This document shows, one piece after another, positions 1-64,000 of a stretch of 64,000 nucleotides of DNA (the stretch's first letter is position 1; every line of letters begins with the position of its first letter). The translations under genes and the position numbers were made by a program. Below the pieces are notes generated by a model. That model was given only the letters and a program-made list of their open reading frames with translations. It made no database searches and was not told the DNA's origin. The DNA comes from Acidimicrobiales bacterium (GTDB lineage Bacteria > Actinomycetota > Acidimicrobiia > Acidimicrobiales > SHLQ01), in contig JAHDEJ010000023.1 of assembly GCA_020628865.1 (NCBI GenBank), positions 2,578-66,577 of the forward strand. Reading direction: 5' to 3'.

Positions 1-765
1 GGCGCGGATGACGGCTTCGGTGAGGTGGAAGGCCGCGTCGTCGCCGTCGAGCGCCTCAGGGCGCAGGTAGGCGTGCACGTCGGCCGAAGCGTGGGCGAGC
101 TCTGCGCGAAGCTCCTCTCGGACGTCGGCGGGGACGCTCATGTTGTCTGCCCAGGCGACGAATCCCATCCGCTTGGCGAGGAGCTCCCGATGCTCGATCG
201 TGAGCCCTGCGGCGCTCATCAGCTCGATCCACTGATCGACCGAAAGGCACATCGCGTGGCTCGGGTCCCGGCGTCGTTCCCAATCGTTGAGGAAGGTGGC
301 CACGTCCGGTTCATCGGGCACGACATTGTCGACAAAGCCGAACACGCCGCCCTCGCGCAGGACGCGTGCCACCTCGTGAACGAACGCGGCCGGATCGGGG
401 AAGTGGTGCGGAGCGATCCGACAGGTGACGAGATCGAACGTGGCGTCGTCGAAGGGAAGGTCGCACGCGTCGGCCACCTGCGTGGTCACGTTCTGGAGCC
501 CGGCCTCCTCGGCTCGTCGGCCGGCAAGCTCGACCATCTCGGGCGTCAGGTCGGTTGCCGTCATGCGTGCCACCGACGGGGCGAAGGCCATGGCGACATG
601 GCCGGCCGCCGTGGCGATGTCCAGCGCATCCCAGTGCGGTTGCGCGTCGACCACTTCTACGAGCCGGCTGAGCGATGCACCCTTCGCATGCACTTCGCTG
701 GTTGCGTAGTTGGCGGCGTTGGCACCGAACTGTCGTCGGTTCCGGTCGAGCAGTTCGTCGCTCAC
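1..765 (-). CDS. SAM-dependent class I methyltransferase, partial at its 3' end
   Basis: The visible 255 residues form a Rossmann methyltransferase of the UbiE/Methyltransf_11 type. Motif I is at about residues 48-57 (LDIATAAGHVA), followed by TDLTPEMVELA for the ribose-binding acidic loop and LPFDDATFDLV before strand 4. The family moves a methyl group from S-adenosylmethionine to a small molecule or quinone; the substrate cannot be told here. The start is GTG at 765, one base after the stop of the PPOX gene, so the two are probably cotranscribed and translationally coupled. The frame is still open at base 1. Motif I has Ala and His where Gly is common, but the fold signature is otherwise intact. 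Confidence 0.85.
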   Translation of the reverse strand, partial: MSDELLDRNRRQFGANAANYATSEVHAKGASLSRLVEVVDAQPHWDALDIATAAGHVAMAFAPSVARMTATDLTPEMVELAGRRAEEAGLQNVTTQVADACDLPFDDATFDLVTCRIAPHHFPDPAAFVHEVARVLREGGVFGFVDNVVPDEPDVATFLNDWERRRDPSHAMCLSVDQWIELMSAAGLTIEHRELLAKRMGFVAWADNMSVPADVREELRAELAHASADVHAYLRPEALDGDDAAFHLTEAVIRA

Positions 766-766
766 G

Positions 767-1150
767 TCAGCGGGCGATCTGTCGGTCCGGAGCGATCTTC
801 AGGATGACCCGTTCGGATTCGATCTGCGGTTGGTAGTCGGTGCCGACGTACTTGTTGGACATTGCGTTGATGCTTGCGAGTGCGTCGGGACCGGTGATCG
901 TCTCGACGACTCGGCCGCGGACCTCGGCGAACCTGTATGGGTTGTCGGCGTCCCAGATGGCGACGGTGACCCGAGGGTCCGCTTCGACGTTCTTGAACTT
1001 TCGGCGGTGCACCTCGGTGTTGATGAGCACGTGTTCGTCATCGCAGTGGACCCACATGACGTGGGTCTGCGGCTGGCCGCCGGGCATGAGCGTCGTCAGC
1101 GCGGCGAAGTTCGGTCCTTGGGCGAGTGTCTTGACTTCATCTTCGATCAT
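767..1150 (-). CDS. PPOX-class (pyridoxamine-phosphate-oxidase fold) F420/flavin-dependent enzyme
   Basis: A 127-residue split-barrel protein with the pattern of actinobacterial F420-dependent PPOX enzymes (Rv1155-like): FAALTTLMPGGQPQTHVMWV at about residues 15-34, HVLINTEVHRRKFKNVEADP at about 41-60, then VTVAIWDADNPYRFAEVRGRV. Length is typical. Such proteins bind deazaflavin F420 or FMN and reduce small molecules; the substrate is unknown. ATG at 1150 is the only sensible start. The 106-bp gap to the divergent deacetylase gene carries the paired palindrome at 1163-1203. The assignment to F420 rather than FMN is family inference. Confidence 0.87.
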   Translation of the reverse strand: MIEDEVKTLAQGPNFAALTTLMPGGQPQTHVMWVHCDDEHVLINTEVHRRKFKNVEADPRVTVAIWDADNPYRFAEVRGRVVETITGPDALASINAMSNKYVGTDYQPQIESERVILKIAPDRQIAR

Positions 1151-1162
1151 GCTCCGAACCTT

Positions 1163-1203
1163 AGGTGCCTGGCACCTAAGGGGGGTTCAGGTGCCAGGCA
1201 CCT
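1163..1203. repeat. Composite palindromic element, copy 1
   Basis: Two 15-bp palindromes, AGGTGCCTGGCACCT at 1163-1177 and its reverse complement AGGTGCCAGGCACCT at 1189-1203, are separated by an 11-bp G-rich spacer (AAGGGGGGTTC). Together they can also form a single 15-bp stem with an 11-nt loop. This copy lies between two divergent genes, where a terminator is not expected, so it may be a REP-like interspersed repeat or a protein-binding site. Further copies are at 9265, 56859 and 56948. Confidence 0.9.
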
Positions 1204-1256
1204 GAGGTGGTGGGCGGCACAGGGGGAGTGATCGTGTCGGGTCGTATCGTGGGCGA

Positions 1257-2006
1257 ATGGCTGGACAGATTCTCACTGCTGAAGGAATGGTCGATGCTCC
1301 CGAGCGGGTACTCGTCGTCGTGGCGCATCCCGACGACATCGACTTCGGTGTCGCCGGCACGGTCGCGCAGCTCACCGCTGCTGGGGCCCATGTCGCCTAC
1401 TGCCTCGTGACGTCGGGCGAAGCGGGCGAGGACGACATGACCGTCACGAGCGAAGAGCTCGCCGCGATGCGCGAGGCCGAGCAGACGGCGGCGGCAAACG
1501 TTGTCGGTGTGTCCGACCTGCACTGGCTGCATCACCCCGACGGCATGGTGCAGAACAACTTCGAACTCCGGTGCGACATCTCGCGCGTCATCCGCATCGA
1601 GAAGCCGGACGTCGTCATCACACAGTCGCCGTTCCGGAACTTCGACAGCACGTACGGCAGCCACCCGGATCACATGGAGGCGGCCGAAGCCACGCTGCGG
1701 GCTGTCTACCCCGACGCCCGCAACCCCCGGGCGTTCACGAAGGAACTGCTCGACGAAGGGTACGAACCGCACACGGTCGGCGAAGTCTGGGTCGGCCAGA
1801 GCGAGCCGACGCTGTTCGTCGACATCACCGATGCGTTCGATCGCAAGCTCGAAGCGCTGCGGTCGCATCAATCGCAGGTGGCCAAGCGTGACGCCGAGTC
1901 CGATCTTCGCAAGATGATGGGCGAATGGGGCGAGCGTCTTGCGAAGATGGGCGAGATGCCCGAGGGTCGGTTGGCCGAGGCGTTCCGGGTGCTCGACACG
2001 AAATAG
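1257..2006 (+). CDS. PIG-L (LmbE-like) family zinc deacetylase
   Basis: 249 residues. The zinc-binding AHPDDID motif is at residues 23-29, and a downstream SHPDHMEA supplies the third ligand histidine, as in MshB, Mca and BshB-type de-N-acetylases. The family removes acyl groups from amino sugars or their conjugates. Mycothiol-related roles (MshB or Mca) are possible in an actinobacterium, but the protein is shorter than typical MshB, so no specific symbol is given. ATG 1257 is used; ATG at 1287 (MVDAPE) would also leave the domain whole. The nitrilase gene follows 9 bp downstream, probably in the same operon. Confidence 0.9.
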   Translation: MAGQILTAEGMVDAPERVLVVVAHPDDIDFGVAGTVAQLTAAGAHVAYCLVTSGEAGEDDMTVTSEELAAMREAEQTAAANVVGVSDLHWLHHPDGMVQNNFELRCDISRVIRIEKPDVVITQSPFRNFDSTYGSHPDHMEAAEATLRAVYPDARNPRAFTKELLDEGYEPHTVGEVWVGQSEPTLFVDITDAFDRKLEALRSHQSQVAKRDAESDLRKMMGEWGERLAKMGEMPEGRLAEAFRVLDTK

Positions 2007-2015
2007 GCTGGCGAC

Positions 2016-2774
2016 ATGCAGATCGCCGTCGTCCAGCACGAGATCGAGTGGGAGTCGCCGGAGCAGAACTTCGCGGCGCTGCGCAGCCAGATCGATGAGG
2101 CGGCGGCCACCGGTGCGCGCCTGATCGCACTCACCGAGACCTTCAGCTGGGGGTTCTCGATGAACACGGAGTACGTGCACGAACCGGCGGACGGTCCGTC
2201 CACTCGTTTTCTGCAGGAGGAAGCGGCCCGCACGGGTTCGTGGATCGTCGGTTCGATCCCGGTGAAGGAACCGGGAGCGAATCGGCCGAACAATCGGATG
2301 ACGTTCGCCGGACCCGATGGTGAGTTGCACGTCTACAACAAGATGCACCCGTTTTCGTACAGCGGCGAGGACAAGAGCTATCTCGCCGGCGATGCGCCGA
2401 TGACCATCACGATCGACGGTCTCCGCATCAGCGCGTTCGTCTGCTTCGACATTCGCTTCGCCGACGACTTCTGGGCGCTGGCCCACGACACCGACTGCTA
2501 CCTCGTCATCGCGAACTGGCCGGCGACCCGGCGCAATCATTGGACGAGCCTGCTGATGGCGCGGGCCATCGAGAATCAGGCGTGGGTCGTGGCGGCGAAC
2601 CGGGTGGGCTCGGACCCAAATGTCGAGTACGCCGGCGATTCCCGCATCATCGACCCGTTCGGCGAGCTCGTCGCCGAACTTCCCGACGTGGCCGGAGTCA
2701 TCTCTGCCGACGTCACCGCCGAGCGCGTCTCCCAGGTGCGCACGGACTTCCCGTTCCTGAACGACCGCCGCTGA
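2016..2774 (+). CDS. Carbon-nitrogen hydrolase (nitrilase superfamily, omega-amidase/Nit2-like)
   Basis: 252 residues with the complete catalytic triad of the nitrilase superfamily: Glu41 in LTETF, Lys109 in YNKMHPF and Cys143 in FVCFDIRF. Length and the short spacing between catalytic residues fit the small amidase branch (Nit2/YafV, omega-amidase) rather than true nitrilases. These enzymes hydrolyse amide C-N bonds, such as alpha-ketoglutaramate or deaminated glutathione. It follows the PIG-L deacetylase by 9 bp, which suggests a shared N-acyl or thiol-repair pathway. That link is inference. Confidence 0.9.
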   Translation: MQIAVVQHEIEWESPEQNFAALRSQIDEAAATGARLIALTETFSWGFSMNTEYVHEPADGPSTRFLQEEAARTGSWIVGSIPVKEPGANRPNNRMTFAGPDGELHVYNKMHPFSYSGEDKSYLAGDAPMTITIDGLRISAFVCFDIRFADDFWALAHDTDCYLVIANWPATRRNHWTSLLMARAIENQAWVVAANRVGSDPNVEYAGDSRIIDPFGELVAELPDVAGVISADVTAERVSQVRTDFPFLNDRR

Positions 2775-2810
2775 CCCCGTTTCCGGGGTTCGGCATGGGC
2801 CGTTCGGCCC
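2774..2810 (+). terminator. Tandem GC-rich hairpins after the nitrilase gene
   Basis: Directly after the TGA, ACCCCG (2774-2779) pairs with CGGGGT (2784-2789) across a TTTC loop. A second stem, GGGCC/GGCCC with loop GTTC, lies at 2797-2810. There is no T-tract, so this is at best a weak intrinsic terminator or an mRNA end-protecting structure. Confidence 0.4.
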
Positions 2811-2818
2811 AGGTCGTT

Positions 2819-2848
2819 CGGGTTGGGCAATTTCACACGCGCAACCCG
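2819..2848. promoter_or_regulatory. Inverted repeat upstream of the polysaccharide/partner-switch operon
   Basis: CGGGTTG at 2819-2825 and CAACCCG at 2842-2848 are perfect inverted 7-mers 16 bp apart, about 93 bp before the first ATG of the eight-gene operon. This is a plausible operator or hairpin. No clear sigma-70 -35/-10 pair could be assigned in 2849-2940. Confidence 0.3.
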
Positions 2849-2940
2849 ATTGTCACATAGACGGGCCGTTTTCGGCTCAGTAGATCGGGCACGTTCGCCG
2901 ACGTTCTAGTGAGACGTATAGGTGAAGGCGGACGAAATCG

Positions 2941-4173
2941 ATGGCAACCACTGACGCAACAACAGTCGAACTCGGACTTCCCGGCGACCTCGGTCCGTTG
3001 CGGATCGGGTTCGTGTCGGCGTTCCCTCCGGGGAAGAACAGCCTGAACGAGTTCGGCTGGCATGTCGTCAACGCGTTGGCGGAGAAGGACGACGTCGCTG
3101 AGGTCGTGTTGTTCGCCGATGACACGGAGTCGGGACCGCCGACACCGATCGAAGGCGTGACCTCCCGGGTCAGCTGGAGCTTCAACAAGGTCACCAACGT
3201 GCTGTCGCTCGCTCGTGCGATTCGCAAGGCGAAGCCGGACGCCGTGGTCTTCAACCTGCAGTTTGCGACGTTCGGCGACACGAAGGTCGCCGGCGGGCTC
3301 GGCCTGCTCACGCCCGCCGTCGTCAAGGCGATGGGCATCCCGACGGCGTCGATTCTCCACAACCTCGTTGAGAACGTGGACATGGAGGACGCCGGCTTCG
3401 CCGGCAACGCACTCATGGCGAAGATCATGAACATGGCGGGTCGCTTCCTCACCAAGGCCATCCTGCGCTCGGACTACGTGGCGCTCACGGTGCCGCAGTA
3501 CGTCGAGCTCCTCGAGGAGCAGTACGACGCAGAGAACGCCATCCTCGTCCCGCACGGTTCGTTCGAGACGATCGACGAGCCGGACTTCAGCATCCCGGAT
3601 GGGCCGCGCAAGCTGCTGGCCTTCGGCAAGTGGGGCACCTACAAGACGGTCGACGTACTGATCGACGCCCAGCGCGAACTGATTCGTCGGGGCTTCGACG
3701 ACGTCGAGGTCGTGATCGCCGGTACCGACAGCCCGAATGCACCCGGCTATCTCGACGGTGTGGCTGCCGGCTGTTCGGATCTGGATTCGGTGACGTTCAC
3801 GGGCTACGTCGAGGAAGAAGATGTGGCACCGCTGTTCACGTCGGCGGCGATCACGGTCTTCCCGTACACGTCGACCACGGGCAGCAGCGGCGTGCTGCAC
3901 CAGGCCGGTTCGTACGGTCGTTGCGCGGTGTTGCCGAAGATCGGCGACTTCGCTGAGGTGATCGAAGAAGAGGGCTTCGTTGGCCAGTACTTCGAGCCGG
4001 GCGACGCCATGAGCCTCGCCGACGCCCTCGAAGAACTCCTGAACGACCCGGCAAAGCGCGAGTCGCAGGGTCGCATGAACTTCTCGGCTGCAGCCGGAAT
4101 TCCGATGGCCGAAGTGGTCGATTGGCACCTGTTCCACCTTGCGGAGCACATCGCCGGAGCCCGGAAGCACTGA
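2941..4173 (+). CDS. Glycosyltransferase, GT-B fold (GT4/GT1-like)
   Basis: 410 residues. The N-terminal Rossmann half starts at RIGFVSAFPPGKNSLNEFGW, typical of GT4 enzymes that take up an acceptor at the membrane face. The C-terminal half has LLAFGKWGTYKTVDVLIDA, then the donor-binding FPYTSTTGSSGVLHQAGSYGR where E-X7-E-like GT4 signatures normally lie. It probably adds a sugar to a lipid-linked or exported polysaccharide; donor and acceptor are unknown. It is first in an eight-gene co-directional run and its TGA overlaps the flippase ATG (TGATG at 4171-4175). Confidence 0.88.
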   Translation: MATTDATTVELGLPGDLGPLRIGFVSAFPPGKNSLNEFGWHVVNALAEKDDVAEVVLFADDTESGPPTPIEGVTSRVSWSFNKVTNVLSLARAIRKAKPDAVVFNLQFATFGDTKVAGGLGLLTPAVVKAMGIPTASILHNLVENVDMEDAGFAGNALMAKIMNMAGRFLTKAILRSDYVALTVPQYVELLEEQYDAENAILVPHGSFETIDEPDFSIPDGPRKLLAFGKWGTYKTVDVLIDAQRELIRRGFDDVEVVIAGTDSPNAPGYLDGVAAGCSDLDSVTFTGYVEEEDVAPLFTSAAITVFPYTSTTGSSGVLHQAGSYGRCAVLPKIGDFAEVIEEEGFVGQYFEPGDAMSLADALEELLNDPAKRESQGRMNFSAAAGIPMAEVVDWHLFHLAEHIAGARKH

Positions 4174-5498
4174 TGTCACTGACGGAAGCTTCTGCGCCGG
4201 AAAAGCCGGAAACGAACGACTCGTCGGCGACGTCCGGCAAGGCGTTGCTCGGCGGTGGCGCGGTCCTGGCGATCTCGATGACGATCGCGAACGGCGGCAA
4301 CTACGCGCTGAACCTGCTGTTGGGTCGCTGGATGACTCCGGCAGCGTTCGCCGACGCGAACCTGATGGTCACGCTCATGCTGTTGGTGACGGCGGTAGCG
4401 GTGGCGCTGCAGCTGATCGCCGCTCGGTTCACGAGCATCCACGAGGCTCGCAACACGCCGCACAAGGCGGACGAGATCGCCAGCTGGCTCGAGGATCGTG
4501 CCGCGCTGATCGGTGTCGGCTTCGCAGCGTTCATCGGGTTGCCCGCCGTCTTCTGGGCGACGACCTTCAACACCGAGTCGTGGGTGCCGTTCGCCGTCCT
4601 CGGTGCCGGCATGCCGTTCTATATCGTCCAGGCCGTCGGTCGTGGTGTGTTGCAGGGCCGGCTCAAGTTCAACTCGCTGGCGATCACCTTCGTGATCGAG
4701 ATGGCGGTGCGCGTCGGCGTGGCGATCGTGCTCGTGCAGCTCGGGTTCGGGGTGACCGGCGCGACGATCGGTCTGACGGCGTCCTTCGTGGCGACCTGGC
4801 TCGCCGTTCGGATGCTCACTCCTCGCTCTGCGGCGGGACGTCCCGACCGCAGCGAGCTCGGCGACTTGGTGACCTACGCCGGTCCTGTGGTCGTGCTCCT
4901 GGTGGGTCAGATCATCATCAACAACGGCGACGTCCTCGTCGTGAAGCGCTTCTTCGATCCGACGGAAGCCGGCATCTATGCCGCCGTCGCCCTGATCGGA
5001 CGGGCAGTTTTCTTTCTCTCCTGGTCGGCCGTCACGGCACTCTTCCCGGCGGTCGCCCAGCGCGATGAAGCCGGGGAAGCATCCGGCGGGCTCCTGCTCG
5101 GCGGCCTCGCTGTGGTCGGCGGGCTGTGCAGCTTCATGGTGTTGATGGCCTGGATCGTCGGCGACCGGGTCTTCACTTTTGCGTTGGGTGATGCGTACGC
5201 CGGTGTCGGGCATCTCCTCGTGCAGTACGCCATCGCCACTTCGCTGTTCACGATGGCCAACCTGATCGTGAGTTACCACCTCTCCACCGGTCGCGTGCTC
5301 GAGGCGTGGATTCTGCTCGCCGGCGGCGTGTTGCAGACCACCCTCCTCCTCATCTGGAACTCGACACCGGAGGTCGTCGTCGTCGATCAGTTGGTCGCCA
5401 TGGCGATCCTGCTCGTTGCGGTCGCCGCGTCCACGGTGCTCGTGAAGCACACCCCCTCTTCCCACAAAGCACCATCAGTCGAAAGGGTCGAAGCATGA
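4173..5498 (+). CDS. Polysaccharide flippase (Wzx/MurJ-like, MOP superfamily)
   Basis: 441 residues with about 12-14 hydrophobic segments, opening with ALLGGGAVLAISMTIANGGN and the RWMTPAAFADANLMVT pattern common in Wzx/PST exporters. Members move lipid-linked oligosaccharide across the inner membrane. ATG 4173 is chosen over an upstream in-frame ATG (4122) because it overlaps the transferase stop and puts the protein's short hydrophilic N-terminus in the usual place. The next gene starts at 5495 through an ATGA overlap. Together with its two flanking transferases it forms a compact glycan-export unit. Confidence 0.88.
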   Translation: MSLTEASAPEKPETNDSSATSGKALLGGGAVLAISMTIANGGNYALNLLLGRWMTPAAFADANLMVTLMLLVTAVAVALQLIAARFTSIHEARNTPHKADEIASWLEDRAALIGVGFAAFIGLPAVFWATTFNTESWVPFAVLGAGMPFYIVQAVGRGVLQGRLKFNSLAITFVIEMAVRVGVAIVLVQLGFGVTGATIGLTASFVATWLAVRMLTPRSAAGRPDRSELGDLVTYAGPVVVLLVGQIIINNGDVLVVKRFFDPTEAGIYAAVALIGRAVFFLSWSAVTALFPAVAQRDEAGEASGGLLLGGLAVVGGLCSFMVLMAWIVGDRVFTFALGDAYAGVGHLLVQYAIATSLFTMANLIVSYHLSTGRVLEAWILLAGGVLQTTLLLIWNSTPEVVVVDQLVAMAILLVAVAASTVLVKHTPSSHKAPSVERVEA

Positions 5499-6313
5499 AG
5501 GGCTATCGCCACTGGTCAACGGTTCCGTTGCAGGAACGACCGAAGATCTCCGTCGTCATTCCGGCGTACAACGAGGAATGGCGCATCCTGCCGACGATCG
5601 GCGCAATCGCCCATGAGATGGCCGAGCGCGACGAGTCGTTCGAGCTGATCGTCTCCGACGACGGTTCGAGTGACGACACGAACAAGCTCGTGCGGGAGCT
5701 GGAGCTGCCGAATCTTCGGTTGATCGAGTCGGTCAACACGGGCAAGGGTGGCGCGGTCCGCCGGGGCGCGCTGGCGGCCAGCGGCGACTACATCCTCTTC
5801 GCCGATGCCGATCAGTCCACGCCGATCCAACAGTTCGATGCGCTCTTTGCGCCGTTGCTGGACGGAAGCGCGCAGGTGGCGATCGGTTCGCGTGGAGCGG
5901 ACGGTGCCGAGGTGGCCAACAAGTCGCTCAAGCGAAAGATCCTCAGTCAGGGTTTGAACACGATCGTCCGGGTCGGGTTCGGCATCAAGCAGAAGGACAC
6001 GCAGTGCGGGTTCAAGCTGTTCACTCGGGAGGCTGCACTGGACCTGTTCGGTCGTCAGCGCATCGATGGCTTCTCGTTCGATCTCGAATTGCTGTTCCTC
6101 GCCAATCGACAGGGCTATGCCGTCGCCGAGATCCCCGTTGAGTGGATCGACGCGCCGGGCTCGACGGTCGACGCAGCAAAGGTGGCCATCCAGTTCCTGA
6201 AGGACCTGGTCAGCCTTCGGCTCCGCGCCATGCGGGGCGGCTATCGACACATCATCCATCAACCTGCCGATTCGTCGGCAACCACGAATCAGCAACTCCG
6301 GAGTGCAGCATGA
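5495..6313 (+). CDS. GT2-family glycosyltransferase (dolichyl-phosphate glucosyltransferase/ALG5-like)
   Basis: 272 residues. A GT-A fold is shown by SVVIPAYNEE (about 18-27), VSDDGSSDDT and the metal-binding DADQST. The long CGFKLF...GFSFDLELL tract is shared with ALG5/DPG synthases, which load glucose onto a polyprenyl phosphate. No C-terminal membrane region is present. ATG 5495 overlaps the flippase stop; an in-frame extension back to 5306 is non-homologous and antisense-like. The product probably makes a polyprenyl-phospho-sugar donor for the same glycan pathway. Its stop overlaps the next start (ATGA, 6310-6313). Confidence 0.9.
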   Translation: MKGYRHWSTVPLQERPKISVVIPAYNEEWRILPTIGAIAHEMAERDESFELIVSDDGSSDDTNKLVRELELPNLRLIESVNTGKGGAVRRGALAASGDYILFADADQSTPIQQFDALFAPLLDGSAQVAIGSRGADGAEVANKSLKRKILSQGLNTIVRVGFGIKQKDTQCGFKLFTREAALDLFGRQRIDGFSFDLELLFLANRQGYAVAEIPVEWIDAPGSTVDAAKVAIQFLKDLVSLRLRAMRGGYRHIIHQPADSSATTNQQLRSAA

Positions 6314-6639
6314 ACATCACCACCAACCAAGGGACCGATTCGACGGTCATCGTGCTCGAGGGTCGTTTCGACGCCCACGAGGCACCTCACGCAGCGTCGG
6401 TCTTCGACTCGGTGCTCGACGAGGGCCAGAACAACATCGACGTGTCGCTTGCGGACGTGCAGTTCATCGACTCCACGGCGCTGGCACAGCTGGTCCGTGT
6501 GATGAAGCGCTGCAAGGAGGCCGGCGGCCAGTTCTCGCTGCTCGAACCTTCGGATCCCGTGCTCGTCATTCTCGAACTGACCGCGCTCGACAAGGCCTTC
6601 AACATCGTTGACGGTCAGAGCGCCGAACAGGCTGCATGA
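6310..6639 (+). CDS. STAS-domain anti-sigma-factor antagonist (RsbV/SpoIIAA-like), first copy
   Basis: 109 residues, a single STAS domain. The phospho-acceptor serine is Ser55 in FIDSTALAQL, in the conserved DS-x-x-L loop. Unphosphorylated STAS proteins bind an RsbW-like kinase and free its partner; phosphorylation releases them. The start is ATG 6310, overlapping the GT2 stop, and the stop overlaps the phosphatase start. This gene is the hinge where polysaccharide genes pass into signalling genes without a gap. Confidence 0.92.
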   Translation: MNITTNQGTDSTVIVLEGRFDAHEAPHAASVFDSVLDEGQNNIDVSLADVQFIDSTALAQLVRVMKRCKEAGGQFSLLEPSDPVLVILELTALDKAFNIVDGQSAEQAA

Positions 6640-8111
6640 CGCCGGACCAGGCGCTTGGTGTCGTCCTCGGACGAGCACTGGATCTGGTTCGCGACCTCGC
6701 GGATCGGTGGGAGCGCGCAGGTGCGCGCGCCGTCTGGTTCGAGGTGGATCAGTGGCCGGACCTCCTCCCACTCACGGGAGCGCCGGAGCCTGACGCCGAT
6801 GATCTGCATCGCTATCCGCTGGACCTCAACGAGTTTACGGGATGGTGTTGTGCCGTCGGCGAGATGAACCGGGGCGACGAGGATCTTGCGCTCGACGTTT
6901 CTCTGGCCTGCCGACTCGCTCGGTACGAACACGACATCGCCCAGTTCACGAAGTCGATCATCGAGTCGAACGACCAGCTGTTGGCGCTCTACGAAATGGC
7001 ATCGAGCCGGGCGTCGATTCTGACGCCCGATGAGCTCGCAACAGATACGGCCGCGGAAGCGATGTCGATGACTCGTTCGGCTGCTGCGCTGGTGGCCGGC
7101 CCGGGCGGCGAGTTCGGTTTCGCCGGCGATGACGACCTCCGGTCGTTGTTGCACGATGCGGTCGATCGACTCGGCGAGAGCACGGACACCCTCGTGCTGC
7201 GCAAACAGAGCGACCAGCTCGTCGATGTCATCGCGCGCCGAATGGACCACGTCGACGGTGCGGTCGTGCTTGCCGGCAAACCGGGCAAGCGGGTCAAGAC
7301 GCCGACGGTGCGGCTCATCGAAGCGGTCGCGGATCGTACCGAGATGCTCTTCCATCTCGAAGCGATGCACGCGACCGAGGTGAAGCGCGCGGTGCTCGAC
7401 CGAGATGCGGCCGCGGCTTCCGAACTTTCTGCCGCCGCACTGCCGGATCGGATGCCAGAGCGGGACGGTCTCGATATCAAGGCACGGATCATTCCTGCCC
7501 GCCTCGGCGGCGGCGACTTCTACATGGTCGTCGACACGGATGATGGCGTGGCCTTCTCTGCCGGCGATGTGTCGGGCAAGGGCCTGGCTGCCGGCGTCGT
7601 GATGACGCTGCTGTGTTCGACGGTTCGCAACGCGGTCCGTCGTCGCAACTGGACCAACGCCGGAGAGCTGATGGCGGAGATCGACGTCGACGTCCGGGAC
7701 TACCTGGAGTCGGCCGGCATGTTCGTCACGATGAGCGTCGGTCTTTGGACCGAAGGCTCCGACAAGATCGAACTCGCAAATGCAGGGCACTCGCCCGTCC
7801 TGCTCCGGACCGGCGACACCGTCGAGTCCATTCCCGCCAACAGCCCACCGGTCGGGGTGCTCCCGGCCGACTCCGGCGAGCATCACGTGATCGAGTTTGT
7901 GCCGGGAACGGTGCTCATGATCGGCAGCGATGGGCTGGCTGAACAGGAAAACGAAGCCGGGGAGCAACTCGGCTACGACGTTTTGGAGTCCTTGATGACT
8001 GGTGAACCCGAAGAGATCATCGACAACCTGTTCGGGGCTGTGCACGATCACGGTCTCGGCGTTGATCGATCCGACGATCAGATGGCCCTCGTGCTCGGGA
8101 GGGCTGCGTGA
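6636..8111 (+). CDS. SpoIIE/RsbU-type PP2C serine phosphatase
   Basis: 491 residues. The N-terminal 260 residues are helical and soluble, without a recognisable PAS, GAF or HAMP domain or membrane segments, and probably act as the sensing/dimerisation part. The C-terminal SpoIIE phosphatase domain (about 275-490) keeps metal-site motifs FSAGDVSGKGL, MIGSDGLAE and RSDDQMALV. Such enzymes dephosphorylate STAS proteins, here probably the product of one or both STAS genes in the operon. It overlaps both neighbours by stop/start codons. Confidence 0.92.
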   Translation: MTPDQALGVVLGRALDLVRDLADRWERAGARAVWFEVDQWPDLLPLTGAPEPDADDLHRYPLDLNEFTGWCCAVGEMNRGDEDLALDVSLACRLARYEHDIAQFTKSIIESNDQLLALYEMASSRASILTPDELATDTAAEAMSMTRSAAALVAGPGGEFGFAGDDDLRSLLHDAVDRLGESTDTLVLRKQSDQLVDVIARRMDHVDGAVVLAGKPGKRVKTPTVRLIEAVADRTEMLFHLEAMHATEVKRAVLDRDAAAASELSAAALPDRMPERDGLDIKARIIPARLGGGDFYMVVDTDDGVAFSAGDVSGKGLAAGVVMTLLCSTVRNAVRRRNWTNAGELMAEIDVDVRDYLESAGMFVTMSVGLWTEGSDKIELANAGHSPVLLRTGDTVESIPANSPPVGVLPADSGEHHVIEFVPGTVLMIGSDGLAEQENEAGEQLGYDVLESLMTGEPEEIIDNLFGAVHDHGLGVDRSDDQMALVLGRAA

Positions 8112-8518
8112 TGGTTGCCCCCTTGCACCTTCCACCGTCCTTGGCGGAACTTCACCAGTTGGGTCCGTGGCTGCGAGAGGCACTGGCCGGGCATCCGATC
8201 GAGCCGCAACTCGCCGGCATCGAGCTGGGTGTCCACGAGTTGTTGACGAACATCGTCGAACACGGTCAGCCGGACTCGAGCACGACCGTGAATCTTGTCT
8301 GTGTTCTCGATGAGGACGCTGCGAGTTTCACGATCACCGATCACGGTTCGGCCGTGGAGCCCGATGATGTGCCCCGTCCGGATCCGGACAAGCCCCAGGT
8401 TCGGGGCTACGGGCTGATGATCATCGAGCAATTGACCGACGTCTTCGACGTGCGACGCGACGGAGACATGAACACGTGGGACCTGCGATTTCCAATCGCT
8501 ACAGGTGCCTCGATCTGA
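8111..8518 (+). CDS. RsbW/SpoIIAB-like histidine-kinase-type ATPase (anti-sigma/switch kinase)
   Basis: 135 residues of a GHKL ATPase: N-box GVHELLTNIVEHG at about 38-50, G1 as ITDHGSAVEP, G2 as RGYGLMIIEQL. Size and layout match RsbW/BtrW-type serine kinases that phosphorylate STAS proteins and sequester a target. ATG 8111 overlaps the previous stop by one base; GTG 8108 directly before it is an equally possible start. No sigma factor gene lies next to it, so its target may be encoded elsewhere or may not be a sigma factor. Confidence 0.9.
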   Translation: MVAPLHLPPSLAELHQLGPWLREALAGHPIEPQLAGIELGVHELLTNIVEHGQPDSSTTVNLVCVLDEDAASFTITDHGSAVEPDDVPRPDPDKPQVRGYGLMIIEQLTDVFDVRRDGDMNTWDLRFPIATGASI

Positions 8519-8534
8519 AGTCGAAGGAGAAACC

Positions 8535-8861
8535 ATGGAACTTCAACGTGAAACAGGAACGTTGCGTGTCGCCGGGCGGGTTGATGCGGTTGTGGCCCCT
8601 GAGCTGCGGGATGCCGTGATCACGCTGGTTGCCGACAACGCTGGTGTGGCCGTGACGGTCGACCTTTCCGGAGTCGACTTCATCGATTCTGCCGGCCTCG
8701 CCTGCCTGGTGCAGGGCATGAAGCGAGCCCGACAGGGTGGTGGCGACCTCCGCTTGACGGCGCCCGAGAACGGCGATGCGTTCCGAGTCTTCGAACTCAC
8801 TCGATTCGATCGGGTCTTCGAATTCGTCGAGGCGCCGGCATCGATGCCGAAGGCGGCATAG
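8535..8861 (+). CDS. STAS-domain anti-sigma-factor antagonist, second copy
   Basis: 108 residues, a single STAS domain with Ser52 in FIDSAGLACLV as the expected phosphorylation site. A clear ribosome-binding site (GAAGGAGA, 8523-8530) precedes ATG 8535, unlike the overlapped starts before it, so it may be made at a higher or independent rate. Two STAS proteins with one kinase and one phosphatase suggest one is the switch input and the other a downstream output. The receiver gene begins 2 bp after its stop. Confidence 0.92.
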   Translation: MELQRETGTLRVAGRVDAVVAPELRDAVITLVADNAGVAVTVDLSGVDFIDSAGLACLVQGMKRARQGGGDLRLTAPENGDAFRVFELTRFDRVFEFVEAPASMPKAA

Positions 8862-8863
8862 CG

Positions 8864-9235
8864 ATGCCGAAGGTACTGGTGGTCGACGACGATGCGGTGA
8901 CTCGGATCACCGTCTCTGCGTTGTTCAGCCGCAATGGCTGCGATGTGGTCGAGGCCGAGGATGCCGCCCACGCCCGCACCCAGTTGGAGGCCCACGATGT
9001 GGACCTCGTGGTGTGCGACTTCGAGATGCCGGGCCAGAACGGCGGAGAGTTTCGCGTGGACCTTGGCGAGGACTATGCGACGCCATTCGTCCTGCTGACC
9101 GGTTTCGGTGGGGAAGCCGAGATCGCTGGTCTCCCCGGTGTCGAGTTGGTCGATGCCGTACTGACCAAGCCGATCGGCTCGTCGTCGATCAGCGACCTGG
9201 TCGACCGATTCCTGGCGGAGTCCAACGCCGCCTGA
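8864..9235 (+). CDS. Single-domain CheY-like response regulator
   Basis: 123 residues, receiver domain only. Acidic pocket Asp8-Asp10, phospho-acceptor Asp52 in VVCDFEMPG, Thr79 in LLTGF and Lys102 in TKPIG are all present. It has no output domain, so it must act by binding a partner, for example the phosphatase earlier in the operon, or act as a phosphate sink. No histidine kinase of the phospho-donor type is in the operon. It is the last gene of the run; the composite palindrome at 9265 lies just downstream. Confidence 0.92.
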   Translation: MPKVLVVDDDAVTRITVSALFSRNGCDVVEAEDAAHARTQLEAHDVDLVVCDFEMPGQNGGEFRVDLGEDYATPFVLLTGFGGEAEIAGLPGVELVDAVLTKPIGSSSISDLVDRFLAESNAA

Positions 9236-9264
9236 TCCCACTCAGCCTCGCCAGGTGCCTCCTT

Positions 9265-9305
9265 AGGTGCCTGGCACCTAATGGGGGCTCAGGTGCCAGG
9301 CACCT
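9265..9305. repeat. Composite palindromic element, copy 2, between convergent genes
   Basis: AGGTGCCTGGCACCT at 9265-9279 and AGGTGCCAGGCACCT at 9291-9305 are separated by 11 bp (AATGGGGGCTC). An extra half-site AGGTGCCT is at 9253-9260. The last base of the element is the first base of the TCA that encodes the glycoside hydrolase stop on the minus strand. The 15-bp stem would fold on either transcript, so it could terminate both the receiver operon and the opposing operon. Confidence 0.9.
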
Positions 9306-11476
9306 CAGTCGTTCGGGGTGCTGGCGTCGAGGATCGAGGTGCCGACCCAACCGTGCTCGATGCGAGCCTCGATCGGGATGGGCGGCGGCGTCAGCTGGGA
9401 GCTCAGACGCTCCCACGGCATGGCCGCAGCCTCGTCGTCCTCGCCCGTCTCATCTGTCGGCGGTTCGGGCCGAGCCAGCTGCTCGAGGGTTGCCAACATC
9501 GACCGCTGCGGTTCCGGCTCGGGCTCGATGACCGGTGGCGCCTCGACCGGCTCGATCGTCGGTTCATCGAGCACCTGCACCTGCACCTGCACCGGTGCGG
9601 GCTCGGGGGCGACCGCCGGTTCGCGCCCCTCGGGCACCGGCCGCCGACCGAGACGGATGTCCACGGCGACGACGCCGATTCCATCGTCGTCGCTTCGATC
9701 GTCCGGCGTGTCCCGTCGGTCGCCGAGTGCGTCTTCCATCAGGGTTTCCCAACGGTGCCGAGAGAGCGCGTCGACCTCGGCCGCCGTCCGCCGCTGGCGT
9801 GGCTTCGTCTTCGCGTTCCGGCGATCGCGGATGCGGCCTCCGGCCAGCCACAGTCCGAAAAGTCCGATGACGGCGATCGCAACGAGTCGCCAGAAGGTCT
9901 TCTGGGTGAGGCGATCGACCAGACCAACCGAGGGCACGGCCTCGAGGTCGGCGTCGGATTGGAGGAGCGCGGCCGCCGGCTTCGGTGAGCCGTCGGCGCG
10001 GAGCAGGCCGAGGTGGGTCTGCGGTCCGGCGTTCCAGGGGAGCAGGCCGGCGTCGGTGGGTGCGGCGGCGAGGTCCCAGAGCGTCCACGGCATCACGTTC
10101 TCGATGCCGAGGTTGTCGGCCACGATGCCGATGTCCGCGTAGTAGGCGGCTTGCTCGGCTTCGGTGTGGCCGCCCGGGAAGATCGAGTTCCACGTTGGGA
10201 GGCCGTATTCGCTGAGAAAGAGGGGGCGGCCGTCGGCGTGGGCGACGAGCTGTGGTCCGAGTTCGGAGAGTGTCTCGGGTGTGCCGTAGTGGTGGAAGGA
10301 GAGGACGTCGACCTGGACCGGCGCCGCCAAGGCGGCTTCCGCCGTCGACCACCCGACGGTGGTCGGGGTTCGGGAGTCGAGTTCACGGAGACTGTGTCCG
10401 ATGTGCCCGAGCCAGGCGTACATGAGTTGTTCGGGGACCTCGTTGGCGCCGATGTCGCGGTCGGGTTCGTTCTTGAGGTCCCACATCGCAAGGGCGGGGT
10501 GGTCCCGAAGTGCTTCGACAACGGTGGTCAGGTGGGTGCGGTCCGAATCCCACTTGTCGGTGCGATGGTCGGTGCGTCCGTCGAAGAGCGTGACGACCAC
10601 GCCGAGGCCGTGGGCGTCGGCGCGGTCCATGAGGTCGAGCACCGGGACGAGCTCATCTTCGGTTGTCCAGCGGCCGAGGAAGCCGTCGAACGGAAGGAAG
10701 ATGCGTACCGAATCGAGGCCGAGGTCCGCAATGCGTTGGAAGTCGGCGTCGACGACGGAACCGTCATAGTTGGGCCAGAACGCATCGAAGGGGGTGTCCT
10801 TCGGGTAGTAGTTGATTCCGTTGAGGGCGATGTCGACGCCGTCGGTCGCCGGAGCGACCGGTTCGGTCCACCACCGGTCTTCGATGTCGCGTCGCACCCA
10901 GTGTTGGATGCGCCAGTTGCCGTCTTCGAGGAGCAAGATCGCCTCGTAGGACTCGTCGGTCTGGAGCCAGCCGGTGACGTCGCCGACTTCGGCGGCCCGG
11001 ACCAGTTCGACCCGGTCGGCGGTGAGGCCGATGACCTGTCCGTCCTGGGAGTAGAAGTCGATCCGCAGTTCGTGGGCGATCTGGTGGGTGGGGAGGTTCT
11101 GGGTGTCGCCGACCGAGGCAAGCAGCCCCTCGAGCGCGGAGTTGGAGAAGTACACCTCCAGGCCGGTGGTGTCGCCGGTTTGGGCGACGATCGAGAGCTG
11201 TTCCCACGCTCGCAGCCACGCCGAGGTGACGTCGACGCGGGTGAGCGGTTCCATCTCCCGACGCAGATCCGGCCGGTCGGGCTGCCACAGGACCGCGTCG
11301 AGCTGATCGGCCGGCAGCTTCGCGGCCTCGTTGAAGATCTCGTTGGTCTGTTCCGATTGCGTGATGTCGCCAAACCATCGCGATGCGCCCATCGCAAAGA
11401 GCACGGCGAGGATTCCGAACCAGCCGAGAATGGCCAGCTTGATGATGTTCTTCCGGTTCTTGACGCCGCCTCTCAT
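9305..11476 (-). CDS. Membrane-anchored clan-A glycoside hydrolase (GH5-like)
   Basis: 723 residues. Order: short basic N-terminus, membrane segment at about 12-32, an NTF2-like domain (about 65-205), a TIM barrel (about 215-500), a second membrane segment (about 523-545), and a 180-residue acidic Pro/Glu-rich tail. The barrel keeps both clan-A glutamates: acid/base Glu337 in LKNEPD and nucleophile Glu423 in LSEYGL. The likely topology puts the hydrolase outside and the tail inside. It probably trims or cleaves the glycan made by the same operon, as BcsZ or PelA do in other systems. ATG 11476 overlaps the stop of the small gene before it. Confidence 0.82.
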   Translation of the reverse strand: MRGGVKNRKNIIKLAILGWFGILAVLFAMGASRWFGDITQSEQTNEIFNEAAKLPADQLDAVLWQPDRPDLRREMEPLTRVDVTSAWLRAWEQLSIVAQTGDTTGLEVYFSNSALEGLLASVGDTQNLPTHQIAHELRIDFYSQDGQVIGLTADRVELVRAAEVGDVTGWLQTDESYEAILLLEDGNWRIQHWVRRDIEDRWWTEPVAPATDGVDIALNGINYYPKDTPFDAFWPNYDGSVVDADFQRIADLGLDSVRIFLPFDGFLGRWTTEDELVPVLDLMDRADAHGLGVVVTLFDGRTDHRTDKWDSDRTHLTTVVEALRDHPALAMWDLKNEPDRDIGANEVPEQLMYAWLGHIGHSLRELDSRTPTTVGWSTAEAALAAPVQVDVLSFHHYGTPETLSELGPQLVAHADGRPLFLSEYGLPTWNSIFPGGHTEAEQAAYYADIGIVADNLGIENVMPWTLWDLAAAPTDAGLLPWNAGPQTHLGLLRADGSPKPAAALLQSDADLEAVPSVGLVDRLTQKTFWRLVAIAVIGLFGLWLAGGRIRDRRNAKTKPRQRRTAAEVDALSRHRWETLMEDALGDRRDTPDDRSDDDGIGVVAVDIRLGRRPVPEGREPAVAPEPAPVQVQVQVLDEPTIEPVEAPPVIEPEPEPQRSMLATLEQLARPEPPTDETGEDDEAAAMPWERLSSQLTPPPIPIEARIEHGWVGTSILDASTPND

Positions 11477-11652
11477 GGCAGCCCCGGAACATGATGGATG
11501 TCGGGCAGGCCGATCATCGTGAAGAAGATGCCGACACCACCGGAGAAGAGCAGGCGCGCCATGACGGCGACGGTGGCGAGACCGGCACAGCAGAGCAACG
11601 CAAAGATGACGAGTTTGACCAGGTTCTTGCCGCTCTTGATTCCGCCTTGCAT
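11473..11652 (-). CDS. Small membrane protein (59 residues) in the glycan operon
   Basis: MQGGIKSGKNLVKL leads into one long hydrophobic stretch (about 13-36) and a second shorter one (about 38-50). It is locked into the operon on both sides: its ATG shares a base with the stop of the Ig-like gene (TAATG) and its TGA overlaps the ATG of the hydrolase (ATGA). Its first 14 residues closely match those of the hydrolase (MRGGVKNRKNIIKL), which suggests a shared membrane-insertion or partner-binding signal, or derivation by partial duplication. No known family recognised. The overlaps at both ends make a real gene likely. Confidence 0.72.
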   Translation of the reverse strand: MQGGIKSGKNLVKLVIFALLCCAGLATVAVMARLLFSGGVGIFFTMIGLPDIHHVPGLP

Positions 11653-12920
11653 TACTGGTCCTCCAGGACGAGTTCGGAGCCGAGTACCCGGACGGTGACT
11701 CGGGTGGTGTCGGCGTCGGCCGGGAAGAAGGCCGTACCGATGCCGAGGGACAGGTCGATGCTGCGAACTTCTCCGTCGGCGAGTTCGACGGTGGCCACCG
11801 CGCCTTCGGGAACGAACGATCCGCGCACGGATCGGATCGGTCCGACGTGGACCATGGTCGTCAGCTCGTTTCGTTCGACCTCGGCGGTCATGGAGGCGAT
11901 GGCGGTCGGGAAGTCGACGTCGAGCACGTCGCTTCGTGTGCCGGAGGCGACGATCATGAGCGTGGCGGAGCCGGGTCGATCGGGAACTTCGAGGGTGAAC
12001 TCGGCCCGACCGTCGATCGTCTGGCTGTGGATCCGTCGGGTGCCGGTGACTCCCGACGTGTCCAGATAGGCGACCACGCCGTCGGGCATGACGTTGCCGA
12101 ACTGGTCGACGAGCACGTCCGATCGGACTCGGATCAATGCCTGTCCGTCGGCGGGAACGATCGGGTCGACGAGTTCGATTTCGAAGGGAACCGGAATGTC
12201 GGCGACTTCGAGAAAGTCGCGTTCGGGGGCGCCGGCTTCGCCGGACTCGGTGGCGATGCGGGTGCGTCCGGTGACCGTCCGGGAGAAGACCTCGTACCAC
12301 GCGAGCAGATCTTCGGTTTCGTCGCTCTCTTCCTCGACGGCGAGGTTGGGTCGTGTCGTGGTGAAGTCGACTCGGGTGCCTTCGGCGACCGGGTTGCCGA
12401 ATTCGTCTTCGGGGATCGCCACCAACATGACGAAGTGCGCAGCGTCGGCGATCACGGTGCGCGGCCCGAGGTAGACGTCGATCGGGTCGGTGGGTGGGCC
12501 GGGTTCGATCTCCACGACCTGGGTGGCGACGGCATCGCCCTGGGCGATCGTGAGCAGCACGCTTCCCGAAGCCGGGCCGTTCACGGCGGCGACGTCGATC
12601 AGCGCGCTCGCCCCATCGGGAGTGAACGGGTACTCGATGAGCCCGTAGCCGGCTTCGAGCGTGGCGACGATCTCGAGCCCGGGCGTGACGCCATCGACGA
12701 GAATCTGGAAGTCCTCACCAGCGCTCACGCGTTCCGGTGCATCGACCGAGAGGACATCGGTCATCGCGATCGTGGGCGGCGCAATCTGCGGAGGCCCGTC
12801 GTCGCCCCGAGGCCAGGTGAACCACAAGGCAACCACGCTGAGGGCGAGCACGATCTCGATGCGGCGGCGACGCGACTTCGGGAGCGCCTTCCAACGGGCG
12901 ACGAACGAATCGATACCCAT
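11652..12920 (-). CDS. Membrane-anchored protein with Ig/invasin-like domains
   Basis: 422 residues. A basic N-terminus (KALPKSRRRRIE) is followed by one membrane segment (about 23-39), then an exported, beta-rich part with several Ig-like (Big/invasin-type) repeats, each with a DEFGNPV or DQFGNVM-like strand typical of bacterial Ig-like group 1 domains. It probably forms a surface or periplasm-equivalent scaffold for the glycan machinery. ATG 12920 overlaps the stop of the upstream gene by one base; a longer frame to 13787 is antisense-like and rejected. Confidence 0.78.
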   Translation of the reverse strand: MGIDSFVARWKALPKSRRRRIEIVLALSVVALWFTWPRGDDGPPQIAPPTIAMTDVLSVDAPERVSAGEDFQILVDGVTPGLEIVATLEAGYGLIEYPFTPDGASALIDVAAVNGPASGSVLLTIAQGDAVATQVVEIEPGPPTDPIDVYLGPRTVIADAAHFVMLVAIPEDEFGNPVAEGTRVDFTTTRPNLAVEEESDETEDLLAWYEVFSRTVTGRTRIATESGEAGAPERDFLEVADIPVPFEIELVDPIVPADGQALIRVRSDVLVDQFGNVMPDGVVAYLDTSGVTGTRRIHSQTIDGRAEFTLEVPDRPGSATLMIVASGTRSDVLDVDFPTAIASMTAEVERNELTTMVHVGPIRSVRGSFVPEGAVATVELADGEVRSIDLSLGIGTAFFPADADTTRVTVRVLGSELVLEDQ

Positions 12921-15900
12921 CACGACGCTCCCATGAACGCGGACAGGTCGATACGGATCGAGTCGTAGGACAGATCGTCGGGTACGTCGACGAGGGTGGG
13001 AAGTTCGCGGAGGATGCCGGTGCTCGGTTCGATGCCGTTGTGGAACTCGATGAGCGGGATGTCGGTTTCGAGGTGTCCGCTGATGTCGTCGAGTTGCACG
13101 CTGAACTCGCCCCGTCGCTGCGACCGGATCGAGTATTCGAGGTAGTAGTTCTGCACCCACATGACCTCGCCGTCTTCGTCGAGGAAGCTGATGAGGATGC
13201 GGGGGATGACGGCTTCGGAGACACCGTCGTTGCGAAGCTCGCCGATGAGTTGGAGGCTGCCATCCGGGTTCTCGACGACCTCGGCGTCGTTGACGCCAAG
13301 ACCGCGGTAGAGCCCGCCGGTGGTGACGACGCCCTTCGCATAGACCTCGGCCGAGGCGATGTCGTCCTCGATCCTGAGCGGCGTGAAGTCGAAGGGGTCG
13401 AAGTCCAGGTTCTGCCCGGCGGCCACTTCTTCGAATCGGATCAGGAATGGGGTGGACTCGCGCGGTCGGATCGCGTGGATGATCTGTTCGGTGGCGTTGT
13501 ACCGGCCGATGATCTCGTCGTCCGCGTTCCGCAGCACGCCGGTGATCGTGATGTCGCCGGGGTCGACGTCGAGGTTGACGACCTCGCCGACGATGACCGG
13601 CTCGCCGTCGACGTCCATGAGATCGATGTGTTTGAGGTAGAGCTCCGGCCGATCCTGGACGTCGGTCAGCTCGGTCGTTCCGGAGGTGACTCGGCGGCGA
13701 CCCTGGATCACGTAGTCCACGTCGGCGCGGCGGGAGAGCTGGTCGGGCGGGATGCTGACCTCGGTCGAGTCGGGTGTGATGTACCACTCGCCGTCACGTT
13801 TGTGGAGTTCGTGGGTCCGCGTGATCGGGTACCAGTTGAGTGCCGTGAGGTATTCGAGGTCGGCCTGCACGATCACGCGGTTCTCGTCGATGACTTCGAT
13901 CGTTTCGACGGTGAGGCTGTCGAGCTTTGCGTAGGACGCGAGCATGCCGCCGCGTACGGACACCTGCAGTCGCCACAATTCCCAGCCCGGCTTGGTGACC
14001 GGGTCGAGCGAGTCGTAGGCGAGCTCCCAGCGCCGGAAGTCGAGGTGGTCGTAGTAGTCCTCCACGACCGTGACGGGGTCGGCGGGTGTCGCGTAGGAAC
14101 GCAGCGCCTGCACGGGGAAGAAGGCGAGGGCGAAGATGATCACGGCGAGGCGGATGCGGCGACGGCGCATCGAGACCCGTCGGGAGAATCGGGCTCGAAC
14201 CTGCCCGATGAGCCGTTCGTTCCAGTGCGGCTTGTTCTCGTCGATGAGTTCGCCCGGCGGAAGGTTGCGTTGGAGTTTGAAGAGGTAGCCGTCGAGCCAG
14301 CCGAAGGGCCCGACGAGAATTCGCTGGTTCGCACGATCCGTGTCGAATTCGGGCTCGACACCGGGACGGCCGAGCAGGTTCCAGGCGAGCAGGTGGAGGG
14401 CGAGGACGATCGCGGCTGGGGGAACGGTGCCCCACATGATTCGCTGCCACGGTGGCACTTCACGCACCGGAAGTTCGGCGGGGAGCGGCGGAATGTCGGC
14501 GCGTTCCCAGACGACGATGCCGTTCTCCAGCGGACCGAGTCGCTGCCAACCGGAGAAGTGCAGGAGCGGGTCGTAGAACTGGTCGTTCGAGAAGACGTAT
14601 TTGAGGTTGTACTTCTCGGGCACTTCGAGGAACTGCTGCAGCGAGCCGAGCCCGGAGATGCCGCGGTACTTGGCGCCTTCCAGTCGTTCGACGGAGGTGG
14701 AGGTGAGTTCGGGGAGGCGCCGGACGGAGTGGTAGTTGCCGTCCACCTGGGTGGCCGTGGTCTGGGCGGACAGCCAGGCGACCTGGTCGCCGAAGCCGAG
14801 GGTCAGGAAGCGCCAGCGTTCGTGCTGGTCCTTCTCGATGAAGGCGACGATCGGGTCGGTGTCGATTCGCTGCGGCTGGAACTTTCGGTACTGGGCGAGC
14901 GTGGCCGAGAACAACGACATCACGACGATGCCGATGATGAACCCGCCCTGGATCCCTCGCCACAGGCGGACGCCGCCGGTTTCGCGAAGCCAGTTTGCGA
15001 TCGTTCCCTTTTCGAGGCTGTGCACGAAGAGACCGCCGAGCGGAAGGATCTGCATGGACGCCCAGAACGTGAACCGGTCGAGGGTGAGAACGTCGAACGC
15101 GTGACCGAGGAGGAGCTTCGGGATCGGCGTGGTGCCGCCAGTGCCGAGCACGAACAGCAGGAAGATCGATGCAGCGATCGGCCACTTGCGATCGAGGGTC
15201 GCCCGCAGGAGTGCGTACGGCAGAACGAAGATCATCATTCCCCACGGGATGACGAAGAACACGAGGCCGATGTTGCGGTCGACGAGGAAGTTGTTTCGGC
15301 TGCCGTGGGGGATAGAGATCTGCGTGATCGGGTCGGTGGCCGACCACCACCAGTAGGGCAGGACGACGATGACGAGGGCCGCGAGGACGCCCAGACCCAT
15401 GACGCAGACGCGCACGAGTGCAGGGCCGGCTCGTCGAACTCGTCGGGCGATCAGCGGGATGAACGTGGTGCTCGTCATCCGGGGGTCGCCACCGAAGGGT
15501 TCGTCGGCGACCGGCTTGCGGGATTCTTCGAGGAGGCCGTGGGCCACGACGGGGCCGAGGAAGAAGACGGAACCGAAGAGCGTGGTGACGTGGTGGCCGG
15601 CGGTGCATGCGGCGAGGACGAGGGTGCCGGAGACCAGGTCGGCGACCCGGCCTTCGAACGCCCACTTGCGCATGTAGGGAAGCGAGTTGAGCAGGAAGGC
15701 GAGCGCCCACGTCGTGGGAAGCTGGCCGAAGACGTGCACGGTCTCGGCGATCGCCGACGAGCCAACGAGCAGGAGCGCGGCGTTGGCGGCCGCCTGCTTG
15801 TGCACCCACATGCGGGAGAACCGGTAGACGCCCACGGTGAGAAGCAGCAGCGCACCGATCTGCAGCAGCGCGAACGCGAGCTCGAGGTCGCCGGTCAGTT

Positions 15901-16399
15901 TGGACAGCGCAGCGGTGGCCTGGTGGGTGCCGGGCGGGTACGAGACCGTGGTGAAGCCGGTGTACCAGCGTTGGTCCCAGGTGCTGAACCAGTCGCGGGC
16001 GTAGTGGTCGCCGAGGAAGATGTGGACGTAGGCGTCGTAGGTGCTCTCGTAGCTGCGGAACAGCAACAGGCCGCCGTGGTAGAAGAGGCAGATGATGAGC
16101 GCCCAGCGGAGGCGAATCGGGATGAGGACGCCGTCGTCATCGTCATCGCTCGGGTAGGCGTCGCGGTCGGTGGTCACCGGTTCGCTGCCGGCAGCCGGTG
16201 GAGGTGGCGACTTCGAGCCGTGGGTTTCGCCGGGAGTTTCGCGGTCGTCGTCCGGCCGGCCGTCGGGGTGGAAGCGCAGGTTGGTGCCGTTGCGCCGCCG
16301 TCGTGGGAGTCGTGGTGCGGGGATCGTGGGGCGCGGCAGGCTGCGGCGTGTCAGCAGTTCGCTGACGGATCCGCGGAGGGCCCCTGTCGTCGCCATCAT
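12920..16399 (-). CDS. Large polytopic membrane protein, GT-C-like, with extracytoplasmic NTF2-like and beta domains
   Basis: About 1159 residues from ATG 16399 (ATG 16396 is next to it). The first 60-100 residues are basic, Pro-rich and Asp-rich and probably cytoplasmic. About 10-12 membrane segments follow, with a first loop STYDAYVHIFLGDHY and WDQRWYTGFTTVSYPPGTH. Acidic first loops and a YPPG motif of this kind occur in GT-C glycosyltransferases that use polyprenyl-phospho-sugars. After the last helix come an NTF2-like domain (DYYDHLDFRRWELAYDSLDP) and two beta domains of FxLYD-like appearance. It heads a four-gene overlapped operon. The function as sugar transferase or polymerase is inference. 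Confidence 0.72.
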   Translation of the reverse strand: MMATTGALRGSVSELLTRRSLPRPTIPAPRLPRRRRNGTNLRFHPDGRPDDDRETPGETHGSKSPPPPAAGSEPVTTDRDAYPSDDDDDGVLIPIRLRWALIICLFYHGGLLLFRSYESTYDAYVHIFLGDHYARDWFSTWDQRWYTGFTTVSYPPGTHQATAALSKLTGDLELAFALLQIGALLLLTVGVYRFSRMWVHKQAAANAALLLVGSSAIAETVHVFGQLPTTWALAFLLNSLPYMRKWAFEGRVADLVSGTLVLAACTAGHHVTTLFGSVFFLGPVVAHGLLEESRKPVADEPFGGDPRMTSTTFIPLIARRVRRAGPALVRVCVMGLGVLAALVIVVLPYWWWSATDPITQISIPHGSRNNFLVDRNIGLVFFVIPWGMMIFVLPYALLRATLDRKWPIAASIFLLFVLGTGGTTPIPKLLLGHAFDVLTLDRFTFWASMQILPLGGLFVHSLEKGTIANWLRETGGVRLWRGIQGGFIIGIVVMSLFSATLAQYRKFQPQRIDTDPIVAFIEKDQHERWRFLTLGFGDQVAWLSAQTTATQVDGNYHSVRRLPELTSTSVERLEGAKYRGISGLGSLQQFLEVPEKYNLKYVFSNDQFYDPLLHFSGWQRLGPLENGIVVWERADIPPLPAELPVREVPPWQRIMWGTVPPAAIVLALHLLAWNLLGRPGVEPEFDTDRANQRILVGPFGWLDGYLFKLQRNLPPGELIDENKPHWNERLIGQVRARFSRRVSMRRRRIRLAVIIFALAFFPVQALRSYATPADPVTVVEDYYDHLDFRRWELAYDSLDPVTKPGWELWRLQVSVRGGMLASYAKLDSLTVETIEVIDENRVIVQADLEYLTALNWYPITRTHELHKRDGEWYITPDSTEVSIPPDQLSRRADVDYVIQGRRRVTSGTTELTDVQDRPELYLKHIDLMDVDGEPVIVGEVVNLDVDPGDITITGVLRNADDEIIGRYNATEQIIHAIRPRESTPFLIRFEEVAAGQNLDFDPFDFTPLRIEDDIASAEVYAKGVVTTGGLYRGLGVNDAEVVENPDGSLQLIGELRNDGVSEAVIPRILISFLDEDGEVMWVQNYYLEYSIRSQRRGEFSVQLDDISGHLETDIPLIEFHNGIEPSTGILRELPTLVDVPDDLSYDSIRIDLSAFMGAS

Positions 16400-16589
16400 T
16401 CCCACATGTCCACATCGGCGAAATCGTTGATTTCTGAATGCGCGTAGCGGGAATGACACGTGGTCCTTACCCATGTGAAGCCCGGATCATTTTTCGTGGT
16501 TGTCGTGTGGGCCGTTTGGCCCGTTCCGTCAGCGACGTCGTGCGTGCGGCGCCTCAAGCGCCCGCGGTGTCGCGTCGACACCACAGGGC

Positions 16590-17057
16590 ATGTCCGAGCT
16601 GTTCGATCGACGGGGAATTCACCTGTTCATTCAGATGGTGAGATTCCTGGTCGCCGGGGTGCTCTGGGCGATCACCCTGGTCTACGGAACGCTTGGGCTC
16701 GGACGATTCAGCCGGATCTTCACCGGGGATGTCTCGTTCGGTGCGTTGGACGGCTTTCAATTCGTCGAGGCGATGTACGGGGCGTTCTGGAGGATGCTCC
16801 TTGCGATCGCCGCCGCATGGGGCGTGTGGCGGGTGCTTCGTTGGGATCCGGGCGGTCGTCGAGCCGAGGCGGCGATGGTGCGTCGCCGTCAGGTCGCGGC
16901 GAAGGCTCGCGCCGGGCAGGCCCCGGCGGGCCTTCGGGTCTGTCCGCTGTTGGAGACGCTTGGACTGCCGTCGCCGCAGGACCATCGGCGATGCCCACTG
17001 CTTGACTCGTTGACTTCGCAACGGTCGGGACCGTTGGTGTCTGCCTCCCCCTCGTAG
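16590..17057 (+). CDS. Predicted small membrane protein of unknown function
   Basis: About 155 residues. Two hydrophobic helices (MVRFLVAGVLWAITLVYG and FWRMLLAIAAAWGVWRVLRW) flank a short loop, then comes a basic tail. The amino-acid pattern looks like a real membrane protein rather than a shadow frame, and nothing better is on the other strand. The start is uncertain: ATG 16590 (MSELF) or ATG 16635 (MVRFL); neither has a strong ribosome-binding site. It ends 10 bp before engB. The low-complexity C-terminal end may be over-long. No family recognised. Confidence 0.45.
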   Translation: MSELFDRRGIHLFIQMVRFLVAGVLWAITLVYGTLGLGRFSRIFTGDVSFGALDGFQFVEAMYGAFWRMLLAIAAAWGVWRVLRWDPGGRRAEAAMVRRRQVAAKARAGQAPAGLRVCPLLETLGLPSPQDHRRCPLLDSLTSQRSGPLVSASPS

Positions 17058-17067
17058 ACTTGGTTCT

Positions 17068-17664
17068 GTGTCCGGTCCTCTCCAACTCCGGTTCGTGCAG
17101 TCCGCGGCGAAGCACAGCCAGCTCCCGGAGTCGGTGGTCGAGCTTGCGGTTGTCGGACGTTCGAACGTCGGCAAGTCCTCGCTGTTGAACGCGCTCGCGA
17201 ACCGCAAGAGCCTCGCGAAGACGTCGAAGACCCCTGGGGCGACCCGGTTGCTCAACGTGTACGAGCACGATCCCGAAGGGTCGGGTCGTTGGCTGGTGGA
17301 TCTTCCCGGCTATGGCTATGCGAAGGCGCCGAAGCAGGAGCAGGAACGGTGGGCGCGCATGATCGAGCACTACCTGACCGAACGCGAAACGTTGGACATG
17401 GCGCTGATCCTGATCGATGGTGCGGTCGGCCCGACGTCCTTGGATGTTCAGACGCTCGACTGGTTCGAGCACATCGACGTTCCGTTCCAGGTGATCGCCA
17501 CCAAGCACGACAAGGTGAAGCCGTCGAAGTTGGGCGGCCGCAAACGGGATCTTGCTGCGGGCTGCAACGTCGACCCCCGCGAGATTCGGTGGGTGAGCGC
17601 GGCGAAGGGCACCGGCATTCCCGAGCTCCGCTCTGAGATCGCCACATTGTTGGGTGTGAAGTGA
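17068..17664 (+). CDS. engB: Ribosome biogenesis GTP-binding protein EngB (YsxC/YihA)
   Basis: 198 residues, the normal length. G1 GRSNVGKSS is at 30-38, the G2 threonine region at TPGATRLLNVY, G3 as DLPGYGYAK, G4 as TKHDK and G5 as SAAKGTG. EngB is a TrmE-Era-EngA-like GTPase needed for 50S subunit assembly. GTG 17068 is the start; the AarF gene follows through a GTGA overlap at 17661. Confidence 0.96.
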   Translation: MSGPLQLRFVQSAAKHSQLPESVVELAVVGRSNVGKSSLLNALANRKSLAKTSKTPGATRLLNVYEHDPEGSGRWLVDLPGYGYAKAPKQEQERWARMIEHYLTERETLDMALILIDGAVGPTSLDVQTLDWFEHIDVPFQVIATKHDKVKPSKLGGRKRDLAAGCNVDPREIRWVSAAKGTGIPELRSEIATLLGVK

Positions 17665-19133
17665 GCAGGCGTCGCAACCTGGTGCTGGCCGCGCTCGGCG
17701 TGGGCGGGGCGGCGTGGTGGCTTCGTCAGTCGGACACGGACGACATCGTCGGGTCGATGGGTACGGCCGGTCGGAACGCGACGGTGGCGCGCATGGGGGC
17801 GCGGACCGGCGGCCGTTGGGCGGTCACCCAGGCCCGCAAGACCTTCGCCTCTGCGGAACGCCGCGAGGCGCTCGATGCCGAGTTCGAGTTGAAGACGACC
17901 GAGGACGTGGTTGCCTCACTCGGCAATCTCAAGGGCGCCATGATGAAGCTCGGCCAGATGGCCAGCTACCTCGACCTTGGTCTGCCCGAGAACGTGCGCC
18001 TGAGTTTGGCTCAGCTGCAGAGCGACGCTCCGCCGATGTCGGGTGATCTGGCGGCCACCGTCATCGAGCAGGAACTGGGATCGCATCCCGACACGCTCTT
18101 TGCCGAGTGGGACCCGGTTCCGATTGCGTCTGCATCGATCGGTCAGGTGCATCGGGCGATGACGAGCGATGGCCGGGCCGTCGCGGTCAAGGTGCAGTAC
18201 CCGGGTGTTGCTGAGGCGATCGGTTCGGATCTGCGGACGAACGATGCGCTGTTCTCCGCGCTTCGCCTGATGTTCCCGGGAATCGACACGTCGACGATCA
18301 CCGAGGAGCTGCGCGAACGGCTCACGGAGGAGTTGGACTACGAACTCGAGGCGAAGAATCAGCGCTACTTCGCCGGTCACTTCGAAGGCCATCCGTTCAT
18401 CAACGTGCCCCGTGTGGTGGACGAGTTGTCGACCAGCCGAGTGCTCACGTCCGAGTTGGTCGTCGGTGCCACCTTCGCCGAGGTGCTGGAGTGGGACCAG
18501 GACGAGAAGAACAAAGCGGCGGAAACGTTGTTCCGGTTCTCGTTCGGGTCGATCTATCGGCTGGCCGCGTTCAACGGTGATCCGCATCCCGGCAACTACA
18601 TCTTCCATCCGGGCGGACGCATCACGTTCCTGGACTTCGGTCTCGTGAAGCACTTCAGCGAGGACGACACGAAGCTGTTCGAATCGCTGATCGTGAACAT
18701 GGTTGTGGAACGAGACATCGGTGCGTTCCGCCGGGACATCGAAGACGCCGGCCTGCTGCAACGGAACAGCCGCTTCTCCGACGAGCTGATCGGCGAGTAC
18801 TTCTCGTACTTCTACGACTTCGTCATGGAGGACCGGGACTTCACCTTCACCGACGAGTACTCGGCCGAAGGCGTCCGCCAGATCTTCGAGACTGGCGGCG
18901 ACCACGGCGAGCTGAAGAAGGTGCTCAACGTGCCGCCGTCGTTCGTCGTGTTGCAACGCATCAACCTTGGCCTCATCGCCCTGTTCGGTCAGTTGGAAAG
19001 CACCGCGAACTGGCGTCGGATCGCCGAGGAGTTGTGGCCGTTCGTGAACGCGGGCCCGTCGACGCCGATGGGCGAGGCGATCGCCGAATGGTCGGCGACG
19101 TCCGGTTTGCGGTCGGGACACGAAGGGCTCTGA
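17661..19133 (+). CDS. AarF/UbiB/ABC1-family atypical protein kinase-like ATPase
   Basis: 490 residues. The hallmark KxGQ motif appears as MMKLGQMASYLDLGLP (about 94-109), then the Ala-rich nucleotide loop IASASIGQVH, the VKVQYPGV lysine motif, and catalytic/metal motifs NGDPHPGNYIF and FLDFGLV. The family binds ATP and supports quinone or lipid metabolism at the membrane. In this organism the partner pathway is unknown. GTG 17661 overlaps the engB stop. Confidence 0.93.
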   Translation: MSRRRNLVLAALGVGGAAWWLRQSDTDDIVGSMGTAGRNATVARMGARTGGRWAVTQARKTFASAERREALDAEFELKTTEDVVASLGNLKGAMMKLGQMASYLDLGLPENVRLSLAQLQSDAPPMSGDLAATVIEQELGSHPDTLFAEWDPVPIASASIGQVHRAMTSDGRAVAVKVQYPGVAEAIGSDLRTNDALFSALRLMFPGIDTSTITEELRERLTEELDYELEAKNQRYFAGHFEGHPFINVPRVVDELSTSRVLTSELVVGATFAEVLEWDQDEKNKAAETLFRFSFGSIYRLAAFNGDPHPGNYIFHPGGRITFLDFGLVKHFSEDDTKLFESLIVNMVVERDIGAFRRDIEDAGLLQRNSRFSDELIGEYFSYFYDFVMEDRDFTFTDEYSAEGVRQIFETGGDHGELKKVLNVPPSFVVLQRINLGLIALFGQLESTANWRRIAEELWPFVNAGPSTPMGEAIAEWSATSGLRSGHEGL

Positions 19134-19175
19134 TCCGTCAGGTCCGCGCGAAACGGCGCGGCTACCATCAGATCC

Positions 19176-19331
19176 GTGATCGAGGACGAGTCCACCGGGC
19201 CGAGCGTGACCCCGGATCCGCCCCCGGCGGCAGGTGGCCCTGCGCCGTGGTTGTTTGGCGCGATTGGCGTGATCTTCGTGCTGGCCGTCGCCGCTGTTGC
19301 CCTGGCCGCATTCCTGATCCTGCGCAACTGA
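19176..19331 (+). CDS. Tiny tail-anchored membrane protein (51 residues)
   Basis: GTG at 19176 opens a 52-codon frame ending at TGA 19329-19331. The first 25 residues are acidic and Pro-rich; the rest is one clear membrane helix (LFGAIGVIFVLAVAAVALAA) ending FLILRN. This layout is that of small single-pass proteins found beside housekeeping genes in actinobacteria. It lies 42 bp after the AarF gene and 38 bp before yaaA on the same strand. There is no strong ribosome-binding site; the helix and the fit to the gap are the support. Confidence 0.5.
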   Translation: MIEDESTGPSVTPDPPPAAGGPAPWLFGAIGVIFVLAVAAVALAAFLILRN

Positions 19332-19369
19332 CCAGTCATCGGTCGCCCTGAGCGGGTAGAACTACAGAT

Positions 19370-20155
19370 GTGCTGATTGTTGTTTCTCCCGCGAAGTCGC
19401 TCGACTACGAGTCACCGTTGGCGACGAAGAAGTTCTCCACCCCCGAGATGCTCGACCAGAGCGCCGAGCTCGTCGAGATCATGGCGGCCAAGTCGCCCGA
19501 CGAGATCTCCTCACTCATGAGCGTCTCGCAGAAGCTGGGCGAATTGAACTTTGCCCGCTTCCAGGATTGGGAGCGTCCGTTCACACCCGACAACGCGCGG
19601 CCGGCGCTGCTTGCGTTCGACGGCGATGTGTACACCGGTATGGACGCCGCGAACACGTTCTCCGAGCGGGACTTCACGCACGCGCAGAAGACCTTCCGGA
19701 TCCTGTCGGGGCTGTATGGCGTGCTCCGACCGCTGGACCTCATGCAGCCGTATCGCCTCGAGATGGGAACCCGGCTCGCCCACCCCTGTGGCAAGGACCT
19801 CTACTCGTTCTGGGGCGACTCGGTCACCGAGCAGCTGAACCGGGCGGTCGATGAGAGCCCCGGCGCGAAGACGCTCATCAATCTCGCGTCCAACGAGTAC
19901 TACGGCGTGGTCAACGAAGCCGTGCTCGATGCTCCGGTCATCAGCCCGGTGTTCCTCGATGCCAAGGGCGACGCCGACTACAAGATCATCAGCTTCTTCG
20001 CGAAGAAGGCTCGGGGTGCGATGAGCGGCTGGATCATCCGCAACCGCATCACCACGATGAAGGCGTTGGTCGACTTCGACGGGATGGGCTACGAGTACGA
20101 TGCGGAGCGGTCGAGCAAGGACCGTCCGGTCTTCACTCGACGACACGAATCCTGA
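19370..20155 (+). CDS. yaaA: YaaA family (UPF0246, DUF328) peroxide stress protein
   Basis: 260 residues, full length. The family opening MLIVVSPAKSLDYE and inner motifs FDGDVYTGMDA, ILSGLYGVLRPLDLMQPYRLEMG and NLASNEYY are present. E. coli YaaA limits Fenton damage by lowering free iron during peroxide stress and binds DNA. GTG 19370 is the start used. A thiol peroxidase gene lies elsewhere in the window at 60291, with no direct link. Confidence 0.95.
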   Translation: MLIVVSPAKSLDYESPLATKKFSTPEMLDQSAELVEIMAAKSPDEISSLMSVSQKLGELNFARFQDWERPFTPDNARPALLAFDGDVYTGMDAANTFSERDFTHAQKTFRILSGLYGVLRPLDLMQPYRLEMGTRLAHPCGKDLYSFWGDSVTEQLNRAVDESPGAKTLINLASNEYYGVVNEAVLDAPVISPVFLDAKGDADYKIISFFAKKARGAMSGWIIRNRITTMKALVDFDGMGYEYDAERSSKDRPVFTRRHES

Positions 20156-20170
20156 GCGCGGAGGGCGTCG

Positions 20171-20764
20171 ATGGCTGGAGGAAGCACACCACCCGGATGG
20201 TACGCAGCGGAGGGTGACCCTCCCGGTACGCAACGCTGGTGGGACGGGAATCAGTGGGTGGGCGAACCGCAGCCGATTCCGAGCGCCGCGGTGCCCGATC
20301 CGGCGCCGATGCCGGAGGTGACACCGCCGAGCGTTCCAGACATGCCCGAGATGCCGGAGGTCGGTTCACCGTCCTCGACGATGCCGTTGCTGCCCGGTTC
20401 AGGCGGTGTGCAGGATGGGGTGCCGTCCGCATCCACGCCACCGGCGGGAATGTCGCCGACCGGTGCGTTTCCGGGTGCACCGATGCCGGCACCGGCGGGA
20501 TCGATGCCCGGCATGTACCCCGAGGCGAGCAAGGCAACGCTCGCCCTCGTCCTTTCGATCGTTGGCTTCTTCCTCTGCGGAATTCTCTCGGTCGTCGGGC
20601 TCGTCCTCGGTTGGCAGGAACGTGCGGCGATCGATGCCGGCCGGCGTGATCCCAACAACCGTGGTCAGGCAGTGGCCGCGATCGTGATCGGCGGCATCAT
20701 CACTGCGCTGATGGTGCTCCTCTTCCTGTTCGTCATCGTGCTGGTCATCTTCGGCTCAGCCTGA
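20171..20764 (+). CDS. DUF2510 and DUF4190-type membrane protein
   Basis: 197 residues. The N-terminus is a DUF2510 unit with the usual PPGWYAAEGDPPGTQRWWDG tryptophan pattern. A Pro/Met/Gly-rich linker (about 38-118) follows, then a DUF4190-like pair of membrane helices (ATLALVLSIVGFFLCG and AAIVIGGIITALMVLLF) around a short polar loop. DUF2510 proteins are common in actinobacteria and often sit at the membrane; no reaction is known. It starts 15 bp after yaaA and ends 34 bp before the convergent ABC permease gene. Confidence 0.85.
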   Translation: MAGGSTPPGWYAAEGDPPGTQRWWDGNQWVGEPQPIPSAAVPDPAPMPEVTPPSVPDMPEMPEVGSPSSTMPLLPGSGGVQDGVPSASTPPAGMSPTGAFPGAPMPAPAGSMPGMYPEASKATLALVLSIVGFFLCGILSVVGLVLGWQERAAIDAGRRDPNNRGQAVAAIVIGGIITALMVLLFLFVIVLVIFGSA

Positions 20765-20798
20765 TTTTCGACTCCGTTTGGCCGCCGGCGGTCGCGGT

Positions 20799-21559
20799 TC
20801 AGCGGTTGGGCGTCCATCGGAAGCCGCGGATGCCGATCACGCCGCAGACGATGCCCCAGCCGGCGATCACGAGCCAGTGGTCCCAGGGGATGGGGATGTC
20901 GGTCGAGATCGGATCGAAGCTGCCCTGCAGCGCCTGGTTGAGGTGGCTGATGGGGAAGAGGTTGCCGACTGTGCTGACCCAGCCCGGCACCTCGGTATCG
21001 GGAACGAACACGCCGCTGATGAAGTAGAGCGGCAACATGATGGCGTTCGTGACCGCGGGTGCAGCGTCCTCCGACGGGATGATCACGGTGAGGGCGATGC
21101 CGATTGCGGACAACGACATCGCGCCGATGAACAGCGAGACGATGAGAATCGGCAGCTGGTCGAACTGGAGCTCGACGCCGTAGAGGACTCGGCCGATCAC
21201 GATGATGAGCACGGTCATCACCAGCGTGATCACGAACCCGGCGATCGCCTGGCTGACGATGAAGGTCCAGGGGGAGATGGGTGTGCCGCGCACGCGCTTG
21301 AGCACGCCACGTTCGCGGCGGGTGGTCATCGTGATGGCGAGGTTGACCGCGGTGGCTGACACGATGGCGAGCGTGAGGATGCCGGGCACGTAGAGGGTGG
21401 CGACCTTGGCGCCGTTCTGCAGCGTGTTGTTGCCGAAGATGGACGTGAAGATGACCAGGAAGATGAGTGGCAGGACGACGGTGAAGAACGCGGCCGCGGG
21501 GTTGCGGCGGAAGATGAGCAGGTCGTAGCTCACCTGGTGACGGAGTCGGCTGATGGCGC

Positions 21560-21563
<4 letters not shown>
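20799..21563 (-). CDS. ABC-2 type transporter permease
   Basis: 254 residues with six hydrophobic segments and the ABC-2 layout: short cytoplasmic N-terminus, FFTVVLPLIFLVIFTSIFG as helix 1, KRVRGTPISPWTF in the inter-helix loop, and the family signature LPLYFISGVFVP near helix 5. It forms the membrane channel for the ATPase encoded just upstream (ATGA overlap at 21560-21563). The substrate of such pairs is typically a drug, lipid or polymer and is not known here. A longer upstream frame is a shadow of the ATPase gene. Confidence 0.92.
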
Positions 21564-22468
<905 letters not shown>

Positions 22469-22659
22469 GCGCCGATGCTAGTCATGGCCGCCGGTTGCCA
22501 TCGGCTTGGCGAAAAACAGGCCGAGCGGGGCGTTCCACCCGCCACTGGAACCACCCCGCTCGACATACGTTCGGCTCATCTCACGCCTGAGGAGCCTGGA
22601 GTCCGCCGCTTCCCGCCACGGTGGACTCGTGTAAACGCAAACGTCACGGTAGCGCGTTC

Positions 22660-22674
22660 TGGACATTAAGTCCA
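22660..22674. promoter_or_regulatory. Candidate operator between exporter and TetR-like genes
   Basis: TGGAC-ATTAA-GTCCA is a perfect inverted repeat with 5-bp arms in the 264-bp divergent gap, 58 bp before the regulator start. A partly similar GTCC half-site follows at 22685-22688. TetR-family regulators commonly bind such palindromes to control themselves and the divergent gene. The rest of 22469-22732 shows no other clear element. Confidence 0.4.
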
Positions 22675-22732
22675 AAGTCTCTTTGTCCGATACTGTGCTT
22701 GAGTCCCGCCCCTGATCCTCGGAGATGAACTG

Positions 22733-23527
22733 GTGGCACCGACCGGACGCCGGAAGCGGCTGAGCGCGGAAGAGACTCGTGATCGACTCGTTCGCGCGGG
22801 CATCGATTCGATCATCGCGAACGGCATGACCATCGGACTCGACAGCGTGAATCTCGAGCAGGCGGTCGTCGATGCGGGGGTCTCGCGTTCGTCGGCGTAC
22901 GCGGCATGGTCGCACGACGACCAGTACACCCCACAGGAACTGTTTCAGCGCACGGTCCTGCGCCAGGCGGTCATCGAGCGGAAAGAGACGATTGCGAACA
23001 CGCAGTCCTCGGTGCTCGAGGTGATCGAGCGCATGCGTGATGACGGCCCCCGGGCTTTGTTGTCGGAACTCTCGCGGGTGGCGGGTGGCTTGAATGCACG
23101 CGCGGTTGCGAACTCCCGAAGCTGGCAGCTCGTGGTGGCGTTGCGTTCGGTGCTGCATTCGGCGGCGCCGGAGGCCCGCGATGACGAGCTGGCCGATTGG
23201 GTGTCGGAGAGCGAACGCCTCTACCGGGAAGAGACGATCGAGGGCATCTACCGTCCGTTGACCGAGGTGCTCCGGATCAAGCCGAGGGAGGCCTACGGCG
23301 ACGCCGCCTTCCACTACGGCGAGATCACCGCAGCAGCGCTGTCTGAAGGATTGGCGCCGCGCTACTTCATGTCGTCGAGCGAGTATCTCGAAGGCATCGT
23401 CCGGCCCGGTTGTGACGGGGTGGAACGGGAGTGGTCGCTGTTCGCGATCGTGTTCGAGCAGTTGGTGCTGACGTTCTTCGAGCCGATCGATCCTGCGGAG
23501 TGGGAGACCCCGATCAGCGCTTCGTGA
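22733..23527 (+). CDS. TetR-family-like transcriptional regulator
   Basis: 264 residues. The N-terminus RKRLSAEETRDRLVRAGIDSII leads into a helix-turn-helix (about 38-60: LEQAVVDAGVSRSSAYAAW), which is longer-spaced than a classic TetR domain but keeps its shape. The remainder is helical, as expected of a ligand-binding domain. GTG 22733 follows a GGAG at 22721; no better start is present. Placement next to the divergent ABC-2 exporter suggests it controls that exporter. Its 3' end overlaps the convergent methyltransferase gene by 14 bp. Confidence 0.75.
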   Translation: MAPTGRRKRLSAEETRDRLVRAGIDSIIANGMTIGLDSVNLEQAVVDAGVSRSSAYAAWSHDDQYTPQELFQRTVLRQAVIERKETIANTQSSVLEVIERMRDDGPRALLSELSRVAGGLNARAVANSRSWQLVVALRSVLHSAAPEARDDELADWVSESERLYREETIEGIYRPLTEVLRIKPREAYGDAAFHYGEITAAALSEGLAPRYFMSSSEYLEGIVRPGCDGVEREWSLFAIVFEQLVLTFFEPIDPAEWETPISAS

Positions 23528-24194
23528 GTACGTCGAACACGACGCTGCTCTCGAACGTCACGCCGTCGTCGCCTGCGGTGCCGTGCTCATGGAACAGGTC
23601 GCGCACGGCGTCCCGATGGGTTTCCATCGCCGCGGCCCGGTCGGGGTCGATGCCGACCATCATCGACTCGTAGGCCTCGAAGTCGGCGTAGGTGCGGAGC
23701 GTGGTGTAGCTGCGCTGAGTGGCTCGGTCGAAGCCAAGCGCATCGGCCTGGTCGATGGCTGCCTGTGCGTGTTCGCGGACTTCGGTTTCGTCGTCGATCA
23801 ACCTGCTGACCTGGTGGCCGAGTCCGGCGGCGACGGGCTCGGCGATGTAGGCGATGCCGCCCGGTCGCAAGACCCGATGGGCTTCGGCGAGGGCCAGGAC
23901 CATTTCGTTCTCCGGCACATGGTGGAGTGAGTAGATGAAGGTGACCACGTCGAACGTTGCGTCGTCGAATGGAAGGTCCTGCCCGACGGCGTTCACGTAG
24001 TCGAGCGCATTGTCCGGGTCGGCTTCGAGCGCCATGGCGCGCATGGCGTCGCCGCACTCCACCCCAACCGGCTCGGCGCCGCGTTCACGGAGCCAGCGCA
24101 CCAGGCCACCGGCTCCACAGCCGACGTCGAGCACCTGCTGTCCGGCGACGTCGACGTGAGCTGCGACGTTGTCATGGTCGTTTGTGTGCGTCAT
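23514..24194 (-). CDS. SAM-dependent class I methyltransferase
   Basis: 226 residues. Motif I VLDVGCGAGGLVRW is at about 21-34, the acidic loop at PVGVECGDAM, post-I LPFDDATFDVVTFIYSLHH and motif III VLRPGGIAYIAEP. It is a small-molecule methyltransferase of the Methyltransf_11/25 type with unknown substrate. It lies 15 bp after the cytochrome P450 gene on the same strand, so the two may act on the same secondary metabolite or lipid. ATG 24194 is used. Confidence 0.92.
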   Translation of the reverse strand: MTHTNDHDNVAAHVDVAGQQVLDVGCGAGGLVRWLRERGAEPVGVECGDAMRAMALEADPDNALDYVNAVGQDLPFDDATFDVVTFIYSLHHVPENEMVLALAEAHRVLRPGGIAYIAEPVAAGLGHQVSRLIDDETEVREHAQAAIDQADALGFDRATQRSYTTLRTYADFEAYESMMVGIDPDRAAAMETHRDAVRDLFHEHGTAGDDGVTFESSVVFDVLTKR

Positions 24195-24209
24195 GGGGAA
24201 CGTGCCTGC

Positions 24210-25472
24210 TTAGCCAGCGGGGGTGAATTCGGCGGGAAGGTGCTTCACGCCGTGGATGAAGCTGGCTTGCAGCACGTCGGGCGGGCCCACGGCGTGGATG
24301 TCGGGGAGGCGGGTGAACAGCTGCTCGTACATGATGCGAATCTGTCGGCGGGCGAGGTGGGCGCCGAGGCAGAAGTGGGGGCCGGGCCCGCCGAAGCCGA
24401 TGTGCCGGTTCGGATCGCGGCGTACGTCGAAGCGCAGTGGATCGTCGAACATCTTCTCGCATCGGTTGGCGGCCACGTAGAACATGGCGAGCTTGTCGCC
24501 TTCCGCGATGTCGACGCCACCGAGCTGCGTGTCCTGCGTCGCGGTTCGCCGCATGTAGCCCACCGGGCTCGCCAGCCGGACGATTTCCTCGACGGCGGTG
24601 GAGCCGACCCCTTCGAGATCGTCCTGCCAGATACGACGCTGGTCGGGATTCTGGGTGAGGTAGTGGAGGCCCCAGGCGATCGAGTTGCGGGTGGTCTCGT
24701 TGCCCGCGACGACGAGCAGGACGAAGAAGCTCGCTATGTCGGCGAACGACAGCTCGTCGCCATCGAGTTCGGCGTTGACCAGAATGCTGGTGAGGTCCTC
24801 CCGGCTGTCGCTGCCCTTCTTCGATTCGGCGATCGAGGTCATGAGCTCGGCGAGTGCGGCACCGGCACCGAGGAGCGCGGTGAGGATGTCGACGCCGTCG
24901 TCGGGTTCGAACTCGGGATCGGAGCTTCCGAGGATGATGTTGGTCTGGTCGAACACGAAGTCGAGTTCGCTGCGGGGCACGCCCATGAGGTCGCAGACGA
25001 TGGCCAGCGGTAGTCGGGCGGCGACGTCGACCACGAAGTCGCACGAGCCGCGCTCGGCAACCTCGTCGATGATCAGGTCGGCCTGCTCGCGCACGCCGGC
25101 TTCGAGCTTGTCGAGCATGCGCGGTGTGAATCCCTTCGACACGAGACGACGGAGTCGGGCGTGTCGGGGATCGTCCATGGCGATCATCGAACTGAAGAAC
25201 TCGTTGAACTCGAGCGGGGCGTCGAGGATCGTGATGCCCTGCGCCGAGGAGAAGATTTCGGGGTTCTTCGACATGTGCAGGATCTGCTCGTAGTCGACGA
25301 TCGCCCACCCGCCGGGTGACGCGATGCCGAACGACGACATGTCGTTCTCCGGGAGGAATTGCGGTGGCTGCGCCCGTAGCTCAGCGAGTCGTTGATCGAT
25401 CGTTGCCTCGTCCTGAATCCAGAACTCGGACAGGATCGGATTGGTCGTCGGGTCGTACTCGGTTGCGCTCAC
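24210..25472 (-). CDS. Cytochrome P450 (bacterial class I)
   Basis: 420 residues. The heme-ligand Cys368 is in FGGPGPHFCLGAHLAR. The oxygen-binding I-helix has VVAGNETTRNSI, and the K-helix ExxR is present as EEIVR with the following PVGYMRRTA. The start of the domain (FSSAQGITILDAP, MIAMDDPRHARLRRLVS) resembles the CYP125/CYP142/CYP124 actinobacterial groups that hydroxylate sterol side chains or branched lipids. Electrons must come from a ferredoxin not seen in this window. The methyltransferase gene follows closely. Confidence 0.93.
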   Translation of the reverse strand: MSATEYDPTTNPILSEFWIQDEATIDQRLAELRAQPPQFLPENDMSSFGIASPGGWAIVDYEQILHMSKNPEIFSSAQGITILDAPLEFNEFFSSMIAMDDPRHARLRRLVSKGFTPRMLDKLEAGVREQADLIIDEVAERGSCDFVVDVAARLPLAIVCDLMGVPRSELDFVFDQTNIILGSSDPEFEPDDGVDILTALLGAGAALAELMTSIAESKKGSDSREDLTSILVNAELDGDELSFADIASFFVLLVVAGNETTRNSIAWGLHYLTQNPDQRRIWQDDLEGVGSTAVEEIVRLASPVGYMRRTATQDTQLGGVDIAEGDKLAMFYVAANRCEKMFDDPLRFDVRRDPNRHIGFGGPGPHFCLGAHLARRQIRIMYEQLFTRLPDIHAVGPPDVLQASFIHGVKHLPAEFTPAG

Positions 25473-25554
25473 GACCCAACCTTACGTTGTACGTGTGCAG
25501 CCTTGCTCACCGTGGTGCCGGATCTCGACCGGAAGTGTCGAGCGAGTACCAGCG

Positions 25555-26178
25555 TCAGTCGATGCCGTGGTCGATCGCGAAGCGGATGAGTTCCTGTTTC
25601 CGGTTGAGCTGCAGCTTCTTCAGGATGTTGCGCACGTGGTTCTCCACCGTCTTGGCCGAGATGAAGAGGTCCTCGCCGATCTCCTTGTATGTGTGGCCGC
25701 GCGCCACGAGCTGAAGCACTTCGCGTTCGCGGTCCGACAGCGCCTCGCCAGGCGCGTTGGCCTTGTGGAGTTTGCGGAACTCGGTGAGCACGAGCGCAGC
25801 GAGCGATGCGGAGAAGACCGGCTCGCCCTTGGAGGCCTTCCACAGTTGTTCCCGGAGTTCGTCGGGGGCCGTGGACTTCACGAGGTAGCCGAGCGCGCCG
25901 GCAGCGACGGCGTCGAGCAGATCCTGTTCGGCTTCGGACACGGTGAGCATGATGACCGGAACCTTGTCGCTGACGGCCTTGGCGAGTGCGATGCCGCCGC
26001 CTTCGGGCATGTGGAGGTCCGAGAGGACGAGGTCTGGGTCGGTGGCGGCGATGACGTCGATGGCTTCGCGGGCGTCGCCGGCTTCGCCCACAACGGTGAA
26101 GTTCTCGCCGAGGTCGGCGCGCAGGCCGGATCTCCAGATGGCGTGATCATCAGCGATGACGACTTTCACGGGTGCCAT
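25555..26178 (-). CDS. NarL/FixJ (LuxR)-type response regulator
   Basis: 207 residues. The receiver domain has Asp10-Asp11, phospho-acceptor Asp54 in LVLSDLHMP and Lys at YLVKST. The output is a LuxR-type helix-turn-helix (about 142-205) with LSDREREVLQLVARGHTYKEI and ISAKTVENHVRNIL. It acts as the DNA-binding partner of the histidine kinase encoded 14 bp upstream. The targets are unknown; the divergent giant surface-protein gene is the closest candidate. Confidence 0.95.
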   Translation of the reverse strand: MAPVKVVIADDHAIWRSGLRADLGENFTVVGEAGDAREAIDVIAATDPDLVLSDLHMPEGGGIALAKAVSDKVPVIMLTVSEAEQDLLDAVAAGALGYLVKSTAPDELREQLWKASKGEPVFSASLAALVLTEFRKLHKANAPGEALSDREREVLQLVARGHTYKEIGEDLFISAKTVENHVRNILKKLQLNRKQELIRFAIDHGID

Positions 26179-26192
26179 GTGGGTCTCTCCGT

Positions 26193-27272
26193 TCAGATGG
26201 TGAACTGCAGTTCGGTTCCGCGACCGGGGCGGCTGCGGACGTCGACGGTGCCGCCGTGTTCGGTGATGCGCCCGCGGATCGATCGGGACATCCCGATGCG
26301 TTCCTCGGTTGCCGAAGGATCGAATCCCTCACCATTGTCCTTCACACTGACGAAGACCGTTGGCCCTGCTTCTTCATCGGTTGGTTCGGCGTAGATCGTG
26401 ACCTGTTCAGCCTTGCCGTGTTTTGCGCTGTTGGTGAGCGCTTCACCAATTGCGCCGGTGAGGGCAGCGAGCCGTTGGCCATCGAGGACGGGGAGGTCGG
26501 GGGCGATGACGACGTTCACGCGACCGCCATGCAACGACTCGTGGCGCGAGGCGAGTCGTCGGACTTCGGGTTCGAACGCGGTGGGTTCGTCGACGGAACC
26601 GGAGAGGTATCCGCGCAGTTCGTGCTCCTGGTCCCGGGCGAGCGCGGCGAGTTCGGCGTCGCCGGAGCGGCGCTGGATGACGGCCAGCGTTTGCAGCACG
26701 CCGTCGTGGAGTTGTCGGGCGAACTCCTCACGGGCGCGGACGACGGAGATCTGTGCTTCCGCTCGCCGAAGCCGGTTGACCACGTAGCCGGCCAGGGCGC
26801 CGGCGAGCACCCAGAGCCCCAGCTTGGACACGGCACCGACGATGCCGGTGCCGTTCGTCTCGAATCGTTCGAGCAGGACGACTTCGGCGATGAGGCTTGC
26901 CGCTCCGGTGAACGCGGCAGCGATGAGGCCGGCGCGGGTGCCGTAGAGGATGCCGGCGGCCATGACGCCGGCTGCCGGCCAGGCCCAGGGAAGTGATTGC
27001 GGACGGGCCATCTCGAACACGAGGCCGTCCCCGATGAGCACGATCATTCCGATCGACAGTTCGAAGACCACCGTGCTCAACGACATCGGTGGAAGCACGG
27101 ACCCGCGACGGGGCCAGAGGGTCAGCAGGAGGGTGGCGACGATCATCAGCCCGATCAGCACGATCGCAGCAACGGGTTCGCGGAGTTCATCGATGGAGAG
27201 CGCGACGCCGCCCATGGCCCACAACAGGGTGGCGGCACGGAACACCGAGAGCGCTCGGAAGAGTCCGATCAC
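26193..27272 (-). CDS. Sensor histidine kinase, NarL-partner (HisKA_3, MacS-like) type
   Basis: 359 residues from GTG 27272. About five to six membrane helices make up residues 1-165 with no large extracytoplasmic sensor domain. A HisKA_3 dimerisation domain carries phospho-acceptor His189 in RQLHDGVLQTL, then a GHKL ATPase domain with SVKDNGEGFD and RIGMSRSIRGR. The N-terminus is uncertain: the open frame continues 36 codons upstream (27273-27380) without ATG, GTG or TTG, while GTG 27272 lacks a ribosome-binding site. It feeds the LuxR-type regulator just downstream. Confidence 0.9.
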   Translation of the reverse strand: MIGLFRALSVFRAATLLWAMGGVALSIDELREPVAAIVLIGLMIVATLLLTLWPRRGSVLPPMSLSTVVFELSIGMIVLIGDGLVFEMARPQSLPWAWPAAGVMAAGILYGTRAGLIAAAFTGAASLIAEVVLLERFETNGTGIVGAVSKLGLWVLAGALAGYVVNRLRRAEAQISVVRAREEFARQLHDGVLQTLAVIQRRSGDAELAALARDQEHELRGYLSGSVDEPTAFEPEVRRLASRHESLHGGRVNVVIAPDLPVLDGQRLAALTGAIGEALTNSAKHGKAEQVTIYAEPTDEEAGPTVFVSVKDNGEGFDPSATEERIGMSRSIRGRITEHGGTVDVRSRPGRGTELQFTI

Positions 27273-27572
27273 CAGGGCGTGTTCGCTGCCGGACGCCTTG
27301 GATTCGGGTGCCGTGAAGTGGATGGGTTCGATGCGTTCCAGTATTGCTTCTGCGCCGTGCGCCGGCGGGGAGGCGACCGGTCACGGTCCGTGAGAAGAGT
27401 TCCCAGAAAAGACGTCTGGTTGTCAACAACCTGGGTGAATATCTGTCATGGTGCAGTCGCTGGCTGCGCGACTGCGGAGTCAATTGTGGGTATGTGTGGT
27501 TTTCCACGTACTCTCAGCAACAGAGCGTGGTGGCGGTGGGTCACTGCGATTTAGGTGTGGGGAACATAGCGA
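27273..27572. promoter_or_regulatory. 300-bp divergent gap upstream of the giant surface-protein gene
   Basis: No gene was accepted here apart from a possible N-terminal extension of the histidine kinase up to 27380. Two inverted repeats are visible: GGTTG/CAACC around TCAA at 27418-27431, and GCAGTCGC/GCGACTGC with a 7-bp loop at 27453-27475. Either could be an operator or a leader hairpin for the giant gene. No convincing -35/-10 pair was found. The local base composition (27480-27560) is more AT-rich than the surroundings, as expected of a promoter region. Confidence 0.4.
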
Positions 27573-30500
27573 ATGACGGGTTTCACGGTTTCGGGCGTTT
27601 CGGGCGTTTCGGGTGGCCAAGGCCTCCGACGGAAGCCTTTGAGCACGGCGAAACGGTTGCAGACAACCGTTGCCGTGCTCGCAGTGGTGATGCTCTTTGC
27701 ATCACTGCTTGCAGTCGTACAACGCGGCGACTACCTCGAGTCAGTTGCCGAGGCGCCGACACGTGATCTGGTCAATCCGGCCGACACGCTCACGAGTGCC
27801 GAGGCTGCGCTGCTCGAGCAGCTGGCCCGGGTGGGCGACGGCATCACCCTTGAAGGCGCAAACGGCGAAACCACATCGCTCGACGGTCGCTTCATGCTGG
27901 CCGGCGCGGCGTTCGAGACGGACAGCGGCTCCTCCTTCTCCGTTGTCACGTCCTCCTGGATGGGCGCCGAGATCACCAGCGCAGCAGAACCCGTTTTGGA
28001 AGGCGACCGAATCGTCTACGCGCACGACGGTCTCACCGAGTGGTGGGTCCGCAACGGTCGCGGGTACGAGCAGGGATGGACCGTCGATGCACCGCCGGCC
28101 GACGGTTCCACCGACCTGACGCTCGACATCATCTTCGAGGGAGCGGCCACCACCCAGCTCTCACCCACCACCGTCGAACTCATTCTCGGCGACGGCACCC
28201 GGGCCTGGTACCGCAACCTTCACGCGTTCGACGCGGAGGGCACCCCGCTTCCCGCGTACCTCACCACGCAGGGCAGCCAGGTCACCGTCACGGTCGAAGC
28301 CGAAGGCGCCGTCTACCCGGTGACCATCGATCCGATCATCGACGCCGACCAGGAGATCAATGCTCCCGCCACCGCCGTCGGCGATCGGTTCGGTGCGGTG
28401 ATCGCGACTGCCGACAGCCTGATGGTCGTCGGTCTTCCCAACGCCGATCGTGACTCCGGAGCAGACCAGGGAGCCGACCGTGGGCGGGTAGAACTCTTCG
28501 GGTGGACCGGGGCCACCTGGCAGCTGCTCGACACGGCCGACTATCCGGGAACCGGTAGCGCACAGTTCGGCTTCTCGGTCGACATCGTCTCGGACTCGGT
28601 GGTGGTGGTCGGCGCACCGGGCGACGACGCCAACGGCACGGACTCGGGCGCGGTCTTCATCTACAACGTCGCCGGTGGCGACACGCTCGCGCTCGAGCAG
28701 ACCGTGTACAAGTGCGATCCCGCTGGGGGCACGTGTGACGGCACCGCAACCGGGGGCTTCGGTGGTGAATGGTTCGGATTCGACGTCGGCATCTCCGCCA
28801 ACAAGCATCTCGTCGTCGGCGCGCCGGGTGTCGATCTGTCGACGCCGGGTGAGGCCTTCGTGTTCACTCCCACGATCGGGCAGTACGCACTTCCTGCCGG
28901 CGGCGAGCTCGCACAGCTGGCCACGATCGGGAACGGCGATCGGTTCGGTGAAGCCGTCGACATCACCGAGAGCGACGAGCTCGTACTGGTCGGCGCTCCC
29001 GGCAACGACGAGGGCGGCGCCACCGACACCGGCGAGGCGTGGCTGTTCAACCTGGCCGCAGCCGACACCTATGCCCTTGCGGCGCGCGAAGTCGGGCCGA
29101 GCTTCACGAACGACTATCAGTACGGTGCCGCCGTTGCGATCGGCCACATCGACAACGACCAGGCGAACCCGGCGATCGCGGCCATCGGCGGTCCCTTCAC
29201 CAGCCGTCGTACCCTGAACTCGCCCGCCTTCTCGGGTACCGTCGAAGTGAAGAACGCCACCGCAGCCGGCTTCGACTCGGTTGCCCTCGGCGACATCTCG
29301 AGTGCCGGCGTGCAGGACGGATTCGGTTTCTCGCTCGAGGTCGACACGAACCTGGTGATCGTCGGCCGTCCATTCGAGAGTGACGTCGCAGTGGACGCCG
29401 GCGCGGTCGACGTTTACGAGTACCTTCCCGCTGGCGACACGATGGACAACGGTGGTGGCGGTGCCAACGCCGCGCCGCTCGCCGCCGCCAGCAACGTCGT
29501 GCAGGACGAGTCCGACGTTCTCGGCTGGTCCGTCGGTTGGCTCTTCGACGACGATCTCGTCGTGGCGGGCGCGCCCGGAGGCGAGGACACCACGAACGGC
29601 CGCACGGCGCCCGACGCCGGCTACGTCGCCTCCTGGACTCCCGGCGGGAGCACCACCTCGGTGACGAGCGGACTGCTGACCTCACGGGCCGACGACCGTT
29701 TCGGCGGCGCCGTGGCCATCAACGGCAACCGAATGGCAGTGCTCGCCTCGGGTGACGAACAGAATGCACCCGGTCAGCTCGGCGCTGTCCTCTTCTACGA
29801 GCGTGCCACCGAGCTCGACCCATGGAGCTTTGACACTGCCGTTGCGGTCCCTGCCGCTGACACGCTCGGCAGCCCGGAGCCGACCGTGGTCGACGTGCCC
29901 TACGGCTCGCTCGACATGAAGGGCAACTTCCTCGTCGTCGGCATGGCCGACGAAGGCGACGAGTTCGAGAACGGCGCCGTCGCCGTGTACTTCCACAACG
30001 GCACCACATGGGTGCTGCGAGACCAGTTCAACGCGTCGGTCGCGAACACCAGCGTCGACGAGTATGGCGGTTTCGGCACCGACGTGGCCATCACCGCCGA
30101 CGGCGATTGGGTGGCCGTCGGCTTCCCTGGCGCCGACGGCTCTCCGGCTCCCTGTGACTTCCCCGACTGCGGCTCGGTCGTCATCCTCGGCTGGAACGGC
30201 GGCGGGTATGACTTCGACGCCGAGACCGGCTCGCCGGACGGCGATGCCAATGGTCGAGTCGGCATCACGGTCGACATCGACCAGATCCCGGGCTCGACGA
30301 ACTACCGCGTGATCTCCGGCGTTCTCGTCGGTGCCGACGCGGTGCACTCGTGGACCTTCGATCCGGCCGACGCCGGTGGCACGCTCGCACTCGAGGCCAG
30401 CATCAGCACGCTGATCGACCAAGGTGAGTCGGTTGCGCTCGACGGAAACCGCCTGGTGGCGGCCCAGTCGTCGACCGCGTCAGACATTGCGATCGTGGCC

Positions 30501-33500
30501 GACTTCGCCGAGGGTGCGTGGGTTCCGCGCACGCTCACCACGGCCGAACTCGCGCCCACGGGTGTGGCCATTCCCAACCAGTTCGTCGATGTCGTCGGCG
30601 ACTACGCCGTTGTCGGTCGAGCCGACAACGCCGGTGGAGAAGTGGGCATCTGGTTCAACGACCCGGCGCACGGCTGGGGCTTCGACGAGGCGCTCAGCGG
30701 CTGGGCCGACGGTCCGCTCGACCGGGTGCAGCCCGGCGGGCGGGCGAGCGGCGACGGCATCGGCTTCTCGGTTGCGGCTGGCGCGACCGTGGGCGGAGGT
30801 ATCGAGGTCGTGACTGGTGCGCCGAACGATCCGACCGCGGGTTCGAACGCCGGCGCGGTGTACGCGTTCGATGCCACGTACACCGGCACGGCTGAGCCGG
30901 CCAACAAGATCACGAGCGACACCATCGGTAGTGGCCTCCTCGGCGCCGAGATCGCCATGCAGGACGCATCGCTCCTGGTTGCGATCGTGGCTGAGCCGGG
31001 CTCATCGCGGATGCAGTATCTCCAGCAGGTTGGTGGCGTGTGGTCGATCGAGGAGACCTTCGACTACGCATCGCCGGTCGTCGACGTCGACTTCGCGTCG
31101 AACGGCAACGCCGCCGTGGTGCTCGAGAACGGCGAGGTGCACATGCACCAGCACTCGTGCGTCACCCTCGTCCCCAACCCGCCGAGCTGCAACTTGTCGG
31201 GCGCGCTGACCGTCGGCAACACGTTCGGAGGCACCGAAGCATCGGTGACCGTGTCCGGCTCCGACGTCATGATCGGTGTGCCCGACGGCGGCGCAGATCG
31301 CCTCGTGCAGCTCGACTTCGGTGATGGCAGTGCATTCCCCACCGGTGGGCCTGCGGGCGCTGTCGACGCCGACGACTTTGGCTTCGACATGGACTCCGAC
31401 GACGGCGGCGACGGCCTCACGATCATCGGCGCTCCCGGTTTCGACCAGGGCGACGGCGTCGACAGCGGCGCCGTCTACATCTACGACTCGCAGAACTTCA
31501 GCTACGACCTTCGCATCGACGCTCCGGCGGGTGGCGGTCGCTTCGGCCAGTCGGTGGCAATCGACGAGAACCGTCTCGCCATCGGTGCGTCGTCGTTGAA
31601 CACCGACGGCTCCTTCGACGGTGCCGTCTACATCTACGACTACGACCCGGCCGGCCCGACGGCAACGCTCATCGACACGCTCGAGCCGAGCGGCGGTTCC
31701 GGCCTCAGCGGTTGGGGCTTCTCGGTCGACCTCGACGGCGACGTCCTCGTCACGGGCGCGACTGGCTACGAAGAGGGCGGCATCGCCTTCCGTGACGGCT
31801 CCGCGCAGGTGTACTCCTATGACGGTGCCTCGTGGGTGGAGACCAACCGTCTCGACCATCCCGATGACGAAGGCGGCGACCAGGCCGGCTACGCCGTTGC
31901 AGTCGTTGGCACCGACGTGCTCGTCGGTGTCCGTTCGGACGACAACCCGCAGGGCAACAACGCCGGCGCCGTGTACTCCTACACGGCCACGCTCGCCGAC
32001 CCGGCGGTCGCGAACCGACTGCTGGCAGACAGTGCAACCAGCAGCGGGTTTGGCCGCCACATCGACATCGACGGCTCGGTCGCTGTCATCACCGAACATG
32101 ACGGTGGCGCGATGCAGATATATGACCTCGTCGGGGCCGATTGGGTGTTCCGCCAGCGCATCGACGGGTTTGCCGAGAGCGTTCGCGACGTCTCGATCGA
32201 CGGAACCCGTATCGCAGTCATCGATCGCATCGGCAACGAGCTCTTTCTCTTCGAGGAGAGCGGTGGCACGTTCTCGGCGTTCGCTACACGATCGCTGGGG
32301 AGTGGTGTCCCTGAATCAGTCGTGCTCGACGGGGACGATATTTTCGTCGGCCTGCTCAGCAGTGCCACGAACCTGCCCATCGAGCATCACCTTTGGGCAG
32401 GCGGAACCGTCGCCGTTCCGACTCTCGCAGGCTCTGCCGACGCGGGTTGGTCCATCGCCAAGGAGGGCAACCTCGTGTTCGTGGGCGCCCGATTCTGGGA
32501 CAACACGCCCGACGACAATGCCGGCCGTGTCCACATCTACGACACAAGTGTTCCGGCATGGACCGGCGTGATCACCGCCGATAGAGCAGGATCGCTGTTC
32601 GGCGCCGACCTTGCCGCGAGCAATGGTCGACTGGCCGTTGGTTATCCGGGAGGCGAAGGCCCGGACCCAACGGGACCGAACCCGACGGACTTCACGGGCA
32701 TCGTCGAGGTGTACAACAACCTGACACCGACAGGTGCCGACCTTGAACAGGTCGTCACCGGTTCCAACCAGGACATTGCCGACTCCTTCGGTACGAAGGT
32801 TGATATCGACGGCGACATAATCGCGGTGGGTGCTCCGGCGACGAGCTACGACGGCGTTCGTCGGGGCCAGGTCGTCATGTTCGCCTTCGATGGCACCAGC
32901 TTCGTCGAAGCCGAGACTCTCCGGTCTGGCACTGACTCAACCGGCTCAGACTTGTTCGGTCACGACGTTGCGGTCAGCGGTCTCAACGTGATCGCCGGTG
33001 CGTTCCAGCACGACAACACGCGCGGCACGGATGCCGGTGCCGCCTACTATTACCAGACAGCAGGCGTGCCGATCGTCGACGATCCGGCGCTCACGTTCAG
33101 CCTCGATCTCGGCGCCGGCAACACCGGCTCGGTGACCGTCGCCGCCAACGGCATCGCTGTCAGCGAGTTCAACGCCGAGGTCCTCGAGGCAGCCGGCGAC
33201 GACGGCACGTCGATCGCCGCAGCTCCGCTCTCCTCCACCTCGACGGCAGGCACGACGCTCGAGTCGGTGCCGATCTCGTCACTGCCGATCTCCTCTCTCG
33301 CAGCCGATCCTGCCTCGCTGTTGGGCTCGATCCCGCTCATCGAGATCGGTCTCTCCACTCCCGGTGGCTGGCCGGCGCTCTTCGAGGCATCGGGCAGCAG
33401 CCTGGCCGACGTCCCGATCAACGACCTGCGCCTTTCGGACGTCTTCCGATCCGGCGAGCCGGCGGGTACGACGCTGTCGAGCACGCCGATCTCGTCGCTC

Positions 33501-36500
33501 GACGTCAGCGGCACGCCGATCTCGTCGCTTCCGATCAGTTCGCTCTACCTCGGCGGGCTGACGCTCGAAGCACTGTCGGCCGACGTCGACTGGTGTGGCA
33601 TCCTCGCCGGGTTCATCGATGGCACCTGCGACGACACCTCGCTGACACTCTTCGAAGCCTCGATCAGCGGCGCGCCGATCAGCAGCCTGCCGATCAGTTC
33701 CCTCCCGATCAGCTCGCTTCCGATCAGCAGCCTCGCCGAAGGGATCCGATCGCTGCCGATCAGCAGCCTCGACCTCGAGGCGAGCCCGATCAGCAGTCTG
33801 CCGATCTCATCGCTCCCCATCAGCAGCCTGCCGATCTCATCGCTGCCGATCTCGTCGTTGCCGATCAGCAGCCTCGATCTCGAGGGCCTGCCGATCAGCA
33901 GCCTGCCGATCAGCAGCCTCGAGCTCTCCAACACTCCGATCAGCTCCCTCCCGATCAGCTCCCTGCCGATCAGCTCGCTGCCGATCAGCAGCCTGAAGCT
34001 GCGCAACGTGCCGATCTCGAGTCTGCCCATCAGCAGCCTGCCGATCAGCTCGCTCCCGATTTCGTCGCTGCCGATCAGTAGCCTCTTCATCGCCGAGGCA
34101 CCGATCTCGTCGCTGCCGATCAGCAGTCTCAGCGGCTACACCGACTGGTGCGAGTACCTGGCGGATCTCGATCTCGGGTATGACTGCACCCATGCGGCCA
34201 CCGAGACCGACTTCCTGAACAACACGTCGATCATCGACCTCGGCCTTCGCGGCATCCCGATCAGTTCACTGCCGATCAGTTCACTGCCGATCAGTTCACT
34301 GCCGATCACCAACGTTCCGATCAGCTCCCTGCCGATCTCGTCGTTGCCGATCTCGTCGTTGCCGATCTCGTCGTTGCCGATCAGCAGTCTCGACCTGACC
34401 GGTACGCCGATCTCGAGCCTGTCGACGGTCGGCGCAACCACGCTCGCCCAGGTGCCGATCTCGTCGCTCGACGTAGCCGGTTCCCCGATCAGCAGCCTGC
34501 CGATCAGTTCGTTGCCGATCAGCAGCCTCGACCTGGCGAACTTGCCCATCAGCAGTCTCCCGATCAGCTCCCTGCCGATCAGTTCGTTGCCGATCAGCAG
34601 CCTCGTCCTCGGGGGCACGCCGATCAGTTCGTTGCCGATCAGCAGCCTCGATCTTGCAGGCACGCCGATCAGCTCGTTGCCGATCAGCAGCCTCTCGGAG
34701 ACCATCGCCTTCGACTGCAACCTCGTCGACTGCTCGGTCGACACGCTGCTCGACGCCGTTCTCAGCGGTGCGGTCGATCCGACGTCTGTCTCGATCGAGG
34801 ACCTGAGGCCATATCTCGGTGACATCCGCGTCTCGGAGATCAGTGGCGCACTCCTCGGGTTCACCGAACAGGACGTGCTCGATGCGCTCGCACTGGAGAC
34901 CGGCACGTTCGATTCGCTCCTCGGCTACGCCGACCTCACGCTCGGCGAGCTGCCGCTCGCAGATCCGATCGTGGCCGGTCTGCTCCTCGGCGATCTCAAC
35001 GACGCACTCTGGTCTGTCCGCTTGAGCGACCTCGTCGGAGTGATCATCGACCCGACGACCGGCGCGCCGTTCGCTAATGCCGATGTCGAGAGCGTTCTCA
35101 CAGCGTTCCGAGACGGCTTCACCGATCTGAACGACCTCGAGCACTTCGGGGATGTCACCCTCGGCGACATCATCGACGGTGAGACCACGTTCGAATACGG
35201 CGATCTGGGTCCGATTCTCGAACTCGTGCACATCACCGACCAGCTCGGTGACGTCACCGGTCCGGGCGGTGACCTCGACGAGCTCACCGAGATCGAACTC
35301 GGCGGTCTGACGTTGCTCGATCTCATCGGATTGACCAATGCCGACATGACGCTCGAGGAGCTCATCACCGAAGGCCAGAACTCGGGCGCCCTGTTCGGCT
35401 TCGACATCTCGGACTTCCTGTTGCTTCTTCTCAGCATCGACGCAACGCAGTTCAGCGACATCAACTTCACCGAGGTCGAGTCGGGGACGCTCCCGCCCGG
35501 CGTGATCGAGCCGCTCAACTTCGAGGCCGTGTTCACGGTGACCGGCACTGAGGTGACTCGTTCGGTCGAGGTGACGGTCCAGATTCCGGGTTCTGCCACC
35601 TACATTCCGGGGTCGGCCCTGCTGTCAGCAGGCGGCAGTGATCTGGCGCTCGAGCCTGACGTCGACGGGAACCTCCTCACGTGGACCGTTCCGCTGGTGG
35701 AAGCTGACGTACAGAACACGATCACCTTCCAGGTCACCCCGACCGTGTCGCTCGGCAGCAACTCGCTCGCGGCGACGAGTCGGATCGTCGGCACCGAGGT
35801 GAGCGAGGTCGCGTTCAACGCCGTCGCCATCGAGGAGCCGCTCGAGTCGAACGACTTCCAGCTGCCCAACCGGGATGCCGACACGACCGACGTCGACGAG
35901 GCCGTCGACACGCTCTATCTCACGTACATCTCGAGCGAGACGGACAACGACGTGTTCCGAGTCGATGTGGCGGAAGGCGACGAGCTCGCCATCCAACTGT
36001 CCTCCCTGTCGGCAGATCTCGACTTTGCGCTCTACGGTCGTCCGACCGATACGACGGTGGGCGCGGCACTGAGCGGAACGTCCGATGAGGCGCCGATCTC
36101 GCCGATCACCAACCCGGATCAGGACGAGAGCGAGTCGGAGCCAGTCAACGACTTCCGACGTCTGGACGAGGATGATCCAACGCTGCAGTTCATCGCCGTG
36201 TCCAACGCTCCCGGAACGGAGACCGAACTGTTGGTCACCGATGCCCTCCCCGCAGGCACATACTTCATCCAGGTGTACGGCGCGAACGGTGCGACCAATG
36301 TCGATCCTGCGGCGCTGCAGGTCCAGATCCTCGAAGCCGAGGTCCGGCCGAACTGTGCTGCAGTGGGCGCGGGCACCATCACGGCTGCCAGCGGCACCGA
36401 TCAGCTCGGTCCGGCGAACGCCAACACGGTGTTCCTCGTCAACCAGCAACGGATGGAGCACTACTACGGCACCGACGGGGTCGACACGGTCACCGAGGTG

Positions 36501-39500
36501 AAGAACTTCGCCACGTGGCTGAACGGGCCCAACGGTCCCGCAGGCGTGACCGCATCGGTCATCGCGGTTGACAGCTACGGCGCCGTGCAGAGCGCCTACG
36601 CGGCGTGGGACGCCGATCCTGGATGTACGCCGGAATCGGTCAACGGAGTCGTTGGGGCGATCAACGGTGTGCTCGATCCGCTCCGCGGTGATCTCGAGCA
36701 TCTCGTCGTGGTCGGCGGTGACCCGATCATCCCGATGGCGCGCTTGCTCGACGAGACGACGATCGCCAACGAGTACGACTTCCGGCACGAGTTCATTGGC
36801 GACAACCTGGTCGGTGCGAACCCGGACGAAATCAACGCCCTGTCCGCCTCCTTCTGGGACCGCACCTACCTGTCCGACGAGCCCTACGGCGAGACTGCTG
36901 CACGCGATCTCGGCAACCGCTTCCTCTACGTGACGGACATCGCGCTCGGTCGACTCGTTGAGACCCCGGCCGAGATCGAGGGCATGCTTGCCCACTTCCA
37001 GAACTTCGACGGCCAGCTCGACGCCCAGACCGCTGCGGTCCTGGGTTACGACTTCCTGGTCGACAGTTCGGAGCAGATCGCTGCCGATCTGGCCGACCCG
37101 GCGCTCGGCATCACAGTTGACGACGAGCTCGCCGACGGCCTCGACGCAGGCGGCGCGAAGTGGGACAAGGACGATGCGGCCGACAAGGTCGTGCCCACTG
37201 CGGGCTCTGCCCCCGACCTCATTTCGTTGAACGGTCACTTCGACCACTACCGGGCCCTTCCGGCAGATGGTGACCAGGTGCCGAACTTCAACGACAACTT
37301 CCTGGCCGACACGGTGATCAATGAGATCGCTGCCACGCCGAGCATTCTCCAGGGATCGATCATCTTCTCGATGGGCTGTCATGGCGGCCTCAGCGTCTCC
37401 GATCTCCAGATCGGTGATGCCGGAGACAACACCAACGGTGACTGGGCACAGGCTTTCGCCAGCGACCAGGCGATCTTCCTCGGCAACACCGGCTTCGGCT
37501 ACGGCGACACCGAGGCGGTGGCTTACACGGAGGCGCTGCTCGCTCGCTTTGCCGAGCTCGCGGTCCGTCCGACGGATCTCGGCGGTGGTCAGCAGACGAC
37601 GATCGGGCAGGCACTGGCGTTCGCCAAGAACGACTACTCCTCTGACCTGTCGGTCTTCTCGGTCTACGACGAAAAGGCGCTCATGGAGATGACGTTCTAC
37701 GGTCTGCCGTTCTACACGGTCGATCTCGGAACGGTCGTGGCGCCACCGGTGCCCGACAACACGACGGCGCCGGATGGCACGGGGATCGAGACGCTCGGTG
37801 TGAACGCCGACGCCTCGAACGATCTCAACACGGAGGATCGGGGCTCGTTCTGGTCGAACCCCGACGAGAGCGGTGATCCGCAGACGATCGTCACACCGGG
37901 CCGCCCGATCCAGCCGAGTCTCACGACCGACGTCAGCGTCGTCGATGCTGTCGACTCCACCGAGCTCGGGCAGATCGCTCATGGTGCCGTCGTCCTGGGT
38001 ATGGATTCGACCTACCAGTCGGGGGTGGATCCGGTGATCGCTGCCGTGGTCTTCAACGAGTCTGATGAGGCACCCGAGCCTGACGTCGGCGATGTCGTGT
38101 TCCCGGCCAAACCGGTGACGATCAACACGTCGACGACGCCGGGAGGCCAGCGCCAGTCGCTGGTGCTTGCCACAGGCCAGTTCGACTCCAACGGTTCGAC
38201 GCAGCGGCTCGATGACAACATCAACGCGGTCGTCTACTACAGCGACCCGGCCGAGACGGACTTCGATGCGCCGACCATTGGCGTTGTCGAGTCGAACTTC
38301 GATCCAGTGACCGACCTCCTCACCATCACTCTCACCGCCGATGACACGGCAAACGACGTGGTTCGTGTGTACGTGCTGGCGGCGGCTGATCCAGGTGCTG
38401 GGTCCGTGACCTGGACCGGCCTCGACCTGGTGCGTACACCGGGCACCAACGAGTGGTCGGGTTCTCTGAGCATTCCCGGAGACGAAGTGGAGTTCCTCAT
38501 CCAGGCGGTCGATTCCGCCGGCAACGTCGGCTTCGCCACGAACAAGGCCCGCAACTTCGTCGACGACGGCACGGAGGAGCCGGCGCCGCCGGCACCCGAC
38601 CTGACGATCACCGTGCCGGCACCGGGTCCGGAGGGCTGGTACACCGGCCCGGTCAGCGTGACCGTTGACTCTGGCGACCTCGATGCAACGTTCGAAATCA
38701 GCCCCGGTGGGACGTCCACGCCGATCACCGGTGGCGGATTCACGATCGATGGTCAGGGCATTCTCGAATGGACCGTCATCGCCAGCGATGGACAGGAAGC
38801 CACGGGTACCGTGCGAATCGACTCGACGGCGCCGGCCGCAACACTGGCTCCGCCGGCCGATGGTGCGACCTACGAGGTGAGCGCAGTACCTGCGGTTGGG
38901 TACTCGTGCGCCGACCCGAGTCTCGTGTCCTGTTCGGCTTCGGTGTCGGGCCCGGGTGGAGCGGTTGCTCTGGCTCCGGGTGACGCACTTCCGACCGACC
39001 TGGGTGCGTACACCGTCACGGTGATCGCCACCGACGTCTTCAACAACCAGGCCACGGCGACGGCCAGCTACACGGTGGTGGCCGACCCGCTCGATCCGCT
39101 CGACGTGACGGTCAGCCCGGCCAACCTCGATGTCGGAACCGGCCTGTACACCGGTGACGTCGAAGTCACTGTCGTCAGCGAGACCGATGTGGAGTACACC
39201 ATCAACGGTGCCGCCCCCGTCACGATCGTGGCGCCCGGTGGCTCCTTCACCATCACCGACGAGGGTGTTTCGAACTGGACAGTCACCCGCGCAGCCGATG
39301 GTGCGGGCGACGGCGGTTCGGTGGAGATCGACACCACGGCTCCGGTCGTGACGATCACGGCGCCGATCGATGCCGAGATCTACACGCCGGGCAACGTGGC
39401 GGCGATCGACTTCGAATGCACCGACGCCAACCTGGCGATCGTCGACCCCTGTGTCGCCACGATCGACGGTGTGCCGATCGCCGATGGCGATCCGCTGCCG

Positions 39501-41006
39501 GATGCCGTGGGCGGCCCGTACGTGGTCGAGGTGACCGGCACCGATGTACTCGGTCTGCAGACCGTTGAAACGGCGTCCTATACCGTCACGGAACTGACGG
39601 TCACCGTCAGCCCGGACAACCTGGATCTGCTGTCGGGCCTGTACACCGGACCGGTCGAGGTGACCGTCGATGGCGGTGGGTTCCCGACCGAGTACACGCT
39701 CAACGGCGGTACCCCGGTTGCGATTCCGGCTGCCGGTGGCACCTTCACCATCACGGCGGAGGAGGTCACCGAGTGGGCGGTCACCCGGGCGGCTGACGGA
39801 GCCGAGGCCACGGGTACGGTCGAGATCGACACGACCGCTCCCACCGCCTCGCTGATCGCGCCGGCCGACGGCGCCGACTTCATTCCCGGGACGGTTCCGG
39901 CCATCGACTTCGACTGCACCGACCGCAACCTCAGCACGTGCGAGGCGACGGTTGACGGAGCTCCCGTGACGCTCGGCGCCGCGCTGCCCGACGCCGTCGG
40001 GTCGTACGACATCGTCGTGACCGGCACGGATGCGGTCGGCCTCACCACCACGGCCACCGGCACCTACACGGTGACGGTGCCGCCGGGCGATCCGATCATC
40101 GTGACCGACATCGAGATCGACGGTGTGGCCGAGCCGGGTGAACCGGTCGACATCTGGGGCTCGTTCATTGGAGGTGTTGCGCCGTACTCGATCAGCGTGG
40201 ACTGGGGCGACGCCGCCGCTGGCACCTGCGCCGAAGGCACCTGCAACATCGAGGCGCCCACGGTGGATGAGGACGGCATGTTCGACGCCGGCTACGTCTA
40301 CCCGGTCGGCGGTGCGTACACGGTCAGCGTGACCATCACCGACGCTGCCGGTTCCTCGGTTGTGGAGACCCTGACGTCGGCCACCTGCACGATCACCGGT
40401 ACCAACGGACCCGACGTGCTCCGTGGCACCACCGGCGACGACGTGATCTGTGGCTTCGCCGGCAACGACCGTCTCTACGGTCGGGGTGGCAACGACATCA
40501 TCTTCGGTGGCTCCGGTCGTGACCGGCTCTACGGCCAGAACGGCAACGACATCCTCTTCGGTGGTCGTGACAACGACATCCTCTACGGATCGTTCGGCGA
40601 CGACGAGATGAGTGGTGGTCGTGGCGTGGACACGCTGATCGCCGGGGACGGCGATGACATCCTGAAGGGTCGACAGGACAACGACTGGATGTACGGCCAG
40701 AACCACAACGACACGCTCATCGGCAACCGGGGCAACGACCGGATGTTCGGCGGCACCGGCAACGACATCATGGATGGCGGTCGCGGGGATGACCGCATGT
40801 ACGGTCAGGCCGGCAACGACATGATGGACGGCGGCAACGGCAATGACCTCATGTATGGCGGCAACAACAACGACATCATGAATGGTCAGAACGGTGACGA
40901 CGACATCTATGGAGGTCGTGGCAACGACACCATCGATGGCGGGGCCGATTCCGACCTGTGTCGTGGAAACAACGGAACCGACACGTTGGTGGGCTGCGAG
41001 TTCTAG
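27573..41006 (+). CDS. Giant secreted/surface protein: FG-GAP propellers, PISSL pentad array, C25-like peptidase, Ig/PKD modules, RTX repeats
   Basis: 4477 residues, about 460 kDa. A membrane/signal segment is at about 31-50 after a basic stretch. A beta domain (about 70-250) precedes about two dozen FG-GAP-like repeats (about 255-1830; DRFGAVIA, ANDxGAV patterns). The PISSL array is at 1900-2374, flanked by more degenerate leucine-rich pentads. A DUF11-like domain (about 2640-2730), a pre-peptidase C-like domain (about 2760-2925) and a caspase-fold peptidase domain (about 2930-3390; candidate dyad His3222/Cys3269) follow. Three Ig-like modules (about 3670-4170), a PKD-like domain and about twenty calcium-binding RTX nonapeptides end the protein. 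It is probably an exported adhesin or self-processing surface protein. No frameshift is seen. A two-component pair is divergent upstream. Confidence 0.9.
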   Translation: MTGFTVSGVSGVSGGQGLRRKPLSTAKRLQTTVAVLAVVMLFASLLAVVQRGDYLESVAEAPTRDLVNPADTLTSAEAALLEQLARVGDGITLEGANGETTSLDGRFMLAGAAFETDSGSSFSVVTSSWMGAEITSAAEPVLEGDRIVYAHDGLTEWWVRNGRGYEQGWTVDAPPADGSTDLTLDIIFEGAATTQLSPTTVELILGDGTRAWYRNLHAFDAEGTPLPAYLTTQGSQVTVTVEAEGAVYPVTIDPIIDADQEINAPATAVGDRFGAVIATADSLMVVGLPNADRDSGADQGADRGRVELFGWTGATWQLLDTADYPGTGSAQFGFSVDIVSDSVVVVGAPGDDANGTDSGAVFIYNVAGGDTLALEQTVYKCDPAGGTCDGTATGGFGGEWFGFDVGISANKHLVVGAPGVDLSTPGEAFVFTPTIGQYALPAGGELAQLATIGNGDRFGEAVDITESDELVLVGAPGNDEGGATDTGEAWLFNLAAADTYALAAREVGPSFTNDYQYGAAVAIGHIDNDQANPAIAAIGGPFTSRRTLNSPAFSGTVEVKNATAAGFDSVALGDISSAGVQDGFGFSLEVDTNLVIVGRPFESDVAVDAGAVDVYEYLPAGDTMDNGGGGANAAPLAAASNVVQDESDVLGWSVGWLFDDDLVVAGAPGGEDTTNGRTAPDAGYVASWTPGGSTTSVTSGLLTSRADDRFGGAVAINGNRMAVLASGDEQNAPGQLGAVLFYERATELDPWSFDTAVAVPAADTLGSPEPTVVDVPYGSLDMKGNFLVVGMADEGDEFENGAVAVYFHNGTTWVLRDQFNASVANTSVDEYGGFGTDVAITADGDWVAVGFPGADGSPAPCDFPDCGSVVILGWNGGGYDFDAETGSPDGDANGRVGITVDIDQIPGSTNYRVISGVLVGADAVHSWTFDPADAGGTLALEASISTLIDQGESVALDGNRLVAAQSSTASDIAIVADFAEGAWVPRTLTTAELAPTGVAIPNQFVDVVGDYAVVGRADNAGGEVGIWFNDPAHGWGFDEALSGWADGPLDRVQPGGRASGDGIGFSVAAGATVGGGIEVVTGAPNDPTAGSNAGAVYAFDATYTGTAEPANKITSDTIGSGLLGAEIAMQDASLLVAIVAEPGSSRMQYLQQVGGVWSIEETFDYASPVVDVDFASNGNAAVVLENGEVHMHQHSCVTLVPNPPSCNLSGALTVGNTFGGTEASVTVSGSDVMIGVPDGGADRLVQLDFGDGSAFPTGGPAGAVDADDFGFDMDSDDGGDGLTIIGAPGFDQGDGVDSGAVYIYDSQNFSYDLRIDAPAGGGRFGQSVAIDENRLAIGASSLNTDGSFDGAVYIYDYDPAGPTATLIDTLEPSGGSGLSGWGFSVDLDGDVLVTGATGYEEGGIAFRDGSAQVYSYDGASWVETNRLDHPDDEGGDQAGYAVAVVGTDVLVGVRSDDNPQGNNAGAVYSYTATLADPAVANRLLADSATSSGFGRHIDIDGSVAVITEHDGGAMQIYDLVGADWVFRQRIDGFAESVRDVSIDGTRIAVIDRIGNELFLFEESGGTFSAFATRSLGSGVPESVVLDGDDIFVGLLSSATNLPIEHHLWAGGTVAVPTLAGSADAGWSIAKEGNLVFVGARFWDNTPDDNAGRVHIYDTSVPAWTGVITADRAGSLFGADLAASNGRLAVGYPGGEGPDPTGPNPTDFTGIVEVYNNLTPTGADLEQVVTGSNQDIADSFGTKVDIDGDIIAVGAPATSYDGVRRGQVVMFAFDGTSFVEAETLRSGTDSTGSDLFGHDVAVSGLNVIAGAFQHDNTRGTDAGAAYYYQTAGVPIVDDPALTFSLDLGAGNTGSVTVAANGIAVSEFNAEVLEAAGDDGTSIAAAPLSSTSTAGTTLESVPISSLPISSLAADPASLLGSIPLIEIGLSTPGGWPALFEASGSSLADVPINDLRLSDVFRSGEPAGTTLSSTPISSLDVSGTPISSLPISSLYLGGLTLEALSADVDWCGILAGFIDGTCDDTSLTLFEASISGAPISSLPISSLPISSLPISSLAEGIRSLPISSLDLEASPISSLPISSLPISSLPISSLPISSLPISSLDLEGLPISSLPISSLELSNTPISSLPISSLPISSLPISSLKLRNVPISSLPISSLPISSLPISSLPISSLFIAEAPISSLPISSLSGYTDWCEYLADLDLGYDCTHAATETDFLNNTSIIDLGLRGIPISSLPISSLPISSLPITNVPISSLPISSLPISSLPISSLPISSLDLTGTPISSLSTVGATTLAQVPISSLDVAGSPISSLPISSLPISSLDLANLPISSLPISSLPISSLPISSLVLGGTPISSLPISSLDLAGTPISSLPISSLSETIAFDCNLVDCSVDTLLDAVLSGAVDPTSVSIEDLRPYLGDIRVSEISGALLGFTEQDVLDALALETGTFDSLLGYADLTLGELPLADPIVAGLLLGDLNDALWSVRLSDLVGVIIDPTTGAPFANADVESVLTAFRDGFTDLNDLEHFGDVTLGDIIDGETTFEYGDLGPILELVHITDQLGDVTGPGGDLDELTEIELGGLTLLDLIGLTNADMTLEELITEGQNSGALFGFDISDFLLLLLSIDATQFSDINFTEVESGTLPPGVIEPLNFEAVFTVTGTEVTRSVEVTVQIPGSATYIPGSALLSAGGSDLALEPDVDGNLLTWTVPLVEADVQNTITFQVTPTVSLGSNSLAATSRIVGTEVSEVAFNAVAIEEPLESNDFQLPNRDADTTDVDEAVDTLYLTYISSETDNDVFRVDVAEGDELAIQLSSLSADLDFALYGRPTDTTVGAALSGTSDEAPISPITNPDQDESESEPVNDFRRLDEDDPTLQFIAVSNAPGTETELLVTDALPAGTYFIQVYGANGATNVDPAALQVQILEAEVRPNCAAVGAGTITAASGTDQLGPANANTVFLVNQQRMEHYYGTDGVDTVTEVKNFATWLNGPNGPAGVTASVIAVDSYGAVQSAYAAWDADPGCTPESVNGVVGAINGVLDPLRGDLEHLVVVGGDPIIPMARLLDETTIANEYDFRHEFIGDNLVGANPDEINALSASFWDRTYLSDEPYGETAARDLGNRFLYVTDIALGRLVETPAEIEGMLAHFQNFDGQLDAQTAAVLGYDFLVDSSEQIAADLADPALGITVDDELADGLDAGGAKWDKDDAADKVVPTAGSAPDLISLNGHFDHYRALPADGDQVPNFNDNFLADTVINEIAATPSILQGSIIFSMGCHGGLSVSDLQIGDAGDNTNGDWAQAFASDQAIFLGNTGFGYGDTEAVAYTEALLARFAELAVRPTDLGGGQQTTIGQALAFAKNDYSSDLSVFSVYDEKALMEMTFYGLPFYTVDLGTVVAPPVPDNTTAPDGTGIETLGVNADASNDLNTEDRGSFWSNPDESGDPQTIVTPGRPIQPSLTTDVSVVDAVDSTELGQIAHGAVVLGMDSTYQSGVDPVIAAVVFNESDEAPEPDVGDVVFPAKPVTINTSTTPGGQRQSLVLATGQFDSNGSTQRLDDNINAVVYYSDPAETDFDAPTIGVVESNFDPVTDLLTITLTADDTANDVVRVYVLAAADPGAGSVTWTGLDLVRTPGTNEWSGSLSIPGDEVEFLIQAVDSAGNVGFATNKARNFVDDGTEEPAPPAPDLTITVPAPGPEGWYTGPVSVTVDSGDLDATFEISPGGTSTPITGGGFTIDGQGILEWTVIASDGQEATGTVRIDSTAPAATLAPPADGATYEVSAVPAVGYSCADPSLVSCSASVSGPGGAVALAPGDALPTDLGAYTVTVIATDVFNNQATATASYTVVADPLDPLDVTVSPANLDVGTGLYTGDVEVTVVSETDVEYTINGAAPVTIVAPGGSFTITDEGVSNWTVTRAADGAGDGGSVEIDTTAPVVTITAPIDAEIYTPGNVAAIDFECTDANLAIVDPCVATIDGVPIADGDPLPDAVGGPYVVEVTGTDVLGLQTVETASYTVTELTVTVSPDNLDLLSGLYTGPVEVTVDGGGFPTEYTLNGGTPVAIPAAGGTFTITAEEVTEWAVTRAADGAEATGTVEIDTTAPTASLIAPADGADFIPGTVPAIDFDCTDRNLSTCEATVDGAPVTLGAALPDAVGSYDIVVTGTDAVGLTTTATGTYTVTVPPGDPIIVTDIEIDGVAEPGEPVDIWGSFIGGVAPYSISVDWGDAAAGTCAEGTCNIEAPTVDEDGMFDAGYVYPVGGAYTVSVTITDAAGSSVVETLTSATCTITGTNGPDVLRGTTGDDVICGFAGNDRLYGRGGNDIIFGGSGRDRLYGQNGNDILFGGRDNDILYGSFGDDEMSGGRGVDTLIAGDGDDILKGRQDNDWMYGQNHNDTLIGNRGNDRMFGGTGNDIMDGGRGDDRMYGQAGNDMMDGGNGNDLMYGGNNNDIMNGQNGDDDIYGGRGNDTIDGGADSDLCRGNNGTDTLVGCEF
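33270..34694 (+). repeat. 15-bp tandem coding array (PISSL pentads)
   Basis: Inside the giant gene, residues 1900-2374 contain about 50 copies of Pro-Ile-Ser-Ser-Leu, in blocks of one to six, broken by single five-residue units such as DLEAS, ELSNT, KLRNV, DLTGT and DVAGS that keep the period of five. Codon use varies (ATCAGCAGC and ATCTCGTCG alternate), so the peptide, not only the DNA, seems to be under selection. Three Cys-pair inserts interrupt or end the array (Cys2008/2019, Cys2193/2205, Cys2382/2387). Confidence 0.95.
40399..41003 (+). repeat. RTX calcium-binding nonapeptide repeats at the giant protein's C-terminus
   Basis: Residues from about 4277 to the end follow the G-G-x-G-(N/D)-D-x-(I/L/M)-x pattern about twenty times (for example GGSGRDRLYG, GGTGNDIMDG, GGRGDDRMYG). 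Such repeats form a calcium-loaded beta-roll that folds outside the cell. Many units have Asn or Arg in place of the first glycine, which suggests weaker or structural calcium sites. Confidence 0.92.
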
Positions 41007-41010
41007 GCGA

Positions 41011-41041
41011 GGCCGGGTGCACTCACAAAGTGCGCCCGGCC
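41011..41041. terminator. Bidirectional hairpin terminator between the giant gene and the cyclase gene
   Basis: GGCCGGGTGCACT (41011-41023) pairs with AGTGCGCCCGGCC (41029-41041) in a 13-bp stem with one T-G wobble and a CACAA loop. It fills most of the 40-bp gap between the convergent stops at 41006 and 41047. No T-tract is present, as is usual in high-GC actinobacteria. Confidence 0.7.
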
Positions 41042-41046
41042 GCGGC

Positions 41047-44000
41047 TTACTGAGCGTCCAGAGGTGGCAGTTCTCGTAGTTTGACCACACCGAGCGAGTC
41101 GAGAATCTGCCGCGCTTCAAGCGCATAGGCGGGGGTTGGGTCGACATGGTCGAGCAGCCGCAGCGAGAGCGCCCGCTCATAGCCTTCCTGACTCTGCGCC
41201 GCCGATTGAAGTGCGGTCATGTCGGAACCGGGCTGAGCCAGCGAGAAGATGGCGAGGAGATACTGCCACCGTGGTAGCAGGGTGTCAGGGAGCCGATCCT
41301 TGAAGGACTCCATTTCGGACGCAGATATCGAGTCCGAGGCGATCTGCACCTCGACGAGACGAAACTCGGCTTCTAGGGCGACATCCGACAAGCCGAGTTC
41401 GAGAAGGTCCGCGTGCGCTTGCTGAAGCAATGGGAGCGCAGCAGCGTCGTCGTTCATTCGATGGAGGTTGGTACCCATGTACATGCGGACCATTGCTGAT
41501 CCCATGGGGTATCGGCCCCCGTCGAAGTTCCGCCGGGCTTGTTCGAATCCGCTTTGGGCCCGTTCCCAATGGCCTTGGTCGGAGAGAATCTCGGCTGCAT
41601 TGACCGTGCCGAGCATGCCGTCGATCGCCGAACCCGCACGAAGTCCTGCTGCGGTTGCCTGTTCGTAGTACTCGGCTGCACTGGTCCATTCACCTGCGAA
41701 GTAGTGCTCGATACCCAGATTGTTCAGGACAGATGCCTGACGTTCGTAGTCGCCGAGTTCGACGAAGAACTCCAACGCTCTGGGGCCGTAACCGATCCGA
41801 TCGGAACGTCCCAGGTAGATGGTTGCGAGGTGGAGACGGTGGAGCGCTCGGGCCATCGCGGGAAGGTCGTTTGCATCTTCCGCTGCGCCGAGCGCAAGGC
41901 GCGCATCGATGATGCACGCCTGGTTGTCGTCTTGGCGATGTCGGAGCCCAGCTCGCTGGTAGTGGAGGCTCGATCGCAGTTCGAGTTCCTCGCTGCGATC
42001 GATCGTGGACTCTTCGAGCTCCTCGATCGCACGCTGGTACCAGGAGTCTGCAACTCGATACCGACCCTGTTTCTCGCGAAGGCTCCCGATTCGGAGGATC
42101 GCAGTGATCGCGATGTCGGGACCGACGGGAGCCCGCCGGGCCTTGTTGAAGGCGACCTCGGCTTCGTCGAACTGACCGAGGATTTCCAGCACGTCACCGT
42201 GCGCAAGGCTCACCCGTGCGACCTCGAGCCGATCGAGAGTCCGAAGTCGTTGAGAAGCTTCGAGCGCTCGAGCGTAGCTGGCCGCCGCTTCGACGTTCGC
42301 GGCTTGGGCCGAGGCCCGGTCGCCGGCCGCGACGCCATACGACCACGTCTTCTGTCGATCCCCGCCGACGAGGAAGTGCGCGGCGAGGAGGCCCGCAATC
42401 GAGAATGGATCGGTCGCTGAAGACTCCAAGTGTTGACCGACCCGGAGATGTAGTCGCGTGCGCTGCCGAAAGGGCAACCCTTCGTAGGAGACCTCCTGGT
42501 AAAGCGTGTTCTCGAATTCGTAGGCGCCCCGGGCCGACTCGCTGACGAAGGCGGTGAGTTCGTCGAGCGCATCGAGAGGGTGATCGGTAACGGCAGAAAG
42601 ATCGGAGCGACTGAATTGGTTGCCGAGAACCGAGGCGACGCGAAGCAGATGCCGGGCGTCGGCGCTGAGGGCGTCGATACGAGCGGAAATGAGCTGCTCG
42701 ACCGAGTCGGGGATGTCATCGCCATCGCTCGACTCGACCGCCTTGGTCAGCTCGAGCGCATACAGCGGGTTGCCGAGTGCCTGAGGCACAATTCGGTCGA
42801 GGACCGTATCGGGCAGGTCTGTCGTCGAGGCTTCGATCACCAAGGACCGGACGAGCTCGTCGGGTAGAGGTTCAAGCGTGATCGTTCGACGGGTGGCCGG
42901 GTCGTCATCGATTGCCCAGTTGCCATCCGGACGAGAGCTGATCAGTGCGGTCCAGCGGTTGCTGGTCTGGTGCTGAAGGGTGTACTCGAGGAAGTCTCCG
43001 GACGCATCGTCGACCCATTGCATGTCCTCGAGGATGAAGATGACGTCCTCGGGCAACACGGCTCGGATGAAACGGGCCGAGACCTGATGGATCCGGTCGC
43101 GCAGGAACTTCGCATCGATCGCCGACGCCTCGGGTGTCGGATCGACCTCAGCCCCGGCCGGGATCGCGAGGATGGGCAACATCGGTAGGAGATCAGGCTG
43201 ATGGTGGCGGACCGCCTTGTAGAGCAGCTCGCCCGCCGTGACCGGATCGGCGTTGGCTTCGATCTCGGCGGTGCGTCGCAGAACGATCTGCAACAGCGCA
43301 TACGGTGTGCTGGCCGAATACGGCGAGCAATGCGCCTCGATCTTCTCGATCATCCGTCGGCTCACTTCAACACGCAGCTCGTCGAGCAGTCGGGTCTTGC
43401 CGGACCCCGCCGGCCCAACCAGCTGAACGGCGTACCGGTCGGATTCGAGCGCGTCGATCAGCGCCGCAAGCTCGTCGTCACGGCCGATGAGGGGAGCTAC
43501 TGGGGCCTGTTTCTGCACCCAGTCGGTCGTGCCGAACACGTAGCTGGCCCGCATGGGTTCGGTCTTGCCCTTGACCAGGAAGGGCTCGATCTCTTCAGCC
43601 GCGTAGATCGTCCGAGTGTCGGCGAGCACGTCGTCGACGGCAACGATGTCCTTGTTGGCCGCCTTGCCGAGCATGCGGGCCGCGGTGTTCACGGGATCGC
43701 CCATGAGCGTGTACGTGCGGCGGAAGGGCGAGCCGAGGAAGCCGGCGAAGACCCGACCGCGTTGGACGCCGATCTTGATCGTGAACGGCGTGGTCAGCTT
43801 GGTGATCCGAAGTGCCGCTTCGAGCATGGCCTCGCTCGTGTTGCCCTCGGTGTAGGGAGCACCGGCGCAGAGGACGAACTTGAGCCCATTGGGTGCGATG
43901 TCGGTGTGGAGTGGGGTGACACCGAATTCGGCGCACGACTCGACGACGGCATCGACCAGATCGCCGAGCGCGTCGCACGTGTCTGCTGCTCCATGGTCGA

Positions 44001-44802
44001 TGAGATGCTCATCGAGGCCAGTCACACTGAGGAAGCCAACGGTGACGATCCGATGTTCACCACCGAGTCCGGCGAATCCTTCGAAGTGGGTCCCGACCGA
44101 TTCGGGAACCAGGGTGGCCAGGTCGGCGCCGTCCGTTTCCCGAACGAGCGGCCCCGACTGGTGCTGATCGACCGCGCCCGAAATGATCCACCCGCCGGCG
44201 TGATCGGCCACGCGTAGCGCGTCTGGCAGTGCGTCGGCGATGGCATTCGAGACGACCGTGTCGCCCTTCTCGGCTTCGCCTTCGAGGTGGATCACGTGGC
44301 TCGCGTTCGTGCCGGTGATGATCAGGTCCCGCTGGCTCGACCCGACCAGAAACGCTTCGAACGGCCCTTCGGACGCACCGACCGTCATCGTCAGGTTGGC
44401 CCGCTTGGCGGCCGGAGAGGAGTGCAGCGCGTGCTGCATGTCGAGGCCGGCAGCGGCCACGCGGGTCATGTGATCCTCACCCCGGAAGAGCACGAGCAAG
44501 GCATCGCCACCGAACTTGATGACCTCGCCGCTGTAGGCATACGCCGCGTCGATCAGCTCGGTGAAGCAGATGTTGATGAGTTCGGTGATCTCCTCGGCGC
44601 CAGCCTTGCCCTTCGCGGCGAGCTTCTCCGACAGCGCCGTGAAACCCGAGATGTCGGCAGACAGCATCGAGCCCTCGATGGTCCGGTGATGATTCCCCGG
44701 TTCACGGGCCATTTCGACGGCCAACTGGGGAACCAGGGACGCGAAGCGCTCCGCATCGTCGGCAGACCTGTTGCGCTCGTCGGTCACCGTCACGTGTCCC
44801 AC
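41047..44802 (-). CDS. Soluble-adenylyl-cyclase-like protein: two class III cyclase domains, AAA ATPase, TPR-like helices
   Basis: 1251 residues from GTG 44802. Cyclase domain C1 (about 45-190) has both metal aspartates, Asp50 (SADISGF) and Asp100 (FGGDALLVLF). C2 (about 245-410) lacks them but has the transition-state pair in GDPVNTAARM. The two should form one composite active site making cAMP. An AAA/NTPase domain follows (P-loop VGPAGSGKT, Walker B-like VIFILEDMQWVDD), then about 500 residues of helical TPR-like repeats. The order and domain asymmetry match mammalian sAC, where the catalytic core responds to bicarbonate and calcium. Whether this protein does is unknown. Confidence 0.88.
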   Translation of the reverse strand: MGHVTVTDERNRSADDAERFASLVPQLAVEMAREPGNHHRTIEGSMLSADISGFTALSEKLAAKGKAGAEEITELINICFTELIDAAYAYSGEVIKFGGDALLVLFRGEDHMTRVAAAGLDMQHALHSSPAAKRANLTMTVGASEGPFEAFLVGSSQRDLIITGTNASHVIHLEGEAEKGDTVVSNAIADALPDALRVADHAGGWIISGAVDQHQSGPLVRETDGADLATLVPESVGTHFEGFAGLGGEHRIVTVGFLSVTGLDEHLIDHGAADTCDALGDLVDAVVESCAEFGVTPLHTDIAPNGLKFVLCAGAPYTEGNTSEAMLEAALRITKLTTPFTIKIGVQRGRVFAGFLGSPFRRTYTLMGDPVNTAARMLGKAANKDIVAVDDVLADTRTIYAAEEIEPFLVKGKTEPMRASYVFGTTDWVQKQAPVAPLIGRDDELAALIDALESDRYAVQLVGPAGSGKTRLLDELRVEVSRRMIEKIEAHCSPYSASTPYALLQIVLRRTAEIEANADPVTAGELLYKAVRHHQPDLLPMLPILAIPAGAEVDPTPEASAIDAKFLRDRIHQVSARFIRAVLPEDVIFILEDMQWVDDASGDFLEYTLQHQTSNRWTALISSRPDGNWAIDDDPATRRTITLEPLPDELVRSLVIEASTTDLPDTVLDRIVPQALGNPLYALELTKAVESSDGDDIPDSVEQLISARIDALSADARHLLRVASVLGNQFSRSDLSAVTDHPLDALDELTAFVSESARGAYEFENTLYQEVSYEGLPFRQRTRLHLRVGQHLESSATDPFSIAGLLAAHFLVGGDRQKTWSYGVAAGDRASAQAANVEAAASYARALEASQRLRTLDRLEVARVSLAHGDVLEILGQFDEAEVAFNKARRAPVGPDIAITAILRIGSLREKQGRYRVADSWYQRAIEELEESTIDRSEELELRSSLHYQRAGLRHRQDDNQACIIDARLALGAAEDANDLPAMARALHRLHLATIYLGRSDRIGYGPRALEFFVELGDYERQASVLNNLGIEHYFAGEWTSAAEYYEQATAAGLRAGSAIDGMLGTVNAAEILSDQGHWERAQSGFEQARRNFDGGRYPMGSAMVRMYMGTNLHRMNDDAAALPLLQQAHADLLELGLSDVALEAEFRLVEVQIASDSISASEMESFKDRLPDTLLPRWQYLLAIFSLAQPGSDMTALQSAAQSQEGYERALSLRLLDHVDPTPAYALEARQILDSLGVVKLRELPPLDAQ

Positions 44803-44909
44803 CTGAATCCCACACCTGATGGTACTTCAGGATCCACCGGCGAGTCCGACGCCTGGTGGTCAATTCACACGGCAATCACATGCCGCAGATGAGCAGCGAA
44901 ACCCGGCGT

Positions 44910-46871
44910 CTACTGCAGATGACGGCCGAAGTATTCGAGGATGATCTCAGCCCGCTGCTCGCGGTGCACCGGCGACCCCGAACGGGACAATTCGTGATTC
45001 TCGGCCGGGAACAGCCAGTACTCAACATCCTTCTCGAGGAGCGTGCAGGCAACGAACAGCTCGGTCGCCTGACCTTCGGGGCACCGCAGGTCGTTCTCGC
45101 TGTGCACGATCAGCAGCGGCGTGTTGATGTTCTTCGCCATGGTGGACGGCGACATGCGCAGGTACTCGTCCGGATCGTCCAGATGACTCGGGCCCATCTC
45201 GGCGCTGAAGAAGCCGGCCACGTCCGAGTTGTGCTCCAACGCAAGGAGGTTGTTGGCGGCACGTTCGCTGCACGCCGCGGCGAACCGATCGGTGTGCGTG
45301 ATCACCCACGTGGTCATGTAGCCGCCGTAGGAGCCGCCGAGGATTCCCAGTCGTTGTTCGTCGATGAAGTCGAATCGGTCGAGCGCATCGTCGACGACAG
45401 CCATCACGTCGTCGTAGTCGACGGTCCCCCAACCGCTGCCAGGCGTGTGATGTTTCGGCCCGCGGATCGACGCACCCCAGTCGCTGTCGCGGCCGGAGCT
45501 GCCACGCGGGTTGGTGCACAACACGACGAACCCGGCTTCCGCCTGCATCTGGAACTCATCGAAGTGGAAGTTCCCGTACTGGGCGAACGGGCCGCCATGC
45601 ACGTTCATGAGCAACGGATAGGTGGCACCGGCCTCGAAGTTTCGGGGCCGGAACAGCCAGGCGTCGAGCTCGACGCCGCCCGCCTCGACCACATACCGCT
45701 CGGGTTCGATCGGGTTGGTCTTGGCCAGCCAACCGTCGCTGGCATGCGTGAGCTGTCGTTCTTCGCCATCGATGAGAAGGAAGAGCTCGGCGGGGTTCGT
45801 GGCATCGGTTGCAGTGAACGCGATCGCCTCGGCGCCGTCGACCTCACCGACGGACCAGCCGGTGATTCCGCGGTTGCCGGTGAGCAGCGGGGTGATCTCG
45901 GCGCCGTCGACGGCGATCCGATGCAGATGGACGTTGCCGTGATCTTCACAAGCCGCGGTGATGCCGGCGTCGGTCCAGACCGGAAGCGAACGCGCCATCA
46001 TCGACGACCACGTCCGGTCGACCTTCGTGCTGATCCACGACGGAGTCGCCATCGTCGTCTCCGGGTCGAGCAGTCCGACCTTCTCGTTCTGGAACATGGT
46101 GGACCAGTCGTCGAAGCCGAGGACGGCGACCTGCGAGCCGTCGGGCGAAACGATGGGGGCGAACGTCGCGCCGGACTCGTCCGTCAGTTGAACGACCGCA
46201 CCATCGAGGTCGACGATGCAGATGTCGCTGGCCTCGCGCGGTCGAAACGGATTCCACGAATAGGCGACGCGATCCCCTTGAGGGAACCAACTGGGGGAGA
46301 AGCACTCATGCGCTCCCGGCGTGAGATTCACCGGTGCGCCCCCGGAACCATCCAGCCGGAGGATGTGGATGTTCGAGGGACGATCGCAGATGAACCCCTC
46401 ACCGTTCAGGGTGGACATCAGGTGCTCGATCTTGCGCGGCCGGCGTCGAGCCGGATCCTCCTCGAGGTAGTCGTCGCTGCGGACCCGCTGTGCGTACGCC
46501 ACCATCCGACCGTCGGGTGAAACCGTCACCCCGGTGAAGGCTTCATGCGATTCCGCCAGAACGACCGTCTCGCCCGGTCCGTCGAACGGGAGCAGGCGAA
46601 GGCTCTGCGTCGGGCCTTCGGTCTTCGGCTTCGCCGAGGAGGTGAACAGCAGGCCGGATCCGTCGGGTGTCCACCGCGGCTGGCTGTCGCTCCAGCCGCT
46701 CGTCAACTGGCGCGCCGGCGAGGCCCCATCGGTCGACACGACCCACACGTGACTTCGATACGCATTCTCCGCCAGATCCACCCGGGTCAGTACGTGGGCA
46801 ACCCAACGGCCATCAGGCGAAAGCTGCGGGTCGGAGACGTTGGACAATCCGTGGAGATCCTCAGGGCGCAT
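44910..46871 (-). CDS. S9-family serine peptidase (prolyl oligopeptidase/acylaminoacyl peptidase type)
   Basis: 653 residues from ATG 46871 (MRPEDL); an upstream ATG at 46892 would add seven residues. The N-terminal half is a WD40-like beta-propeller (SDPQLSPDGRWVAHV, QPRWTPDGSGLLF). The C-terminal alpha/beta-hydrolase has Ser514 in GGSYGGYMT, the Asp in ENDLRCP and the His in ENHELS. No signal peptide is seen, so it is probably cytoplasmic and cleaves short peptides, perhaps those brought in by the importer encoded next door on the other strand. Confidence 0.93.
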   Translation of the reverse strand: MRPEDLHGLSNVSDPQLSPDGRWVAHVLTRVDLAENAYRSHVWVVSTDGASPARQLTSGWSDSQPRWTPDGSGLLFTSSAKPKTEGPTQSLRLLPFDGPGETVVLAESHEAFTGVTVSPDGRMVAYAQRVRSDDYLEEDPARRRPRKIEHLMSTLNGEGFICDRPSNIHILRLDGSGGAPVNLTPGAHECFSPSWFPQGDRVAYSWNPFRPREASDICIVDLDGAVVQLTDESGATFAPIVSPDGSQVAVLGFDDWSTMFQNEKVGLLDPETTMATPSWISTKVDRTWSSMMARSLPVWTDAGITAACEDHGNVHLHRIAVDGAEITPLLTGNRGITGWSVGEVDGAEAIAFTATDATNPAELFLLIDGEERQLTHASDGWLAKTNPIEPERYVVEAGGVELDAWLFRPRNFEAGATYPLLMNVHGGPFAQYGNFHFDEFQMQAEAGFVVLCTNPRGSSGRDSDWGASIRGPKHHTPGSGWGTVDYDDVMAVVDDALDRFDFIDEQRLGILGGSYGGYMTTWVITHTDRFAAACSERAANNLLALEHNSDVAGFFSAEMGPSHLDDPDEYLRMSPSTMAKNINTPLLIVHSENDLRCPEGQATELFVACTLLEKDVEYWLFPAENHELSRSGSPVHREQRAEIILEYFGRHLQ

Positions 46872-47097
46872 CGCCTGACAGTAGTTGTGCACCTGCCGCG
46901 AATCGATGTGACATCCCCCACGTGTTGTTGTGTGACGATTCGGCGCGCGATTCCACGACAGTCGTTTGCAGGGGTACTGTGACGCTTCCGGGGTCTCGGC
47001 CTCGGCAACATTGCGTTCATGTTCTCGCGTTTCGCCCTAGCGAAGAGTGAGGGTATGGTGCAGCCACGCTGACCGAGCGTGCGGGAAGGAGGGTCCT

Positions 47098-48117
47098 GTG
47101 GTTGGAAGCGAAGTCGTATTGGACGTGCAGGATCTCACCACGCAGTTCAACACCCAGGACGGCACCGTCCACGCGGTGAACGGCGTGAGCTTCGCCCTCC
47201 ATGCGGGCGAGTTCCTCGGCGTCGTCGGCGAGAGCGGTTCAGGCAAGAGTGTCACGATGATGTCGCTCCTCAAGCTGATCCCGATGCCGCCCGGCGAGAT
47301 CGTGAACGGCACCGCCACCTTCGACGGCGAGGATCTGCTCACACTCGAGGCAGACAGGCTGCGCGACGTGCGCGGCGGCAAGATCGGGTTCATCTTCCAG
47401 GATCCGATGACCTCGCTCAACCCGGTCATCACGGTTGGCAAGCAGCTCTCCGAGGCGGTTCGACGCCACACCGAGGCCAGCAAGAAGGACGCCCTCAACC
47501 GGTCGATCGAGCTGCTCTCCACCGTCGGCATCCCCGACCCCGATCAGCGGGTCAAGAACTATCCGCATGAGATGTCCGGCGGTATGCGCCAGCGCGTGAT
47601 GATTGCCATGGCGCTTGCGTGCAACCCCGAGGTCATCATCGCCGACGAGCCGACCACCGCCCTCGACGTCACCATCCAGGCGCAGATCATCGAAGAGGTC
47701 CGATCGCTCCGGGAGAACCTCGGCACCGCCGTGGTCTGGATCACACACGACCTTGCCGTCGTCGCCGGCCTCGCCGACCGGGTCATCGTCATGTACGGCG
47801 GCCGAATCGTCGAGGAAGCACCGGTCGCTGCGCTCTACTCCGAGCCACGTCACCCCTACACGCACGGGCTGCTCCGTTCCCTGCCCCGCCTCGACCAGAA
47901 GGGCCAGGAGCTCTACTCGATCGACGGCCAGCCACCGAACATGCTCAACGAGCCCGTCGGCTGCTCCTTCGCCCCGCGCTGCGAATACGCATTCGACCGC
48001 TGCCTCACCGAGCAGCCGGTTCTCCGCGGCGTCGGGCTCCGCCATGCCGTGGCCTGTCACTGGGATCTGATCGACAACGTCGAAGTGCCGCTCAGCGAAA
48101 CGGAGGTGGCCCTGTGA
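47098..48117 (+). CDS. Oligopeptide/dipeptide ABC importer ATPase (OppD/DppD type)
   Basis: 339 residues. Walker [12 protein letters not shown]-loop [12 protein letters not shown], signature [15 protein letters not shown], Walker [15 protein letters not shown] and the C-terminal oligopeptide-transporter extension with cysteines ([15 protein letters not shown]), which often binds an iron-sulfur cluster in this family. GTG 47098 is chosen because GGAAGGAGGG lies just upstream at 47083-47092; an in-frame ATG at 47047 has none. It overlaps the second ATPase gene (GTGA). Confidence 0.95.
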
Positions 48118-49196
48118 CCGACACGATGGATGCCCCGATGACCCCCAGCACAAACGGCCGGTCGCCGCTCGTGCGGGTCACGAATCTGAAGAAGCACTTC
48201 CCCATCACCAAGGGCATCATCAAGCGGCAGGTCGGCGCCGTTCGTGCCGTCGACGACGTCACCTTCGACATCTTCCCGGGCGAGACCCTCGGCCTTGTCG
48301 GCGAGAGCGGCTCCGGCAAGACCACGACCGGTCGCGTCATTCTCCAGCTCGAACAGGCCACCAGTGGCTCGGTCGACTTCGACGGCAACGAACTGGTCGG
48401 CATGGGCACGTCGCAACTTCGGAAGCTGCGCCCCCGCATGCAGACCATCTTCCAGGATCCGCACGCCTCGCTGAACCCTCGGATGACCGTCGCCTCGATC
48501 GTCGGTGAACCGCTGCGCGAACACGACGACCTCCGCGCCGCCGAGACGAACACCCGGATCGAAGAACTGCTCCTGCAGGTGGGCCTTCACCCATCACACG
48601 CCAACCGGTACCCGCACGAATTCAGTGGTGGTCAGCGCCAGCGCATCGGTATCGCCCGAGCCATTGCACTGAACCCTGAGTTCATCGTGTGCGACGAACC
48701 GATCGCCGCACTCGACGTCTCCATCCAGGCGCAGGTCGTCAACCTCCTCGAGCAACTCCAGGAAGATCTCGGCCTCACCTATCTCTTCATCTCGCACGAC
48801 CTGTCCATGGTCCGGCACATGGCCGATCGCGTGGCGGTCATGTACCTCGGAAAGGTCGTCGAGCTCGCACCCGTCGACGACCTCTACGACAACCCGAAGC
48901 ACCCCTACACCCAGGCGCTCCATTCGGCCGTACCACTGCCCGACCCCTACATCGAGACCCACCGCGAGCGGGTCATCCTGGCGGGCGACATCCCGAGCCC
49001 ATCCAACCCACCGAGCGGCTGCCGATTCCGCACCCGCTGTCCCATCGCACAAGACATCTGCACCGCCCAGGAGCCCGCCTTCGAAGAGAAGGCCACCGGC
49101 CACTGGGTTGCTTGTCATTTTGTCGAATCTGCAAGTTCTGGCGGCGTCGCAGACGTCACGCTGCCTGCCAAAAACGCTGGCGGTGACCCCGTCTAG
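48114..49196 (+). CDS. Oligopeptide/dipeptide ABC importer ATPase (OppF/DppF type)
   Basis: 360 residues. Walker [22 protein letters not shown], signature [13 protein letters not shown], Walker [15 protein letters not shown] and the same Cys-bearing C-terminal extension ([15 protein letters not shown]). It pairs with the upstream ATPase to drive uptake. GTG 48114 overlaps the OppD-type stop; the long in-frame extension upstream is antisense-like. The substrate-binding protein gene starts 45 bp further on, with GCCGGC inverted repeats and an AGGAGGG ribosome-binding site between. Confidence 0.95.
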
Positions 49197-49241
49197 TGTG
49201 AACCAACCGCCGGCGAACGCCGGCACAGGAGGGAAACCAAC

Positions 49242-51083
49242 ATGAAAACAAAGCAATTGCTGGTAGCGCTGCTGGCGGTGTTCGCACTGCTCGCAGCCGC
49301 GTGCGGAAGTGATTCCGACGACTCGGCCACCGAGTCTGACGACACGACCACCGAAACGGCAGAAACCGAAGAAGATTCCGGTGGCGAAGAAGAAGCCATG
49401 GAAGAAGATGGCGAAGAAGAAGCCATGGAAGAAGAAGAGGCTCCGGCTGACACCGCCGCAGGCAGTGGCGGCGAGCTCGTCCTTCTCCAGTGGCAGGCAC
49501 CTTCGCAGGCCAACGGCCTCCTCTCGAACGGCACCAAGGACCTGCTCGCATCGAGCCTCGTCCTCGAGCCGCTCGCCGAGTACGGCCCCGACGGCAGCCT
49601 GATTCCCGCTCTCGCCACGGAGATCCCCTCCAGCGGCAACGGCGGCATCGCTGCAGACAACATGTCCATCACCTGGACGCTGCGTGACGACGTCATGTGG
49701 TCGGACGGCACGCCGTTCACCGCCGACGATGTCGTCTTCACCTACGAGTACTGCTCCAACGAAGAGACCGGCTGCTCCGTGCAGGCCTTCACCAAGGTCG
49801 CCAACGTCGTTGCCGACGATGACTTCACCGTCACCGTCACCTTCAACGAGCCGCAGCCGTACCCGTTCGAGGCGTACGTCTCCTACACCAGCCCGATCAT
49901 CCAGCGCGCACAGTTCGCTGACTGCGTCGGCGCCGCCGCCAAGAGCTGCTCCGATCAGAACTTCGCTCCGGTCGGCACCGGTCCGTACGTGGTCACCGAC
50001 CTCCGTCCGGAAGACACCGTGACCTACGAGATGAACGCCAACTACCGCGGCGCCGCAGAGGGCAAGCCCTTCTTCGGCAACGTGACCATCAAGGGTGGCG
50101 GCGACGCTGAAGCTGCCGCTCGTTCGGTCCTCGAGGTCGGCGAAGCCGACTACGCCTGGAACCTTCAGGTTGCGCCGGAAATCCTGGCCCCGATGGAAGC
50201 GACCGGCAACGGCCGCCTCGCCTCGGCCTTCACGGCCAACGTCGAGCACATCAACCTGAACCAGACCGATCCGTTCGCGGATCCGCCTTCCGAGGGCACC
50301 CCGAACCCGCTGTTCGTGGACAACCCGGACCTCCACCGTGCGCTCTCCATCGCCATCAACCGTGATGAGCTCGTCGCAGTGGGCTACGGCCCGGCCGGTA
50401 ACCCGACCTGCAACATGTGGCCAGTCGGTAGCCAGAACAGCACCAACAACGACTGGTGCCTCACCCAGGACATCGCCGGTGCAAACGCACTCCTCGATGG
50501 CCTCGGATACGAAGACACCGACGGCGACGGCGTGCGCGAAGCCGAGGGCTACGGCCCGCTGGAGTTCGACTACGTCACCTCCACCAACGCCGTGCGTCAG
50601 AGCAACCAGGAGCTCATCGCCAGCTACTGGGCCGAGATTGGTGTGAAGGCCAACATGTTGAACGAAGACGCTTCGCTCTTCTTCGACGGCACCTGCGCCA
50701 GCGACGTCTGCATCTGGAAGTTCTTCACCCCGATGCAGATGTTCACCAACGGTGCTTCCGGCCCGTACGGACCTGGCTACCTCAACGGCTGGGAAAGCGA
50801 GAAGGTCCCGACCTCCGGCAACGCCTGGGGCGGAGACAACATCCCGCGTCTCAACAGCGCCGAGTACGACGCCCTCTCCCTCGAGGCGAGCACCACGGCA
50901 CTCGACGACCCGAACTTCGACAGCCTCGTCATCGAAATGAATGACATCCTGTCGACCTCGGCCGTCATCCCGCTGATCCATCGTGCGAACGCCTCGGCGT
51001 TCTCCGCCGACATTCAGGGCACCGGCGACCTGAACGGTTGGGACAGCGAGTACTACAACATCGAAGACTGGTTCCGGGGCTAG
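49242..51083 (+). CDS. Extracellular peptide-binding lipoprotein (SBP family 5)
   Basis: 613 residues. Signal peptide MKTKQLLVALLAVFALLAAAC ends in a lipobox (LAAAC), so the mature protein should be anchored to lipid at Cys21. A very acidic linker (about 25-70) with two EEEAMEE-type units follows, then the SBP_bac_5 fold (FTADDVVFTYEYC, TGPYVVTDLRPEDTV, DLHRALSIAINRDELVAVGYG). It captures oligopeptides or similar solutes for the importer. The acidic spacer is unusual in length and probably spans the cell wall. Confidence 0.95.
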   Translation: MKTKQLLVALLAVFALLAAACGSDSDDSATESDDTTTETAETEEDSGGEEEAMEEDGEEEAMEEEEAPADTAAGSGGELVLLQWQAPSQANGLLSNGTKDLLASSLVLEPLAEYGPDGSLIPALATEIPSSGNGGIAADNMSITWTLRDDVMWSDGTPFTADDVVFTYEYCSNEETGCSVQAFTKVANVVADDDFTVTVTFNEPQPYPFEAYVSYTSPIIQRAQFADCVGAAAKSCSDQNFAPVGTGPYVVTDLRPEDTVTYEMNANYRGAAEGKPFFGNVTIKGGGDAEAAARSVLEVGEADYAWNLQVAPEILAPMEATGNGRLASAFTANVEHINLNQTDPFADPPSEGTPNPLFVDNPDLHRALSIAINRDELVAVGYGPAGNPTCNMWPVGSQNSTNNDWCLTQDIAGANALLDGLGYEDTDGDGVREAEGYGPLEFDYVTSTNAVRQSNQELIASYWAEIGVKANMLNEDASLFFDGTCASDVCIWKFFTPMQMFTNGASGPYGPGYLNGWESEKVPTSGNAWGGDNIPRLNSAEYDALSLEASTTALDDPNFDSLVIEMNDILSTSAVIPLIHRANASAFSADIQGTGDLNGWDSEYYNIEDWFRG

Positions 51084-51100
51084 TCCGATAATCCGGTAAC

Positions 51101-51128
51101 GCAGGGGGCGCCTTCGGGCGCCCCCTGC
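51101..51128 (+). terminator. Perfect 12-bp hairpin with UUCG loop between binding-protein and permease genes
   Basis: GCAGGGGGCGCC (51101-51112), TTCG, GGCGCCCCCTGC (51117-51128): a perfect 12-bp stem closed by a UUCG tetraloop, 18 bp after the binding-protein stop. No T-run follows. Within an operon such a structure usually gives partial termination or protects the upstream mRNA, which raises binding protein over permease. Confidence 0.8.
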
Positions 51129-51162
51129 ACCACCTGGGCTTTGACGGGGGAGAGACGAAGCG

Positions 51163-52218
51163 ATGGTTCGATACATCATTCGACGGCTGCTGCTTGCATC
51201 GCTGTCGTTGTTTGCAATCAGTGTGATCGTCTTCGCCCTGCTCAAGGCTGCACCTGGTGATCCCACCAGTCAGATTCCACTCACCGTTCCCGCCGAAGTC
51301 CGGGAGCAGATCCGTGAGTCGCTCGGGTTCAACGACCCAGTGCACATTCAGTACTTCAAATGGGCTCAGCAGATGATCATCAATGAGCCCATCCACCTCT
51401 TCCAGGAGACCACGGGGGTGTGCTTCGGCGACGACGTTGTCAATGAGACGACGGACGAGATCGACTGTGTCTCCGATCGCGATCGAATCGTCTCCTGGAG
51501 TTCGAGATCGCCCGCCATGGACACGGTCTACGAGCGCATACCGCAGACCTTGTGGGTCCTCGGTCTCGGACTCATCTTCGGCTTCCTGCTCGCCGTGCCG
51601 ATCGGCACCCTGCAGGCGTACAAGCAGTACTCCATCTTCGACAACGTCGGCACGATCCTCACGCTGCTCGGCTACAGCGTCCCCGTCTTCGTGATCGGCC
51701 CGATCCTCATCTGGATCTTCTCGGTCAAACTCGGCTGGTTGCCGACCTTCTACACAACCACCCACGACATCATCTGGACCGAGTGGTCGACCATCTGGTT
51801 CCAGATCAAACAGCTGCTCATGCCCGTCACCGTGCTGACACTGTTCAACGCCGCATCCTTCGGCCGCTTCACCCGCGGCTCCGTGCTCGAAAACCTCAAC
51901 GAGGCATACGTGCGGACCGCACGGGCCAAAGGCCTCGGCGAAGGCGTCGTCGTCGGCCGCCACGTCCTGCGCAACAGCCTGATCCCGGTGATCACGCTCC
52001 TCGCCCTGCAGATCCCAGGGATCTTCGGCGGCGCCATCATCACCGAGAACATCTTCCGAATCAACGGACTCGGTCAGTTGCTGCTCGTCTCGATTCGACA
52101 AGCCGACATCCCGATGGTCCAGTCGCTCGTCTTCATCTTCGCCGTGCTCGTCGTCGTCTTCAACATCCTCGCCGACGTGCTCTACGCCGTCCTCGACCCA
52201 AGGATTCGCTATGACTGA
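51163..52218 (+). CDS. Oligopeptide ABC importer permease (OppB/DppB type)
   Basis: 351 residues. MVRYIIRRLLLASLSLFAISV is the typical first helix of OppB-type permeases, followed by a large external loop (about 40-120) and five more helices. The EAA loop that docks the ATPases is ENLNEAYVRTARAKGLGEG (about 244-262). ATG 51163 has GGGGGAGAG at 51147-51155. It forms the channel with the next gene product, whose start overlaps it by 8 bp. Confidence 0.95.
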   Translation: MVRYIIRRLLLASLSLFAISVIVFALLKAAPGDPTSQIPLTVPAEVREQIRESLGFNDPVHIQYFKWAQQMIINEPIHLFQETTGVCFGDDVVNETTDEIDCVSDRDRIVSWSSRSPAMDTVYERIPQTLWVLGLGLIFGFLLAVPIGTLQAYKQYSIFDNVGTILTLLGYSVPVFVIGPILIWIFSVKLGWLPTFYTTTHDIIWTEWSTIWFQIKQLLMPVTVLTLFNAASFGRFTRGSVLENLNEAYVRTARAKGLGEGVVVGRHVLRNSLIPVITLLALQIPGIFGGAIITENIFRINGLGQLLLVSIRQADIPMVQSLVFIFAVLVVVFNILADVLYAVLDPRIRYD

Positions 52219-53167
52219 CGCACAGAAAGATCTCACCGAATCCACCGCCGCACGAAGTGCAGCCGCCCAGATCGACGACATGGGCGAGTTCCGCTCGCTC
52301 AAGGCCGACGTCTGGCGCCAGTTCAAGAAGCACAAGGGCGCCATGGCCGGCGTCGTCATCCTGGTCGTCATCACGATCGCCTGCTTCCTGGGTCCGTTCG
52401 TGCTCCCGATGAACGTCGACGAACTCGACACCGCCAACGCCAACCAGGGACCCGGCTGGCCCAACATCTGGGGCACCGACAACCTGGGACGAGACGCCTT
52501 CATGCGTGCCCTCCTCGGCGGCCGGATCTCCCTGCTCGTCGGTTTCGTCGCGATGGCCGTCTCCATCATCATCGGCGTGCTCGTCGGCGTCATCGCCGGC
52601 TACGTCAAGAAGCTCGACTTCCTGCTGATGTGGCTCACCGACCTCTTCCTGTCGCTGCCACTGCTCCCGGTCCTGCTCGTCGTCGTCGTGCTCTTCCGAG
52701 ATCCGGTGCAGGACTCACTCGGAGACTCGCTCGGCATCTTCATCCTGATGGTCGTCGTCATCGGCGGAACCAGCTGGATGCAGACCGCTCGCATCGTGCG
52801 AGGCGAAGTCCTCTCCATCCGAGAGCAGGAGTTCATCCTCGCAAGCCGCAGCATCGGCACCCGATCGCAGCGGATCATCATGGACCACATCATCCCGAAC
52901 GTGCTCAGCCCCGTCATCGTGGCTGCGTCGCTCGGTATTGCGATCGCCATCCTCACCGAGTCCGCCGTGTCGTTCCTCGGCCTCGGCTTCCCGCTCGAAC
53001 TTCCCACGTGGGGCCGTCTGCTCAATGAGGCGAAGGATCGGATGAGCCTGAACTTCTGGCTCGTCGGTGGGCCCGGCCTGCTGCTGTCGCTGACTGTGCT
53101 CAGCGTCAACCTGATCGGCGATGGCCTGCGTGACGCGCTCGACCCGAAGGGTCGCACCAGCGCCTGA
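52211..53167 (+). CDS. Oligopeptide ABC importer permease (OppC/DppC type)
   Basis: 318 residues. A cytoplasmic N-terminus of about 45 residues precedes helix 1 (GVVILVVITIACFLGPFVL), then the OppC_N hallmark WGTDNLGRDAFMRALLGGRISL. The EAA loop is REQEFILASRSIGTRSQRII. Six helices in all. It is the last gene of the ATPase-ATPase-binding protein-permease-permease operon, an order in which the ATPases come first rather than last. Confidence 0.95.
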   Translation: MTDAQKDLTESTAARSAAAQIDDMGEFRSLKADVWRQFKKHKGAMAGVVILVVITIACFLGPFVLPMNVDELDTANANQGPGWPNIWGTDNLGRDAFMRALLGGRISLLVGFVAMAVSIIIGVLVGVIAGYVKKLDFLLMWLTDLFLSLPLLPVLLVVVVLFRDPVQDSLGDSLGIFILMVVVIGGTSWMQTARIVRGEVLSIREQEFILASRSIGTRSQRIIMDHIIPNVLSPVIVAASLGIAIAILTESAVSFLGLGFPLELPTWGRLLNEAKDRMSLNFWLVGGPGLLLSLTVLSVNLIGDGLRDALDPKGRTSA

Positions 53168-53254
53168 GCCGGTGTGCCGTTCGTCGGCCCGACCACCCGT
53201 GCCCGAATTGTCGGGTTAGCGTGACCGTTCGGCGATGCATGGCGGGAGGGTCGT

Positions 53255-55051
53255 ATGTCTGCCAGCGAGGCCGCCAATGGTGTCGGCGTCGATGAAACCA
53301 AACCGACCGCACGTGCCGGGTTTCGCCTTGTGGCCAAGCTCGTCCGGCCCCATCTCGCGCCGTTTGCCGTGTCCATCTTCGGGTCCGCAGTGTTCGCGCT
53401 CGGAACCGTCGCCGCCGCGTCGGTCCTCGGTTGGGTGGCCGACGATGTCGTCCTCGCCTCGTTCGATGGGCGCCCGCCCGACACCGTAACCAGCGTCTGG
53501 GCCGGGGTCGCCGCCGTTCTGGCGGTCGCCGTCCTGCGCGCGGCCGGCGTCATCACCCGTCGCTACTTCGCCGGCATGACCAGCGAACGGGTCGAACAAT
53601 GGACCCGGGACGGGCTCGGTCGCCAGTATGTCGGCCAGCCGATGTCCTGGCTGCGCGCCGTTTCGTCAGGACGTTTGATCGCACACGTGGACTCCGACAC
53701 CACCGTGCTCACACACTCACTGCACCCGCTGCCATTCAGTTTCGGTGTCGTGTTCCTCGCGATCTTCTCGGGGATTCGGCTCACCGTGATCGACCCGTGG
53801 ATCGCGCTCCTGGCCCTGGCCGTCTTTCCGCTCATGATGGTCGTCAACAGCGCGTACAGCCGCGTGGTGCAGAAGCCGTTGGCCGAGGTGCAGGCGCAGG
53901 TGGCGGCCGTTGCCTCGGTTGCCCATGAGAGCTTCGAGGGCACGCTCATCGTCAAGACGCTCGGTCGTCGGGAAGCCGAGGTCGAACGGTTCGACGAAGC
54001 GATCGACAGCCTGCGTCTCAAGCGGCAGCGCGCCGGATACATCAAGACGGTTCTCGACGGCTTCCTCACGGCGTTCCCCGCCGTGGCCACGCTCGCCGTC
54101 GTGATCATCGGCGCGTACCGGGTGCGGGCCGGCACGATGACGCCCGGCGAGATCGTCGAGGTTGCTGCGCTGTTCACCGCCCTGGCGATCCCCATGCTGG
54201 TGTTCGGCTTCCTCCTGGAAAGCCTCATCCCCTCCGTGGTCGCGTGGAATCGTCTGCGACCGGTGCTCGAACATCCCATTCCGGCGACCCCGGCGGCCGA
54301 GTCTCCGTTGACCGGTGCCCTCGCCGTGACCGTCAACGCCTTGACCTACAGCTTCCCCGACGCACCCGACGATCTCGTCCTTCGCGGCGTCGACCTGCAA
54401 CTACAACCCGGCGAAATGGTCGCGCTCGTCGGGCCGACGGGGTCGGGCAAGAGCACGCTCTGCGCAGCCGTCGGCGGCGTACTCGACGACGCCGCAGCCG
54501 CCGTCACGGTCGATGGTCGGCCGATGGCAACGCTCACGCCCGACGAGCGCGCCGACGGCATCGCCGTCGTGTTCCAGGAAGCGTTCCTCTTCAACACGTC
54601 GATCCGAAACAACATCGATCTCGACGGAAATCGATCCGACGAGGAGATTCGTGCCGCCATGGAGGTTGCCACGATTGCCGAGTGGGTCGACACCCTGCCC
54701 GACGGGCTCGACACGCTCGTCGGTGAACGTGGCGTCACCGTGTCCGGAGGCCAGCGGCAACGCATCGCCTTGGCGCGAGCGCTCGTGCGCGACGCGGGCG
54801 TCGTGATCCTCGACGACGCCACCTCCGCTGTCGACCCGGTCATCGAGCAGCGCATCCTTGATCACCTGCGAGCCGACCGGGACGCAACCATGCTCGTGGT
54901 GGCGAACCGGCTGGCCACGGTCGGCCGGGCAGACCGTGTCGTCCACCTCGTCGACGGTCAGATTGCCGGCGTCGGTACCCACGAAGAACTGCTCGAGGAT
55001 CCGGACTATCGGGCGCTCGCCATGGCCTATGCGGAGGCGGCCGATGCCTGA
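53255..55051 (+). CDS. ABC exporter half-transporter A (degenerate Walker B, intact signature)
   Basis: 598 residues: six-helix exporter membrane domain (about 25-320), then a nucleotide-binding domain with Walker A GPTGSGKST, Q-loop VVFQEAFLF, consensus signature [13 protein letters not shown] and Walker B VVILDDATSAVD. The catalytic Glu after Walker B is Asp here, so its own Walker site should be weak, while its signature is intact. The next gene supplies the complementary half. ATG 53255 follows GGGAGGG. Its last 8 bp overlap that gene. Confidence 0.94.
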   Translation: MSASEAANGVGVDETKPTARAGFRLVAKLVRPHLAPFAVSIFGSAVFALGTVAAASVLGWVADDVVLASFDGRPPDTVTSVWAGVAAVLAVAVLRAAGVITRRYFAGMTSERVEQWTRDGLGRQYVGQPMSWLRAVSSGRLIAHVDSDTTVLTHSLHPLPFSFGVVFLAIFSGIRLTVIDPWIALLALAVFPLMMVVNSAYSRVVQKPLAEVQAQVAAVASVAHESFEGTLIVKTLGRREAEVERFDEAIDSLRLKRQRAGYIKTVLDGFLTAFPAVATLAVVIIGAYRVRAGTMTPGEIVEVAALFTALAIPMLVFGFLLESLIPSVVAWNRLRPVLEHPIPATPAAESPLTGALAVTVNALTYSFPDAPDDLVLRGVDLQLQPGEMVALVGPTGSGKSTLCAAVGGVLDDAAAAVTVDGRPMATLTPDERADGIAVVFQEAFLFNTSIRNNIDLDGNRSDEEIRAAMEVATIAEWVDTLPDGLDTLVGERGVTVSGGQRQRIALARALVRDAGVVILDDATSAVDPVIEQRILDHLRADRDATMLVVANRLATVGRADRVVHLVDGQIAGVGTHEELLEDPDYRALAMAYAEAADA

Positions 55052-56849
55052 CGACATGTCCTCCACACCGCCCGCTTCCGCCACCGATGGTGCGCTTGCC
55101 ACGGCGAGCGCGCTCGGGGTGATGCGCGAAGGCGTACGCACCACACCGGAACTGCTCGACGGCCTTCGCGTCACCGCCGGTCTCGGCGTCGTCGCCGCGG
55201 TCGGCCAGATCACCGCACCCATCGTCATCCAGCAGGCGATCGAACGAGGCGGGCTGACTTCCGGCACCGTCGACATCGGCGTGGTCTGGCGCCTCGTGTT
55301 GATCGGTGGTGCCGTCGTGCTCGGCACGGGTCTCATCGCGCTCGTCGCTCGCCGACAGATGATCCGTCGTTCCGAATCCGCGCTTCGGTCGCTCCGGCTG
55401 CAGGTCTTCGACCACGTCCATCGAATGTCGCTCTCGCAGCACAACGAACAGCCGACCGGGGTCCTCATCAGCCGCGTCACCTCCGACGTGGACTCGCTCT
55501 CCCGATTCGCGGACTGGGGCATGTTCGTGTGGCTCGTCGAGCCGTTCGTCGTGCTCGGCGTGTTCCTCGCCATCGCCTGGTACTCCTGGCCGCTCGCGCT
55601 CGTTGCGCTGCTGACCTTCCTCCCGGCGGTGCTCTCGTTACGCTGGATGCGGGAACAGATGATGCGGGCCCACGATCTTCGTCGTACCGCCATCGGCGAC
55701 CTCCTTGGCGAGTACAACGAGGCGCTCGCGGGAGCGGAGGTCATTCGGGCCTACGCCGCGCAGCCGCTGGTCGAAGATCGGCTTCGGCGGGCCTCGCATC
55801 GCCGCTACCGGGCGGGCCTGCGCGCCAACCTGTACATGTCCAGCGTCTATGTCATCGGCGATCTCGTTGGCGCCGTCATGCTCGCGGTCGTGATGGTGGT
55901 GGGCGTGACCCAACGAGACGCGCTCGGCCTCAGCGGGAGCGAACTCGTTGCCGTGCTGTTCCTCACAACCCTTCTCCACACCCCGATCGCCGAGCTCGGC
56001 GAGACGCTCAACCAATCCCAGGAAGCCGTCGCCGGCTGGCGCAAGGTGCTCGGTCTGCTCGCAACGCCGGTGACACCTCTCGATCCAGCCGAAGGTGCCC
56101 CCTTGCCATCGGGCGCCCTCGCCATCGAAGCCGATGCCGTGTCCTTCGACTACGGCGATGGCGTTCCGGTGCTTCGCGACGTGTCGCTCACCGTTCCCGC
56201 CGGCACCCGTGTGGCGGTCATCGGCGAAACCGGCTCCGGCAAGAGCACGTTCGCCCGGCTGTTGTGCCGCCTCGCCGACCCGACCGACGGGCGCGTGCTG
56301 CTCGGTGGCGTCGACCTTGCCGATGCGGCTGCGGGATCGCGTCAGGCCACGGTGCGGATGGTCCCGCAGGACGGCTTCCTCTTCGACGTGTCGGTAGGCG
56401 AGAACATCTCGTACGGACGGCCGGGGTGCGACGAGGCAGACGTGCTTCGTGCGATCGACATGCTGGGGCTGGGCCCGTGGTTGGCGACGCTCCCGAATGG
56501 TCTCGAGACCCGAGTGGGGGAGCGGGGCCAGTCGCTCTCCGTCGGCGAACGCCAGCTGGTGAGTTTCGCTCGGGCCGCGGTGGCCGACCCCGGCCTGTTG
56601 ATCCTGGACGAGGCGACCTCGTCCGTCGACCCGCAGACCGACGTGATGCTCACGAAGGCCTTGGAGCGACTGAGCGAAGGACGGACGCTGGTGTCGATTG
56701 CGCACCGTCTCTCCACGGCGGAAGCGTCGGATCTGATTCTCGTCTTCGAGCAGGGCCGGCTCGCCGAGTCCGGCAGTCACGACGAACTTCTCGCCGCCGG
56801 CGGCCTCTACACCCGCCAGCACGCCGCCTGGACCACCGCCACCACCTGA
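55044..56849 (+). CDS. ABC exporter half-transporter B (intact Walker B Glu, altered signature)
   Basis: 601 residues with the same layout: membrane domain about 40-345, NBD with Walker A GETGSGKST, Q-loop MVPQDGFLF, signature LSVGERQLVSFAR and Walker B LLILDEATSSVD. The catalytic Glu is present, but the signature is LSVGE in place of LSGGQ. Together with half A this makes one consensus and one degenerate ATP site, as in heterodimeric exporters such as TM287/288 and LmrCD. Substrate unknown. ATG 55044 is inside the end of the previous gene. Confidence 0.94.
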   Translation: MPDDMSSTPPASATDGALATASALGVMREGVRTTPELLDGLRVTAGLGVVAAVGQITAPIVIQQAIERGGLTSGTVDIGVVWRLVLIGGAVVLGTGLIALVARRQMIRRSESALRSLRLQVFDHVHRMSLSQHNEQPTGVLISRVTSDVDSLSRFADWGMFVWLVEPFVVLGVFLAIAWYSWPLALVALLTFLPAVLSLRWMREQMMRAHDLRRTAIGDLLGEYNEALAGAEVIRAYAAQPLVEDRLRRASHRRYRAGLRANLYMSSVYVIGDLVGAVMLAVVMVVGVTQRDALGLSGSELVAVLFLTTLLHTPIAELGETLNQSQEAVAGWRKVLGLLATPVTPLDPAEGAPLPSGALAIEADAVSFDYGDGVPVLRDVSLTVPAGTRVAVIGETGSGKSTFARLLCRLADPTDGRVLLGGVDLADAAAGSRQATVRMVPQDGFLFDVSVGENISYGRPGCDEADVLRAIDMLGLGPWLATLPNGLETRVGERGQSLSVGERQLVSFARAAVADPGLLILDEATSSVDPQTDVMLTKALERLSEGRTLVSIAHRLSTAEASDLILVFEQGRLAESGSHDELLAAGGLYTRQHAAWTTATT

Positions 56850-56858
56850 CGCCCCGAA

Positions 56859-56897
56859 TGGTGCCTGGCACCTTCACCCCCAAAAGGTGCCAGGCCT
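56859..56897. repeat. Composite palindromic element, copy 3 (reverse orientation, damaged)
   Basis: TGGTGCCTGGCACCT at 56859-56873, an 11-bp C-rich spacer (TCACCCCCAAA), then AGGTGCCAGGCCT, where two bases of the second palindrome are missing. The spacer is C-rich on this strand, so the element is inverted relative to copies 1 and 2. It starts 10 bp after the exporter stop and could act as its terminator. A CGTTGA/TCAACG hairpin lies at 56922-56937, between copies 3 and 4. Confidence 0.8.
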
Positions 56898-56947
56898 ATT
56901 CCGTCGCGCAAGAAGCAGATTCGTTGATTTTTCAACGATCTACCCCA

Positions 56948-56988
56948 AGGTGCCTGGCACCTAAGCGGTCGTTAGGTGCCAGGCACCT
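56948..56988. repeat. Composite palindromic element, copy 4
   Basis: AGGTGCCTGGCACCT at 56948-56962 and AGGTGCCAGGCACCT at 56974-56988, again 11 bp apart, but with a different spacer (AAGCGGTCGTT). A run of C and G tracts (56994-57016) follows before the acyltransferase gene. The invariant spacing despite a changed spacer sequence shows that spacing, not spacer sequence, is what is kept. Confidence 0.88.
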
Positions 56989-57059
56989 GAGGAACCCCCA
57001 GGGGGTTTTGGGGGATTGTCCGGGGGTCGCTGGGGGCCAAAATCGTCGTGAATAGAGGC

Positions 57060-58346
57060 ATGAGCAACACGACCGCACCCCTCACCGCCGCCAACCTGGC
57101 CGCCGCAACGAAGTCCGACCGCAACCGAGCCGTCGACCTCTACCGAGTGATCGCCATGATCGCCGTCGCCATCGGCCACTGGCTCGCCATGGTTGCCATC
57201 GATGATGACGGCGAGCTCGTCGGCGGAAACGCACTCGAGTTCATCCCCGAACTCTCTTGGGCCACCTGGCTCCTGCAGGTCATGCCCCTCTTCTTCGTGG
57301 TCGGCGGCTTCTCGTCCGCCATCTCGCTCGACTCGCACAACGCAAAGGGCGGCAACGCCCAGGACTGGATCGCCGCCCGGCTCCGCCGCATGATGCCGCC
57401 GGCCATCACCCTCGCCGGCGTCTGGCTTGCGGTCATCGCCATCGCCGCCATCGTTGGCCAGGCGCCGCTCGCCATTCAGGGTGCAGCCGCTGCAGCCATC
57501 CCGCTGTGGTTCCTCGCCAACTACACCATCGACACGGCGCTCGCCCCCTTCGTGCTGCCCCGCTTCCGTCGCAACCCGGTCGGCTTCGGCGGCGCCATCC
57601 TCGGCACATTCCTCGCCCTCGAAGCCATGCGAATCGCAGACGTCCCCGTCCTCCCGCACCTCAACTGGGTGCTCGGTTGGCTCGCCTTCCAAATGCTCGG
57701 CATGGCATGGCGCGACGGACTGATCCCCACCGGCCGCACGCTCGTCGCCCTCGCCGGCACGTTCTGGGCCGCCGCCCTCGCCGCCGTCCTGTCCGGCGGT
57801 CCGTGGCACACCTCGATGGTCAACTTCCCCGGCATGGAGAACTCGCCGACCGCTCCCCCCACCCTCGCCCTGCTGCTCTTCGGCACCGCCTACAGCCTCA
57901 CCGCCATCCACTTCGCACCTCGCATCTCGGACTGGCTCGCTGAGCGTCCGAAGGCGTGGGCCGGCGTGATCGCCGCCAACACCGTTGCCATGAGCGTCTA
58001 CCTCTGGCACATGACGGCCGCCGTCATCGTCATGGCCGCTACGCACATGACCATCGGCCTCTCCGACGCCGCCGTCGGTTCGGCCGAGTGGTGGATCCTG
58101 AAGGTCCCGTCGGTGCTTGCCGCCAGCCTCGTCCTCGCCCCGATCGTCGCCCTCGTCAGCCGCATCGAGCGCAACGCACTGCTCGCCCCCCGTCGGGCAT
58201 GGAACGGCAGCCTCGCCTCGATGATGGCCACCGCCGCCGCGACGTCGTTTGCCCTCAAGTTCTGGACGAGCGGGAACCCGGTGCTCATCGTCGGTTCGTG
58301 CGCCGTCCTCGTCATCCTCGGCCGCACCGCCTACGCCACCAAGTAA
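57060..58346 (+). CDS. Acyltransferase family 3 (OafA/membrane O-acyltransferase-like) protein
   Basis: 428 residues from ATG 57060; GTG 57048 is a possible earlier start but lacks a ribosome-binding site. About ten membrane helices. The first helix carries DLYRVIAMIAVAIGHW with the family histidine, followed by MPLFFVVGGFSSA. Acyltransferase-3 proteins move acetyl or other acyl groups onto sugars of the cell surface. It is preceded by composite repeats and followed by a 46-bp palindrome, so it is probably a single transcription unit. Confidence 0.9.
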   Translation: MSNTTAPLTAANLAAATKSDRNRAVDLYRVIAMIAVAIGHWLAMVAIDDDGELVGGNALEFIPELSWATWLLQVMPLFFVVGGFSSAISLDSHNAKGGNAQDWIAARLRRMMPPAITLAGVWLAVIAIAAIVGQAPLAIQGAAAAAIPLWFLANYTIDTALAPFVLPRFRRNPVGFGGAILGTFLALEAMRIADVPVLPHLNWVLGWLAFQMLGMAWRDGLIPTGRTLVALAGTFWAAALAAVLSGGPWHTSMVNFPGMENSPTAPPTLALLLFGTAYSLTAIHFAPRISDWLAERPKAWAGVIAANTVAMSVYLWHMTAAVIVMAATHMTIGLSDAAVGSAEWWILKVPSVLAASLVLAPIVALVSRIERNALLAPRRAWNGSLASMMATAAATSFALKFWTSGNPVLIVGSCAVLVILGRTAYATK

Positions 58347-58381
58347 CCGGGCGCTCGAACGGTCTCCAACCACACAAATTT

Positions 58382-58427
58382 CAAAGGGCTCTGACCCCTG
58401 GAGCGCTCCAGGGGTCAGAGCCCTTTG
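58382..58427. repeat. Perfect 46-bp palindrome
   Basis: CAAAGGGCTCTGACCCCTGG, then AGC, is mirrored exactly by GCT and CCAGGGGTCAGAGCCCTTTG: two 23-bp arms with no spacer (centre AGCGCT). It lies between the convergent acyltransferase and rhodanese genes, 35 bp after one stop and 36 bp before the other. It would fold on both strands as a bidirectional terminator, but zero loop and perfect symmetry are also typical of REP-like or protein-bound palindromes. Confidence 0.92.
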
Positions 58428-58463
58428 CTTCGTGCTTGGCGCGAGGAGTGGCGTCTCGGTGAT

Positions 58464-58868
58464 TCAGGGGGTGCAGGAGAGGGCGTCGTCGGGTGGGCAG
58501 GGGCGACTCTCCGGAAGGATGGCCCAGGCCCGGTAGCCGCCGACAAGATCGGTGGCGCCGGTCAGGCCCAACTGCTGAAGCGAGGCTGCCGCAAGGCTCG
58601 ACGACTCGCCGTCGTTGCACACACAGATGATCTCGGTGGTCTCGTCGACGTTGATCTCCTGCCACGGACTGCTCGGCGCCAACCGCCACTCGAGAACCGA
58701 ACGACGGATCGAGACGCTGCCAGGAATCATCCCCTCCGCCAGCTGATCGCCCGAATCGCGATGGTCGACGATGAGCGCTCCACGCTGTTGGGCCGCGCCG
58801 ATCTCAGCGGCGGAAACTCGTCGGAGACCCGACCGGGCCTCTGCAAGCATCGACTCAAGTGTCTGCAT
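58464..58868 (-). CDS. Rhodanese-domain sulfurtransferase
   Basis: 134 residues from ATG 58868 (MQTLESML). Single rhodanese domain with VDHRDSGDQLAEGMIPGSVS in the CDC25-like loop and the active-site loop CVCNDGESSSLAAASL, where the Cys before NDG is the expected persulfide carrier. The family moves sulfane sulfur to cyanide, thiols or protein partners. It sits 52 bp after the MOSC gene on the same strand, and MOSC proteins also handle sulfur chemistry, so the two may cooperate. Confidence 0.88.
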   Translation of the reverse strand: MQTLESMLAEARSGLRRVSAAEIGAAQQRGALIVDHRDSGDQLAEGMIPGSVSIRRSVLEWRLAPSSPWQEINVDETTEIICVCNDGESSSLAAASLQQLGLTGATDLVGGYRAWAILPESRPCPPDDALSCTP

Positions 58869-58920
58869 GTCGACACCAGAAGAACTGCATTGGACTCTTG
58901 AACCTAGGACACCGGTGGTC

Positions 58921-59376
58921 CTATTCCAATGCGGCCGATTCGTCGACGACGAGAACGGCACCCAGCCCGACGGTGCCGGACGACATCACCCGGCAGACCA
59001 CGCCGGCTCGCTTGTGCAACGCGAGCTTGGCGTTGCGGCCGAGGTCGTCCTCGAGGAGCTTGCACGGCGCGCAATCCCGAACGACCTCCAGCTCCAGGTC
59101 ACCCAGACGAAGGCGCGTGCCCGGCTTGCGGGGGAGATCGCCAGAGGACACCGTCACGTTGCGGCGGGTCAATACCGGATCGATCGGTCGGTCGATCTCG
59201 GCCTCCGCTCGGGCGAGCTCGTCGAGCGACTGGATCGTGAGATGGCGGTGCCTCGTGCCGTGGTACCGGTCGCCCACGATCCCCGCCCCGGCTTCCACCC
59301 CGATCGATTCGACCGTTCGCATCGGCATCCGGGCGGCGAGGGCGATCTGCAGCCCGACCACACTCGAGTCGCTCAT
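58921..59376 (-). CDS. MOSC-domain protein
   Basis: 151 residues from ATG 59376 (MSDSSVVGLQ). Typical MOSC pieces are EAGAGIVGDRYHGTRHRHLT, PGTRLRLGDLELEV and the conserved cysteine in VRDCAPCKLLE. MOSC domains bind molybdenum cofactor and carry sulfur, and often reduce N-hydroxylated compounds when paired with a flavin reductase. The start overlaps the stop of the hydratase gene (ATGA at 59373-59376). Confidence 0.88.
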   Translation of the reverse strand: MSDSSVVGLQIALAARMPMRTVESIGVEAGAGIVGDRYHGTRHRHLTIQSLDELARAEAEIDRPIDPVLTRRNVTVSSGDLPRKPGTRLRLGDLELEVVRDCAPCKLLEDDLGRNAKLALHKRAGVVCRVMSSGTVGLGAVLVVDESAALE

Positions 59377-60164
59377 GGCGTCCTCGTGATCGACACGCTG
59401 CCCAAGCCGGCATGGTTCGCTGTCGCAGTGCTTCCCACCGGGATGTCCGCGATTCCGGTGCAGGTCCCGGACATGACGATCTCGCCAGCCCGAAGGGTGA
59501 TGCCTCGCCCGCTCAGGTGGTTTGCAAGCCACACGAGCGCGTTCCACGGGTCGTCCAGAATCGCCGCTCCCGGACCCCGACCCGCCTCGATGTCATCGAT
59601 CACGCAGGTCACCTCGACCGAGCGAAGCTCGGGTACGTCCTCGATCGGTACCGGTTCGCCGAGCACGACCCCGCCGTTGGCCCCGTGATCAGCGACGATG
59701 CTCAGATAGCCGATGCCGGTGAAATCGCTGAAACGCGTATCGACGAGCTCGATCGCCGGCGCAACTGCGGCGGTTGCGGAACGGACAGTGTCCACCGTGT
59801 GCGGGGCAGAACCTGGAGCGATGTCGTCGCCGAGAATGAATGCGAACTCGCACTCGATCTGTGGTCGAACCATGGCGGCCGCAGCCACCTGGCGGGAGCC
59901 GTACGAGGTGCCGTCGAAGATCCGGCCCGCGAACGGACCGGGGCTGTTCAGGATCTGCATCGCCAGCTCCGACGTACACCCGACCTTCCAGCCGATCACC
60001 TCCCACCCCAGCTGTGCTGCATGGGCATCGCTGATCGCCTCCGCCGTCTGCGGGTCCGTCGGCGTGGCCTTACCCAGGCTCTCGAGGGTGGTCACCGACC
60101 GTCGTGCCTCGGCGAGCTGTGCGGCTGCGAGGTCGATCTGCGCTGTGGTCAAAGAGAGGGACAT
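59373..60164 (-). CDS. 2-keto-4-pentenoate hydratase/fumarylacetoacetate-hydrolase-family protein
   Basis: 263 residues, the MhpD-like layout: helical N-terminal part (about 10-60), VGWKVGCTS-like GWKVGCTSELAMQ at about 58-70, metal ligands in PQIECEFAFILGDD and ELVDTRFSDF, and the C-terminal GIADIPVGSTATANHAGLG. Such enzymes add water to 2-hydroxypenta-2,4-dienoate in meta-cleavage of aromatics. No dioxygenase is present nearby, so the pathway is not shown. It overlaps the MOSC gene. Confidence 0.9.
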   Translation of the reverse strand: MSLSLTTAQIDLAAAQLAEARRSVTTLESLGKATPTDPQTAEAISDAHAAQLGWEVIGWKVGCTSELAMQILNSPGPFAGRIFDGTSYGSRQVAAAAMVRPQIECEFAFILGDDIAPGSAPHTVDTVRSATAAVAPAIELVDTRFSDFTGIGYLSIVADHGANGGVVLGEPVPIEDVPELRSVEVTCVIDDIEAGRGPGAAILDDPWNALVWLANHLSGRGITLRAGEIVMSGTCTGIADIPVGSTATANHAGLGSVSITRTP

Positions 60165-60290
60165 GCCTCGATCGTAGGGCCGTCGACCAGCGCAGCGCCT
60201 GCCGCGTGCGCGTTGCCGTTTCTTCAGCCTTCACGCGTCGACGTGGGCGGATAGGGTGGCCCCGTTCACCCACAACCCAGGAGTACCCCC

Positions 60291-60791
60291 ATGGCTCAGA
60301 TCACCCTCGGCGGCAACCCCGTCAACACCAGTGGCGACCTTCCCGCCGTCGGATCCGCAGCCCCCGCGTTCGCGCTCACCGGCAACGACATGGGCGAGGT
60401 TTCCTCGTCGGGCCTCGCCGGCCAGCGCGTCGTGCTGAACATCTTCCCGTCCGTCGACACCGCCGTGTGCGCAACCAGCGTTCGCACGTTCAACGAGCGG
60501 GCCGCCAGCCTCGACAACACCGCCATCGTCAACGTGTCCGCCGACCTCCCGTTCGCCCAGGGCCGCTTCTGTGGCGCCGAAGGCATCGAGAACGCCATCA
60601 CCGCGTCCACCTTCCGGAACTCGGAGTTCCTCGCGGACTACGGCGTCGGCATGACCGATGGAAAGTTCGCCGGCCTCTGCGCTCGCGCCGTCGTCGTCCT
60701 CGACGAAGCCGGCAACGTGCTTCACAACGAGATGGTTGCGGAGATCGCCAACGAGCCGAACTACGACGCCGCCATCGCCGCGCTCGGCTGA
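60291..60791 (+). CDS. tpx: Thiol peroxidase Tpx
   Basis: 166 residues, normal length. The peroxidatic Cys60 is in PSVDTAVCATSVR and the resolving Cys94 in GRFCGAEG, the atypical 2-Cys pattern of Tpx. It reduces alkyl and hydrogen peroxides with electrons from thioredoxin. It is a lone gene divergent from the hydratase operon; a hairpin terminator lies 126 bp downstream. Confidence 0.97.
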   Translation: MAQITLGGNPVNTSGDLPAVGSAAPAFALTGNDMGEVSSSGLAGQRVVLNIFPSVDTAVCATSVRTFNERAASLDNTAIVNVSADLPFAQGRFCGAEGIENAITASTFRNSEFLADYGVGMTDGKFAGLCARAVVVLDEAGNVLHNEMVAEIANEPNYDAAIAALG

Positions 60792-60917
60792 GACCGACGC
60801 CACCCCCGGACTGACCATCTGTTGTCAGATCCAGCGGGAACAAACGACGAGGATGAATTCACGGCCAGCGGGACTGCCGCCGCTGACCCGCTGGCTGTTG
60901 ATTCCCTCCAAGGATTC

Positions 60918-60951
60918 GCACTCCCGCCTTCGTGGCGGGAGTGCGGCATTT
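60918..60951 (+). terminator. Intrinsic terminator between tpx and the CoA-transferase gene
   Basis: GCACTCCCGCC (60918-60928) pairs perfectly with GGCGGGAGTGC (60934-60944) around TTCGT, followed by GGCATTTTT. An 11-bp GC-rich stem with a short T-run is the clearest Rho-independent terminator in the window. The gap from 60792 to 60917 holds nothing else recognisable. Confidence 0.85.
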
Positions 60952-60961
60952 TTCGCCCAGG

Positions 60962-62353
60962 TCAGCGCCAGGCGAGCTGGTCGGTTCCGGGGCGTGTGGG
61001 CCCGATCTCCCACCTCGCTGGAACGCCCTCCACCGCTCCTGGGTGGACCGCGTGTCGCATTGGGCCGAAGGCGCCCTCCCTGCTGGTCGTGAAGCGTTCG
61101 ATGGCCGCATCGGTGAGTGGGCGATCCGCCACGATTCGCCCCGGCCCGAGCGACTCGAGCCAGTTCCGGGTGGTGAGCAGCGTTGCATCGACCCGATGAC
61201 CCCCACCCTCGTCGGGGGAGCGAAGGAGCGCCGACAGCACACCGAGGGTCAGGAGGAACCCGCTCCCGTGATCGAGCAGCTGGCACGGTAGCGGGCGCGC
61301 CTGCTCCGAATCGAACGCTTCCATCTCCGCCGCAACGATCCCCGTCGCTGTCTGGGTGATCGAGTCGAAACCCCGACGACCGCCCCACGGCCCGTCAGCT
61401 CCGAATGCGCTCAGCTCGGCAACGATCAGGGCCGGGTTCACGGCACGAAGATCGTCCAGGCTGACGCGGTACCCGCCGAGCGCGCCGGGACGAAAGCCGG
61501 CCACGACAACGTCGGCTTCCGTGGCGAGGGAGAGGAGCGCGGCGCGCCCTGCGTCCGTCGTGATGTCGGCGTGGGCGAAGCGCTTGCCCAGCGTCGTGTC
61601 GGGCAGGATCGAGTCCACCACTGGAAGATCCTCTGCCCCGATGCGGAGCACATCGGCACCGAACGCCGCAAGCGTCCGGGAACAGACCGGACCGGCGATG
61701 ACGCGGGTGAGGTCGAGAACACGCAGACCGGCCAGTGGCCGGCCAGGCACCACGTCACGCACGCGAACCGGAGCACCGGAACCCGGCGAGATCGTCAACG
61801 GTGGACGGCCCCGAACATGGGCCGAATGCGGCTCCGCTCGCCATTCGCTCAACGACCGCATCGCTGCCGTGATCCCGCCGGCGGCCGAGACAGCGGCTTC
61901 GACATCGAACCGATTGGAACGTTCCATCACCGCTTCCACGGCGGAGCGATCTGCTGTCGCAGGGAGCCCGAGCCCCCGCAGCAGCGCCGCCCGATGATGC
62001 GGGAAGTTCGTGTGCGTCTGCACGAAGCCGTCGGCCACCCGATAGTGCCCACCGAGGTCGTCCCAGAGCCTTGGGGCCTCGCCGAGCCGGAGGTGCCGCT
62101 CGCTCTGAAACGCCACGCAAGCGCCGACCGGGTCCACGGAAACGGCGGGTAGCTCGCCGGTCTGCTGCTCGACCAGCAGCGCCATCGCCGTGCTGACCGC
62201 ACCGACCAGTGCAGTTGCCGCTTCCGTCACCCGAAACGAAGACGGCAGGACGGCCACATCGTCCCCAACGTCGAGCTCGGACACGGCCGCTCGCGGCAGA
62301 CCCGCCGCCTCCATCAGGTCGGCACAAATCTCGAGAACGGACGGCTCAGCCAT
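60962..62353 (-). CDS. CaiB/BaiF (class III) CoA-transferase-family protein with unusual domain order
   Basis: 463 residues. The usual start of the family, PLAGLRVLDLTRVIAGPVCS and FGADVLRIG, appears only at about residue 205. The catalytic-Asp region (LPCQLLDHGSGFLLTLGVLSALL) follows near 375. The first 200 residues instead look like the family's C-terminal part (AATALVGAVSTAMALLVEQQ, HYRVADGFVQTHTNF, MRSLSEWRAEP). This suggests a circular permutation or a two-half arrangement. The substrate is unknown. A single gene, divergent from the membrane protein at 62423. Confidence 0.85.
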   Translation of the reverse strand: MAEPSVLEICADLMEAAGLPRAAVSELDVGDDVAVLPSSFRVTEAATALVGAVSTAMALLVEQQTGELPAVSVDPVGACVAFQSERHLRLGEAPRLWDDLGGHYRVADGFVQTHTNFPHHRAALLRGLGLPATADRSAVEAVMERSNRFDVEAAVSAAGGITAAMRSLSEWRAEPHSAHVRGRPPLTISPGSGAPVRVRDVVPGRPLAGLRVLDLTRVIAGPVCSRTLAAFGADVLRIGAEDLPVVDSILPDTTLGKRFAHADITTDAGRAALLSLATEADVVVAGFRPGALGGYRVSLDDLRAVNPALIVAELSAFGADGPWGGRRGFDSITQTATGIVAAEMEAFDSEQARPLPCQLLDHGSGFLLTLGVLSALLRSPDEGGGHRVDATLLTTRNWLESLGPGRIVADRPLTDAAIERFTTSREGAFGPMRHAVHPGAVEGVPARWEIGPTRPGTDQLAWR

Positions 62354-62422
62354 GCGCCCAGTCTCCCAGACCGGGCTCAGGCGCCGCGCTACTCTCGCCC
62401 CCGTGACGGGACGAACGAACGC

Positions 62423-62836
62423 GTGAAGACACGACTGCCGTTCGTGGCCCTCCTCCTCGGCGTGTTGAGCACCGTCTGTCTCGTTCTGCCCTGGGTTCGA
62501 GTCGGCTCGAGAGACCGGTCCTCCATCGATCTGATCGGGAGCGCCGGAGCGCTCGACATCATCGAAGGGGCCACCAAGGCCATCGTCGTGCTCCTCTGGT
62601 TTCTGCTGCCGGTTCTGGTCGCCGCCGCAATGCTGTCGTTGGCCGCCGGTCGGATCCGACTGCTCGGCTGGCTCCTCCTCCCACTCGGATTGATCCTCGG
62701 CGCCATCGTCCTGCTTCTGCTGATCGTCGCCGGCGATGTGGTGGTCTGGGGCGCATGGTTGAGCGCTGCGTTCGCAGTCGGAGCCTCGGCATCGGCCATC
62801 ATGGTGCTGGTTGGACAGAGGGAGGGAACCCGATGA
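62423..62836 (+). CDS. Small polytopic membrane protein, first gene of FHA/kinase operon
   Basis: 137 residues from GTG 62423. Four hydrophobic segments (PFVALLLGVLSTVCLVL, AIVVLLWFLLPVLVAAAML, LLGWLLLPLGLILGAIVLL, VWGAWLSAAFAVGASASAI) with a short RVGSRDRSS loop. No known family recognised. It overlaps the FHA-like gene (ATGA at 62833-62836), so it probably anchors or reports for the kinase module that follows. Confidence 0.75.
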   Translation: MKTRLPFVALLLGVLSTVCLVLPWVRVGSRDRSSIDLIGSAGALDIIEGATKAIVVLLWFLLPVLVAAAMLSLAAGRIRLLGWLLLPLGLILGAIVLLLLIVAGDVVVWGAWLSAAFAVGASASAIMVLVGQREGTR

Positions 62837-63537
62837 CTGAACTGCATGTCGTCTTCATCGACGAACTCACCGTCGTGGCCCCCGCCGACACGCTGACGTT
62901 CGGTCGGACCGGCGACATCATCATCGATGAAGCCAACAAGTACATGCACCGTGTCGTGGGCACCTTCTTCCATCAGGACAACAACTGGTGGCTGACGAAC
63001 AACAGCAAGCACGGCCATCTCACGCATGTGAGTGCGAAAGGCACGCTGTCCCGGCTCGTCCCCGACTCGGTCACGGCGCTCACCGACCGCGAAGGCATCG
63101 TCCGATTCGAAGCCGGGCCATCCACCTACGAGCTCGGCTGGGCTCGACCCGGCGACACGCCCAGCGTCGTCCCACCCGCGGCCGGAGACGACCTCGCCGA
63201 CGCCGAAGCGACGACCCAGTTCGGCGTCGTTCGCCTCAACGAAGAACAACGGCTCCTGCTGACCGCACTGGCTGAGCGGCGCCTGGTCGACTCCACCGCC
63301 GACGCCAACGACCTCCCGAGCAACGCATCCGTCGCCCACCGTCTCGGCTGGTCCGGAAAGAAGCTCGATCGCAAGCTCGACTACCTGTGCGCACGTCTCG
63401 ACTCGGAGGGCGTGCGCGGACTTCGCGGAGAGAAGGGTGGAGAAGCCGTGGACCGGCGCTCCCGCCTGGTCGAGCACGTCATCGAGAGCGGCATGATCCG
63501 CCAGCGGGATCTCGAACTGCTGCCCGGCGATGGTTGA
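62833..63537 (+). CDS. FHA-like domain protein with C-terminal winged-helix-like region
   Basis: 234 residues. The N-terminal part (about 1-105) has the FHA layout: LTFGRTGDIIIDEANKYMHR, WWLTNNSKHGH. However, the usual Ser-Arg-x-x-His and Asn-Gly-Thr phosphothreonine contacts are altered (MHRVV, KHGHL). A helical region (about 135-215; SNASVAHRLGWSGKKLDRKL) looks like a winged helix-turn-helix. FHA proteins read phosphothreonine marks, often those of a kinase in the same operon, which is the case here. Its stop overlaps the kinase start. Confidence 0.7.
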   Translation: MTELHVVFIDELTVVAPADTLTFGRTGDIIIDEANKYMHRVVGTFFHQDNNWWLTNNSKHGHLTHVSAKGTLSRLVPDSVTALTDREGIVRFEAGPSTYELGWARPGDTPSVVPPAAGDDLADAEATTQFGVVRLNEEQRLLLTALAERRLVDSTADANDLPSNASVAHRLGWSGKKLDRKLDYLCARLDSEGVRGLRGEKGGEAVDRRSRLVEHVIESGMIRQRDLELLPGDG

Positions 63538-64000
63538 CCTCGGCATCCCCGGAATCGAAAACCCCGCCGAGATCGGTCGGGGTGGTTTTGGCGTTGTCTA
63601 CGCCGCCGACGAAACGGACCTGAGCCGCCGCGTCGCCGTGAAGGTCCTGCCGGCCCGTCTCGACGATCGCGAGCTGCAGCGCTTCGACCGGGAACGCCGA
63701 GCACTCGGCGTGCTGTCCAGCCATCCCCACATCGTCACCGTCTATCGCACGGGGTCGGCCGCCGACGGCAGCCCGTTCATCGTGATGGAATTCCTGTCTG
63801 CCGGGTCCGCCGCCGACCGAATCCGCTCGACCGGCCCCTACCCCTGGACCGAGGTGCTCGAGATGGGCGTGCAGCTCTCCGGCGCCGTCGAAACCGCACA
63901 TCGACACGGCGTCCTGCACCGAGACATCAAACCCGGCAACGTGTTGATGAACACGCTCACCGGCGCCACCCTCGCCGACTTCGGAATCGCAAGGCTGAAG
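63530..64000 (+). CDS. Ser/Thr protein kinase (Hanks type), partial at window end
   Basis: The first 157 residues are visible. Gly-loop IGRGGFGVVYAA (15-26), catalytic Lys in VAVKVLP, the HRDIKPGNVLMN catalytic loop and DFGIARL are all intact, so it should be an active PknB-type kinase. ATG 63530 overlaps the FHA-like gene by 8 bp. Any membrane segment or sensor domain lies beyond the right edge. Confidence 0.95.
   Translation, partial: MVDLGIPGIENPAEIGRGGFGVVYAADETDLSRRVAVKVLPARLDDRELQRFDRERRALGVLSSHPHIVTVYRTGSAADGSPFIVMEFLSAGSAADRIRSTGPYPWTEVLEMGVQLSGAVETAHRHGVLHRDIKPGNVLMNTLTGATLADFGIARLK

Follow-up and report, generated by a model that had tools for sequence, protein, structure and literature searches.

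The window, a 64,000-nucleotide stretch of Acidimicrobiales DNA, holds at positions 2941-9235 eight genes on the + strand, all with clear Pfam matches. An earlier note, made from the sequence alone, had described an operon of two transferases, a flippase, STAS, SpoIIE phosphatase, RsbW-like kinase, STAS, and receiver, and our Pfam searches recovered each of these parts at the coordinates it gave. These genes and their neighbors on the - strand are as follows.

2941..4173, + strand, GT4 glycosyltransferase (Pfam PF13692/PF00534; Glyco_trans_1_4, 2.8e-20)
4173..5498, + strand, flippase of the Wzx/MATE type (PF13440; Polysacc_synt_3, 2.6e-9)
5495..6313, + strand, GT2, polyprenyl-phosphate hexose synthase-like (PF00535; Glycos_transf_2, 4.1e-25)
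6310..6639, + strand, STAS1 with DS phospho-acceptor serine (PF01740, 7e-15)
6636..8111, + strand, SpoIIE-type PP2C phosphatase (PF07228; SpoIIE, 7e-33)
8108..8518, + strand, RsbW-like serine kinase (PF13581; HATPase_c_2, 6e-20)
8535..8861, + strand, STAS2 with DS phospho-acceptor serine (PF01740, 4e-14)
8864..9235, + strand, stand-alone receiver (PF00072; Response_reg, 2e-16)
9305..11476, - strand, glycoside-hydrolase-like protein of the neighboring glycan operon (weak GH2/GH5 matches)
11652..12920, - strand, Ig-like protein of the neighboring operon (Big_1-like, below cut-off)
12920..16474, - strand, GT-C transferase with NTF2-like and beta domains (fold match to STT3 and ArnT)

The junctions between the eight genes, read 5' to 3', measure -1, -4, -4, -4, -4, +16, and +2 bases, and because they are this tight (-4 to +16 bases), a single transcript is likely. 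The term "fused", which the note had applied to the locus, suits the operon but not its proteins, which are encoded by separate genes. An Rfam search returned no RNA element and a promoter scan found no promoter; the sole terminator-like site, inside the flippase gene, fell below chance expectation.

Alignment of orthologs from the group that carries the switch (group A, as opposed to the sister group described below) revealed the DS serine of STAS1 and STAS2 in every aligned row, conserved N and G2 boxes in the RsbW-like kinase, as in a GHKL kinase with N and G boxes, and invariant metal residues in the PP2C domain, whose metal site is intact. The acceptor Asp, Thr, and Lys of the receiver were likewise conserved. 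The locus accordingly contains the parts of an RsbU/V/W module, namely, a PP2C phosphatase with a metal site, a GHKL kinase, and a serine-bearing STAS substrate, and natural fusions join some of them in relatives (PP2C-RsbW in L027, L045, and L086; RsbW-STAS2 in L051). In the predicted structure, the phosphatase has an N-terminal alpha/beta region and a coiled coil, and a fold search with the modeled PP2C domain placed that of SiaA among its top matches.

On the glycan side, dolichol-phosphate mannose synthase 5mlz was the top PDB match of the GT2 protein. The protein encoded at 12920-16474 is predicted to have a GT-C transmembrane fold, STT3-like, a match that came from the fold search only (STT3, Z 22.1 over 348 residues; ArnT, Z 17.4; Foldseek E only 4e-4), a sequence search of the PDB having returned nothing useful. 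Its gene adjoins the operon in most relatives, and homologs of the 9305..11476 protein are encoded beside the GT-C gene in relatives; searching 266 genomes of the class with the GT-C protein added no new genomes. The combination of GT4, hexose-synthase-like GT2, flippase, and nearby GT-C suggests lipid-linked glycan assembly, the product of which could be a polysaccharide or a glycoprotein. The note's designation "polysaccharide export" is too narrow.

Co-occurrence of glycan and switch genes

Eighteen further Acidimicrobiales genomes carry the identical eight-gene order as a single stretch. Their phosphatases share only about 26-37% identity with that of the window, and recurrence at such low identity places the arrangement far beyond chance. 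Nearly all compared genomes are fragmented assemblies, and genome content was assessed by family searches. GT4 orthologs (58-71% identical) occurred in 22 further genomes, and among 397 Acidimicrobiales genomes searched, 22 of the 23 with a close GT4 also carried a close phosphatase; in the remaining one, G010, a contig end interrupts the locus. The one genome with the phosphatase and no GT4, G153, is 74% complete. The glycan genes and the switch co-occur wherever the assembly permits checking, which bears out the conserved co-occurrence that the note had proposed to look for. Moreover, the pairwise distances of PP2C, RsbW, both STAS proteins, the receiver, and H-NOX follow those of GT4 (Mantel r 0.66-0.86; 0/2000 permutations), and gene order is still conserved in group A at a mean protein identity of 38% for PP2C and RsbW.

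A scan of contigs with the phosphatase added one more orthologous locus (L016, identified as G299 C84 by its gene layout), and a phylum-wide GT4 search gave a single match outside the order, G550. L040 in G391 appeared to be a GT4-flippase pair lacking the switch; the remainder lies about 110 kb off on the same contig (L068), so that both operon halves are present although 110 kb apart. L029 in G051 was rejected as an ortholog: its STAS-PP2C-RsbW set, with a phosphatase scoring 80 bits, has no glycan genes and has genes for a histidine kinase and a periplasmic binding protein as neighbors.

A sister group with the STAS pair but no kinase or phosphatase

A sister group, represented by five genomes with informative context, a single 3-kb contig, and G550, has the glycan genes, the STAS pair, and the H-NOX module but none of PP2C, RsbW, and the terminal receiver. 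Searches of this group gave no PP2C match and no RsbW match except the ATPase domains of histidine kinases themselves, and none of the 14 STAS domains has serine at the DS position. The STAS pair adjoins the glycosyltransferase and flippase genes. Its members have diverged in sequence (profile E-values from 1e-19 to 1e-4) and retain their place, their order, and uninterrupted reading frames, and STAS1 its RFDxH-type motif. Because the pair occurs here without kinase, phosphatase, or phospho-serine, the tie of the STAS proteins to the glycan machinery is closer than their tie to the kinase, and the sister group provides the best evidence, drawn from comparison of gene content, that they may act on that machinery. 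The GT4 tree suggests that the group may represent one evolutionary event; the joint absence of kinase, phosphatase, and serine is therefore counted as one case rather than many, and since the root row of the tree is very long-branched, "absence" here denotes gain or loss alike.

H-NOX and a proposed phosphorelay input

In 16 relatives, a hybrid histidine kinase, an H-NOX heme sensor, and a second kinase lead directly into the operon. H-NOX genes occurred in 27 of 29 GT4 genomes, 21 of them within 10 kb, versus 12 of 368 others, and an H-NOX gene adjoining a histidine kinase stands at the operon in 21 relatives, of which 16 carry the switch and 5 lack it, but not in the window. Residue checks on 25 H-NOX sequences from these loci, with the distant copies L060 and L062 set apart, found the proximal His and YxSxR conserved and the distal Tyr absent, so that by residues these proteins are NO-type, with NO the predicted ligand. 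A small gene after H-NOX in L067 had no Pfam match. Two genomes, G122 and G376, carry a REC-Hpt protein upstream of GT4 in place of H-NOX, an arrangement consistent with Hpt-to-receiver transfer. In the window's own genome, H-NOX lies on other contigs; the copy on C7 stands beside a hybrid kinase that lacks Hpt, a pairing seen also in G008, where the search gave no close phosphatase, making an NO input in the window genome doubtful.

Proposed mechanism and alternatives

Taken together, gene order and co-inheritance point to a probable non-sigma partner switch that is fed by a phosphorelay and acts through its STAS proteins on glycan assembly. In these uncultured actinobacteria the glycan genes are consistently accompanied by the switch and, in most relatives, also by the NO-type gas sensor, which suggests that sugar building, rather than transcription, is what the switch directly controls. 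GT4 and GT2 would make lipid-linked sugars that the flippase turns outward, and the neighboring GT-C transferase would use them at the cell surface. The RsbW-like kinase would phosphorylate the DS serine of both STAS proteins and the SpoIIE-type phosphatase would remove the phosphate; we infer that the STAS proteins, when unphosphorylated, bind one part of the glycan machinery (GT4, GT2, or the flippase) and activate it. The stand-alone receiver, supplied by the phosphorelay via an Hpt domain, may set the balance between kinase and phosphatase. The relay would start, in most relatives, from the NO-type H-NOX and its histidine kinase, and may differ in the window genome, where the H-NOX input is not beside the operon. 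A more specific version, in which a serine partner switch and a phosphorelay gated by NO cause the two STAS proteins to bind a glycosyltransferase-flippase complex in an on/off manner, while those of the sister lineage act without phosphorylation, is advanced only tentatively; if true, it would link gas sensing with glycan assembly at the level of proteins.

A classical sigma switch, with the kinase as anti-sigma factor of a sigma from another locus and the glycan genes as mere members of its regulon or of the shared transcript, would fit the intact sites of all three classical components. The note had stated that no sigma factor is nearby, and indeed the window's contig gave no SigB/F/G-like match. 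Our search, which took in SigB/F/G-type sigma factors only, found one in 4 of 14 switch-bearing genomes tested (233-241 bits), namely, the window genome and three relatives, but none in the other 10. The sigma of the window genome already has a dedicated switch on contig C29 (STAS, RsbW, and PP2C), leaving the present switch without a cognate SigB/F/G-type sigma in locus or genome, and an anti-anti-sigma role leaves the kinase-less, serine-less STAS pair of the sister group unexplained. We therefore consider this explanation quite improbable. Cyanobacterial icfG/Slr1861 was set aside as a precedent, since it reportedly acts through SigC (PMC12329169).

The switch might instead regulate transcription of the operon via some other regulator. 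More broadly, a non-sigma switch could affect transcription or some unlinked target, for example another regulator or a c-di-GMP enzyme, with the glycan genes sharing only the signal; the target of SiaABCD is a diguanylate cyclase (PMC8457831), that of HmpV is unknown (PMC8256260), and the receiver could have further partners. However, the locus has no conserved cyclase or DNA-binding regulator, and the STAS pair always lies beside glycosyltransferase and flippase genes, whether the switch is present or not, so we regard this as unlikely. Less likely still is that the sister-group STAS proteins were recruited from an unrelated source or are remnants in decay, and that the switch-glycan association reflects only horizontal transfer of a neutral neighborhood. 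The divergence of these STAS proteins would fit, but the features that they conserve do not, and neutral neighborhoods do not outlast identities as low as those at which group A keeps its order; the two separated halves in G391 also argue against it.

Comparison with known systems

Known outputs of H-NOX/histidine kinase pairs run through c-di-GMP, quorum sensing, or DNA-binding regulators. In relatives of the window genome, the acidimicrobial loci resemble these biofilm pathways in having an H-NOX beside a histidine kinase; the locus differs in carrying a partner switch. H-NOX adjoining a histidine kinase has been tied to communal behavior in other bacteria, and acidimicrobial H-NOX sequences were already known, without a role (PMC8738867); these proteins now gain a likely pathway. 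Our literature search found no paper that brings partner switching together with H-NOX or acidimicrobia in a single locus.

The likeness to SypE/SypA of Vibrio fischeri drawn in the note is upheld insofar as a complete partner switch is tied to a glycan locus, with STAS genes inside it. The syp locus likewise combines a single-domain STAS protein, an RsbW-type kinase, a PP2C-type phosphatase, and a receiver within a glycan locus. SypE, however, unites kinase, receiver, and phosphatase in one protein and serves one STAS, whereas the Acidimicrobiales locus has four separate genes and two STAS proteins, only the PP2C-RsbW or RsbW-STAS2 fusions of some relatives joining any of these parts. The glycan machinery also differs, and H-NOX genes lie within the same locus in the acidimicrobial relatives; in V. 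fischeri, biofilm is also inhibited through the sensing of NO by HnoX (Thompson et al. 2019, cited in PMC11112999). Control by SypA probably operates below transcription; its target is unknown, and the S56A form of SypA is active (PMC10120452).

SiaABCD of Pseudomonas aeruginosa shares the PP2C, the kinase, and a phosphorylatable partner, and it acts on an enzyme rather than a sigma factor, unphosphorylated SiaC being a direct activator (PMC8457831); that enzyme is a diguanylate cyclase, whereas the Acidimicrobiales operon encodes none. HmpU/HmpV/HmpW of Nostoc punctiforme shares phosphatase, STAS, and kinase at a locus whose name refers to motility and polysaccharide (PMC8256260); the accessible portion of that source describes neither a second STAS nor an H-NOX module, and the comparison covers the components. 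The binding partners of SypA- and HmpV-type STAS proteins are an open question (PMC10120452, PMC8256260), and in the acidimicrobia the candidates are neighboring genes. With loci that carry the full switch and phospho-serine set by nature against loci with neither, and the STAS pair in both, the STAS target becomes directly testable on a handful of proteins.

Glycan and Switch Genes in One Operon

All eight genes recognized by the earlier note between 2941 and 9235 were recovered at those coordinates, each with a clear Pfam match. They share the plus strand, with junctions of −1, −4, −4, −4, −4, +16, and +2 bases in order.

2941-9235, plus strand: operon of GT4, flippase, GT2, STAS1, SpoIIE-type PP2C phosphatase, RsbW-like kinase, STAS2, and receiver genes
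9305-11476: hydrolase-like gene
11652-12920: Ig-like gene
12920-16474, minus strand: GT-C gene
27573-41006: one open frame encoding 4477 aa, including FG-GAP repeats and RTX calcium-binding repeats
41047-44802: adjoining gene, whose 1251-aa product has AAA and TPR domains as well as an adenylate/guanylate cyclase domain
1163-1203, 9265-9305, 56948-56988: dispersed palindromic repeat AGGTGCCTGGCACCT-N11-AGGTGCCAGGCACCT

The GT2 resembles dolichol-phosphate mannose synthase, the modeled GT-C protein (43-76% identity among relatives) matches the fold of STT3 (Z 22), ArnT, and AftA, and the GT-C, Ig-like, and hydrolase-like genes form a conserved set; these features make a lipid-linked surface glycan, be it a polysaccharide or protein-bound, the probable product. 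Two copies of the palindromic repeat, which has 59 sites in the window genome (5.36 Mb, 113 contigs) versus 0 for the reversed control pattern, flank the operon-bearing stretch. The giant 4477-aa protein is probably secreted or located at the surface.

Conservation of the Association

The conserved co-occurrence of glycan and switch genes that the earlier note suggested checking was borne out across the order, here assumed to be Acidimicrobiales because orthologous locus L016 comes from an uncultured member of it. Searches of 397 genomes with GT4, the phosphatase, and the H-NOX family as queries, together with a phosphatase search of 59 relatives, placed a close GT4 (≥58% identity) in 23 genomes and a close phosphatase (≥107 bits; next match in another genome, 89) in 23, with 22 in common. 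Both mismatches reflect assembly state, as the operon of G010 is broken off by a contig end (L058) and the switch of G153, a 74% complete genome, lies on a 3.4-kb contig (L076). Besides the window, 18 genomes retained the operon order in one stretch, two further operons (G059, G179) are broken off by contig ends, and G391 retains both of two parts, GT4-flippase and GT2-to-receiver, ~110 kb apart. Distances among switch proteins track those of GT4 across genomes; Fisher tests of association indicate scale alone, given the non-independence of related genomes. A functional tie between switch and glycan genes is very likely.

In the switch-bearing genomes, the DS-motif serine of both STAS proteins, the N box and GYGL of RsbW, and the receiver acceptor residues are kept, and the phosphatase metal residues are invariant. 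The phosphatase model shows an alpha/beta region at the N terminus together with a coiled coil and a PP2C domain whose closest matches are RssB, SiaA, and the Rv1364c RsbU-RsbW fusion. Phosphatase and kinase are fused in three loci (L027, L045, L086), and kinase and STAS2 in one (L051).

Proposed Target of the Switch

A sister group of six genomes (G023, G069, G004, G005, G006, G011) encodes GT4 and GT2 in a single frame, then two STAS domains and the flippase, followed on contigs of sufficient length by a hybrid kinase, H-NOX, and a kinase. Profile searches detected STAS domains in every sister-group genome, no phosphatase, and no RsbW besides the ATPase domains of histidine kinases, and no stand-alone receiver was found in these loci. 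The DS serine position in 14 STAS domains (sister group plus G550, a genome outside the order) is occupied by A, L, R, M, E, T, or P, and by S in none. Kinase, phosphatase, receiver, and phosphorylatable serine are therefore present or absent jointly, while the STAS pair is constant, a pattern that may reflect a single evolutionary gain or loss. In the GT4 tree, switch-bearing genomes form one clade (100/99) separate from the sister group. Read most simply, these sequence patterns suggest that the STAS proteins would act on the glycan machinery and that phosphorylation would be a dispensable brake; we somewhat favor action at a step after transcription.

The alternative, that the switch targets a sigma factor, is unlikely on a search that covered the SigB/F/G type, though a sigma factor of another type might serve. 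As the earlier note had observed, none lies near the operon (0 SigB/F/G-like matches on the 89.7 kb contig). Such a factor does occur in 4 of 14 switch-bearing genomes (one match being 1.5 bits under the curated cut-off), including the window genome, where it adjoins its own STAS, RsbW, and PP2C on contig C29; this limited occurrence and separate switch argue against a sigma target.

In G024, which has a full switch elsewhere, a Ser-less STAS-like protein (L067:6416-6796) is also encoded, with the GT-C operon on one side and the H-NOX module on the other. No switch is present in the G550 locus (L089:9798-19436), which combines an OmpR-type regulator with genes for GT4, GT2, flippase, two STAS, hydrolase-like, Ig-like, and GT-C proteins.

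Probable H-NOX and Phosphorelay Input

Upstream of the operon, 16 loci of switch-bearing genomes encode a hybrid kinase (PAS-HisKA-HATPase-REC-Hpt in L022), H-NOX, and another kinase. The H-NOX sequences retain the proximal His along with YxSxR, but no Tyr occupies the distal position, which was numbered from the YxSxR motif. Absence of this Tyr distinguishes NO-type from O2-type H-NOX (PMC8738867), and judging by these residues NO would be the ligand. A REC-Hpt protein replaces the upstream set in G122 and G376; in G122, whose locus lacks H-NOX, a CotH-kinase and lamin-tail domain protein (L041:6163-9330) lies upstream of it. The H-NOX module is located elsewhere in G014, G024, and G391, adjoining a GT-C gene in the first two. 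H-NOX is quite probably a switch input in most relatives. The window genome has H-NOX genes on contigs C7 and C76, and the one Hpt protein found, a large hybrid kinase, is encoded on C11; the hybrid kinase adjoining H-NOX on C7 lacks Hpt, so the link is weak and an H-NOX input is doubtful there.

Comparison with Known Systems

In G051, a related STAS-PP2C-RsbW set (L029:8946-10956) has a HAMP histidine kinase and a periplasmic binding protein as neighbors, and similar phosphatases recur in genomes of families f34, f35, and f56. In the literature searched, no locus was found to combine H-NOX with a partner switch; priority is not claimed because the search missed most subscription papers. The operon switch belongs neither with SypE/SypA, whose one-protein SypE architecture is absent here, nor with SiaABCD, whose cyclase target is likewise absent, although its working mode is similar to that of both.
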